Positions 1 through 39,636 of a stretch of DNA of 39,636 bases are shown here, piece by piece. The notes beneath the pieces were generated by a model. The model had not been told where the DNA came from. It did no database searches and was given only the letters and a program-made list of their open reading frames with translations. Source of the DNA: a virus; the IMG/VR virus record IMGVR_UViG_3300045941_000406, positions 1 through 39,636 of that record. One strand, written 5' to 3'. The stretch's first letter is position 1; every line of letters begins with the position of its first letter. The translations under genes were made by a program, and so were the position numbers.

Positions 1-2055
1 GGGACTGCTGATTTCTATCCGGTGACCAATTTGTACAACGCGAACGGCATTCTTGCCTCCGATCGCGCGGTGGATCTCGGGCAATGGACTCTCACCTGGC
101 AGGGATTCAAGATAAACAACACGGTCACGAACTTTTCGACTTTGGCTTACCTGACACATTCAGTAACGGCCAGGACGAACAATGTTTTTGCGGACACGGT
201 CACGATCAAGGGGACGAATGCTGTGTTCCTGAATTCCGATAACAATTTGAGTCTCTATTCCTCTGCCGGAGCCAGCTTGTACGGAGTGGGCAGTGCATCG
301 GTCGGGAGTGGAGGATCATTGACTCTCAACGCGGTCAGCACCGTCCTGGCTCCGGGGAATGTCATGTTTTACCAGTCCTCGAATGTCCTCGCGAAAACTG
401 CACATATCGGAGCCTATGCGCGTCTCGTTTCAACGAATGGCCAACTTGAGATGGTCAATCCATCGGGGAATGTTATCGCGGTTTCCAATGTCCTGCAGAT
501 GATCGCGAGCCCGGTCGGGCCGAATACCGCCGGGCAGTATGTCCAGACTCTCGGTTACTATAACGTTGGGGACTTGGGCGGGGGACTTTACTACTCGCGA
601 CCGTACCTGGCGGGACAGACCAACTACGGCAACTTCCAGTCCACCTATAACACCAATTTCATGTGGAGCCTCCTGATGCCGTGGGAAGGAATTTCATTGC
701 GGCAATACGGAGCCAAGGGAGACGGGATTACCGATGATACTCCTCCATTTGTGGACTGGATGAAGGATATCAACCAGAGAATTGGGATCCTAAGCGTGGG
801 GGTGTACATGATCCGACCATATTCAACCGCTCCAAATGCCATCATTAATATCAAGGGCACGGTTAAGCTCGGGCACAGTACGGTAATTGAATCCAGCCCC
901 GGCATTTATTTTCAGAATTGCGCTGTCTTCAAGCGGTTTGCAGGGAGCAGTACTGAGCACCTCTTCAATGTCACCAATAGTGCCTCCTTGAACCTGTTTG
1001 ATGTTGTCCTCGATGGGAACAAGCCAAACGACAACAACAACACTGCAACGCTCTACTACAATAATAACGGTGGGCCCGTATATATCGAGGGATGCAGGTT
1101 CCAGAATTCCTACGGGCACGGGTTGCGGATCAGTGGAACCAACGCAGCAGGGAGCCAGGTGAGAAATTGCCGGGTGTACGATGTCCGCCGCGGGATGCGA
1201 TTCGATTTCACCTATGGGCTAACGGTGGAGGATTGTTCGATCACCAGGTGCTGGGACAACTGCCTTTGGATTTACCAGTGCCATGGGATGAGTGTGCGAG
1301 ATACGTACATCTCGGATGGCGGTGTAAATGGGATTGCAATCGAGGGGTCGATTGATTGCCGCTTTATCAATCTCATGGTGGAGGGGCACAAGCGGCAATG
1401 CGTGAACATGAGCCTGAATGGGTACGGGCTAAACAATATCATTTTTGCCAACTCGGTTTTCCGCAACGCGAATTGCTCCACTAACCAGGATACGAACATC
1501 GTAGCATCCGCCGCGGGCACCCAATCAACCGTAGGTGTCGAAGGCACCACCGCGGGAATGAATGCCTCTCGCATTACTTTCGCCAATTGCATCCTTGGAG
1601 GAGACAACACTCAGCCTGGATATCCACGGTTCGGGACGAATGCGGTCAAAACCCATTTTGAATGGTTGGCATCGATTGATGGGTCTCGGTATGCGTGGAA
1701 TTTTTGGACGTTCAGCGGAAATATTCACAAGCCACCGATCACCGTCGCATCTGACTATTATCAGGGATCCGGACCATTGATCGGGCTCACGAACAATGTT
1801 GTTGAAATGGGAGTTTACCGTTCAACCGGATATCCCTCATTCCACTTCGGGCCGATGGGCGGGATCACCTCCCAGGGTTGGCGCATGGATCTGGCGGAAG
1901 GCGGCGGTTCCACCACTGCGGATCTGCTGAGCGTTCCCACGACAAGCCATAAGATTCTCAAAGCAGGAACCGCCATTGGAACTCCCGCCCTTTTGGAATT
2001 GACGTTGCCGGACCTCAAACCGCCATTCCCCAAACCTGGGCCATTGCCTGAATGA
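1..2055 (+). CDS. Tail spike/fibre C-terminal part (beta-helix, pectate-lyase-like), 5' partial
   Basis: The frame is open from base 1, so the true start is outside this end. The first codon usable as a start is a GTG at 22, but the text around it (LYNANG, then LGQW) matches the repeat module of the fibre gene at 38280-39636 (IYKNDG, then LGSN), so this is probably the continuation of that gene. At about 500-620 is a linker with the G-Y-Y-N-x-G-D-x-G-G-G-x-Y-Y pattern. It is followed at about 697-740 by QYGAKGDGITDD, the signature that opens right-handed beta-helix (pectate-lyase-3) tail spikes. The following roughly 300 residues have the short Asn/Gly-rich strands of that fold. The likely role is receptor binding or polysaccharide cleavage at the tail tip. 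Catalytic residues cannot be assigned by eye. Its stop overlaps the next start by 4 bases. Confidence 0.85.
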   Translation, partial: GTADFYPVTNLYNANGILASDRAVDLGQWTLTWQGFKINNTVTNFSTLAYLTHSVTARTNNVFADTVTIKGTNAVFLNSDNNLSLYSSAGASLYGVGSASVGSGGSLTLNAVSTVLAPGNVMFYQSSNVLAKTAHIGAYARLVSTNGQLEMVNPSGNVIAVSNVLQMIASPVGPNTAGQYVQTLGYYNVGDLGGGLYYSRPYLAGQTNYGNFQSTYNTNFMWSLLMPWEGISLRQYGAKGDGITDDTPPFVDWMKDINQRIGILSVGVYMIRPYSTAPNAIINIKGTVKLGHSTVIESSPGIYFQNCAVFKRFAGSSTEHLFNVTNSASLNLFDVVLDGNKPNDNNNTATLYYNNNGGPVYIEGCRFQNSYGHGLRISGTNAAGSQVRNCRVYDVRRGMRFDFTYGLTVEDCSITRCWDNCLWIYQCHGMSVRDTYISDGGVNGIAIEGSIDCRFINLMVEGHKRQCVNMSLNGYGLNNIIFANSVFRNANCSTNQDTNIVASAAGTQSTVGVEGTTAGMNASRITFANCILGGDNTQPGYPRFGTNAVKTHFEWLASIDGSRYAWNFWTFSGNIHKPPITVASDYYQGSGPLIGLTNNVVEMGVYRSTGYPSFHFGPMGGITSQGWRMDLAEGGGSTTADLLSVPTTSHKILKAGTAIGTPALLELTLPDLKPPFPKPGPLPE

Positions 2056-2972
2056 GATTTCTTCTCATCATCCTTTGCTTTGCATCCATTGGCTGGGCCT
2101 TTCGGAATCCAGCGCACGACAACAATCACAATACGACCGCGCCTCCTGGCACAGCTGGCTACTGGTGGGATAAGATCGCGATTTCAGCCTCTGATGGCAC
2201 TTACCAGATCCCGATTGGTCCTCGCCTTTTGATCTCGCCGCAGCACGTCAACATGTATGTCGGCAAACAAACGACCCAGCTTGGCGTGACCGCAACGGTG
2301 ACCAATGTTTTCACGACAACCAACCAGTATGATTGCGTTTACAGCATGCTGGATAAGCCCCTGCCTGTTGTCTGGCAGCTGTACATGGGCGAGCCGTTTA
2401 CTGAAACGAATCAATATCTGTGCATTGGGTTTGGCCTGGGGAAGGGGGCGCCACTTCCTGACGGCTCCGGCTACTATTACGGGGACCCGGCCACATATCG
2501 CCAGCGTTGGACTATTCCGACCGAGAAATATTATACGCCATGGCTGGAAGAGATTGGGCAGTCGTGGGACCCGGTTAACCAGCAATGGATCATCAATTCC
2601 AACCGCCAATGCCGCGCGACCGCGGCGAGTTCAGTAAATACTGACGAATCCGCTTGGGCAGTTGCTGGCGACAGCGGGAGTCCAATTCTCATGAACTGCG
2701 GCAAGGGGACCAATGAATGGGTCCTGATGGGCATCATGGCGAGCGGGATCGGTTTGGCGACGGATCTCAAATACGCCAACAACGCAATGGGTGCCGGGCC
2801 AGGTCCCTTCGTGGACATGGAAATCCTTTTGTATGTGATTCAAACGGGTGAACTCCCTGCTGAATCACCTGCCTGGAAAGTTCCAACTCCGGTTGCCACG
2901 ACCGCCGCGCGCCGATTCCCAAGCTGGATCCCTGAGATTACTCCATTCCCAAATCACGGAATCCCAAAATGA
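2052..2972 (+). CDS. Secreted trypsin-like (S1/chymotrypsin fold) serine protease
   Basis: This 306-residue protein has a clear signal peptide (MRFLLIILCFASIGWAF). The GDSGSP box places the nucleophile at Ser208. H65 in I-S-P-Q-H-V and D94 in Y-D-C-V-Y-S-M-L are in the expected order for a chymotrypsin-type triad. The usual TAAHC context is not kept, so the His assignment is tentative. The C-terminus is Pro-rich. The start overlaps the spike gene (ATGA) and the stop overlaps the next gene, so expression is coupled. A secreted protease between a spike and membrane proteins could process fibres, act on the host envelope, or contribute to lysis; which of these is unknown. Confidence in the fold is good, confidence in the role is low. 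Confidence 0.75.
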   Translation: MRFLLIILCFASIGWAFRNPAHDNNHNTTAPPGTAGYWWDKIAISASDGTYQIPIGPRLLISPQHVNMYVGKQTTQLGVTATVTNVFTTTNQYDCVYSMLDKPLPVVWQLYMGEPFTETNQYLCIGFGLGKGAPLPDGSGYYYGDPATYRQRWTIPTEKYYTPWLEEIGQSWDPVNQQWIINSNRQCRATAASSVNTDESAWAVAGDSGSPILMNCGKGTNEWVLMGIMASGIGLATDLKYANNAMGAGPGPFVDMEILLYVIQTGELPAESPAWKVPTPVATTAARRFPSWIPEITPFPNHGIPK

Positions 2973-3196
2973 AAACTGCTCTCATCCTGGCGGCAGCGAA
3001 TCCGAATCCGGAGCCGATCATCAATGCGGTGATCTGGCTCGTATGTGTCGGCCTGATCTTCTGGTTGCTATGATGGCTCATCTCCTATGTGGGAGTGCCG
3101 GAGCCGTTCCAGAAGGTGGCCAAGGTCATCGTGGCAGTTGCCGCGGTGATCGTCCTCATCAAGGTCCTCCTAGGCCTTGCCAGCTCTCAACTCTAA
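2969..3196 (+). pseudogene. Two-segment membrane (holin-like) small protein interrupted by an in-frame UGA
   Basis: Read from ATG 2969, the frame gives 34 residues with one hydrophobic segment (INAVIWLVCVGLIFWLL), then TGA at 3071-3073. The same frame continues without another stop as WLISYVGVPEPFQKV and a second hydrophobic segment, ending at TAA 3194-3196. From memory, small two-segment phage membrane proteins have an LLWWLI-type stretch followed by PEPF in this place, so the UGA sits where a Trp (UGG) would be expected. Neighbouring genes use TGA as a normal stop, so a recoded genetic code is unlikely. It may be a nonsense mutation, a sequencing error or readthrough. The full product would be 75 residues. 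The gene is coupled by ATGA to the protease upstream. Confidence 0.6.
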
Positions 3197-3208
3197 ATCC
3201 TCGCTACT

Positions 3209-3829
3209 ATGAGTGAAACCGAAGCCCCTCCTTATCCAGTTGATCCGTCTTCGTCCGAAAAACAGATCCGGCGGAAGATTCTTCGCGAGGTTATTATCGA
3301 ATGGCCGGATCCACCAGTGCCATTCCCGAAGCGAGTCGCGTTGCCGGAAGAACCAACATGGCCGCTTTTGATGGCGCCATTCCGCGGCGGGTTTCAGGCG
3401 TTGTACGATCCTGCGACCGGGATGCTTCATTGGCTGGATTATCCACCGACCTGGCCATATTACACAGTGGATAGCCCCTACATCCTGATGGGCGAGACGT
3501 TCCGGTACGACATGCTGGCGCCGGAGTTCGCCATCAAATACCTCCTCAACAATCTTGCCGGCACTGATTTTCCGCTCCAGGCGGCTTTATTCCAGATCAA
3601 CGATACGGGGCAGGCCGATCGGAATGCATCTCAGCGGAGTTACAACGTGGTCAATCTGCCGAAACAGCCGCCGGAGGTTCTGGTTCCGCAGATGTACCAG
3701 GTGAACAGCAAGGAGACGTTGAACAAGTATCTCAAGAGCTTTCATGACAAGGGCTGTCTCGGCGCGATCTGCCGCGGCCTCGATACGGGTTGCTCGGATC
3801 CGCAGTACATCGTCATTGATCCAATATGA
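3209..3829 (+). CDS. Hypothetical protein, 206 aa
   Basis: I do not recognise a family. The protein starts with an acidic Pro/Ser-rich stretch and is rich in aromatic residues and prolines (WLDYPPTWPYYTVDSPY near residue 75). It has a Cys pair near the C-terminus (KGCLGAICRGLDTGC) and no signal peptide or membrane segment. It lies in a run of overlapping genes between a holin-like membrane protein and a lipoprotein, and its stop overlaps the next ATG by 4 bases. Position alone would allow a lysis or fibre-accessory role. No lysozyme, amidase or transglycosylase motif is visible. Confidence 0.7.
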   Translation: MSETEAPPYPVDPSSSEKQIRRKILREVIIEWPDPPVPFPKRVALPEEPTWPLLMAPFRGGFQALYDPATGMLHWLDYPPTWPYYTVDSPYILMGETFRYDMLAPEFAIKYLLNNLAGTDFPLQAALFQINDTGQADRNASQRSYNVVNLPKQPPEVLVPQMYQVNSKETLNKYLKSFHDKGCLGAICRGLDTGCSDPQYIVIDPI

Positions 3830-4083
3830 AAGCGAGATTGGCACTCATTGCCGGCCTCTTGGTTCTTTCTGGATGCGTGATCAAGAGGACCGGCCATGAG
3901 AAGGAGACGAGCCTCGGTGGATTCCATGCGATCGGTGTGACGTATGTCCAGGAGCGCACGAATCATACGACGATTTTCTCGATCGGGCTCGTGCAGACGG
4001 GTGCCGGTAAGCGACTCCCAGTCGTAGGCGCGGCAAAGCAATTCGACGTGAATCCGCTCAATGTCCAGCCAAAGGCTCCGTGA
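3826..4083 (+). CDS. Small lipoprotein (possible outer-membrane spanin or moron)
   Basis: This 85-residue protein begins with a short positively charged N-terminus, a hydrophobic stretch and a lipobox (LVLSGC), so Cys17 should be lipidated by the signal peptidase II pathway. The mature part is short and polar (NHTTIFSIGLVQTGAG) and ends near a proline. Placement just after a holin-like gene recalls outer-membrane spanins, but there is no proline-rich Rz1-like body and no obvious nested partner. It is coupled to the upstream gene by an ATGA overlap. Lipoprotein call is firm; function is unknown. Confidence 0.75.
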   Translation: MKARLALIAGLLVLSGCVIKRTGHEKETSLGGFHAIGVTYVQERTNHTTIFSIGLVQTGAGKRLPVVGAAKQFDVNPLNVQPKAP

Positions 4084-4252
4084 TGAAGAGGCAATACCCA
4101 GACAACCATTTTTAAAATTTCCCGGCCTGGTGCTGTGTGGCATCCGGGTACGGGAGACGGTGAACCATCCGGGGTCCTATCTCATAGGAGCTCCCTCGTT
4201 AAATTGAAACCGGGCCGCACGCTTGATGGTTGGTTGCGGCGGCGTTTGCTTT
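4084..4252 (+). other. Gap between lipoprotein and secreted protein; two weak hairpins, no convincing gene
   Basis: The stretch contains a very short ATG frame at 4083 (10 residues) and an unrecognised open frame running on from about 4135. Two small hairpins are visible: CCCGG/CCGGG around 4120-4149, and CCTAT-CTC-ATAGG at about 4176-4190. There is no T-run after either, so they are not intrinsic terminators. Nothing more can be supported. Confidence 0.3.
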
Positions 4253-4672
4253 ATGAAAGCGGGTTTGCTGTTGCTGTTTGTGGTTATCGGCTCGTTGCTG
4301 GCCGCCACCAACGAGGTGAGGGTCATAATCGACGCCACGACGAATGTGATTGTGAAGGTGGTACAAACTAACAGTCAACCGACGTCGCCCGCTCTGGTAC
4401 TCAGTGTGACGGTTGAGGCTCCGCAGGCTGTGTCGGTGTCGATGCAGCGCAAGGTTATCAACCCACCGCAACCTCCGACAAATCATTGCGATGACACGCT
4501 CGCGATCGCCCGATACGAGCTAGAACTGTCCCGGTGGTATCGACAGCAACTCGGGTCGAACGTCTGGAAGGATGTCCGCAGCTATCGGACGAATCGCGCT
4601 TTCGTTGACGTCGTGTACAGGACCGTTGACGAATCGCCTGGCCTGAAATTCCGAAGAGAGAGAGGCGAATGA
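4253..4672 (+). CDS. Small secreted protein, unknown function
   Basis: The start at ATG 4253 is preferred over 4223 because it puts a typical signal peptide at the N-terminus (MKAGLLLLFVVIGSLLAATN), giving 139 residues. The mature N-terminal half is Thr/Val/Asn-rich (beta-type). The C-terminal half is charged and probably helical (AIARYELELSRWYRQQL). This helical part after a signal anchor could resemble an inner-membrane spanin, but no family is recognised. Its stop overlaps the ATG of the next small frame. Confidence 0.65.
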   Translation: MKAGLLLLFVVIGSLLAATNEVRVIIDATTNVIVKVVQTNSQPTSPALVLSVTVEAPQAVSVSMQRKVINPPQPPTNHCDDTLAIARYELELSRWYRQQLGSNVWKDVRSYRTNRAFVDVVYRTVDESPGLKFRRERGE

Positions 4673-4767
4673 ACACTTTGGCTTCCACCTGCCTTGGCAT
4701 GGCGCTCTGTCTGCGCAGAGGGGGCATTCGTCCCGGTGGAGGCCTTCTCAACTGGAGTCCGCCATGA
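4669..4767 (+). CDS. Possible 32-residue peptide (translational coupling ORF)
   Basis: The short ATG frame MNTLASTCLGMALCLRRGG is joined to its neighbours by ATGA overlaps on both sides, at 4669 and at 4764-4767. The linked starts and stops are the only support. It may mainly carry ribosomes to the next gene. Confidence 0.35.
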   Translation: MNTLASTCLGMALCLRRGGIRPGGGLLNWSPP

Positions 4768-4928
4768 ACATGCCTGGATGGATGGATCTGAACATACTGT
4801 TGCTGGCCCTGGTGGTGGTGTCTTTCGCGGCGGCTCTGTGGTTTGTGCTTCGTATCATGAGCAAAGACAGGGCAAAGCCTAAAACTCCATTTCAACCCCC
4901 ACCCCCAGATGAAAAAAAGAACCCGTAA
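4764..4928 (+). CDS. Small single-span membrane protein, 54 aa
   Basis: The frame from ATG 4764 gives a short N-terminus, one hydrophobic segment (ILLLALVVVSFAAALWFVL, residues about 10-28), a basic flank and a Pro/Lys-rich tail (QPPPPDEKKNP). It has the size and shape of a pinholin or a phage membrane accessory protein. It overlaps the next gene by 20 bases in another frame and is coupled upstream by ATGA. Membrane topology is well supported; the role is inferred from place only. Confidence 0.6.
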   Translation: MNMPGWMDLNILLLALVVVSFAAALWFVLRIMSKDRAKPKTPFQPPPPDEKKNP

Positions 4929-5442
4929 AGTGACACCAAAACCTGAAGCTGCCACCAGGGCAGCCCCTGTCGGGCCTCCTTATCACGTTTTCAGGATGCA
5001 GTTCAAAGATCAGACCTGCCCGTATGTAGTAGGCGACCAAGTTCAACCGGGTGCGAAGGACTATTTAGGCACTTATCAATTCCTTGGTTTTGCCTATGTA
5101 ATTGGAATCCGTTCAATCGTCTCGGCAACTGACAATGATCATGAAGTGCAGGTGGGCATCTGGGAGAATGCAGCAGCGGTAACAGCGCCTGAGATTACCT
5201 TGCACACTGACCCGGCTGCTGTGTCGGGTGTTTGCACGGTGGCGTATGGGTTGCAGGTGCGTTTTTTTATTGATGAGCCCGCAACGCTGGCGAGGCTGTT
5301 TAGGGACGGCGCCGAGGTACGGTCAGGCGCCGGATCGGAGTTTACGATCACATTCGCACAGGGAACTGATGCGGGCGTTTATACCTGCAACGCGGACGGG
5401 AAGCTGAGTAACGATATCCAGCTTGTGGTGACCGGAACCTGA
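4909..5442 (+). CDS. Ig-like domain protein, 177 aa
   Basis: A basic N-terminus (MKKRTRKVTPKPEA) is followed by a beta-rich domain of about 80 residues. The last 65 residues form an Ig-like domain with the motif RLFRDGAEVRSG, then D-A-G-V-Y-T-C-N-A-D, the strand-F signature of I-set domains. Such domains on phage virion proteins typically aid weak binding to host-surface glycans. There is no signal peptide. It is the last gene before the head-protease leader element. Virion decoration or adhesion is inferred. Confidence 0.65.
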   Translation: MKKRTRKVTPKPEAATRAAPVGPPYHVFRMQFKDQTCPYVVGDQVQPGAKDYLGTYQFLGFAYVIGIRSIVSATDNDHEVQVGIWENAAAVTAPEITLHTDPAAVSGVCTVAYGLQVRFFIDEPATLARLFRDGAEVRSGAGSEFTITFAQGTDAGVYTCNADGKLSNDIQLVVTGT

Positions 5443-5491
5443 AGCGATGGCATAGCCCACACCCAGACCCAGTTTTCGGTAGGTAGCCCCC

Positions 5492-5526
5492 CTATGGTTT
5501 ACCCCAGCAGCCCCCTTATGTGGGCT
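5492..5526 (+). promoter_or_regulatory. Head-gene leader element, copy 1 (before the protease gene)
   Basis: CTATGGTTTACCCCA at 5492-5506 is followed by a small possible hairpin (AGCCC 5509-5513 with GGGCT 5522-5526). The start codon GTG is at 5520, exactly 28 nt after the element begins. The same arrangement occurs before 35023 and 35465. No strong Shine-Dalgarno sequence is seen at the usual distance, so the element may itself govern translation. Confidence 0.6.
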
Positions 5527-6617
5527 ACAAGTTTCTGAACCAGGGCAGCACTGCTGAACTGTTCATATTTGGGGATATTGCGTGGTGGGGCACCACGGCT
5601 GACCAGTTCAGGCATGAACTGACCGCCATAGAAGCTGGCAAGCCCCTGGTGGTGAACATCAACAGCAATGGGGGTGACCCGATTGATGCCACAGCCATTT
5701 ACAATTTGCTGGCAGCCAGGAAGAACACCACCACCAGGGTCATGGGGATTGCTGCCAGTGCAGCCAGCATTATTGCCCAGGCTGGAAACCCACGAGAAAT
5801 AGTCACCAACGGCTGGCTGATGATCCATGAACCAGTGGTTGAGGTGTTTGGTGGCAATGAAGCAACCCTGCGCTCGGCAGCAGAAGGACTGGCGGCCATT
5901 AAGTCTGGAATTGTTGACACCTACGCAAAGCGAAGTGGCCGGGGCCAGGATGAAGTCAGGGCATTGATGGCTGCTGAGACCTGGTGGACTGGTGAACAGG
6001 CAGTGGCAGCAGGCTTTGCTGATGCTGTAGTTCCTTCCATGGTGATTCAGAATTCTGCCAGGTTTGAGGCCTCAGCCTTTTCCAAGTTCAAACGAGTGCC
6101 CCAAGACGTGATTCAATCCTGGGGTTTACCCCCACACTTCACTAATAGCATGAGCACACTTTCTGACTTTCTGGCTTCCTTTAAGCCTGCTCCCAGTGGC
6201 CCTAGTGAGCGCGAAACAAAGCTGCTGCGGGTGCTGGCAAAGGCCGGGGTTGACGCCGCGGGGGTTGATGCCCTGGTGGCCGCCCCGGATGATGATGGGC
6301 TTTCGCGGGTCATTGAAGCGGCCATCACCACGGGCAAACAGGCTGAAGTAGCCCTGCGCACAACGGCTGAAAGCAATCTGGCCACCATCGTGGCAGCCCT
6401 GACATCGAATGGGGTCAAGGTGGAACCGGACAAGCTTGACCAAGTAGGACCTGCCTTGCAGGCCAGGGTGGAAGCCATAGCCAGCAAAAAGATGATGGTT
6501 GCTGCGGCTGCCAGGGGAATCCCTCCACTGCCCACTGAACCAGGCCGGGTCAATGGTGGTATCCAAAGACCAAAGACACTCACGGAACAATGTCTGGAAG
6601 CCAGCAAATCCGCTTAA
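5520..6617 (+). CDS. ClpP-like head maturation protease with C-terminal scaffold region
   Basis: This 365-residue protein has an N-terminal S14-type protease domain: VVNINSNGGD at about 44-53, the nucleophile in GIAASAAS (Ser80), and the His in WLMIHEP (His103). The half after about residue 210 is Ala-rich and helical, as in scaffold extensions of lambda-C-like proteins. It should cut the scaffold inside the procapsid during head assembly. Start is GTG 5520, chosen because the same leader-to-GTG spacing is seen at two other head genes. The capsid protein gene follows after 14 bases. Codon style changes here relative to the upstream cassette. Confidence 0.92.
   Translation: MGYKFLNQGSTAELFIFGDIAWWGTTADQFRHELTAIEAGKPLVVNINSNGGDPIDATAIYNLLAARKNTTTRVMGIAASAASIIAQAGNPREIVTNGWLMIHEPVVEVFGGNEATLRSAAEGLAAIKSGIVDTYAKRSGRGQDEVRALMAAETWWTGEQAVAAGFADAVVPSMVIQNSARFEASAFSKFKRVPQDVIQSWGLPPHFTNSMSTLSDFLASFKPAPSGPSERETKLLRVLAKAGVDAAGVDALVAAPDDDGLSRVIEAAITTGKQAEVALRTTAESNLATIVAALTSNGVKVEPDKLDQVGPALQARVEAIASKKMMVAAAARGIPPLPTEPGRVNGGIQRPKTLTEQCLEASKSA
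6150..6617 (+). CDS. Probable nested scaffold protein (internal in-frame start of the protease gene)
   Basis: An in-frame ATG at 6150 lies exactly where the protease domain gives way to the helical part (MSTLSDFLASFKP). It would give a 155-residue scaffold, in the manner of the nested scaffold of phage lambda (Nu3 within C). GGTTTACCCC at 6123-6132, 27 nt upstream, repeats the core of the leader element found before three head genes. The family precedent is established; the internal start itself is inferred. Confidence 0.5.
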   Translation: MSTLSDFLASFKPAPSGPSERETKLLRVLAKAGVDAAGVDALVAAPDDDGLSRVIEAAITTGKQAEVALRTTAESNLATIVAALTSNGVKVEPDKLDQVGPALQARVEAIASKKMMVAAAARGIPPLPTEPGRVNGGIQRPKTLTEQCLEASKSA

Positions 6618-6631
6618 CCCCATTTTAAAAT

Positions 6632-7672
6632 ATGCCAACGACAACATTAAGTACCCTTTGGACGCCTGTAATCTGGGTCAAGGCGGTCAATGAAAAGGCG
6701 AGAACCTTCCCGAGTTTCCTGACTTCGGGAGCGGTGAGGCAATCCGATTATTTTGATCAACTCGCTACTGGCGGGGGGTTGGCAGTCAATTTGCCGCTCT
6801 TCAAAGATATCACCGAGCAGGATGATGCGCCCCAGGTTGAGAGTACCGCTCCCACGATGGACGGTGTTACGGGTGGTGTGAATGTGGCTCCCATTCTGAG
6901 CCGCGAAAAAGCGTGGGAAGTAACTGCCCTGGCCGCGGGTATAACCGGTGAGGATGTGGTGGGTGCCATCACTGATCAGCTGGCTTTGCGCAGGCAGAAA
7001 CAACGCCACAAGACTGTCATCAGTATTCTGCAAGGGTTGTTCGGCACAGCCTTAGTGACTCAGAAGATAGATGCGTTCAGCGAAACAGGTGCGTCACCAC
7101 CTGCCAGCGCGCTCATTGATGTGGCCAAGATCAACCAGACCATTGCCCTGGCTGGTGAAAGGTCAGGCGACTTCCAGAATGGTGCGATTCTGATGCACCC
7201 AGCCATTCATGCTGCCCTGAAAACTATTGACGCAAACTCATTCTCTACGGATCCGCCAAGTGCCCAAGGGTTCGCCATTCGCCGGTACCAGGGAATTCCC
7301 GTCTATGAATCTGCATGGCTGGGAAGGGCGGGCACCACATCAGGAATTGTTTACACCACCTACGTGGCTGGGCCAGGCGCCATTGCGTGGGGTGAAAAGC
7401 CTCAGGCACCTGATCAGATTGATGTGGCCAGCCTTCAATTCTATGAAAGAAAAGACCTGAACAACATGCAGATTCTGGACCGTACCAGGTTCATCCTGCA
7501 CGTAAATGGCACCCGGTATGGTGGTGCACTGACAGCAGCTGGTGGTCCTAATAACACAGCATTGGCCACAGCAGCCAATTGGACCTACATCGGAACTGAT
7601 TTCGGGTCACCCCCTGTGCCTCCAGGTGTGGGCTTGGGGATCCCCATTGCCTGCCTGCGAACCAATGGTTAA
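6632..7672 (+). CDS. Major capsid protein (Gp13-like, HK97 fold)
   Basis: This 346-residue protein sits directly after the protease. It has the N-terminal pattern of Gp13-like capsid proteins: TPVIW.KAVNEKARTFPSF, then SGAVRQSDYFDQLATGGG and NLPLFKDIT, followed by a REKAWEVTALAAGITGEDVV segment. Later stretches (QNGAILMHPAIHAALK; FAIRRYQGIPVYES) fit the HK97-fold P and A domains. There is no long N-terminal delta domain, which agrees with a separately made scaffold. The C-terminal roughly 30 residues are Gly/Pro-rich. Confidence 0.9.
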   Translation: MPTTTLSTLWTPVIWVKAVNEKARTFPSFLTSGAVRQSDYFDQLATGGGLAVNLPLFKDITEQDDAPQVESTAPTMDGVTGGVNVAPILSREKAWEVTALAAGITGEDVVGAITDQLALRRQKQRHKTVISILQGLFGTALVTQKIDAFSETGASPPASALIDVAKINQTIALAGERSGDFQNGAILMHPAIHAALKTIDANSFSTDPPSAQGFAIRRYQGIPVYESAWLGRAGTTSGIVYTTYVAGPGAIAWGEKPQAPDQIDVASLQFYERKDLNNMQILDRTRFILHVNGTRYGGALTAAGGPNNTALATAANWTYIGTDFGSPPVPPGVGLGIPIACLRTNG

Positions 7673-7684
7673 CGAAGGAACTTT

Positions 7685-7933
7685 ATGGCATTTGGAACCA
7701 GCAGCAGCAGTCACGCGCCGGCAAAAACTGCCAGCAAGGATGCTGACGAAGACGAGCCACAGAAGGAAAGGCAGGCCACCCATGAAGAGTATTTGGAAAG
7801 CCTCGCCTGGTCACAGGAGCATGCCATGAAACAGAGGGCTATTAATCTGATGCGGAGCATCCCTGGCCTGGCTGACCAGATCAAAGCTTTGGAGAAAGAG
7901 GAGAAGGAACCGGAGGCAAAGAAAAAGAAGTAG
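7685..7933 (+). CDS. Small charged protein after capsid gene, 82 aa
   Basis: A Ser-rich start (MAFGTSSSSHAPAKTASKD) is followed by an acidic/basic helical region and a Lys tail (EPEAKKKK). It lies 12 bases after the capsid gene and just before a terminator. It could be a head accessory protein. No family is recognised; the composition and position support a real gene. Confidence 0.65.
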   Translation: MAFGTSSSSHAPAKTASKDADEDEPQKERQATHEEYLESLAWSQEHAMKQRAINLMRSIPGLADQIKALEKEEKEPEAKKKK

Positions 7934-7960
7934 GCAGAAAAGTCATTCCTAATATCAGCA

Positions 7961-7991
7961 GGGGCGGGGTCTTTTCAGCCCCGCCCCTTTT
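7961..7991 (+). terminator. Strong Rho-independent terminator after the capsid operon
   Basis: GGGGCGGGG (7961-7969) pairs perfectly with CCCCGCCCC (7979-7987) around a 9-base loop and is followed by TTTT. It may reduce readthrough from the abundant capsid transcript into the connector and tail genes. Confidence 0.9.
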
Positions 7992-8000
7992 AGTGTCACG

Positions 8001-8315
8001 ATGAATTTTCATGACCAAATAGCAGCAGCCACACAGTACGTGGAAGCCAACGTCTGGGGTGACCCATTCACCATTGATGGCGATCCCAAAACCTACCTAG
8101 GCACCTTCAACGCCTATGACAAAGCTCAGGAGATTGGCCCTGGGGGCTATGAAGAAAATATTGATGCAACCCTCGTTGCTTCCAAGCCGCAGTTTGGAAC
8201 CTACCGGCCAAAGAATGGCGTGGGTGTCACTGTGATGGGTCAACGTTTTAAGGCAGCCAGGGTGACTGAAGACCAGGCCAGCTGGGCTTTCCAGCTGACT
8301 GGCCTGCACAGGTAG
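8001..8315 (+). CDS. Head-tail joining protein candidate, 104 aa
   Basis: The start (MNFHDQIAAATQYVEANVWGDPFTI) and size fit small head-tail connector proteins of the gpFII/tail-attachment type. Short beta strands follow (YLGTFNAYDKAQEI; GVGVTVMGQRFKA). Position between capsid and tail-completion genes agrees. The assignment is by size, place and general pattern only. Confidence 0.6.
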   Translation: MNFHDQIAAATQYVEANVWGDPFTIDGDPKTYLGTFNAYDKAQEIGPGGYEENIDATLVASKPQFGTYRPKNGVGVTVMGQRFKAARVTEDQASWAFQLTGLHR

Positions 8316-8329
8316 AAGGGCAAGCCACC

Positions 8330-8854
8330 ATGGTGACGAATGAACTTGAACGGGTCACAGTGGAATACCTGACAAAAGCCTTCATCCAGAAAGGCAAGCT
8401 GACCAGGCCCCCGAGCCCTGGACCTCCGGTGGTGGTCACCATGCCGGACGTGGGTGAGGTCAGGATTGTGAAGGGCGAATCGAACCAGGAACTGGAACTG
8501 CCAGCAGTCATTGTGGCCTGTGACTTGGCTGAACAAGATCCTGAAACAACCAACAACTATTGCAGCATGGTGGTGATTGTGCGGGTGCAGGTTGACCCCG
8601 CAACCTACAACCCACAGCCGCTGCAAACACTCCACACCATCAGTGATCTGGTGATGGATTCGTTACTAGTGGGTGACCTGTGGAACAGGCTGAACGAATT
8701 TGCAGGACCACGCTTCACAGCCATTGCCTCGGTCACCTTGTCACCAGTCAAGCAGCCGCAGGATAGGCATATTGACCACAGCCTGAACTGCTACTTGTAC
8801 TGCGCCAATACGAACCTGCTGGGGAATGCAGGCACAGTGCCACCTCCACACTGA
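8330..8854 (+). CDS. Tail completion/terminator-like protein, 174 aa
   Basis: The protein is alpha/beta with a helix (ELERVTVEYLTKAFIQ), a long central beta region (LELPAVIVACDLAEQD, then MVVIVRVQVDPATYN) and a helix (TLHTISDLVMDSLLV), the order seen in phage tail terminator (gpU-like) proteins. It starts with ATG 15 bases after the joining protein and ends in an ATGA overlap with the first of two paralogous tail proteins. Confidence 0.55.
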   Translation: MVTNELERVTVEYLTKAFIQKGKLTRPPSPGPPVVVTMPDVGEVRIVKGESNQELELPAVIVACDLAEQDPETTNNYCSMVVIVRVQVDPATYNPQPLQTLHTISDLVMDSLLVGDLWNRLNEFAGPRFTAIASVTLSPVKQPQDRHIDHSLNCYLYCANTNLLGNAGTVPPPH

Positions 8855-9315
8855 TGGATCTTACTTATTCAACAGGCTTTGGAGTTGTTTGGGGCATTGG
8901 CACTGAAGTCATTTCGACCGGGCAAGGGATGCTCCTGCCTCTGGATGAAGAACTGGTCGCCGGCCGGCAGAATGAAGCCCACTATGACAAGGGCAGCCCC
9001 GGGGTCAGTGGCCATGGCCAGGTGATTGGTGAGACGTTCTTCAGGAAGGAAACTTACCTGCGTGTCAGGCTGGTGCCGGGCGGGGGCACCCTGACAGCCG
9101 CCTACCAGGCCAATGCATGGTTCCTTGAGCCTGGTACTGAAATCTTCCTGGTGGATACCACTGATCCCCAGATTGCTGGTTCATGGGTGCTGCTGGAACT
9201 GGGCAAAGCCAGGCGCCATGACAGCAAAGGCTACTGGGATATGACCCTCCGCCGGCACGGGGATAACTTCGTCAGGAATTCAAATCAAAGGCTTTCGGCA
9301 ACGGTCACAAGCTAA
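8854..9315 (+). CDS. Tail protein, paralogue 1 of a tandem pair
   Basis: This 153-residue protein shares with its downstream neighbour (9337-9804) the pattern VIGE-x-F-F-R-K, then P-G-x-T-L-x-A-A-x-Q-x-N-A, E-P-G-x-E-I, A-G-x-W-x-x-x-E-x-G-K-x-R-R, and a final L-R-R-H-G-D-N. It is short and beta-rich, so it may be a tail-tube or tube-initiator-type subunit, but no family is recognised. Its ATG overlaps the upstream stop. Confidence 0.65.
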   Translation: MDLTYSTGFGVVWGIGTEVISTGQGMLLPLDEELVAGRQNEAHYDKGSPGVSGHGQVIGETFFRKETYLRVRLVPGGGTLTAAYQANAWFLEPGTEIFLVDTTDPQIAGSWVLLELGKARRHDSKGYWDMTLRRHGDNFVRNSNQRLSATVTS

Positions 9316-9336
9316 CTAAAAGAGAAATGGAATTAT

Positions 9337-9804
9337 ATGGCTGAACTTGTATTGCAGACAGGCTGGGGCTGTCACTGGGGTCTGTCAGCTTCATTGGATG
9401 TGAACCCAGCAGGGCCCGAACCTGTGGGCACAGGTCAACTGTTCCCTCTGGAACAGGACATCACCATTACCCGCGAATCAGATCCCACCTATGACCAGAA
9501 TGGCAGTGTGATAGGTGAGAACTGGTTCAGGAAGCTCACGCAGCAAAGGATGCGCCTTTATCCATCGGGCCCCACCCTTGCAGCGGCTGCCCAGTGGAAC
9601 GCAGTGGTGATTGAACCCGGGCAGGAGATTTCCATCAGTGATCCCAATGACAACCCACTGGCTGGCCAGTGGTCAGTCGTGGAAGTGGGCAAAACCAGAC
9701 GTTACCAGGAGAAAGCCTATTGTGATCTGCTCCTGCGGCGCCATGGTGACAACACACAACGCTGGTCTGGCACTCGCATTTCACAGCAAACACCTTCTTC
9801 CTAA
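9337..9804 (+). CDS. Tail protein, paralogue 2 of a tandem pair
   Basis: This 155-residue protein is a diverged duplicate of the preceding gene, with VIGENWFRK, LYPSGPTLAAAAQWNA, EPGQEISISD, AGQWSVVEVGKTRR and LLRRHGDN in the same order and spacing. The N-terminal 35 residues differ (ELVLQTGWGCHWGLSAS). It starts 21 bases after paralogue 1. One copy could form the tube and the other an initiator, terminator or decoration ring; this is inference. Confidence 0.65.
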   Translation: MAELVLQTGWGCHWGLSASLDVNPAGPEPVGTGQLFPLEQDITITRESDPTYDQNGSVIGENWFRKLTQQRMRLYPSGPTLAAAAQWNAVVIEPGQEISISDPNDNPLAGQWSVVEVGKTRRYQEKAYCDLLLRRHGDNTQRWSGTRISQQTPSS

Positions 9805-9807
9805 CAG

Positions 9808-10671
9808 GTGGACCCAGCCATTCATAAGGGCACATTCCCACCCTTTGGGCTGCCTGATTCGTATCAATTCACCGCGCGGATTGGGCAGCGGATTGAATCA
9901 GCCAGCCAGGTGTTGGACACCCAGGTTGAAGCCTTCCTGGCTGACCTGCGCAACAGGGGGTGGGATTACACTGCCGTGGCCAGGGTGGGTACGCCCTACT
10001 ACCACGTGGAATGGGTGCCGCGGGATGACGCGAAGGAAATTGTCACCATATGGGAACTGGCAGGGAATGAAGCTGAAGTCAGCATCTGGCAATTGCCCAA
10101 GGTGAAGGTGGAATTCGCCAAGCTGACTCAACATCCGGAATTCTATCAGCAGGAAGCCTTCCTGCAGCGGGTGGTGAATGGGAAGGTGGCAGGCGAAGCG
10201 AGCGTGCCTGCGTGGAAGAAGGACGCGGCCGGCAACCTTGACATGGTGCCCATTGCCACGAGCACTGAATTTCAGGATGCGATCAAGTTCATCAGCCTTC
10301 AGGTTTCAACCGATCCCAATTATCTGACCATTGCAATCTTTGAAGGTCTGGCTGCCTCACTGGCCAGGGGAGTTGAATCCTTCCCCATATCCCATTATGT
10401 GGTCAGACGCAGCAGGCAGCTTTCAGCCAACACCACCATTGCCCTCGAGATAGCCACAGCCAATTACATCTACACGCTGGCTGAATTCATTGCGCTCGAG
10501 AAACCACCCCCTGAACTGAAGTTCACCCTGCCCATTGGCTACTACCAAAGGAAGACACCCACCATGACCCAGCAAAGAGATGGCACCTGGCTGGCCAATG
10601 AGGAATGGTGGCATGCACTCGACTACGATCATTTCATCTACGATTCATTTAAACCACCTACCCCAACGTGA
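9808..10671 (+). CDS. Tail-associated protein, 287 aa, unknown family
   Basis: A GTG start three bases after the upstream stop. The protein has an N-terminal beta/helix mix (VARVGTPYYHVEWVPRDDAKEIVTIWELAG), a helical middle (KLTQHPEFYQQEAFLQRVVNG) and a beta-rich C-terminus (IGYYQRKTPTMTQQ). It may be a distal tail or baseplate protein, judging by its place before the very large tail gene. Its stop overlaps the next start by 4 bases. Confidence 0.6.
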   Translation: MDPAIHKGTFPPFGLPDSYQFTARIGQRIESASQVLDTQVEAFLADLRNRGWDYTAVARVGTPYYHVEWVPRDDAKEIVTIWELAGNEAEVSIWQLPKVKVEFAKLTQHPEFYQQEAFLQRVVNGKVAGEASVPAWKKDAAGNLDMVPIATSTEFQDAIKFISLQVSTDPNYLTIAIFEGLAASLARGVESFPISHYVVRRSRQLSANTTIALEIATANYIYTLAEFIALEKPPPELKFTLPIGYYQRKTPTMTQQRDGTWLANEEWWHALDYDHFIYDSFKPPTPT

Positions 10672-10898
10672 ACACAACTCATGTAGCTACTCCTGGGCCA
10701 CTCGGCACTGGTGGCAGAATCACACAGACCCTGGTGGCGCTGCAAACACAGGTGAGCCACAACAAGTCCATGCGTGGGACTGGTGTCCTGACCACAGTCA
10801 CCACCAGGGGGGTTATCCAAAAAGTCAACAGAGCCAGGCTGCGTGCAGTCGTCAAGGAAACGCCAGCCAGTACCATTGGCACTGTCAGGTGGGGTTAG
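10668..10898 (+). CDS. Small basic tail-module protein, 76 aa
   Basis: GTG start overlapping the previous stop. The protein is rich in Thr, Gly, Val and Arg (TRGVIQKVNRARLRAVV). It lies 3 bases before the 1327-residue tail gene. Function unknown; the tight linkage on both sides supports translation. Confidence 0.55.
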   Translation: MNTTHVATPGPLGTGGRITQTLVALQTQVSHNKSMRGTGVLTTVTTRGVIQKVNRARLRAVVKETPASTIGTVRWG

Positions 10899-10901
10899 TC
10901 C

Positions 10902-13900
10902 ATGGGGATTGCTTACAGCAAGGTTGCCGAGATCAAGAGTGGTGACCCGATTCTTTCCAATCACCTGGCCGCACTGGGCAATGCAGTGAACCAACGGCTG
11001 CGCTCAGGGCTTGGTGACCCCACATACAGGCTGGTCTATTACGCAGACAGCTTTGCCAGGCAGATAAGAAATCCAGATGAAAGCCAGTTCCTGTGGCCCA
11101 GCCGCAGCGAATGGCTGGAAGTCTATGCCACCATTAATCCTGCCGATGCGCAGTGGCCTGTGGCTGAAGCGGGCACTGCTGAAGGAATCAACAAAGCCAG
11201 CATTGCGGGTGAATGGGTGTTTGGCAGCCAGCCACAGACATCGATTGAACCTGAAGATGAACGCCTATTGGCTGTGCCCATGTGGGCACCCCCAGGCGAT
11301 CATCCACCTGCCACTGCAAAAGAACGCTGGGAGATAGGTAAAGCCCAGCGAGGTGGCTGGGATCCTGCCAATGGTGCCCTGGGATGCCCGGTCTTTGATG
11401 CTGCCAGGAAACACTTTGCCATGACCCGAGGCACCCTTTCCATGCATGGCAAAAGCTGGGGGGGCTTTGCCCCCACACCTGGGCTGATGCCAGATGACAA
11501 TTGCCACGATGGTGACAGCCAGTTTGCACCCACCCCCAACTATGAACTGTTCTTCAGCAAGATTGGTGACCCAGCCACGAAGATCACTTTTCCCGGCACC
11601 TGCCCCAACCAGCCTGGCCACGTGGCTTTCATCCAAGCCAACCCACCCTTCGAATACGTGGTGGGGGTGTGGGATGCCACAGGAACACAGGTGGTCAAAT
11701 ACGTGCAGCCAGATGGAAAGCCCATTGCTTTCAATGAATGGATTGAAGGGCCCTACGAAGGTGGCAACATACTAACAAAGCAGAATGGTGAACACCTTCA
11801 CAGGGTACTGAACCACTTTGCCGCTCAGTATCGTGGCACCAATGACCAGCGTGCAGTGGTCAACACATGGAATGTTCATGCCTTCGACACACAACGATTC
11901 CTTGAGACGCAATACCTGCTCGCCCCAGCCAGGGGCACCACCAGTGGGGCTAGCATTAATGTGGTGTATCCAAAATTTGAACTGACATGGTCAGCCACAG
12001 GCCAGACAAACATTCCTGCCGGCACCAAGCTTCCCATGGTGGCTGGTGGCACTGGCTCAAGTTTCACCGTGGCTCAAAAGTGTGTGGTGATTTCATTGCT
12101 CGTTGAATCGTTTGAGCTGGAAAGCAATTGCACCATCGAAGTCCTCTCAGACGGCGTGAGGGTGGCGCTCGTGCAAGTCTCACCCACCAAGTCCATTGAT
12201 GTTTTGGTGTTGTCTGCCCCCATTGCAGCAGGGAAGAAAGTTGAAATGCGCGTGGTTGAAGATGTCACCTTCAAAGCCATCAACCAAAGCACCGGGGTGT
12301 CAGTTGAAGTGGCTGAAGTGATGGCCTACAAGCCCTGGGTTCAGGATCACTGGCTGTTGATGCGGCTGTCAGGCTGTCACCATGACAATGTGAATGGGAT
12401 GGATGGATGGGGTGGTGATGAACAGGCAGCCAAGCTGATTGGCACAGACTATTTCAGGTGGGGGTGCATCCAGAACCTGCGTGGCTATGCCAGCCCCCCT
12501 GGTTCCTTTGCTGAAATCAACACCAACGCCGGCTATGAAGCTGGAAGAAGACTGTTCCGGTGTGTGCGCATTCTCAGGCCGGAGCAACTGGTCAGCTATG
12601 AGGTGACAGGAGGCAAAAGCATCCTGGTGTTCAATCGTTGGACAACTGGCAGTGGTGGATCCCCACCTGTCTGGGGGCCCGGTGGAACACCCCCTGCGGA
12701 AACGGAAGTGCAGTCAGGTGATATCACTGCTGATGCCCGCTACACAGTCAGGGCCGTTGGTGATGCGGGTTCTAATTATGTGACTTACAACGGCACTGAC
12801 TACAGCAATCTTGATGGGTTCAGGGGGGTGGCAAGTGTTCCTGACTTCACAGTCGTGGGCACTGGCAAGGTCTACCTGGTGACGCAATATTTGCCTGACT
12901 CTGAACTGGGCGGAGCCACTGGCGATTGCCTGGCTGGTATTGCCCCTGACCCGGGGGCTGTGCCCACTGGCCAAATACGGTGGAAGCGTAACTACAAAGT
13001 CTGGGGCAACAGTGGCAAGGTCACCTATAACGATCAGGAAGTGAACCCTGGCCAGACCTTTCAGGGTGTGCAGAACAAAACAGACTTCAGCACTTCTGGT
13101 GATGCCGTGGTGTATGAACTGGATGGCATCAAACACACCGCCGAACCAGAAAACTTCACCAACGAATGGTTGGTGGGCTTTCAGTTCAAGGGGTTCAACA
13201 ACAAGGCTGCTTCAATCTGGAAGCCTGATGCCTATGGCAGATTCTTCAGCTTCAGTGAACGCTGCCATTTTTACCCCAACTCACTGAGCCTTTCCATGAC
13301 TGACCCGCGTGATGTCATGGCCATGCGTCAGTTTGCGTATGGTGACAACATCTGGCTGGCCCCTGAAGCGCCCACGGGATACAGGCTTGCCCTGGGCCTG
13401 AACCAGAAGTTCTGTGACGAGTCAGACACTGATTGCATTACGCGGAAAAAGAACTTCTACAAAAGCTGTCGTCTGTACGAACCAGACCTCGAGATTGAAA
13501 GTGTTGAACTCGTTGACGCTCCTACTGGTGACCTGGTGAAAGTCACCATGAAGGGTAGGTTTCATTATGACCCTGACACTGCCCCTGCCAGCTTCTTGCC
13601 TAATCCAAATACCTGGAACCTGACAGCCCTGCGTAATGAACCCTATAGAACTACTGACAATGCCCTGCGTGAATGGCTTTACCACAAAGCCACTGGCATC
13701 AACCCCAGTATCAAGGTGGGTGATTCAGCAGAGAACTCCAATGCGTACACCCAGATTGATGCACCCTACGGGACAGTGCTGCCCCATATCTTTTTCACCA
13801 AGCTGATTCCAATTCCCTACGCAGATAACAACAACATCCAGGACCACTGGGATACACCCTTTCTGCATGACCAGTTCCAGATGTTGGAACTTTACCTGCG

Positions 13901-14885
13901 GGTCATTTGTGAAGGCTTCGTTGACGGCAAAACCAGTGCTGAACTGGGCTGTCAGACTGGCATTTCAGCCATATACGATTACACCTTTCAAAACCTGTGC
14001 TTTGATGCCTTTGAAGGCAAGTGGTTCCCCCCTGTACCTGGCCAGCCCACAAGCCTGATAGAATCCCTTCACACCCGCGGTGATTTTCCCCAGGGGTTTG
14101 GCCCTTTGCCCAACACCATTGCCGCGGCTGAGACCTACAACAACTTCGCAAAGGCCATCAACAAGCTGGTGACTGTACGTGTGATGCTGCCAAGCAAGTT
14201 CCAGCAAAGGGAGCTGCGTGGTGAGGAATATCAAAGCGTCATAGCCACCAACCCTGATGGCAGTTACAGACCTTGTGAAAGCAAGCCTGGCCTGCCTGGT
14301 GTCATCTATGAAGGCATAGGCCCTGACCCCACTCCCACACCCTATCGGGACTGGGAGGATGCAGGTGACCCACCAGCCATTGGCACTGGCTACAGCTGGG
14401 ACTATGCGATAGACAATGCCACCCAAGCCTATACCTGCGATGGTGACAAGTGGGTCATCTGGGCTGTCAGAACTTCATATAATTTTAGGTGGACACTGAC
14501 AGACCCTGATGCCTACCTGGCCATTCCTGAATCATGGCGCAGCCAGCTTGATGCAGATGGTTCATTCCTAGCCCATTTCGCCAGCGCCACTGAAGTTCAG
14601 ATAAAGGAGACAGGCCCCTATGAAGGTTCCACTGACTGTCTTGGATCACCAGGATGGTGGCCTGTTGCTACAGGGGTTTACCTGCGCTTTCCAGAAAGCC
14701 ATCCAGTGGTTCAGGATGTTTGCCAGTTCTTCAACAATTCAGGCACCATTCATGCCCCCACGCTGCCAGGTCAGGTGCTGCCAGGTGGCTACAACCTGGG
14801 GCCATGCACTTACAGCGTCATTTCAAGCGCGACCTTAACCCCCATTCCCAATGATGGCATTGCGTTCACTGTTCCCCTCGTATGA
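10902..14885 (+). CDS. Very large tail tip/baseplate-type protein, 1327 aa
   Basis: This is the longest gene in the window. The N-terminal third is rich in aromatic residues and Gly/Pro. There is a jelly-roll-like beta region at about residues 350-475 (VVISLLVESFELESNCTIEV). Two short related repeats lie near residues 610-735: Y-T-V-R-A-V-G-D, then Y-N-G-T-D-Y, D-F, V-Y; and Y-K-V-W-G-N-S-G-K-V-T-Y-N, then F-Q-G-V, D-F, V-V-Y. The C-terminal half contains many Trp/Tyr and scattered Cys. Length and location suggest a hub or tip structure made of adhesion domains. I see no peptidoglycan-hydrolase motif. Confidence 0.7.
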   Translation: MGIAYSKVAEIKSGDPILSNHLAALGNAVNQRLRSGLGDPTYRLVYYADSFARQIRNPDESQFLWPSRSEWLEVYATINPADAQWPVAEAGTAEGINKASIAGEWVFGSQPQTSIEPEDERLLAVPMWAPPGDHPPATAKERWEIGKAQRGGWDPANGALGCPVFDAARKHFAMTRGTLSMHGKSWGGFAPTPGLMPDDNCHDGDSQFAPTPNYELFFSKIGDPATKITFPGTCPNQPGHVAFIQANPPFEYVVGVWDATGTQVVKYVQPDGKPIAFNEWIEGPYEGGNILTKQNGEHLHRVLNHFAAQYRGTNDQRAVVNTWNVHAFDTQRFLETQYLLAPARGTTSGASINVVYPKFELTWSATGQTNIPAGTKLPMVAGGTGSSFTVAQKCVVISLLVESFELESNCTIEVLSDGVRVALVQVSPTKSIDVLVLSAPIAAGKKVEMRVVEDVTFKAINQSTGVSVEVAEVMAYKPWVQDHWLLMRLSGCHHDNVNGMDGWGGDEQAAKLIGTDYFRWGCIQNLRGYASPPGSFAEINTNAGYEAGRRLFRCVRILRPEQLVSYEVTGGKSILVFNRWTTGSGGSPPVWGPGGTPPAETEVQSGDITADARYTVRAVGDAGSNYVTYNGTDYSNLDGFRGVASVPDFTVVGTGKVYLVTQYLPDSELGGATGDCLAGIAPDPGAVPTGQIRWKRNYKVWGNSGKVTYNDQEVNPGQTFQGVQNKTDFSTSGDAVVYELDGIKHTAEPENFTNEWLVGFQFKGFNNKAASIWKPDAYGRFFSFSERCHFYPNSLSLSMTDPRDVMAMRQFAYGDNIWLAPEAPTGYRLALGLNQKFCDESDTDCITRKKNFYKSCRLYEPDLEIESVELVDAPTGDLVKVTMKGRFHYDPDTAPASFLPNPNTWNLTALRNEPYRTTDNALREWLYHKATGINPSIKVGDSAENSNAYTQIDAPYGTVLPHIFFTKLIPIPYADNNNIQDHWDTPFLHDQFQMLELYLRVICEGFVDGKTSAELGCQTGISAIYDYTFQNLCFDAFEGKWFPPVPGQPTSLIESLHTRGDFPQGFGPLPNTIAAAETYNNFAKAINKLVTVRVMLPSKFQQRELRGEEYQSVIATNPDGSYRPCESKPGLPGVIYEGIGPDPTPTPYRDWEDAGDPPAIGTGYSWDYAIDNATQAYTCDGDKWVIWAVRTSYNFRWTLTDPDAYLAIPESWRSQLDADGSFLAHFASATEVQIKETGPYEGSTDCLGSPGWWPVATGVYLRFPESHPVVQDVCQFFNNSGTIHAPTLPGQVLPGGYNLGPCTYSVISSATLTPIPNDGIAFTVPLV

Positions 14886-15109
14886 CCTTCAGGGTGACTG
14901 CGTGGATGAATCCCACTGGCACCCTGCCACAGCAAAGGGCAAGGGCAACCATGGTGACAGACGACCAGAAACAGGTCGTGTGCAATGGGTGTGAATTCTT
15001 CCTGGTGGCCTATGATAGATGCCTTCACCCAAGGGCTGGCTGCGCAAAGGGATGGTGGAGAAAGCAACCGTGGCTGCACCTGGCAAAGTGCCCGGCGAGG
15101 TCGTGGTAA
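14882..15109 (+). CDS. Small Cys-rich (possible zinc-binding) protein, 75 aa
   Basis: ATGA overlap with the large tail gene. The centre has C-N-G-C, then C-L-H-P-R-A-G-C, a C-x2-C-x9-C-x6-C spacing that suits a metal site, and another Cys near the end. The C-terminus is Trp-rich (GWWRKQPWLHLAKCPARSW). It is the last plus-strand gene before the converging minus-strand pair, 11 bases away. Function unknown. Confidence 0.55.
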   Translation: MTFRVTAWMNPTGTLPQQRARATMVTDDQKQVVCNGCEFFLVAYDRCLHPRAGCAKGWWRKQPWLHLAKCPARSW

Positions 15110-15120
15110 GAAAACACGCC

Positions 15121-16131
15121 TTAAAAATCCCCCTCAGGGTAAGGCATACAACAGGGCACGGCGCGGAAGAAACGGTTGATCCGTGGAAATTGGTACGTCG
15201 AAACCGCCCATCGTGAAGGAACCCCCGTTTCATAACGGTAATGAACTCCTCCGATAATTCCCCACCGCTTCATGTCCGAGGACCATTCGAATTGCAGTCG
15301 ATGGCCATCGTCGATCTCTGGTTCAATCCAGTATCCGTCCACCCAATGAGCATCAAACGGAAACGACGCAACGTTCATTGGACTGACGACAAGTTTCAGA
15401 TTCAAGTTGTCCAAGCGCTTTATCGATCCGATCTGTGTGATATCGAAAGTCCTTTCTGACCATCCACTTTCATTTGGAGAGGCGCGGACGCGGATCGCGT
15501 ATGTCGCTCTTTCTTCGAAACGGAACGGCACCACCAAAAGCTGATTCGTTTCACCATCAATTAGTATTCGGTTTTTAAACCACTGGATTGAGGTGTGAAC
15601 ATCTTTCGAGGCATGGATATTCGCTTTGACAGTCACCTTGGGGTCATCGGTCTTCCACCAATTGCGGCTAATGGTGGTCGATGACGTGACTACGGTCAGA
15701 AACAGATTGTCGTTGGTGCTACTCCCAAAAGCGTTGGTCACCACAACGCTGTATCGGCCGGCCTGGCGGCTGCCAGGATGTTCTATCACGAGGTGATCAT
15801 TGGTGGCGCCGGGAATCTTTTTGCCTTCAAAAAACCATTGCCATGAAAAGGGGGCCGTACCAGATAACTGATAGCGTGGATCACTTGCGAGTGGCTGAAA
15901 CTTCCCTTTGGGACTAACAAACCAATTTTGGGCAGGATGTTCGAATCCGTCTGGGGATGGAAACAAATGCACTGAATCCCATTCCCATTCGCGGATTGAA
16001 TTTGGTGACATGACCTGGTGTGCCCGATAAAAGTAGTCGTCGTTCAAAGGGCCAGGAGGGTCGCCCGCCAAGCAGGGCATTGCTGTAAAGAGAAGAAATC
16101 TAACCGCCGTGCGCTTTAATCGCTTGTTCAT
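15121..16131 (-). CDS. Secreted Ig-like domain protein (candidate lysogenic-conversion gene)
   Basis: This 336-residue protein begins with a basic stretch and a hydrophobic signal region (AVRFLLFTAMPCLAG). Residues about 85-145 form an Ig-like domain with the Verrucomicrobiota-style wording W-Q-W-F-F-E-G-K-K-I-P-G-A-T, then Q-A-G-R-Y-S-V-V-V-T-N-A-F-G. The C-terminus has a W-G-I-I-G, then R-F-F-R-A pattern, like the terminal strands often seen in secreted proteins of that phylum. It is transcribed against the structural genes and coupled by ATGA to the gene upstream of it on the minus strand. It is probably expressed by the prophage and exported, but this is inferred. Confidence 0.7.
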   Translation of the reverse strand: MNKRLKRTAVRFLLFTAMPCLAGDPPGPLNDDYFYRAHQVMSPNSIREWEWDSVHLFPSPDGFEHPAQNWFVSPKGKFQPLASDPRYQLSGTAPFSWQWFFEGKKIPGATNDHLVIEHPGSRQAGRYSVVVTNAFGSSTNDNLFLTVVTSSTTISRNWWKTDDPKVTVKANIHASKDVHTSIQWFKNRILIDGETNQLLVVPFRFEERATYAIRVRASPNESGWSERTFDITQIGSIKRLDNLNLKLVVSPMNVASFPFDAHWVDGYWIEPEIDDGHRLQFEWSSDMKRWGIIGGVHYRYETGVPSRWAVSTYQFPRINRFFRAVPCCMPYPEGDF

Positions 16132-16757
16132 CTCAGGCCGATCCTTGTTCTGTAATCAGATCGGCGTGGAAGGGGTTCGATGATTTTCACCTCGATGACT
16201 TCTGTCTTTTTCACATCTGGAACCCTTGGATGGATTGTTTCCGGTGCCCTTTGAATCAATGCCAGCTTGCCATCCTGATAAAATGCCCAGAATCGTGAGT
16301 GGATGTTTGGATTGGTAGGGCTTAATTGCACAAGCCACCCGTATGCGGGTGCTGGAAATTCCGGTCGCTGGAGCTTGGCCATCTCTGGCGCTCCGCAAGT
16401 GTAATTCCCATACCCCTTGCCCGAAGTGAAGATCTGGCGGGATAGTGTGGCGGCATCGGGGGCCGGCCTGGAGCCAGGTTGAATGCCAGTGATATTGGTT
16501 GGGAATTCCGAGATGACCACCGGCATGGGGATCCCTTCCATCCAGAGTCCGGTGGATGCCAGTGCCTGTTGCTTTGCGGTTACCTGTGTATGGGCCGCTT
16601 TTCTCGCGGCATCCATATTGGCCATCCGAGCCCGATCCAGGTTAATCTGCATCTGGTTCGGCCGCGGGGCCGTTCTGACAGTGTTGGGATTGTAATATTG
16701 CGCGTTAAGAAGTCCGCAGGTCGTGACGGCAAGCACAATGGCGATCTTGGTTTTCAT
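16128..16757 (-). CDS. Secreted protein of unknown function, first gene of the minus-strand pair
   Basis: The start at 16757 is preferred over 16865 because it opens with a signal peptide (MKTKIAIVLAVTTCGLLNAQ), giving 209 residues. The next section is helical with repeated Ala/Gln (RARMANMDAARKAAHTQVTA). The rest is beta-type, with LWMEGIPMPVVISEFP and RFWAFYQDGKLALIQRAP. It has no recognised family. Its stop overlaps the start of the Ig-like protein gene, so the two form an operon read away from the integrase region. Confidence 0.65.
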   Translation of the reverse strand: MKTKIAIVLAVTTCGLLNAQYYNPNTVRTAPRPNQMQINLDRARMANMDAARKAAHTQVTAKQQALASTGLWMEGIPMPVVISEFPTNITGIQPGSRPAPDAATLSRQIFTSGKGYGNYTCGAPEMAKLQRPEFPAPAYGWLVQLSPTNPNIHSRFWAFYQDGKLALIQRAPETIHPRVPDVKKTEVIEVKIIEPLPRRSDYRTRIGLR

Positions 16758-16807
16758 CCGTTTGGTTTCGGGTAGTTGGACCCTATGCGTGTGGGACGAG
16801 ATCACCC

Positions 16808-16821
16808 AATGAAAATTCATT
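16808..16821. promoter_or_regulatory. Perfect 6-2-6 palindrome between divergent genes (candidate operator)
   Basis: AATGAA-AA-TTCATT lies between the minus-strand secreted operon (start 16757) and the plus-strand RHH gene (start 16869). Ribbon-helix-helix regulators commonly bind short palindromes near their own gene. Binding here is inferred. Confidence 0.45.
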
Positions 16822-16868
16822 AAAAATTGAATAGCGGTGGTGGAATCTTGAGTCTTAAATTCCACGCG

Positions 16869-17057
16869 ATGGAAATGGAACGTAAGACCGTGACGATCTC
16901 CCTCCCTCTACCCATCCTTGAGATTGGCCGTTCCCAGGCAAAGGCCCGGTACAAAACCTTCAGCGGTTACCTGGCTGACTTGATCGAGCGGGATTCAGAG
17001 TCTTTCACCACTGAAGTTAAGCAGAAAAAACCACGCATTAGACCCCCTCCAAGGTAG
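16869..17057 (+). CDS. Ribbon-helix-helix DNA-binding protein
   Basis: From ATG 16869 (or ATG 16875) the product has about 60 residues. It begins with a strand K-T-V-T-I-S-L-P, then two helices (ILEIGRSQAKARYK; FSGYLADLIERD), the layout of the Arc/CopG/MetJ fold. The tail is basic and Pro-rich. An upstream TTG at 16827 would add 14 residues, but the internal ATG gives a typical RHH start. It lies beside the integrase site and diverges from the secreted operon, so it may control lysogeny, excision or those genes. Confidence 0.7.
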   Translation: MEMERKTVTISLPLPILEIGRSQAKARYKTFSGYLADLIERDSESFTTEVKQKKPRIRPPPR

Positions 17058-17065
17058 CTTTGGCG

Positions 17066-17095
17066 TGGCACCCATTGGCACCCAATTTGGCACCC
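17066..17095 (+). promoter_or_regulatory. Candidate integrase arm-type sites, left arm (three copies)
   Basis: TGGCACCC at 17066, TTGGCACCC at 17075 and TTGGCACCC at 17087 stand in direct orientation, 9-12 bases apart. Two more copies lie on the other side of the tRNA-like core at 17329 and 17338. Confidence 0.6.
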
Positions 17096-17140
17096 CTGCG
17101 TTTTATGATCGCAAGTCATTGATGGACAGATGGTGGTCAG

Positions 17141-17189
17141 ATACTTGACACGGTAGGGGTCAGAGGTTCAAACCCTCTACCGCGCACCA
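17141..17189 (+). other. attP: attP core: 3' fragment of a tRNA gene (probably tRNA-Leu-like)
   Basis: A complete T-arm is visible: AGAGG (17162-17166), loop TTCAAAC (17167-17173), CCTCT (17174-17178). It is followed by the 3' acceptor strand ACCGCGC, discriminator A and CCA (17187-17189). The T-arm is preceded by TGAC-loop-GTCA, which fits a class II variable arm. No matching 5' acceptor strand (GCGCGGT) or D-arm is seen upstream, so this is a 3' end only. Phages that integrate into tRNA genes carry such an identity segment to rebuild the host gene. The integrase gene begins 160 bases downstream. Confidence 0.8.
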
Positions 17190-17270
17190 TTCAAAATCCC
17201 TCAGCAATCTCTCCAGAAACCGCACTTTCCCTAAGGAATACAGGCATTTATCAGGAAGTGGCCATAAAGA

Positions 17271-17310
17271 CTTCTGCGGAGGTCTACGGAGTTCTACAGA
17301 GTTCTATGGC
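17271..17310 (+). repeat. Four 10-bp phased repeats in the attP region
   Basis: Consecutive decamers CTTCTGCGGA, GGTCTACGGA, GTTCTACAGA and GTTCTATGGC follow the consensus GTTCTACGGA. Ten-base spacing places them on the same DNA face, which suits a cooperatively binding excisionase, RHH protein or integrase. Confidence 0.6.
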
Positions 17311-17328
17311 TTGAAAAGGCATCACTTT

Positions 17329-17346
17329 TTGGCACCTTTGGCACCC
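17329..17346 (+). promoter_or_regulatory. Candidate integrase arm-type sites, right arm (two copies)
   Basis: TTGGCACCT (17329-17337) and TTGGCACCC (17338-17346) stand in tandem immediately before the integrase start codon. If the integrase binds here it could also repress its own gene. Confidence 0.6.
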
Positions 17347-17348
17347 AG

Positions 17349-18461
17349 ATGCGCGTCACCGTTCGCAGGGGAAAGCACAAAGGAGAGAACAAGTGGATCC
17401 TCGACTGGGAAATTGCCGGCGTTCGCAAGCGGCGTTTCTTTGCGGATCGCGGCCTGGCTGATGAGGCTAAGAACCTCCTGCTTGCTCAAGGCATTGTGAA
17501 TGCCGAGGAGTTCCGCGCGCTCTCGGAAAAGGCTCGATTGGATTTGGCCTCACTCTATCTCAGGGCCCAGGCTGAGAAGGTTGACCTCGGAAGGATCCTC
17601 GAGGGTGCTATCAAGAATCCTTCGACCAGGAATACTGCAAGGAAGTCGATGCCGGAGATTCTGGCTGAGTGCATCTCCGCAAAGCGCGCCGCGAATCTCT
17701 CGAAGCAGTACGCCAAGCATCTCCAGCTATTAGTTGGTCAATTCCTCCGCGGACGGGAGGCGATGCCGATTGGTGAGGTAACGACTGCCCAACTTGAAGA
17801 GTGGGCAAACAGCCGCGGCTGGTCTCCTCAAACTCGTGCAACGGTACTCGCTAGACTGTCTGCATTTTTCGGATTCGCGAAGCAAAGGAAGTACATCGCA
17901 GAGAATCCGGCGGATGCTCTAGAGAAGGTCAAAATTCACAAGCGGCCTCCGAGAATCCTTTCCGCTGAACGAGCCGATCAACTCATTCGGCATGCAACGA
18001 AGGACATGCTTGGATACTTCGTGCTAGCTCTGTTCGCTGGAGTGCGGCCGGAGGAAACCGAGAAGGTTCGATGGGAACAGATCGACTTGGAGAGAGGTCA
18101 TCTCTGGTTGAATGCACCGGAAACTAAGATGGGCAAGCGTCGCTTGGTACACCTCTCTCCTAATGCAATCGAATGGCTGCGGCTAGTTCGGAAGAAGAAG
18201 GGAGCCGTTAGCCCTTCGCACAGTACAATTCGACGCCGGCGGAGAGAACTTTGCAAAGCTCTACGTTTAACGTGGCAGGCCGATATTTTGCGGCACACTG
18301 CTGCATCAATGATGCTGGCCAGAGATCAGGATGCAGCCAAGGTTTCCTTGGAACTAGGCCACTCAGTTAAGGTGCTTTTGACCGTTTACCGGGAGTTGGT
18401 AACTCGGGAGGAGGCGGAAGAGTTTTTTCAGATTGCACCGGTTGTTGCAGCAGTTGCTTAG
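17349..18461 (+). CDS. int: Tyrosine integrase (phage-type site-specific recombinase)
   Basis: This 370-residue protein has an N-terminal arm-binding-type region, a core-binding domain at about 100-185 (SAFFGFAKQRKYIAENPAD) and a catalytic domain. Visible catalytic positions are R233 (GVRPEE), K260 (ETKMGKRR), R315 (ILRHTAAS), H338 (ELGHS) and nucleophile Y347 (VYRELVTREEAEEFF). The residue three before R315, usually His, is Asp312. The start is ATG 17349, directly after the arm sites and tRNA-like core, so it should integrate the phage into a tRNA gene. The YRELVT ending resembles integrases common in Verrucomicrobiota and Planctomycetota. Confidence 0.92.
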   Translation: MRVTVRRGKHKGENKWILDWEIAGVRKRRFFADRGLADEAKNLLLAQGIVNAEEFRALSEKARLDLASLYLRAQAEKVDLGRILEGAIKNPSTRNTARKSMPEILAECISAKRAANLSKQYAKHLQLLVGQFLRGREAMPIGEVTTAQLEEWANSRGWSPQTRATVLARLSAFFGFAKQRKYIAENPADALEKVKIHKRPPRILSAERADQLIRHATKDMLGYFVLALFAGVRPEETEKVRWEQIDLERGHLWLNAPETKMGKRRLVHLSPNAIEWLRLVRKKKGAVSPSHSTIRRRRRELCKALRLTWQADILRHTAASMMLARDQDAAKVSLELGHSVKVLLTVYRELVTREEAEEFFQIAPVVAAVA

Positions 18462-18873
18462 GAGGTTTGTCCATAAGCTTCTGCGCCATTTTTTGCGCGG
18501 CCTCTCGAAGGCTGTCGTCCGGCGGATAGGTTTCTAGAATTTTTAGCAGTTCTTTAGCTCGTTCGATCCGTGCTTTGAATGCCAGTTCCTCCCCAGCTTC
18601 CGCCGCCACCTTGGCAAGTTTTTCCTCCCGCCAGGCATAAGGATCGTTGAATGGATTTGCATTGGCCCATTGCTCTACAATTTCTTGAGTTTGCCTTCTC
18701 CTTTCCTGAAGAAGGCCGTTGATGAGCACAGGGAGGCATTCGCGAAGCAGTACATTTATCGAATACCCAAGTTTCCCACCAAGTTTGACGTAAACCTGGA
18801 TAAGAGTTCGAACGTCCTCTTCCGGTTCAAAACTGGTGGTTTTGCGCGGCAGGGGCGCGGGTAATGTGGCCAT
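18367..18873 (-). CDS. Possible RHH/helical regulator, tail-to-tail overlap with integrase
   Basis: From ATG 18873 the product has about 168 residues (a TTG at 18936 would give 189). An early segment (FEPEEDVRTLIQVYVKLGGKLGYSINVLLRECLPVLI) has a strand-helix-helix feel. The middle is a long charged helical region (REEKLAKVAAEAGEEL) and the tail is Pro-rich. The 3' end overlaps the integrase 3' end by about 95 bases on the opposite strand, so the two transcripts could interfere. It diverges from the small DNA-binding genes at 18970, which suggests a lysis-lysogeny regulator; no family is certain. Confidence 0.5.
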   Translation of the reverse strand: MATLPAPLPRKTTSFEPEEDVRTLIQVYVKLGGKLGYSINVLLRECLPVLINGLLQERRRQTQEIVEQWANANPFNDPYAWREEKLAKVAAEAGEELAFKARIERAKELLKILETYPPDDSLREAAQKMAQKLMDKPPKQLLQQPVQSEKTLPPPPELPTPGKRSKAP

Positions 18874-18937
18874 TTCTGCCAGCAAAGTAATACAGAACTT
18901 CAAAAGCTGCGAAAGTAATTCCTTTTTGCCTTGCAAC

Positions 18938-18968
18938 GATTCACAGAATTATTGTAGCTCTGTAAATC
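18938..18968. promoter_or_regulatory. Inverted repeat between divergent regulators (candidate operator)
   Basis: GATTCACAGA (18938-18947) and TCTGTAAATC (18959-18968) match as an inverted repeat at 9 of 10 positions around an 11-base AT-rich spacer. The right arm ends one base before the ATG of the plus-strand gene. Confidence 0.5.
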
Positions 18969-18969
18969 A

Positions 18970-19155
18970 ATGACGACACGCAGTAAACCCCGACCCGCGA
19001 TCACTTTTCGCCCAAGTCCGGATAATTGGATCAAGATTCGAGACCTCAAAACCCGAGGTCTCAAGGTGGAATACCTTATGAATCAAGCCTTGGCAGAATT
19101 CATGCCGAAGATGCTTCAAGCGGCCGCAGGGCTCCCCAAGGAAACTTCGCGATGA
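18970..19155 (+). CDS. Small DNA-binding-like protein, 61 aa
   Basis: A basic start (MTTRSKPRPAITFRPSPDNW) is followed by a helix (IKIRDLKTRGLKVEYLMNQALAEFMPKML). The pattern F-R-P-S-P-x-x-W and the helix pair suggest a ribbon-helix-helix-type fold. It follows a strong inverted repeat and is coupled by ATGA to the HTH gene downstream, consistent with an immunity or early-control region. Confidence 0.55.
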   Translation: MTTRSKPRPAITFRPSPDNWIKIRDLKTRGLKVEYLMNQALAEFMPKMLQAAAGLPKETSR

Positions 19156-19349
19156 GTGAGCTAGTAACCACCAGGCAGATGGCGTCCATCCTGGGCGTTT
19201 CGGTGGATACTTTACGCGCCCTGGGCAAGGGCCGCCGGGCGATCATCAGGCCAATTCGCGCCGGTACAAAACGTTGGCTTTGGCACGTAGCCTCAGTTCA
19301 GGACGCTTTTGCGAAGGCATCCATCCCTCCCTCACCCAAGCGCGGTTAA
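19152..19349 (+). CDS. Helix-turn-helix protein, excisionase/MerR-like
   Basis: The 65-residue product has a winged-helix type motif at its N-terminus: VTTRQMASILGVSVDTLRALGKGRRA, followed by a basic wing (IRPIRAGTKRWLWHVASVQDAF). This is the shape of phage excisionases and MerR-like HTH-17 proteins. ATG 19152 overlaps the upstream stop, which favours it over the longer frame from 19026. It may direct excision with the integrase or act as an early regulator. Confidence 0.65.
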   Translation: MSELVTTRQMASILGVSVDTLRALGKGRRAIIRPIRAGTKRWLWHVASVQDAFAKASIPPSPKRG

Positions 19350-19384
19350 ACCCCCACCAGCCGGGATCGATCCCTCAACCCTCG

Positions 19385-19594
19385 ATGGCACAGACCATGC
19401 CCCTCGCCAGTGTGATCTTCGACTTGTGGCTCGGTGCAGGGCTATTCGTCTGCATCACCGTGATCGGCACGGTCTGGGAGGAGGCGGCCGGAGTCACTCC
19501 TGAGCCTGGCCACAACCCTTTCTCAAACGCCGCAGATGACCAGGCAGTCTTTCCTGCCTTCAAGGCAGGCAGTCTTGTGCAGCAAGAGAACTAA
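19385..19594 (+). CDS. Small membrane protein, 69 aa
   Basis: From ATG 19385 the product has one hydrophobic segment (ASVIFDLWLGAGLFVCITVIG, about residues 7-27) and an acidic, Pro/Asn-containing tail. It lies between the HTH gene and the replication genes. Many phages carry such short early membrane proteins, including superinfection-exclusion factors, but nothing in the sequence identifies this one. Confidence 0.5.
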   Translation: MAQTMPLASVIFDLWLGAGLFVCITVIGTVWEEAAGVTPEPGHNPFSNAADDQAVFPAFKAGSLVQQEN

Positions 19595-19600
19595 AACCAC

Positions 19601-19828
19601 ATGAAACCAACCCTCACTGAACGTGATAGACAGCGCGGGCGGCAGTTGCGGGATCTCCATGAGGCGGGCGATCCCTATGCCGCCGATGACCTCTGGCGCG
19701 AATTTGGTATTTTTATTCCCCCTCCCAAAGACATCAGAGCCGGCCCGGTGTCCAAGGATAAACCCGGCCCGGCAAATTCCCTTAAGATTATATGGCACTC
19801 CTTAATCAGCCTCCCCCGCGCAGCGTAG
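19601..19828 (+). CDS. Small hypothetical early protein, 75 aa
   Basis: A charged helical N-terminus (MKPTLTERDRQRGRQLRD) leads into DPYAADDLWREFGIFIPPP. It overlaps the SSB-like gene by 37 bases in another frame, which leaves the C-terminal dozen residues doubtful. No family recognised. Confidence 0.45.
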   Translation: MKPTLTERDRQRGRQLRDLHEAGDPYAADDLWREFGIFIPPPKDIRAGPVSKDKPGPANSLKIIWHSLISLPRAA

Positions 19829-20463
19829 CGATCGAGCTGGTGGATGGCGCTCCAGCGCCCCCTGGCACCCATGCTGCGATTGTATACCAGGTCATCGACT
19901 CATTCGGTGTTGAGCGAAAAAAATTCAAGTCAGAAGAAACCCATATTATTGACGTCACTGTCTTTGTGTTTGCCGCGCGCTTGCCTGACGGCCGGGTCGT
20001 ATACGCGGCAACCCGAGAGATGCCGATCTCAGGATATACCGGGTCAAACTTGTTCAAATTCCTTACTTCCTTGATGGGCCGCGCTCCGTCGTATGGGTGG
20101 GATTATAGTGAGCTGCAGGGGACCGGCTGTGTCATCGCAGTGGAACATCGACCATCTAGGAACGGGAGCCGAACGTACGTGACGGTCAGCAGTCAAGGCC
20201 CTCTTCCACCAGGATATCCACCGCCCAACATTCAGCCAGCACCACGCACACCAACGGTTGGTCCCGCACAACCAGTAACCAAAGCGTTGCCGCCCAGTCC
20301 CCCGCCTCCTCCTCCGGCACCACAACCGCTTACGCCCCCCCCGCCCTACACGCAGCAGCCGCTGCCCGCGCCACAACGCGGGGTGGCACCACCTCCAGCG
20401 CCCCCGGTTCCCAGTGTTGAAGGAGACCTGGAAGAGAATCCGGACGACGACATGCCGTTTTGA
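19792..20463 (+). CDS. Single-stranded DNA-binding-like protein with Pro-rich linker and DDDMPF tip
   Basis: This 223-residue protein has an N-terminal beta-rich domain of about 140 residues (HIIDVTVFVFAARLPDGRVVYAA; GTGCVIAVEHRPSRNGSRTYVTV) that is OB-fold-like. A proline-rich linker of about 65 residues follows, then an acidic end, ENPDDDMPF. That tip closely resembles the conserved C-terminal tip of bacterial SSB (DDDIPF), which docks replication and repair partners. The OB domain is not a standard SSB domain by eye. The nuclease gene follows, and polymerase and primase lie further on. A ssDNA-binding role is strongly suggested but the domain family is unproved. Confidence 0.7.
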   Translation: MALLNQPPPRSVAIELVDGAPAPPGTHAAIVYQVIDSFGVERKKFKSEETHIIDVTVFVFAARLPDGRVVYAATREMPISGYTGSNLFKFLTSLMGRAPSYGWDYSELQGTGCVIAVEHRPSRNGSRTYVTVSSQGPLPPGYPPPNIQPAPRTPTVGPAQPVTKALPPSPPPPPPAPQPLTPPPPYTQQPLPAPQRGVAPPPAPPVPSVEGDLEENPDDDMPF

Positions 20464-20469
20464 TCGGCC

Positions 20470-20525
20470 GCCGGGGCAAAGACTCGTTTCGGTGATCCCC
20501 AGCACTTGACGAGCTTTGCCCCGGC
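20470..20525 (+). other. Long hairpin between SSB-like and nuclease genes
   Basis: GCCGGGGCAAAG (20470-20481) pairs with CTTTGCCCCGGC (20514-20525). After a single bulged A, CTCGT (20483-20487) pairs with ACGAG (20509-20513). The loop is about 21 bases. There is no T-run after it, so it is not an intrinsic terminator; it may stabilise mRNA or act in regulation. Confidence 0.7.
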
Positions 20526-20540
20526 AACTGGACCTAAAAT

Positions 20541-21347
20541 ATGGCTGTAATTATTCGACCTCCTACGCCGAGTTCGCATTGGTACTATCCCGACGGACGG
20601 CCCGCGCACCGTGTTCCATGCAAGGACGGCGATGGCGATCGACCGACAACCCTCCGGGACGCTCGAAAGCTCAATCTCTTCCCGAGTGTTACGACCCTTC
20701 TTTCCGTCCTGGCGAAACCGGGACTGGAGAGCTGGAGAGTCAACCAGGCGATCCTCGCGACTGTTAAGGCGCCCAGGACGGATAACGAATCGGATGATCG
20801 TTGGTGCAAACGTGTTCGAGATACAGCCTTTGAACAAGTTGAGATAGCGGCAGACCTTGGAACTCGGATCCATGGCGCCTTGGAACTGGCGTTTAACGCT
20901 CAGGAATACGACGAGGCCTTGCGGCCTTATGTGCGACCGGTTATCGCCTGGCAACAGGAGGTAGGGTTGCAAGTGGTCGAGCGCGAAAAGCGGCTCGTGA
21001 ATCTCAAGCACGGCTTTGCGGGTACGTCGGATTTGCTGTTTCGATATGGCAAGCGGGGTATAGGGATTTTGGACTTCAAGACCCGGAAGACTTTCCCAGA
21101 GCAGGAGGTTGAGCCCTACGACGGGCAATCACTGCAGTTAGCCGGTTACGCGGCCACCTATTGGGGCGAGGAACTGATCGGCAAGGTTCTATCCGCGAAC
21201 ATTTTTATCAGCACGACTGAGCCAGGCCGGATGGTCGTGTTCAAGCACGAGGACGTCGCGAAGGACTGGCGCGCATTCAAATGGATCGCGGCGCTATGGA
21301 GGTACTTCAACAATTACGACCCTCGAAAATGCACACAACAAATCTAA
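20541..21347 (+). CDS. PD-(D/E)XK nuclease, RecB/Cas4-like
   Basis: This 268-residue protein has the RecB-family nuclease motifs in order: H111 in GTRIHGALE, D164 in GTSDLLF, the core GILDFKTRK (D178, K180), and the Q-L-A-G-Y-A motif (about 199-204). A His plus the QxxxY motif are typical of the Cas4/AddB/lambda-exonuclease-like group. It probably processes DNA ends for recombination or replication. A long hairpin precedes it, and it is followed by a chain of small overlapping genes. Confidence 0.85.
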   Translation: MAVIIRPPTPSSHWYYPDGRPAHRVPCKDGDGDRPTTLRDARKLNLFPSVTTLLSVLAKPGLESWRVNQAILATVKAPRTDNESDDRWCKRVRDTAFEQVEIAADLGTRIHGALELAFNAQEYDEALRPYVRPVIAWQQEVGLQVVEREKRLVNLKHGFAGTSDLLFRYGKRGIGILDFKTRKTFPEQEVEPYDGQSLQLAGYAATYWGEELIGKVLSANIFISTTEPGRMVVFKHEDVAKDWRAFKWIAALWRYFNNYDPRKCTQQI

Positions 21348-21348
21348 T

Positions 21349-21603
21349 ATGAGACATTACGATGTTCAATACTCACCTCGATATGAAGTGGTGGAGGATA
21401 CGCCGACGAAACTAGTGATTCGGGACGTCGGTCCCTGGACTGAGCATCCTACGATTACAAACAGGCCAGAGGAAGTGGTTACTCAACTCGCCGCGCGCCT
21501 GGGCAGCCGGCGGCTTCTGTATTACGACTCGGAAGGAGAGCTGGCGCAGTTGATGGTCCGCGATGGCCGCTTTGATGGGTTCACCCATTTCGCTACTCCA
21601 TGA
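21349..21603 (+). CDS. Hypothetical protein, 84 aa
   Basis: It starts one base after the nuclease stop. The sequence has a strand-rich N-terminus (YDVQYSPRYEVVEDTPTKLVIRDVG) and a helix-strand end (QLAARLGSRRLLYYDSEGE). No family recognised. Tight linkage supports a real early gene. Confidence 0.6.
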   Translation: MRHYDVQYSPRYEVVEDTPTKLVIRDVGPWTEHPTITNRPEEVVTQLAARLGSRRLLYYDSEGELAQLMVRDGRFDGFTHFATP

Positions 21604-21725
21604 TCAGCATTCTGAAATGAATGGGTCTGTCCTCTCGTGGCCACGGTTGGCGTTTCTCGCGAAAGTTTCTCCAACTGCCCCATGATTGGGCAGACCCACC
21701 AAATCCCAAAAGAGGAAGGAACAGA

Positions 21726-21917
21726 ATGAATACCCCAGAACAGAATGCTACCAAGGATTACCTCGGAGACGGCGTGTACGTCATGGTCCTCGACCAAATG
21801 GGAACCATTGAACTCACGACCGAAAACGGGATTGAGGCGACCAATACGATTGTCATAGAACCGAACGTACTTCGGACCCTCATGAAGTACCTCAAGCGGC
21901 AAGGATTTAAGCTATGA
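21726..21917 (+). CDS. Hypothetical protein, 63 aa
   Basis: ATG 21726 is chosen because GAGGAAGGA lies just upstream as a ribosome-binding site; the longer frame from 21621 has none. The product is acidic at first and ends in a basic helix (VLRTLMKYLKRQGFKL). Its stop overlaps the next start (ATGA). Unknown function. Confidence 0.55.
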   Translation: MNTPEQNATKDYLGDGVYVMVLDQMGTIELTTENGIEATNTIVIEPNVLRTLMKYLKRQGFKL

Positions 21918-22120
21918 CTACCGCTTGGATCAGTGTGGAAGAGAGATTGCCGGAGAAGTACACGAAACTTCTTGTGCATGGTCCTAGTTTTGATTGGGCA
22001 ATCATGAAGCTTGCTGACTCTGTCACGCAGGGCGAGAAGTCGTGGACAGATGGATACTTTTGGTTCTCTTTCTGCACAGTCACCCACTGGATGGAACTTC
22101 CCGACCCGCCGAAGGTATGA
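21914..22120 (+). CDS. DUF551-like protein
   Basis: The 68-residue product begins WISVEERLPE and ends VTHWMELPDPP, the diagnostic ends of the DUF551 family found in many phages and prophages. Function of the family is not known. ATGA overlaps link it to both neighbours. Confidence 0.8.
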   Translation: MTTAWISVEERLPEKYTKLLVHGPSFDWAIMKLADSVTQGEKSWTDGYFWFSFCTVTHWMELPDPPKV

Positions 22121-22152
22121 GCAACTGGATCAGAATGAGCAACTGGATCAGA
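22117..22152 (+). repeat. 18-bp perfect tandem duplication at a gene start
   Basis: ATGAGCAACTGGATCAGA occurs at 22117-22134 and again at 22135-22152. Each copy carries a start codon in the same frame, so either could initiate. Confidence 0.9.
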
Positions 22153-22383
22153 ATGAATCGAGACGGCTGGAAAAAGCTCGCAGGCTACACCATAGATTTT
22201 GATCTCGGCGCGATCTATTTCCGTACTGATCCATTAAAGGCTGTCGTCAGTACCAGAGAACTCAAAGTGCGCCAATGTCTCATGGACCTTGACGAGGATG
22301 GACAGATGGTAGGTATTGAGCTGCTGATTGAGCATCCCACGGACAAGGCTCTCGATATGCCCCTGCCCGACCCGCCAAAATGA
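22117..22383 (+). CDS. DUF2283-like small protein with duplicated N-terminus
   Basis: The 88-residue product begins with MSNWIR written twice through an 18-base tandem duplication. The body (YTIDFDLGAIYFRTD, then LMDLDEDGQMVGIELL) has the Y-D-x-E-x-D-x-L-Y and D-x-D-x-x-G-x-x-x-G-I-E pattern of DUF2283 proteins. It overlaps both neighbours by ATGA. Family function is unknown. Confidence 0.6.
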   Translation: MSNWIRMSNWIRMNRDGWKKLAGYTIDFDLGAIYFRTDPLKAVVSTRELKVRQCLMDLDEDGQMVGIELLIEHPTDKALDMPLPDPPK

Positions 22384-22613
22384 GTGAGTCTATCAAATTT
22401 CCTCGTGGCCCGTGGGTGCTCTCCAAGCAGTACGGCATGACCTTTGTGCTGTCTCAGGACAACGAGATCATCCTCGGCACGAAAGTCTGTGAAGCTCTCG
22501 GGGATGAAATGTGCGAGGAACTCATCGAATGGGCTAATGCCAGAATACGAAGCCTCGTGTGGAGCGAGAGAATGGAGAACAAGACTGGTGGAAGGATAGG
22601 AGAAATTAACTAA
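22380..22613 (+). CDS. Hypothetical protein, 77 aa
   Basis: The product (FPRGPWVLSKQYGMTFVLSQDNEIILGTK) is strand-rich, then helical (MCEELIEWANARIRSLV). It overlaps the preceding stop by ATGA. I recognise no family; the sequence recalls small phage proteins with a P-W-V, then G-D-E-x-A pattern. Confidence 0.55.
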   Translation: MSESIKFPRGPWVLSKQYGMTFVLSQDNEIILGTKVCEALGDEMCEELIEWANARIRSLVWSERMENKTGGRIGEIN

Positions 22614-22617
22614 CCGA

Positions 22618-22899
22618 ATGACCGACCGGATCTCAAACTGCTGTAATGCACCAATGCGCGTGGCTGGCAGTGGCGAAGGAACACACTGGCACGAATGCAC
22701 AAAGTGTGGACAGCCATGCGATCCCGCTGCCACCCCATATGAGAACCAGCTCCGCGATTGGAGGCGTGAACTTGAAACCAACGAGTTTGGCATGGCTCAT
22801 TTAGCACCACGCGCCATTGCGCTGATTGAACGCGATATAAACTGGTACCGCAAACATCAGGAAGCAACCAAGGACGGGAACTTCGGAGAGTATCAATGA
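22618..22899 (+). CDS. Small zinc-ribbon protein, 93 aa
   Basis: The N-terminus carries CCNAPM, then HECTKCGQPCD, a four-Cys zinc-ribbon pattern frequent in small phage proteins. The rest is a helical region (NQLRDWRRELET; RAIALIERDINWYRKHQEA). A nucleic-acid or protein-binding role is likely. Its stop overlaps the start of the frameshifted ORF downstream. Confidence 0.7.
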   Translation: MTDRISNCCNAPMRVAGSGEGTHWHECTKCGQPCDPAATPYENQLRDWRRELETNEFGMAHLAPRAIALIERDINWYRKHQEATKDGNFGEYQ

Positions 22900-23085
22900 A
22901 AACCAATCGCAGGAACTTCTTCACCACTGTTTTTCCCAAGATACCAAGTTGCTTCCCTTGTCCTCAGCCAAGGGAAATTCACTTGGGTTCTTGAATATTT
23001 ATGGAGAGACACCGTTCAACGCCTCGTCATCCCATTCGATTATATTACCCACTGGACACATCTCCCTCCTGACCCGTTAAAATGA
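22896..23085 (+). pseudogene. Frameshifted DUF551-like small gene
   Basis: ATG 22896 overlaps the upstream stop, but its frame ends at 22994. In the next frame a coherent sequence (YQVASLVLSQGKFTWVLEY) runs on to YITHWTHLPPDPLK, whose end resembles the DUF551 C-terminus, and it stops at 23083-23085 inside an ATGA overlap with the next gene. Removing one T from the T5 run at 22930-22934 joins both parts into 62 residues. The overlaps at both ends support the repaired reading. It may be a real mutation or a sequencing error. Confidence 0.55.
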
Positions 23086-23249
23086 ACGCTGACTGGTCAC
23101 TGTGTCTGATCTGCTTCCTAATCGGCCTATTCGTCCTGGGGCCTATGCTGGGTTTCTGGTGGGCTTGTAGAATACGACCCCCGGCCGATCCACCTCGCGT
23201 CTTTCCACCTCCACCACCTCCACCACCTCCACCGGGGCGGCCAAAATGA
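23082..23249 (+). CDS. Small membrane protein with polyproline tail, 55 aa
   Basis: One hydrophobic segment (SLCLICFLIGLFVLGPMLGFWW) is followed by a basic turn and ten prolines in a row. The ATG overlaps the stop of the preceding frame. The shape is like other small early membrane proteins of phages; role unknown. Confidence 0.55.
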   Translation: MNADWSLCLICFLIGLFVLGPMLGFWWACRIRPPADPPRVFPPPPPPPPPPGRPK

Positions 23250-23330
23250 ATCCCCTATGAACGTTGCAATAGCGGAAAGAAAGAAGGTTTCGTAGGTCAT
23301 AGTGAAAAGGGAAAGAGAAACATTCCGAGT

Positions 23331-23576
23331 ATGGCTAAACTCGCCAAACCAACACGGAGAGCGAAAAACGCCGTGGAACTTCTAGATCCACCCTCCACCT
23401 TTTTGGGCGGTACGGAAATCGTGAATTACCAGGGCCCCCTTCCTTCCCCGCCTGCAACACCGCCTCTGTGTAATTTCTGCCACCGGCTTCCGATCAACAG
23501 ACCGATGTATTATAAGGACGGGATTTATCGCTGGTGGTGCCAACATTGCAAGGACCACACTCCTCCGCTCATCTGA
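23331..23576 (+). CDS. Small zinc-binding protein, 81 aa
   Basis: A basic start (MAKLAKPTRRAKNAVELL) is followed by C-N-F-C at about residue 47 and C-Q-H-C at about residue 69, a four-Cys zinc-knuckle arrangement. It lies just before the DNA polymerase gene. Function unknown. The upstream 23250-23330 holds only very short ATG frames. Confidence 0.6.
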   Translation: MAKLAKPTRRAKNAVELLDPPSTFLGGTEIVNYQGPLPSPPATPPLCNFCHRLPINRPMYYKDGIYRWWCQHCKDHTPPLI

Positions 23577-23604
23577 AATATCCATTCTGCAATCCTTCGT
23601 GCAC

Positions 23605-25461
23605 ATGGACCTGCTCTCTCTGGACAGTTCTTCAGATCAAAGCGTTAGACACACGGGTCTCGCGTCGGTCGAAGAATGGAATTCCAGCAAACGAGCGGGG
23701 TCGATAGCGATCGATTTCGAAACAACCTACAGCAGCAGTTTCAACGTCAAACAGCTCGGCTCATGGGCGTACAGCCAGGATTCCCGATTCAACGCGCTGT
23801 TGGTCGCAGTGGCAGATGAAAACCGAACTCTGGTCTGTCCGCCCGAGGAATTCCCATGGAAATCGATCGATGGTCTCGAGTGGGTTTCGCATCACCGGGA
23901 TTTTGACCTGGCTGTTTGGCGTCGGCTGACTGCAGATGGCATCATCCAGTCTAGAGGCCCCCGCGCCTGGCACTGCACTGCTGCCCTGGCCGCGTACCTC
24001 CAATACCCTCGAGATCTGGCATCGGCCGCCAAGGCAATTCTCAACGTGCACCTGGACAAAACCCCCCGGTCGCGTGCGAAAGGAAAGACTAACGATCCCT
24101 CCCTGTTGCAATCTCTCATTCCTTACGCGGCGAAGGATGCCGAGGCCTGCCTGGCAATCTGGACCCGCTTGGAACGCTATTGGCCGCCGGAAGAGCGAAA
24201 GCTTTGCCGACTTACCTCCGCAATGGGCGAACACGGTGTCGCCATTGATTGGGAGGCCCTGGATCAGGCCCAGGCGGCATTGCGCACGACGATTGCTGAA
24301 GCGACCGCAGCGTTGCCCTGGCAACCTCCGCTTTCCATCAAGGAATTCGCCGACGCCTGCAATGGGCGTGGAATCAAACCTCCGTCCAGTACGGCAGTAA
24401 CAAGCCCCTCCTTCCTCAAATGGATCGAGACCACATCTGACGATGTTTCCAGGCACTGGGTCGAAACGATGCAGGACCTTCGATCGGCCAACCGCACGCT
24501 CAAGGTCCTCGAGGCGATGCAGGCCCGAAGAAAACCCAATGGGCGGATGGCCTACGAACTCAAATACTTTGGAGCATCCACTGGCCGCTGGTCAGGTGGC
24601 GGCGGATTGAATCTCCAAAACCTGAATCGGAACGGATCGGACGAAGTCACACTTCGGAGCTTGATTATCGCACCGCCCGGGCACTTGCTTGGCATCGTCG
24701 ACTACTCCCAGATTGAAGCCCGGGTCCTCCTGTTTCTTGCTGGTGACCACGACGCGCTGCAGATGCTTCAGGAATACCCGGCCATGGACCTGTACGAGGC
24801 CCACGCGCGCTTGACGATGGGTTACACGGACCAGGAACCCCTTAAAACCCACTGCGAGTGTACAGGATCATCCATGCGACACCTGGCGAAGGCTCGCGTA
24901 CTCGGTTTGGGGTTCGGATGTGGTGCTATGAAGTTCATCGCAGTGGCAAAAGCCCTTGCAGGTATGGAAATCAGTTTTCCGGAATCCCAACGGATTGTTT
25001 CCAGTTTTCGGGAATCGAATCCCAAAATCGTCAACCTTTGGAGGAAACTACAGCGCGCTTGTGAGGCTTTCGTGGGAGGTACCTACCGGCTTCCCTTGCC
25101 AGCGCATCAATTCGATTCAAAGGCCAGGCGCCATCTCTACTACCGGGATATTGCCCGGCACGATGAGGAGCTTACCGCGGTAGTGGGCGGAGTTCGCGTT
25201 CGGGTTTATGGCGGGCTCCTGGCTGAGAACTGGACGCAAGCTACCGCTCGAGATGTCCTGTCGACCGCCTGGCTCCGGTGCGTAAGAGCGGGATTCAAAC
25301 CTGTCTTGAGTGTGCACGATGAGTTGCTCTTTGAATTGCCGGAAGCAACCGCCAAAAACGATCTCCAGCGCATCATCTCCTTGATGCAGGAGCCCATCCC
25401 CTGGGCGCCAAATCTCCCCCTTCGCGCGGACGGAAAACTTTCAATCAAATACGAAAAATAA
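23605..25461 (+). CDS. polA: Family A DNA polymerase with 3'-5' exonuclease domain
   Basis: About 618 residues from ATG 23605 (GTG 23599 would add two). The N-terminal DEDD exonuclease shows AIDFETT (Exo I), HHRDFDLAVW (Exo II) and YAAKDAEACL (Exo III). The polymerase domain has motif A VDYSQIEARVL, motif B RHLAKARVLGLGFGCG and motif C SVHDELLFE. There is no 5'-3' exonuclease domain. With primase, helicase and SSB-like genes nearby, this is the phage replicative polymerase. It lacks a clear Shine-Dalgarno sequence. Confidence 0.96.
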   Translation: MDLLSLDSSSDQSVRHTGLASVEEWNSSKRAGSIAIDFETTYSSSFNVKQLGSWAYSQDSRFNALLVAVADENRTLVCPPEEFPWKSIDGLEWVSHHRDFDLAVWRRLTADGIIQSRGPRAWHCTAALAAYLQYPRDLASAAKAILNVHLDKTPRSRAKGKTNDPSLLQSLIPYAAKDAEACLAIWTRLERYWPPEERKLCRLTSAMGEHGVAIDWEALDQAQAALRTTIAEATAALPWQPPLSIKEFADACNGRGIKPPSSTAVTSPSFLKWIETTSDDVSRHWVETMQDLRSANRTLKVLEAMQARRKPNGRMAYELKYFGASTGRWSGGGGLNLQNLNRNGSDEVTLRSLIIAPPGHLLGIVDYSQIEARVLLFLAGDHDALQMLQEYPAMDLYEAHARLTMGYTDQEPLKTHCECTGSSMRHLAKARVLGLGFGCGAMKFIAVAKALAGMEISFPESQRIVSSFRESNPKIVNLWRKLQRACEAFVGGTYRLPLPAHQFDSKARRHLYYRDIARHDEELTAVVGGVRVRVYGGLLAENWTQATARDVLSTAWLRCVRAGFKPVLSVHDELLFELPEATAKNDLQRIISLMQEPIPWAPNLPLRADGKLSIKYEK

Positions 25462-25462
25462 C

Positions 25463-25846
25463 ATGCCTACCCCAGACTCGCATTTTCAATATCCGCTAAT
25501 TCCAGGCGAACTTCCGGAGGAGGTGACCGAGGATACATTGAAATTACTTTCCCACTGGATCAACAGGGGTGGCGGGAGTGATGCCTCGGATTTCGCTTAT
25601 GCCACCGTAGAGGCCTTCGCCGCTGCGTTGGCAACCATGCTCGAGATTAATGCTCCTTATCTCGACACGGGCCCGGAGACGCACATCGATTGGCACACCC
25701 GCCTAGCTGCTCGAATGGCCAGTGTGATGGACAAAATGGCTGATTACGTCGAGTTCACCGGGGAAGGCGGCAACGGCAAAAGTGTTTTGCAAGAGGTGCA
25801 CCAGCAAATAGACCGGAGGATTGCCAAATATCCCACTTATTCCTGA
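25463..25846 (+). CDS. Hypothetical early protein, 127 aa
   Basis: It starts one base after the polymerase stop. The product is helical (EDTLKLLSHWINRGG; YATVEAFAAALATMLE; RMASVMDKMADYVEF). It has a G-E-G-G-N-G-K-S stretch which superficially resembles a P-loop but lacks the rest of the fold. Function unknown; it may assist replication. Confidence 0.6.
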   Translation: MPTPDSHFQYPLIPGELPEEVTEDTLKLLSHWINRGGGSDASDFAYATVEAFAAALATMLEINAPYLDTGPETHIDWHTRLAARMASVMDKMADYVEFTGEGGNGKSVLQEVHQQIDRRIAKYPTYS

Positions 25847-25867
25847 CTTCAACCGGAGGAACCTATT

Positions 25868-26776
25868 GTGGCTCGGCTTCCATTGCCACTATCCCGGGCT
25901 GTCCAGGAGGAGCTCCTGAGAGGACCCATAACCGGTGTGGATGGTGGATGCCACCGTTGGCTCGCCCGGATCGCGGGCGGAGTCCAAGCTTCCATGTCCG
26001 CGGCGGCCTGTTACGAACTCCTGCGCACAGCCTGTCACCGTTTCGTTCAGCATCGGGAAATTCCTGACCGCGAGATCCAGGAGGCCGTCAAACTGGCCTA
26101 TTCAAATCCCAATGGCTCATTACCGCGCATCCCCCGCATTGACTGGCCCACCTATAATCGAGCCGCGATCGAACGGGTTCTTGCCACCACACCGCCCGCG
26201 TTTTCCCCAAGACCCCTCGATGTTACTACGTCGACCCTCCTGCCATTGCTGTTTCCAACTGGGTCGCTCTTGTGCCTCGGGCTGCAGAAGAATGTCGCTC
26301 TGATCAGGCCCTTGGAAGAATGGCTGCCCACGGCTGAATTAAACCAGTTCATCGTTCCCAGCCCAATGCTGAAGCCGGCCTGGGCCGAGAACGGAAAAAC
26401 AGTTTCCCGATGCAACAGAAACACGGGGCCCCGGCACTACATCATCATCGAGTTTGACCGGGATTTTCTCCGGGACAAAATGCACCAAATCCAACTCCTA
26501 AGCTGGTTGAGCCGAATCATCCCAATTTCCATGGCGGTCGATTCAGCTGGCAAATCTATCCACGGCTGGTTTTGCACCCATCAGAGCAGGTTGAATAGGC
26601 AGGTCCACTTTTTTGCCGCTGCATGCCTCCTGGGCGCTGACGAGAACATGTGGCCTCGCGCCCAATGGTGCCGACTGCCGGGCGGCATGCGGCCCCGGGA
26701 AGGAAATCCACCAGCCCGGCAGCAAATTATTCATTTCGATCCACAAGAAACAGCGGTTGCCCGATGCAAAAAATGA
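25868..26776 (+). CDS. Primase-like replication protein (AEP-like core)
   Basis: This 302-residue protein has a GTG start preceded by a CCGGAGGAAC ribosome-binding site. The C-terminal half has RHYIIIEFDRDF, then P-I-S-M-A-V-D-S-A-G-K-S-I-H-G-W-F, then WCRLPGGMR and RQQIIHFDP. This order (acidic strand, sSGKShHhW, RLPG) is that of archaeo-eukaryotic-type primase domains in mobile elements. It overlaps the helicase gene by 4 bases. A primer-making or origin-binding role is likely. The N-terminal half is unassigned. Confidence 0.7.
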   Translation: MARLPLPLSRAVQEELLRGPITGVDGGCHRWLARIAGGVQASMSAAACYELLRTACHRFVQHREIPDREIQEAVKLAYSNPNGSLPRIPRIDWPTYNRAAIERVLATTPPAFSPRPLDVTTSTLLPLLFPTGSLLCLGLQKNVALIRPLEEWLPTAELNQFIVPSPMLKPAWAENGKTVSRCNRNTGPRHYIIIEFDRDFLRDKMHQIQLLSWLSRIIPISMAVDSAGKSIHGWFCTHQSRLNRQVHFFAAACLLGADENMWPRAQWCRLPGGMRPREGNPPARQQIIHFDPQETAVARCKK

Positions 26777-28071
26777 ATCCTCGAAACTCAATCAATGGCG
26801 CTGTCCTGGCCCCGGAAGATTGGTCGGAATACCTCAATCGCTTTTTCTCGGCGGAAGCCGTCAAAAGCATTGAAAATGCCGTGGCTGCTGTTTTTGAACC
26901 CCCGCCAGGTGGAGCCGTCGATGAATACTATTCCGCTCTCGAATCCACAGAAGATCCAGGCGAACTGATCGAGCATCGATTCCTTTGCCGCGGCGCTACC
27001 TGTCTCTTGGTCGGCCCCACCGGCGTAGGCAAATCCAGTTTTGTCACCCAACTGGCCTTTCACTTCGCTGCAGGACTCGAGTGCCTCGGTTTTCGGCCGG
27101 TCAAACAATATCGGTCGACCGGCATGAAGGTCCTCCTGGTCCAGGCTGAGAACGATCGGTTTGATATGCTCGAAATGGTCAACGGCATTCGAGCGGGAAG
27201 CGACGCCATCGCCAACGATACCCGGGCCGCCAAACAACTGCAGATTTATAACCTCCGCGGCGTCACAGGAGAACGATTCATCCAGATCTTGAATTCCTTG
27301 CTCGCTGAATGCGGGCCATTTGACCTGGCCATCATCGACAATGCCCTAGCGTACCTGGGCACCGATGCCAAGGGCCAGAAAGAGGTTGGGCATTTTCTAC
27401 GCGAACTCCTAGATCCCGTCGTTCAGAAACACAACGTGGGGCTAATCCTCTGCCACCACTCCAACAAACCACCCACAGGCCGGGAGAAACCCGAGTGGCA
27501 AGCTGGGGATTTTGCTTACATAGGTTCTGGCTCCAGTGAATGGGCTAACTTTGCGCGCGCGATTATCGCGCTCAGAAACATTGGTTCTTCTGAGATCTTT
27601 GAACTGATGGTTCCAAAGCGCGGTTCACGGCTACGCTGGAAAAATGGCGAGGAAAATACGACTCGAACTCATATCCGTCATGCCCGTGAAGCAGGAAAGA
27701 TCTATTGGGAAGCAGCCTCGGCGGAAGAAATCCAGGCTCTTGAATCCGAGAACCAAAAAGTGGGGCGCCCAAAGTCCGCGCCTGATCCGGCTGAGGTTCT
27801 CCATTGCATTGATGCAAGACCCGGTCTTTCAAGAAAAGCGTACACCGACATCTTTGGCGCCATCCACGGAGTTTCAAGACGCACCTTGGATGGATTAATC
27901 GTCAAATGTCTCGATAAGGGATGGCTCAGATACCGGGAGAAGAGTCTTTTCAAGTACTACAACGTCACCGAAGGCGGGCGAAATTATGCAAAAGAGCGTC
28001 CGAGTGTCTTTGATTGGCCTGCGCATTGGCAAAACCTTGATGCTGCGAAAGATACGGATGAGAAGCCATGA
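26773..28071 (+). CDS. RepA/RecA-like replicative ATPase (helicase) with C-terminal winged helix
   Basis: Start ATG 26773 is chosen for its ATGA overlap with the primase gene; the frame is open earlier. The 432-residue product has Walker A GPTGVGKSS (81-89), an LLVQAENDR segment (121-129), Walker B FDLAIIDN (183-190) and a LILCHHSNKP sensor-type motif near 222, as in hexameric RepA/DnaB-type AAA_25 ATPases. The end (about 350-410) is a winged-helix region (SRRTLDGLIVKCLDKGWLRY). The iteron region follows directly. Probable replicative helicase. Confidence 0.88.
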   Translation: MNPRNSINGAVLAPEDWSEYLNRFFSAEAVKSIENAVAAVFEPPPGGAVDEYYSALESTEDPGELIEHRFLCRGATCLLVGPTGVGKSSFVTQLAFHFAAGLECLGFRPVKQYRSTGMKVLLVQAENDRFDMLEMVNGIRAGSDAIANDTRAAKQLQIYNLRGVTGERFIQILNSLLAECGPFDLAIIDNALAYLGTDAKGQKEVGHFLRELLDPVVQKHNVGLILCHHSNKPPTGREKPEWQAGDFAYIGSGSSEWANFARAIIALRNIGSSEIFELMVPKRGSRLRWKNGEENTTRTHIRHAREAGKIYWEAASAEEIQALESENQKVGRPKSAPDPAEVLHCIDARPGLSRKAYTDIFGAIHGVSRRTLDGLIVKCLDKGWLRYREKSLFKYYNVTEGGRNYAKERPSVFDWPAHWQNLDAAKDTDEKP

Positions 28072-28078
28072 ATTCCAC

Positions 28079-28287
28079 TAGGCGCAAAAACGTTTTTGCC
28101 CCTAGGAGGCATAGGCGCAAGGCGCAAAAACCCTTTTTTGGGAGTTTTTGCGCCTAAGCTAAGTCCTTGAATACCAATGGTTCAATAGGCGCAATAATTA
28201 CCCTTAAGCGCAAAAACTAAATCAATAGGCGCAATAATGTGCGTGTGTACCTACGGTACACACACACGCACATTTGCGCCTTGCGCT
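28079..28287. other. Probable replication origin: GGCGCAA iterons and palindromes
   Basis: Within 210 bases there are about nine copies of GGCGCAA or close variants. TAGGCGCAA lies at 28079, 28112, 28186 and 28226, others at 28121 and 28207, and reverse copies at 28148, 28274 and 28281. CAATAGGCGCAATAAT is repeated exactly twice. Three palindromic structures are present: GCAAAAACGTTTTTGC near 28083-28098; AGGCGCAAAAAC (28120-28131) with GTTTTTGCGCCT (28144-28155); and a GTGCGTGTGTACC / GGTACACACACACGCAC arm pair around 28239-28272. The site follows the helicase gene. Iteron-based origins are well known; use here is inferred. Confidence 0.75.
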
Positions 28288-28304
28288 AACCGAAATGGAA
28301 TGCT

Positions 28305-28691
28305 GTGCGGTTTACCCAAGCAGAGTACGAACAGTATCAAGCCAGGAGAGCTGGCAAAATCATGGCTTTGGGAAAGCCTGCTTTACCCGGATCCGGTGCA
28401 CCGCTTGAGGCAAAAGTCCGGAGCGAGGTGCTTGAGTACTGCCGGACCCAGGGCTGGATCGTATTCAACGGGACCACCGTGCGGGCGACGGGCCGAACGA
28501 TTGGTGAACCGGATTTAACCGTTGTTGCGGACCTGGGTTCGGTTTATTTCGTCGAGTTGAAATCGAGGACCGGCAAGTTGCGGCCGGAGCAGGCTGCGAT
28601 CGGCGCCTGGCTTTCGAAGCTCGGACACAAGTGGCTTGTCATTCGTTCTCTTTCTGAATTCATTGAACAAACCCAGATTCAGGAGCCGTGA
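28305..28691 (+). CDS. VRR-NUC domain nuclease
   Basis: The 128-residue product (GTG start) has the VRR-NUC pattern: E-A-K-V-R-S-E-V-L-E-Y at about 44-54, G-E-P-D-L-T-V (D at about 75), and VELKSRTGKLRPEQ (E-x-K at about 89-91). This stand-alone nuclease family acts on branched DNA (Holliday-junction-like substrates) and is frequent in phage replication modules. It lies next to the origin. Its stop overlaps the next start. Confidence 0.85.
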   Translation: MRFTQAEYEQYQARRAGKIMALGKPALPGSGAPLEAKVRSEVLEYCRTQGWIVFNGTTVRATGRTIGEPDLTVVADLGSVYFVELKSRTGKLRPEQAAIGAWLSKLGHKWLVIRSLSEFIEQTQIQEP

Positions 28692-28888
28692 AAGTTCATT
28701 GTGATGTTGAAGAGACTGACTTGGAGAATGAGGAAAGTGACGTCGTCCCGGGTGTTATCGTGACCTGCGAACGTTGTGGGCATGCAACTGAAAGTTTCGG
28801 CACTTCACCGGTCTCGATTCGCCGATGCCTCGCTGCTCTGCGTGAGGAGTGTCCGAACGCCGAAGAGAACTACTATGTGATCGTGTAG
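28688..28888 (+). CDS. Small acidic zinc-finger-like protein, 66 aa
   Basis: GTG start overlapping the nuclease stop. An acidic N-terminus (DVEETDLENEESDVV) is followed by VTCERCGHATESFGTS, a C-x2-C motif, then two single Cys residues. It is the last gene of the early block before the codon style changes. Function unknown. Confidence 0.6.
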   Translation: MKVHCDVEETDLENEESDVVPGVIVTCERCGHATESFGTSPVSIRRCLAALREECPNAEENYYVIV

Positions 28889-28941
28889 TCTAGATTGGGT
28901 GCGTGCAGTTTGAGAAGAGACCCCAAATTGCGTTCCTCGCC

Positions 28942-29775
28942 ATGGTAAACATCCTGGCCAAGTTCGATGAAGCAGGCTTCAACAGCATGCTTGGTAGGCT
29001 GGCTACGGCACAGGGCAAGGTCCTTCATGCCACCATCAAGGAACAGGGCAGGCTGCTCCTGACTGATATCACCAGGGCCACACCACCCCGCGGCCGGTTG
29101 GCACTGGCAGCCACTGCCAGGCAGGAATCCTGGGCAGTGCAGAAACGGATAGGAGAGAAAGCTACACGTTTTGGTGTCACCACTGCCTTGAAGTATTGGC
29201 CCTGGATCTTTGGGCAAAGCAGAACGGCTGAAGACTTCAACAAGCCTGACCAGAACTATCCCAGCGCTCATCTGTACCGGCTGATGAAGCGGAAGAAGTT
29301 CAAGGAAGCTGAAACGCTGTTGCAGGTGCTGAACGTGGCCAATGCTGGGATTGTGGAGCGTGGCAGCAAGCAGCTTCACAACAGCCTGCGCAAACGAGGC
29401 AGGGTGCCAAGGAAAGCTTTACCATACATCGTGGCATCGGGCCCCAGCGTGAATGCCGTGATCCGCGAACGAGTGAAGAAGGTGGGCCTGGGCAAGTCTG
29501 GCTGGATGCAGGGGGCAGCAGTGTTGGGCATCCTGAACAAGTTCCCGAAGTGGGTTACCAGGCATGGAGCCAATGGCGCAGCCTACTTTTCACCGCCAGG
29601 AGCCAAGGTCATCCTGTGGGTAAAGAACACCATGAAATATCTGGCCGATGCATCCCATGAATTGAGGCTGGTGACCAGTGCCCTGACTTCACGCCGGGAA
29701 AAGCTGGAAAAGCAGATTGCCAAAACGATTGAAGCCAATTTCAAAAAGCAACGAAGGCTGCAAAGAATCAGGTGA
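28942..29775 (+). CDS. Tail/virion morphogenesis protein, about 277 aa
   Basis: ATG 28942 (MVNILAKFDEAGFNSML) is preferred to GTG 28903; both are in frame. The protein is basic and mostly helical, with an N-terminal helix, a Lys/Arg-rich middle (LMKRKKFKEAETLLQVLN) and a coiled C-terminus (SRREKLEKQIAKTIEANFKKQRRLQR). Position before the probable tail-assembly genes and style like the structural genes support a virion-assembly role. No specific family is recognised. Confidence 0.6.
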   Translation: MVNILAKFDEAGFNSMLGRLATAQGKVLHATIKEQGRLLLTDITRATPPRGRLALAATARQESWAVQKRIGEKATRFGVTTALKYWPWIFGQSRTAEDFNKPDQNYPSAHLYRLMKRKKFKEAETLLQVLNVANAGIVERGSKQLHNSLRKRGRVPRKALPYIVASGPSVNAVIRERVKKVGLGKSGWMQGAAVLGILNKFPKWVTRHGANGAAYFSPPGAKVILWVKNTMKYLADASHELRLVTSALTSRREKLEKQIAKTIEANFKKQRRLQRIR

Positions 29776-29785
29776 AGGTATTTTA

Positions 29786-30415
29786 ATGAAGTCTGCTGCT
29801 GACATCTTCACTGAAACGCTGCTGGAAGATCGCTACAAGGTCTGTGGCAGAATGCTGCACAGGTTCACCATTGGCCATGCGCAGCTGTTCCTGCACTTCA
29901 AGCTCGAGACAATCACAAGTGCTGCTGACCTGGCCCTTGCTGTCCTGGTGTGTTCGATGCCTGCTGAAAAGTTCTGCCAGTTGTACGCAGCCAGGACCTG
30001 GCCCCTTCGTGTGTGGTGGCATGGCTTGAAGGTGGGAAGGCTTGCCACAATGCCTGGCAGGCTGGATCGGGAACTGGCTCTATGGCGTGAATACTACAAT
30101 TATTCAACCACCTGCCCTGACTTTGAGCCTGGCAGCAAGGTTGAAGAAGTTGAACCGGGTGCCCCCTTCATCTTCCACCTGCGTTCAACCCTGATCAGCC
30201 GATTGCACTTCAATCCTGAGACGGTTGACAGGGTGATTCTCAGAAGGGCCTGGGCTGAATATGTTGTGCTCTTGGAAGCAGACAACCAGGCCAGGGTGCT
30301 GCCAGGTGTTTATGGTGAAAACATCGCTGCAAGGTTTGCTGAAGCAGACAAAAAGCATGATGAGCGGGTGGCGCAATTTTTAAAGGCTGTGCAGAATGGG
30401 CACCATGGAAGCTGA
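29786..30415 (+). CDS. Possible tail assembly chaperone-like protein, 209 aa
   Basis: ATG 29786 is chosen for its distance from an AGGTGAAGG site. The protein is alpha-helical with many aromatic residues (HRFTIGHAQLFLHFKLETI, then AADLALAVLVCSMPAEKFC). It lies two genes before the candidate tape measure. The pattern of a first helical domain followed by an overlapping short frame (30405) recalls G/GT tail chaperones. The two frames differ by +1, so a classical -1 slip would not join them. The assignment is positional. Confidence 0.5.
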   Translation: MKSAADIFTETLLEDRYKVCGRMLHRFTIGHAQLFLHFKLETITSAADLALAVLVCSMPAEKFCQLYAARTWPLRVWWHGLKVGRLATMPGRLDRELALWREYYNYSTTCPDFEPGSKVEEVEPGAPFIFHLRSTLISRLHFNPETVDRVILRRAWAEYVVLLEADNQARVLPGVYGENIAARFAEADKKHDERVAQFLKAVQNGHHGS

Positions 30416-30572
30416 AGAATTTAAAAAGCTGCTTACTGAAAAGGCTGAAGCCTTCCTCAAAACTGAGGATGGCAAGCTGAGTATTGCCGAGGCTGAAGGA
30501 AATACGCTGCAGGAATTCAGGCGGGTCTTTGATGACTTGAGCTACTGGCTCGGAACCGAGGAGGGCTTATGA
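30405..30572 (+). CDS. Small helical protein between chaperone-like gene and tape measure, 55 aa
   Basis: ATG 30405 overlaps the preceding gene by 11 bases. The product is acidic and helical (MEAEEFKKLLTEKAEAFLK, then EFRRVFDDLSYWLG). Its TGA overlaps the next ATG by 4 bases. It may be the second half of a tail-chaperone pair, or simply an accessory protein. Confidence 0.6.
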   Translation: MEAEEFKKLLTEKAEAFLKTEDGKLSIAEAEGNTLQEFRRVFDDLSYWLGTEEGL

Positions 30573-31552
30573 GTGAACTGGGTTTCACGCTGACAGGTGA
30601 TTCCAACCCGCTGTTCCGCACATTCAGCAGGGTGAAGACAGCCGCGGTGACCCTCGGCAGGGACATCAGCAAGGCTATGACCACGCCGTCCGGCGGTGGT
30701 GGTGGGCGTGGTGCAGGAGGCGATGGCGGTCTGCGTTCCATGCTGGGTGGTGGCCTGGGGGCTGGGCTTTCGTTGGGCAGGGTGGCTAGAAGCTTTGGAG
30801 CTTTTGCTGGTGTGGCCAGTGTTGCTGCTATTGGCACCAAATCAGTTCAGCGGGGCAGGCAGGCAGCAGAAACAGTGGCTGAAGCAAAGGCAGCAGGGTT
30901 GTCACCATCTGACTATGCAGCCTTGAAGGTGGCCACAGACCGATATGGTGAAAGCATCCTGAAGAACACAGAGAAGCTCACTACGGCCATGCGTGAAATC
31001 AAAGCCAGTGGCGAGGTGCTGACTGACACCCAGCTGAATAAACTGGCAAAGGATTCAACAGACCTGGCCAGGTCAATGGCCCAGCTCGGGAATGCCTTGC
31101 AGCCTGTGCAATCTGGCATCACAGGCCTGCTGGCCAGCCTTGCAAGAGGTGCAACCACCCTGGCTGACAGGGCCAAAGCCAGTCTCATCATCCTGAGTGA
31201 AGACCTGAAGCCTGGCAGTGGTTCCATTGGCACACCTCAGTCATTGGAGAACAGGAACTGGGCCAGGGCAGTTCTGGCAGGGTTGCCACCACCAGAAGAA
31301 GGCACCACACCAGTTGACCAGGCAGCCGTTGACAAATATGTGGCAGGCAAGGCAGCAGCGACCAGGTCGGCAGCGGCAGACCTGCGACTGAACAGGCCTA
31401 GCGGGGATCCCATGTCACGGATTGGACTATTCAATGAGCCAGGCACAGGACCCTATTCCAGAATCATCACCATCCAGAATGAATTGCTAAAAGCCACCAA
31501 AGGGGTGGAAGCCGGGGTGAAACAACTGAACACAAACGTTAAGGGATTGTGA
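30569..31552 (+). CDS. Candidate short tape measure or tail-length protein, 327 aa
   Basis: The sequence starts LGFTLTGDSNPLFRTFSRVKTAAVTLGRDI, like the N-termini of tape measure proteins. A long Gly-rich stretch (about 41-75) and helical regions follow, with Ala-rich segments (GAFAGVASVAAIG) and a helical C-terminus. At 327 residues it is unusually short for a tape measure, which would mean a short tail if the length rule holds. It could instead be a minor tail protein. It follows the small genes that resemble tail chaperones. Confidence 0.55.
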   Translation: MSELGFTLTGDSNPLFRTFSRVKTAAVTLGRDISKAMTTPSGGGGGRGAGGDGGLRSMLGGGLGAGLSLGRVARSFGAFAGVASVAAIGTKSVQRGRQAAETVAEAKAAGLSPSDYAALKVATDRYGESILKNTEKLTTAMREIKASGEVLTDTQLNKLAKDSTDLARSMAQLGNALQPVQSGITGLLASLARGATTLADRAKASLIILSEDLKPGSGSIGTPQSLENRNWARAVLAGLPPPEEGTTPVDQAAVDKYVAGKAAATRSAAADLRLNRPSGDPMSRIGLFNEPGTGPYSRIITIQNELLKATKGVEAGVKQLNTNVKGL

Positions 31553-31625
31553 TTTGTTCTGCCATGGCAGTCATGCCATTGGGCTTGAAATGCGTGGTCT
31601 TTACATTGTAAACACGCATAAATTA

Positions 31626-31811
31626 ATGGGTAAAGCAGCATCTAAGGCAGGCGGAAAAGTCAGGTCAGGCTGGTCTTTTTCACGCATGCAGATTGGTGAT
31701 TCTGTGAAGGTGGGCCTGGCCCTTAAACGGCACTGCGTGGAACAGGTCAGAGCAGGTACCTACAAGTCATTCAGGCATGCTGTGGCCACTGAGAAAAGCA
31801 AGTTCTTCTAA
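31626..31811 (+). CDS. Small basic protein, 61 aa
   Basis: ATG 31626 gives MGKAASKAGGKVRSGWSF; a TTG at 31554 would extend it but the extension looks non-coding. It is rich in Lys/Arg and includes SVKVGLALKRHCVEQVRAG. DNA binding is possible but unproved. It lies between the tail genes and an unknown gene. Confidence 0.4.
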   Translation: MGKAASKAGGKVRSGWSFSRMQIGDSVKVGLALKRHCVEQVRAGTYKSFRHAVATEKSKFF

Positions 31812-31816
31812 CACTC

Positions 31817-32248
31817 ATGGGACTGCACAGGGAAGTAGCTATTGAGTTTGATTATGATGCTGTGGATGACCCAGGCAGTGTGGCCCTGGATGAACTGAAC
31901 ACCATGGCTGCACGCATTGCCCCAAACATTCAGTTCACACCTGACCATGTGAAGGTAGTGATGGGATGGGCAGCAACTCAGGGTGTGGGGCCATCCAACC
32001 CAGTGCTGGAATACTCTGCTCTATGGCTGGGGGGCAGTGCAGATGGTGATGACGTACCACTCAGGGCAGGGGTATTCATTCGTGAGTTTGCTCCGTACGC
32101 ACGCCAAGCCCAATCACTCAGGCGCCTGGCTGCCTATCATGGGTCAACCAGGATGATGATAAGCAAGCTTGCACGAGGTCTGCGTGCAGCCTTGAAGCTG
32201 CCCAGTTGTGGCATGCACAAGGGTGTGGCCAGAATGACCCTGATATGA
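31817..32248 (+). CDS. Hypothetical protein, 143 aa
   Basis: ATG 31817 starts 5 bases after the preceding stop. The N-terminal part is acidic and beta-like (REVAIEFDYDAVDDPGSVAL). The C-terminal part is a basic helical tail (RQAQSLRRLAAYHGSTRMMISKLARGLRAAL). No family recognised. Codon style agrees with the structural genes. Confidence 0.5.
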   Translation: MGLHREVAIEFDYDAVDDPGSVALDELNTMAARIAPNIQFTPDHVKVVMGWAATQGVGPSNPVLEYSALWLGGSADGDDVPLRAGVFIREFAPYARQAQSLRRLAAYHGSTRMMISKLARGLRAALKLPSCGMHKGVARMTLI

Positions 32249-32444
32249 GACAACATGGCATCGCTTGCAGGTTGCATATGTTGTTGTATAGGCCTCTATG
32301 GTGCCTATGGTATGCGCCATGGTGGCCCCCCTCACAAGGAATCTATTTCGTGCAGCCTGCAAGGCAACGGGTTCGCCCCCCATGCCAAAACGGGTGTTTT
32401 TTGCCGAATCGTAAAACCTATACCACGATAGGTGTTTATATGCA
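32249..32444 (+). promoter_or_regulatory. Intergenic leader before the terminase genes, with two inverted repeats
   Basis: No gene is seen. ACAACAT (32250-32256) pairs with ATGTTGT (32278-32284), a hairpin that could end upstream transcription, though there is no T-run. ACCTAT-ACCACG-ATAGGT (32416-32433) is a clean inverted repeat 12 bases before the small terminase ATG and might be an operator or a translational control. The part between contains repeated CTATGG words resembling the head-gene leader, but no full copy. Confidence 0.4.
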
Positions 32445-33227
32445 ATGAAGGGCAAAAAGGCCATGGGATATCAGACCCTGGCTGTGCGTGCGAAGCAGTA
32501 TGGTGTGAGTATTTCCACTGTTCGCAGGTGGCAGATGGCCGGTCGGCCTATCAACAATGAAAAAGCACTTGCTGTTGACTTGGCCAAAGGGAAAGGCATC
32601 ACCAAGCGGCTGATTGAAAGGGCCAATCAAATTCTGGCAGGGGTAAAGCCCCAGACTGCTGAAGATGAAGCCAGGATGGAAGCTGCCCTGGCCAAGACCA
32701 GCATCGACATGGTGGCAGACCTCGAGCGGGAGGCTGCTCGATTCAAAAGGGCACAGGACCAGGCTGAAGCGGAGGGTGACCTGGGCAGAGCCGATGCGAT
32801 GCTGGAAGCCAGGATGAAGGTCTATAAGACCGTGGTGGGAATCCGCAAGGAGCTGCGTCGGCTGGGTGAAGACCAGGCTAAGAACATCACCCGGAATGAG
32901 TTTGAACGCATGGTGGCAGCCATGGGCCTCCACACTTCGAGCGCAATCATTGCCCTGAGTGATCGTCTGGGTGAGTTGCTGTTGGATAAAAGCAGGGTTG
33001 AACAGGTGGCTGAAGTGCTGCAGCCGGCCATGGTCAAGGGGCTATTCCTGCAGCCCTTCATTGCTGCCATGGATTTTGCTTCCGATTCAGGGTTGCCTGC
33101 GTGGGTTGTGGATGCCTACAGGCAGGCTTTTGGTGATGCAGTGGGCAACGGTGATGAAATCTTCAATGAAGCCACTGGGGTTAATATCAACACTCGAATG
33201 GGCCAGCAGAATGGTAATGCTGGATGA
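32445..33227 (+). CDS. terS: Terminase small subunit (probable)
   Basis: This 260-residue protein has an N-terminal HTH (LAVRAKQYGVSISTVRRWQMAGRP) followed by a long charged helical part (ARFKRAQDQAEAEGDLGRADAMLEARMKVYKTVVGIRKELRRLG), the layout of DNA-recognising small terminases. The large subunit gene overlaps its 3' end. It should choose the packaging site and hand DNA to the motor. Family identity is by architecture and context. Confidence 0.75.
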   Translation: MKGKKAMGYQTLAVRAKQYGVSISTVRRWQMAGRPINNEKALAVDLAKGKGITKRLIERANQILAGVKPQTAEDEARMEAALAKTSIDMVADLEREAARFKRAQDQAEAEGDLGRADAMLEARMKVYKTVVGIRKELRRLGEDQAKNITRNEFERMVAAMGLHTSSAIIALSDRLGELLLDKSRVEQVAEVLQPAMVKGLFLQPFIAAMDFASDSGLPAWVVDAYRQAFGDAVGNGDEIFNEATGVNINTRMGQQNGNAG

Positions 33228-34989
33228 CCAGAGGTTTTCACCTGTCAAGTTCCCGCAGCTGCCCGACATCGCCAACACAGTGGATCGCAGGCAGGGCTGC
33301 ACCTTCATTCTGCGATTCCCACCGCAGACGTTTAAAAGCCTGTTTATGCAATTGCGTCTGGCCAGGACCATTGCATTGGGGCCACAGCGTTCTTTGTGGT
33401 ACTGTGTGACTGGGAAGGATGCGGCTGACTTCTCCGATGAAAAGTTCACACCATTGCTTCAGTCATGTCAGTGCATTCTATCCCGTCTTCCACATGACCC
33501 CCACGCGCGTGGCACCAAGGCACTGTTTAAGTTCAAAGCTCCTGTTTCACTGCTCAGTGCAGAAGTCAAAGCCCACAGGAACCAGCGTTCAGGGAAAGAT
33601 CTTTATTTGGATGAAGCGTGGCAATATCCCCACGGGGCATTGGCCGAGATCATTGCCAGATCAGACAGCTTTGAACACACCAGGAGAATCCTGATCGCAG
33701 AAACTGGTCCAGATGAAGGGGGCGAAACTGACCTGCTGTTCAATCGCAGCCCGCAGAAGACCTGGTTGGTGGCCTGCACGCTTTGCAACAAGCGTGTCGA
33801 ATTGGTGTTTGGTGACGCCACCAGTGAAGAAGGCATCAAATGGGATAAGAACGACAGGACGTGCAACAGTGAAGGGTTCTGGAATTCAGAACTGGCAGCC
33901 AGGACAGTCAGATGGGTGTGCCCAGCCTGCAAGGGGGTCATTCGCTATTCCCAAGCCACGTTGCAAGTCTTGAATGATCCAGCACGGGGGGCTGGGTATG
34001 AAGTCAGGAACCATGAACCTGATCCCCTGGTGGAAGGATGGACAGCCAATGCATTCTGCTTTCGTGATTGGCGGCATCTGGTGACTGAATGGCTTGATGC
34101 ATCCAACGCCAAAAGACTGGGTGAGCTGAACCTGCTGGAAGAATTCACGCGTAAGAAGTTGTGCAAGGCATGGTCACCCTTGATGCACTTCACCACCAAG
34201 GTGGAATATCCCATTGGTGACTACAACTTGAAGCAAGACTGGGATGGTGAGTTGACCCACCCTTATTGGGGCTTCAAGTGCAGGTTTGTTTCAGTGGATG
34301 TTCAACAAAACGACTACTGGTGTGTATGCAGATCCTGGGGCAAGCATGGCAGGAGCAGGCTGCGTGGCTTTGCACGGTGCTGGTCCGAACCTGAAGTGGC
34401 AGACTTCGTGAAACAGATGGGGGTTGACCCAGCCTTGGTGTTTATGGATTCAGCCTATGACCCGAAAGATCCGGACAGTAAGGGTGCACTGTGGGGCAGG
34501 ACCATGCGCACCTGCGCAGAGTTTGGTTATGTAGCAGTCAATGGTGTTTCTGAAATGGGCTTCAAGCATGGTGATGGTTCCGTCAAATTATATAGCCCAG
34601 AACGGAAGATTGATGCCTGGCAGGGTACCCAGCTTTTTGGCAGGAAGAAACGGGTGCTGTTGTTCAACTACAGCAGCCGCGGTTCAAAATTTCTGCTGCA
34701 CAACCTGCGCACACAAAAGGGTGAAGATGGGTTGGCCAGATGGACAGTGGCAGCCGATACCCCGCAGGAATACCTGAAGCAAGCCTACGCTGAACGGCTG
34801 CGGAAAAAGAAGAGCTCGAAGGGCCACAGCTACTGGGAGTGGTACCAGGTAGCAGACAACCATGCATTTGACTGCGAATGCATCCAGGTGGTGGTTGCAT
34901 ATATGTATTCCATCATTGGGGGAGAGGGTGCAATCGGGGCTGCTGAAGGTGACAGGTCCTCGTCAGACCCCGCCGCCGTTGGGTCATAG
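33211..34989 (+). CDS. terL: Large terminase subunit, GpA-type
   Basis: Start at ATG 33211 or 33217 (about 590 residues). The product has an atypical Walker A, PPQTFKS (35-41 from 33217), a Walker B LYLDEAW (129-135), a Cys4 zinc-like insertion (CTLCNK, then CPACKG), the first nuclease acidic strand SVDVQQNDYW, FMDSAYDP and the C-terminal HAFDCECIQVV, all in the order of GpA-type packaging terminases. The canonical GK(T/S) Gly is replaced by Phe. It cuts and translocates DNA into the procapsid. Confidence 0.9.
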   Translation: MVMLDDQRFSPVKFPQLPDIANTVDRRQGCTFILRFPPQTFKSLFMQLRLARTIALGPQRSLWYCVTGKDAADFSDEKFTPLLQSCQCILSRLPHDPHARGTKALFKFKAPVSLLSAEVKAHRNQRSGKDLYLDEAWQYPHGALAEIIARSDSFEHTRRILIAETGPDEGGETDLLFNRSPQKTWLVACTLCNKRVELVFGDATSEEGIKWDKNDRTCNSEGFWNSELAARTVRWVCPACKGVIRYSQATLQVLNDPARGAGYEVRNHEPDPLVEGWTANAFCFRDWRHLVTEWLDASNAKRLGELNLLEEFTRKKLCKAWSPLMHFTTKVEYPIGDYNLKQDWDGELTHPYWGFKCRFVSVDVQQNDYWCVCRSWGKHGRSRLRGFARCWSEPEVADFVKQMGVDPALVFMDSAYDPKDPDSKGALWGRTMRTCAEFGYVAVNGVSEMGFKHGDGSVKLYSPERKIDAWQGTQLFGRKKRVLLFNYSSRGSKFLLHNLRTQKGEDGLARWTVAADTPQEYLKQAYAERLRKKKSSKGHSYWEWYQVADNHAFDCECIQVVVAYMYSIIGGEGAIGAAEGDRSSSDPAAVGS

Positions 34990-34994
34990 GCCCT

Positions 34995-35025
34995 CTACGG
35001 TTTACCTCAGCACCAATTAGGTGTG
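34995..35025 (+). promoter_or_regulatory. Head-gene leader element, copy 2 (before connector gene)
   Basis: CTACGGTTTACCTCA at 34995-35009 precedes a small hairpin (GCACC 35010-35014 with GGTGT 35020-35024, loop AATTA). GTG at 35023 lies 28 nt after the element start, exactly as in the other two copies. Confidence 0.6.
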
Positions 35026-35340
35026 ATGGCATGCGGATTTGTTCCAACGGACTCTGGGAATGCCTATGCGGGGTGGTCCTGCCAGGCTGTCAGGGATGAA
35101 CTAGCGAAGGTTGATGAAGCCCTGGCCAACCAGCCGGCCGTGGGCGTGGGGCAACTAACGGGAGCGAGTCTGAACGGCAAAAGCTTTACCTTCAGCGATC
35201 CTGGTGGTGGTTCTGGTGGCAATTCATTCACCAACCTGAAGCTGCGCAAAATCGAGCTACAAAAAGCTCTGCAATGGTGTGACCCCCGATTCCCAGGCCC
35301 GAGCAGCAAAGCTGTATTCGTTTTTAAAGGGGGTTGCTGA
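35023..35340 (+). CDS. gpW-like head-tail joining protein
   Basis: The GTG at 35023 (next codon is ATG 35026) opens a 105-residue product. It has an N-terminal helix (SCQAVRDELAKVDEALANQ), a Gly-rich beta part (NGKSFTFSDPGGGSGGNSF) and a C-terminal helix (LKLRKIELQKALQWCDP), the arrangement of gpW-type small connectors. It lies between large terminase and portal, the usual gpW position in lambda-like phages. Confidence 0.7.
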   Translation: MMACGFVPTDSGNAYAGWSCQAVRDELAKVDEALANQPAVGVGQLTGASLNGKSFTFSDPGGGSGGNSFTNLKLRKIELQKALQWCDPRFPGPSSKAVFVFKGGC

Positions 35341-35399
35341 CCCTGTCCCACCATGCATGTCAATCCTAACCAGACCTGGGTGGGCAAAAGGCAAATGGT

Positions 35400-35437
35400 G
35401 GCCCCCTATGGCTCCGTTGCCGGGGTTGTAGGGGGCC
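35400..35437 (+). promoter_or_regulatory. 9-bp stem hairpin before the portal leader
   Basis: GGCCCCCTA (35400-35408) pairs perfectly with TAGGGGGCC (35429-35437) around a 20-base loop. It adjoins the leader element, with one base shared. No T-run follows. It may insulate or control portal translation. Confidence 0.6.
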
Positions 35438-35466
35438 TATGGTTTACCCCAACACCTTTAGGGTGT
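35437..35466 (+). promoter_or_regulatory. Head-gene leader element, copy 3 (before portal gene)
   Basis: CTATGGTTTACCCCA at 35437-35451 precedes a small hairpin (ACACC 35452-35456 with GGTGT 35462-35466, loop TTTAG). GTG 35465 lies 28 nt after the element start. The 15-mer is identical to copy 1. Confidence 0.65.
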
Positions 35467-37063
35467 GGCTTCAGCGTCTGTTTTGGTTGACCTGCATGGT
35501 GACCCCTTTCCTCCTGTAGCAGTGAACGGGGGGGCAAAAGGCGTGCAGCCCTCCTGGTGGGGTGCTGGTGGTTATCTGTTTAACACCACCCCTGCGTCAC
35601 CACAAAGGAAGTGGCGCCCGCAGTTGTTGGCTGATGCGTGCAGGATGCTTCCTGCCAATCACCACAGGGAATTGCTGAGTGATGCACGGCACATTTACAC
35701 CTGCGGCAATGGCGTGGTCGCTGGTGCTTGCCACAAAAAAGCGGACTACACCATAGGGGATGCATGGGTGCCTCAGTATCTGGGCCAGGATTCAGCCTAT
35801 CGCAAGGTGGCTGAACCCTACGTATGGCTGTGGTTCAGGCAATGCGAGCTGCGGGGGTTGCCATACACTGGGAACAGAGTTGCATGGCTTTCAAGTCTGG
35901 CACTGGACAGGGATGGTGACTGTTTTTGTGTCCTGACAGTTGACCCTGACACTGGCCGGCCGGCGTTCCAGTTCTTTGAAGCGCACAGGATCACGAGCCC
36001 TACTGGAGTGTCCCTGGTTCCAGATGGTCCCTACAAGGGTGCCACCATGAAGAATGGCGTGGCCTATGACCGTTTTGACAGGCCCATAGCGTACAACCTG
36101 GTTCCTGACAATTGGGTGTGGGGGTCAACACCAGTCTACAATTGGCTTCCTGCCTGGGCAGTCATTCACATCTTTGACCCGCGGTGGTTCACCCAGGGAA
36201 GAGGGGTTCCTTCAATCTGCTATGGCACCTTCGACTGGTATGACATAGGGGCGATCTGTGACGCCGAAAAGATTGGAGTGCTGGCAAACAGCAGCATCTC
36301 GATCGTTCAGAAGAACGACACAGGCATCCATGACACTACCCCTAGTGAAATAGCAAGGCGGGCAGCAGCATGGTGTGAAGCACCAGGCAGCCAAGCGTGC
36401 AAGCCACACATTGAAATGCTGGAGAGTGGCCAGATTCGGTACGTACAGACGACCGGGGAGATTCAAAGCCACAAAAGCGACAGGCCCAGCAGCACCTTCA
36501 ATGGCTTTTTAGATCACATCCTGCGTGGAGCATTTGCTGGGATGGATTGGCCCTTTGAGGTTGCGCGGGACATGTCAAGCGTAGGGGGTGCGGCTGTCCG
36601 CGCGGTGGTCAACCAAGCCCAGCGTTCAGTTAACAGCAGGCAGGCAGTGCTGCGCGCGGCGTTCACCAATGCCTTGCTGTATGGCATAGCCAACATGACC
36701 GATGCAGGCGAATTGCCTGAGACAGTTGACTGGTTCAACTGGGGCTTCACTACACCGCCCAAATTCAGTGTTGATGTTGGCAGGGATCGGGCAGATCAGC
36801 GTGCAGACCTGGCAGTGGGCACTGTGACCCTCACTCAGATTGTGGCTGATAACGGTGGTGACGTTGAAGCCCACCTGCGGGTCAGGGCCAGGGATTACAA
36901 GCTGGCCATGCTGATTGCAAAGGAAGAAGGCGTGCCAGTTGAAGTGATGTATGAACCAAGGCAAGCCCTGGGCGGTGCCCCTATTGAAGCTGACCAGGTA
37001 TCTGAAGAGGAACAGCAAGACCCAGAGATTGTCACTGATGGTGGCGCGGAGGATCTGACATGA
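35465..37063 (+). CDS. Portal protein, lambda-type
   Basis: The 532-residue product (GTG start) has the recurring features of lambda-type portals: an N-terminal helical and Trp-rich part, a stem region with FFEAHRITSPTG and YDRFDRPIAYNLV, HIFDPRWFTQGRGVP (a common portal signature, usually H-x-F-x-x-x-R-x-x-Q-x-R-G-x-P), and a C-terminal helical crown (VNQAQRSVNSRQAVLRAAF). It forms the vertex channel through which the terminase packs DNA. The start is set by the leader element. Confidence 0.92.
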   Translation: MASASVLVDLHGDPFPPVAVNGGAKGVQPSWWGAGGYLFNTTPASPQRKWRPQLLADACRMLPANHHRELLSDARHIYTCGNGVVAGACHKKADYTIGDAWVPQYLGQDSAYRKVAEPYVWLWFRQCELRGLPYTGNRVAWLSSLALDRDGDCFCVLTVDPDTGRPAFQFFEAHRITSPTGVSLVPDGPYKGATMKNGVAYDRFDRPIAYNLVPDNWVWGSTPVYNWLPAWAVIHIFDPRWFTQGRGVPSICYGTFDWYDIGAICDAEKIGVLANSSISIVQKNDTGIHDTTPSEIARRAAAWCEAPGSQACKPHIEMLESGQIRYVQTTGEIQSHKSDRPSSTFNGFLDHILRGAFAGMDWPFEVARDMSSVGGAAVRAVVNQAQRSVNSRQAVLRAAFTNALLYGIANMTDAGELPETVDWFNWGFTTPPKFSVDVGRDRADQRADLAVGTVTLTQIVADNGGDVEAHLRVRARDYKLAMLIAKEEGVPVEVMYEPRQALGGAPIEADQVSEEEQQDPEIVTDGGAEDLT

Positions 37064-37503
37064 GCGGGGCTTGTGGATGCGGTGGGGCTGCTGCGGTTTG
37101 CCAGCCGTGGTTTGATGCGTGGCAGGGGGCTGAATTGCAGTTGGAATTTGAAGCCAGGGTCAGTGAACAGGGGCAGCCACTGGATTTCACCGGGGCCACC
37201 GCCACTTGTGTGTTGAAGAACAACCTCAATGACCCTGTTGAAGCTGCTGTGCTGACTGCTACCACTGAAAATGGCGGCATCCTGAACCTGAAGCCAGAAA
37301 CGGGTAAGCTGCACGCAATCTTCACTGGTGATGACCTGGCAGAATTGTCTGCATGGACCTGTGGTTATCCCTTCAGGGAATATTACTCACAGTTTGCTGT
37401 CAGGCTGGCCAGTAACCAGGTGGTCACAAGTGCCCTTTACAAAGTGAACCTGTGGGCAGGCACAGCCATGGCCCCGGCCGCCATTCAACCCTGTGCAGCA
37501 TAA
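37060..37503 (+). CDS. BppU-like baseplate/fibre N-terminal protein, 147 aa
   Basis: ATGA overlap with the portal stop. A Cys/Gly start (MSGACGCGGAAAVCQPW) is followed by beta-type text: LEFEARVSEQGQPLDFTGATATCVLKNN, ILNLKPETGKLHAIFTGDDL, YYSQFAVRL. From memory the Q-P-L-D-F-T-G-A, then L-x-I-x-x-x-D pattern is that of the N-terminal Ig-like domain in BppU-type baseplate proteins. It is probably an anchor for fibre proteins. It lies before the Ig-domain protein and the fibre gene. Confidence 0.55.
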   Translation: MSGACGCGGAAAVCQPWFDAWQGAELQLEFEARVSEQGQPLDFTGATATCVLKNNLNDPVEAAVLTATTENGGILNLKPETGKLHAIFTGDDLAELSAWTCGYPFREYYSQFAVRLASNQVVTSALYKVNLWAGTAMAPAAIQPCAA

Positions 37504-37508
37504 TTCCC

Positions 37509-38279
37509 ATGGCGATTGATACAATTTACAGCACCACACCTGGGGCAACTCAAGTGCCTGTCACTTCTTATGGCACAAGCTGTCAGGGGGTGCAGGTGGG
37601 AAGTCCATGGACCGTGGTCAGGCCAGTGTTCAAAACCACCATGGTGGGTGGGCCACCAGTTTTTGACGTGCAGCCGCAGGGACTGGAACTGCCAGCGGGC
37701 GGCACTGCTGTCTTTACCGTGGCTGTCAGTGGCTTTCAGCCAATCACCCTGCAATGGCGAAAGGATGGCATTGCCCTGGCCGGCGAAACTGGCACCACAC
37801 TGACTATTACCAACGTGGATTCCAATGACGCCGGCACTTATGACTGCGTGGCTACCAACACTGCTGGGGTTACCACATCCAACCCCGTTGAATTAATCAC
37901 TGAAGGTCAGGCTCTATTCGCCATCTACCTGGGCAATGCAGGGATTAATTCCTTCCCTGCGTACACACCCAACCAGATCAAAGCCCTGAAACAGTCACTG
38001 CCCCAGGTGAATCCAGTGCTGCGAGGTGAATTCGATGGCTCGTATGAGATTTCAGCCCCTGAAAGTGGCCAGAATGAATTCAGGATCATTGCCACTCCTG
38101 AATGGTTTGTGGATGGCACCCCAGTCTTCCGGTCTGCCGGGGCAGTGCTGCCCATGGAACTGGTCCAGGATGACCTCGTGATAGATGGCAGCATGTATCG
38201 GGTCTACAGGACCATAAGCAGGTCTTCAGGCGATTTCACAACAGCTGGCAATACAGCAATCAGTGTGATTGTGACTTAA
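37509..38279 (+). CDS. Ig-like domain virion protein, 256 aa
   Basis: ATG 37509 is preferred over 37452, which overlaps the upstream gene. Residues about 55-135 form an Ig-like domain: Q-P-Q-G-L-E-L-P-A-G-G-T-A-V-F, then L-Q-W-R-K-D-G-I-A-L-A-G-E-T, then D-A-G-T-Y-D-C-V-A-T-N. The C-terminal roughly 115 residues are a second beta-rich domain (NEFRIIATPEWFVDGTPVF). The fibre gene begins one base after its stop. It is likely a virion surface or baseplate adhesin. Confidence 0.7.
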   Translation: MAIDTIYSTTPGATQVPVTSYGTSCQGVQVGSPWTVVRPVFKTTMVGGPPVFDVQPQGLELPAGGTAVFTVAVSGFQPITLQWRKDGIALAGETGTTLTITNVDSNDAGTYDCVATNTAGVTTSNPVELITEGQALFAIYLGNAGINSFPAYTPNQIKALKQSLPQVNPVLRGEFDGSYEISAPESGQNEFRIIATPEWFVDGTPVFRSAGAVLPMELVQDDLVIDGSMYRVYRTISRSSGDFTTAGNTAISVIVT

Positions 38280-39636
38280 ATGAGACCCTTTTTTCGTTAT
38301 TCGGCGGGGTGGCTTGTTCTCTGTGTCTTTTGTCTTCTGGCAAATACAGCCACAGGGCAAGTCACCCCGTCTTCCTACCCCTACGCAAAGCCCAGGCCGA
38401 CCAATGGGCTGACCCCGCCCAACCTGATCAGGTATTCGCAGACCATGGCCCCATCAGCCTATGGGAATGAAATGCCCATCCTGTGGTCAATAGACGTGGC
38501 TGGTGGCCTGCAATCGCGATTGAACGCGGCTGACAGGCTGGCCATGAATCCATTTTGGACCCAGGAAGGAGCCATTGTTTATGATGCATCCGACCGAAAA
38601 TTCTATGGGGTGGATACTGGGCTGCTCGCCAACAAACCGCTTTTTACACTGGATGGATTGTGGCTGGGAGGATCGAGCAATATCTATTCGATTGATGGCG
38701 TTCTGACGAGTCCGCGCACAATCCAATTCGGAACCAATACATTGAGTTTCCTGGCCAATGGCCCGGTGTATTCCAACGGAGTATTCACGATTTTTGGATT
38801 CAAAAGAACCGAGATCGGCGCGGCAACGAACCTCCTTTATTCTTCTGAAGAATTATCTCTGGGGGCCGGTCAGCGTTTGAAGCTTTCGGGTCCTGCAGAA
38901 TTTGGTGGAACTGCAACCAACGGTCATGTCTGGACCCGAATAGGAACCGGGGGTGAAGGTGATTGGCGTTCGCTTCCCGCTCAGACAACAGATACCAGCA
39001 TTTACAAAAACGATGGGACGATTACAGGTGAACGGACGGTCGGATTGGGAAGCAATCGACTGATTTTCAATAGTCCGGGCACTCTCTACTCGAATGGAGT
39101 AGTCCAATTTTTCGGACTCAAGTCATTGCTGTCATCTGCAGCAACGAATCTCATCTATTCCTCGGAGGAATTGAACCTGGGAGGCGGCAGGGTAAAGCTT
39201 TCAGGTCCCGCCGAATTCGCTGGTACATCAACCAACGGTCATGTCTGGACCCGGATAGGAACCGGGGGTGAATCCGATTGGAGACCACTTCCTGCACAAA
39301 CAGAAACAGTCGACACGAGTATTTATAAAAATGATGGGGCAATCACAACCGATCGCACATTCAGCCTTGGAAGCAATCGACTGATTTTCAATAGCCCAGG
39401 CACTCTCTACTCAAACGGAGTAGTCCAATTCTTTGGACTCAAGGCATTTCAATCTTCTGCAGCAAGTAATGTCATTTATTCCTCGGAGGAACTGAGCCTA
39501 GGAGGCGGGCGGGTGAAGCTTGCGGGGCCTACCGAATTTGGAGCAACAGCACAGAACGGACACGTCTGGACCCGCATTGGACCTGGCGGGGAATCGGATT
39601 GGCGCCCGGCCGCGGGGGGGACGGGGAGCGCGACCA
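38280..39636 (+). CDS. Modular tail fibre (secreted-type N-terminus, repeat modules), 3' partial
   Basis: The product opens with a hydrophobic signal-like N-terminus (SAGWLVLCVFCLLANTATG), unusual for a virion protein. From about residue 134 it has repeated modules of 106-107 residues: I-Y-x-N-D-G, S-L-G-S-N-R-L-I-F-N-S-P-G-T-L-Y, V-Q-F-F-G-L-K, Y-S-S-E-E-L-x-L-G-G-G, then G-H-V-W-T-R-I-G. Three module starts lie at about 38682, 39000 and 39321. The frame runs off the window end and the next module appears at its beginning, one base out of phase if joined directly. Probably the shaft of the host-binding fibre. Confidence 0.8.
   Translation, partial: MRPFFRYSAGWLVLCVFCLLANTATGQVTPSSYPYAKPRPTNGLTPPNLIRYSQTMAPSAYGNEMPILWSIDVAGGLQSRLNAADRLAMNPFWTQEGAIVYDASDRKFYGVDTGLLANKPLFTLDGLWLGGSSNIYSIDGVLTSPRTIQFGTNTLSFLANGPVYSNGVFTIFGFKRTEIGAATNLLYSSEELSLGAGQRLKLSGPAEFGGTATNGHVWTRIGTGGEGDWRSLPAQTTDTSIYKNDGTITGERTVGLGSNRLIFNSPGTLYSNGVVQFFGLKSLLSSAATNLIYSSEELNLGGGRVKLSGPAEFAGTSTNGHVWTRIGTGGESDWRPLPAQTETVDTSIYKNDGAITTDRTFSLGSNRLIFNSPGTLYSNGVVQFFGLKAFQSSAASNVIYSSEELSLGGGRVKLAGPTEFGATAQNGHVWTRIGPGGESDWRPAAGGTGSAT
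38682..39636 (+). repeat. Tandem 318-321 bp fibre modules
   Basis: Modules begin near 38682, 39000 and 39321, and a further one starts near base 31 of the window. Long stretches are nearly identical in DNA (for example around 39049-39120 and 39373-39440), which suggests recent duplication or recombination between modules. Confidence 0.75.

Follow-up and report, generated by a model that had tools for sequence, protein, structure and literature searches.

The window, i.e., the whole stretch of DNA analysed here, is an entire IMG/VR record of 39,636 bases, in which no sign of a closed (circular-complete) molecule was found. Judged by its genes, which include those encoding an integrase (17349-18461), an exonuclease, a family A polymerase, a terminase and a portal protein, its source is a temperate tailed phage. 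Matches to Hoc-like/Ig-like head or tail decoration proteins lie on opposite strands at 15121-16131 (-) and 37452-38279 (+), and a 1,327-aa reading frame among the structural genes (10902-14885) is without any PHROG match. The genes upstream of the repeats described below form a replication operon, encoding in order a family A polymerase, a 127-aa protein, a 302-aa protein with an AEP fold and an AAA_25 ATPase that is a putative helicase. The genes concerned are:

23599-25461, plus strand: family A DNA polymerase gene, also in the operon
25868-26776, plus strand: putative primase gene (302 aa), with a helical N-terminal domain and an AEP catalytic fold (from a structural model and fold alignment)
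26764-28071, plus strand: AAA_25 (RepA/DnaB-like) putative helicase gene; the C-terminal winged helix is at about 27790-28009
28305-28691, plus strand: NERD/VRR-NUC-like nuclease gene, directly 3' of the proposed origin

The 302-aa protein is without a family match. An earlier model built from 7 sequences was poor, gave a weak fold search and was dropped for a model built with 23 homologues (pLDDT 87.8), for which Foldseek alone also returned no significant match. Residues 118-295 of the latter model align with cyanophage S-2L PrimPol, the closest solved structure (Z 10.7, 3.6 A, 157 residues), and with RepB' of RSF1010 (Z 10.3, 3.5 A, 148 residues, 10% identity), followed by eukaryotic primases, LigD polymerases and CAPP. 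E195, D197, S230 and H232 are invariant across 24 sequences of the protein and presumably sit where AEPs carry motifs I and II. Based on a second look with VIA-align and on these conserved residues, the modelled 302-aa protein is very probably an AEP primase carrying a helical domain at its N-terminus. For the putative helicase, AAA_25 was found in all 12 homologues searched, and PaaX, HTH_27 and MarR-type models match several of them, in agreement with a C-terminal winged helix. Region 342-415 of the helicase profile also weakly matches a solved putative metal-dependent transcriptional regulator, and no PDB helicase was among the matches of the profile search.

The original prediction described about nine GGCGCAA-type repeats, an exact 16-base repeat and three inverted repeats between a helicase and a nuclease gene. 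The repeats do lie between the stop codon of the AAA_25 ATPase gene (28071) and the start of the nuclease gene (28305), and all nine are present, seven of them exact and two with one mismatch. All three inverted repeats were confirmed (28078-28105, of which the arms abut, 28120-28155 and 28227-28281), and an exact direct repeat, TCAATAGGCGCAATAAT, was found at 28182 and 28222, although its length is 17 bases and not 16. The features of the cluster are:

28080-28087, plus strand: iteron 1, AGGCGCAA
28096-28103, minus strand: iteron 2, AGGGGCAA, one mismatch; with iteron 1 it makes the inverted repeat 28078-28105
28113-28120, plus strand: iteron 3, AGGCGCAA
28120-28127, plus strand: iteron 4, AGGCGCAA
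28148-28155, minus strand: iteron 5, AGGCGCAA; with iteron 4 it makes the inverted repeat 28120-28155
28187-28194, plus strand: iteron 6, AGGCGCAA, inside the 17-nt direct repeat TCAATAGGCGCAATAAT (28182-28198)
28206-28213, plus strand: iteron 7, AAGCGCAA, one mismatch
28227-28234, plus strand, and 28274-28281, minus strand: iterons 8 and 9, both AGGCGCAA, inverted and forming the basal stem of the large hairpin
28227-28281, plus strand: large hairpin, the strongest in the window, with a counterpart in all 25 loci compared below

All seven exact copies of AGGCGCAA in the 39.6-kb record are within 28080-28281, and whole-window shuffles contained 1.73 copies on average, six at most and never seven. 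The large hairpin consists of the basal stem of inverted iterons, an inner stem, a 4-nt 3' bulge and an ACC-TAC-GGT apex, and 28227-28281 is the lowest-energy 70-nt window among the 7,914 scanned across the record (z -5.5). Given seven exact copies against 1.73 expected and the most stable 70-nt window, the description of the repeats is correct and exceeds chance. The second-strongest hairpin of the record (20466-20535, z -4.8) is found between a gene end at 20463 and the start of the exonuclease gene at 20541, while a strong hairpin at 38301-38370 (z -3.5), soon after a gene ending at 38279, is a possible terminator.

A GC-skew inflection had been suggested as a check on the site. In the window, the cumulative GC skew has its minimum at 27,476, 0.6 kb before the repeats, with negative skew before and positive skew after it, although the genes around the minimum all point the same way. 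This part of the expectation stood; in other contigs the turn at the site was not consistent, so GC skew was given little weight and was dropped as a general test for origins.

Relatives were reached through the polymerase and through the primase alignment, and include viral contigs L023-L031 and prophage loci L037-L054 in MAGs that, with few exceptions, carry the labels Verrucomicrobiota, Lentisphaerae or Kiritimatiellaeota. No relative was found when the viral contigs were searched directly with the window helicase alone, or by the exact palindrome pattern. The detailed analysis covered the 25 loci in which both the helicase and the flank 3' of it are present, comprising the window, viral contigs and prophages from Verrucomicrobiota and relatives. 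For one of these loci, L025, no match to the primase or to the helicase was found among 50,697 phage records. Another set of relatives, L006-L022, shares the terminase and portal region (window 32445-37063; 36-43% identity), and the primase was absent from the five of these records searched, some of which are fragments. The phages with the common replication module carry other terminases (about 25-30%), a case of module mosaicism.

A hairpin follows the helicase stop codon in all 25 loci, with its apex 40-271 nt past the stop and folding z values from -2.7 to -10.7. An ungapped hairpin score missed several of these hairpins because the 3' arm is often bulged, and energy folding was therefore used. 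The apex is typically a C-run, a loop of 3-5 nt (TAAA, TAC, TTTA, TTACA, TATAA, TTC, GAA or ACA) and a G-run, and in all 23 distinct loci the C of the apical C-G pairs is on the 5' side as read on the helicase-coding strand. Polarity of the bulge was rejected as a strict rule, as more unpaired bases are on the 3' side in 16 of 23 loci and the reverse holds in six. The basal stem is wholly different between lineages and in most loci repeats that locus's own iteron. In most loci, copies of the hairpin-arm sequence are also present in the stretch that separates the helicase gene from the hairpin (20 of 25 loci at p<0.05), and the iterons are thus lineage-specific: AGGCGCAA in the window and GGTCGGAAA, GGGCAGAAA, GAATCGAA, CATCAAA, GCCATAAC, AACTCGTATC and others elsewhere. 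The same layout with other repeat letters is found 3' of the same helicase gene in more than 20 uncultured relatives. Conservation of the repeats beside the homologous helicase gene, which the original prediction had made a test of itself, is borne out for position and architecture, with the repeat sequence changing by lineage.

No conserved motif other than the start of the next gene was found 3' of the hairpin. A ACTTACAAC motif about 60 nt before the apex in about nine relatives is barely above chance overall and is absent from the window. Elements near ACTTACAAC at this fixed distance occur in L026, L043, L044, L045 (two copies), L025, L039 and others; in L026 and L043-L045 the element pairs with an upstream GTAAGT in a second, smaller inverted repeat.

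In a plain alignment of 22 relatives, the stem pairs include 57 doubly changed pair cells, compared with 29.8 in shuffles, none of which (0 of 500) was as high. Sliding the partner along the alignment reduced all three measures, namely the percentage paired, the number of doubly changed cells and the covariation score. RNAalifold recovered the apical pairs from the hairpin alignment and nothing more. Co-variation extends to the inner-stem pairs, which lie between iteron and apex and would not be needed by a mere double-strand binding site.

A later search of 387 genomes of the phylum yielded further loci. In all six of those with the layout assessed (L096, L097, L101, L103, L106 and L107), a 9-12-mer is present in three or more copies at the end of the helicase gene or just past it; 8-mers were seen three times in 23 of 212 control windows. 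The region of L097 was placed by eye because its ATPase frame ends early. A long hairpin is found in five of the six, although in some cases the best control window was at least as strong, so the layout rule held in these loci for iterons and, with one exception, for the hairpin. Not all of these more distant loci retain the apical C-run. In several later loci with more distant primases, no helicase was recognised by the Walker A rule, and some with other helicase types (L099, L109 and L110) gave no clear hairpin. The distantly related primase gene of L106 adjoins one for a large Walker A protein of a different kind, which is followed by GTGACGCAA repeats and no strong hairpin; the helicase partner and the hairpin may therefore vary together.

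Across 22 loci, iteron similarity is correlated with winged-helix identity given the ATPase (partial Mantel r 0.24, p 0.018), and with the ATPase given the winged helix at r 0.17 (p 0.06). The helicases form two deep clades, between which ATPase identity is flat (0.48-0.54), and the six cross-clade pairs with common iterons rank at the top of their rows by winged-helix identity; over the full set of cross-clade pairs, the trend is weak but suggestive (rank test, rho 0.19, p 0.08). Among 11 loci with the same downstream gene, winged-helix identity is at least 0.64 in all eight iteron-sharing pairs and at most 0.53 in all 47 others; these thresholds were picked after the data had been seen, and about three independent swaps lie behind the separation. 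Identities of the ATPase and of the downstream gene overlap freely between the two kinds of pair; the low downstream-gene values of L051 are uninformative because its downstream frame is broken. For instance, the iterons of L025 and L027 differ, at identities of 98% for the ATPase, 84% for the downstream gene and 47% for the winged helix, while L024 and L028 have the same iteron at identities of 48% for the ATPase and 67% for the winged helix.

In these comparisons the iteron sequence follows the winged helix, not the ATPase domain or the downstream gene, and there appear to have been three or more moves of a cassette of winged helix and iterons between conserved flanks. Joint transfer is partly expected because the winged helix and the iterons adjoin, and linkage accounts for part of the co-variation; the equally close downstream gene does not follow the iterons. 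The co-variation supports the prediction that the C-terminal domain of the helicase recognises its cognate iterons. Four related prophage replication loci of a single MAG, JAKQDD01 (L037, L039, L040 and L041), have four different iterons and winged helices. Such a pattern would be expected if co-resident prophages need different origin specificities; alternatively, several strains may have been binned together.

A hairpin directly after a stop codon could instead be a transcription terminator or an RNA regulatory hairpin 3' of the helicase gene, with the repeats being secondary, and TAC or TTC loops closed by C-G could give UNCG tetraloops in RNA. However, no T tract is found 3' of the large hairpin, the terminator scan makes no call there, no Rfam family reaches its gathering score for the hairpin, and several variably oriented iterons and their match to the winged helix would be left unexplained. 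We consider this explanation improbable. An operator array, at which the winged helix represses the downstream nuclease gene or operon, is given an equally small chance. In its favour, the winged helix is of PaaX/MarR-like type and a downstream reading frame begins no more than about 100 nt from the apex of the hairpin, but this winged helix shares a chain with a replicative-type ATPase, the site is 3' of the helicase gene rather than ahead of the operon, the element is constant while downstream genes differ among lineages, and compensatory change keeps an inner stem outside the iterons that a double-strand operator does not need. Palindromes and repeats are common to attachment, packaging, partition and rolling-circle nick sites, any of which is less probable still, given that the integrase gene (17349-18461) is 10 kb and the terminase gene (32959) 4.7 kb away, that the context is one of helicase, primase and polymerase genes and that the iterons track the helicase winged helix. 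Among the replication-region genes scanned, no rolling-circle Rep nickase was found.

We therefore propose, with good confidence, that the region 28080-28281 is a replication origin of a temperate tailed phage, predicted to be bound by the winged helix and to include a single-strand hairpin site. The iteron origin beside a RepA-like helicase thus remains the best reading of the site, with an AEP-fold protein as neighbour and with iterons and hairpin recurring in the relatives examined. In the proposed mechanism, the winged helix of the helicase would bind the iterons and so bring the helicase to the origin, after which ATP-driven assembly would open the duplex. The hairpin would then fold from the exposed strand (or as a cruciform), the AEP primase of the phage, brought in by the helicase, the hairpin or both, would make the first primer, and the phage family A polymerase would extend it. 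Comparison among loci supports the location and the recognition, while opening, folding and priming are modelled on RSF1010, pRN1 and SaPI Rep. The job of the hairpin, perhaps that of a structured single-strand site for primer synthesis, is the least certain part, and we give its folding and priming roles about even chances.

The IncQ plasmid RSF1010 has an iteron oriV with ssiA and ssiB, where RepA unwinds, RepC binds the iterons and RepB' primes beside a hairpin (PMC4434180, PMC4234260). The phage replicon resembles it in the AEP primase of RepB' fold (by fold alone), in an AAA_25 family ATPase that is a predicted helicase encoded by a separate gene, and in iterons and a hairpin at the origin. 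In contrast to RSF1010, the winged helix is fused to the helicase and no separate RepC-like initiator is found among the operon genes; each origin has one large hairpin (25 loci; lesser inverted repeats exist) and apparently not an ssi on each strand; the helical domain precedes the catalytic domain, whereas that of RepB' follows it, at an identity of about 10%; the phage has its own polymerase; and its iterons are short and in both orientations.

The site was also predicted to be unlike classical plasmid or lambda origins, which is partly right. Lambdoid iterons are inside the initiator (O) gene, whereas the window iterons come after the stop codon at 28071. Close functional analogues nevertheless exist in SaPI Rep/ori, P4 alpha, the RSF1010 ssi and the pRN1 stem-loop. 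The alpha protein of phage P4 has an SF3 helicase. Its winged helix binds origin repeats, as is predicted here, but its primase is of Toprim type and in the same chain (PMC4234260), whereas the AEP-fold primase here has a separate gene. The C-terminal domain of SaPI Rep recognises an iteron origin just 3' of its own gene (PMC7581432, citing Ubeda 2007), and both SaPI Rep/ori and SCCmec Cch2 share with the phage an origin-recognising helicase with an iteron origin directly 3' of its gene (PMC7581432). According to the parts of that source drawn on here, Cch2 is a D5-family helicase and not AAA_25, inverted repeats are dispensable for its binding, and no large, oriented and structure-conserved hairpin is described for either system (PMC7581432). 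The plasmid pRN1 needs a stem-loop 3' of its replication gene in order to replicate, and pRN1 and BIP-1 share with the phage an AEP primase, a C-terminal winged helix and a stem-loop origin 3' of the replication gene (PMC4234260), of which the structure is kept and the sequence is not, as is also found here. Theirs, however, is one fused protein with an SF3 helicase, and their origins have a large loop and no iterons (PMC4234260), whereas the phage has separate genes, an AAA_25 ATPase, a 3-5 nt loop and iterons. The proposed origin would thus act as a blend of those of RSF1010, SaPI/P4 and pRN1: each feature has a known parallel, and the combination fits none of the families tested exactly.

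More tentatively, and with the balance somewhat against it, the loci may represent a replicon family, not present in sequenced phage isolates, of phages from Verrucomicrobiota and related phyla, in which an iteron-bound hairpin would be the single-strand initiation site for an RSF1010-like primase. Its specificity would be changed by swapping winged helix, iterons and hairpin stem between conserved flanks, possibly keeping related prophages of one host compatible. For a family of Verrucomicrobiota phages and prophages whose primase and helicase, as sampled by L025, are without match in 50,697 phage records, these results name a probable origin and the protein that likely reads it. With the natural cassette swaps, the choice of origin by helicase-fused winged helices can readily be tested, and the structurally conserved hairpin opens single-strand initiation in tailed phages to direct testing.
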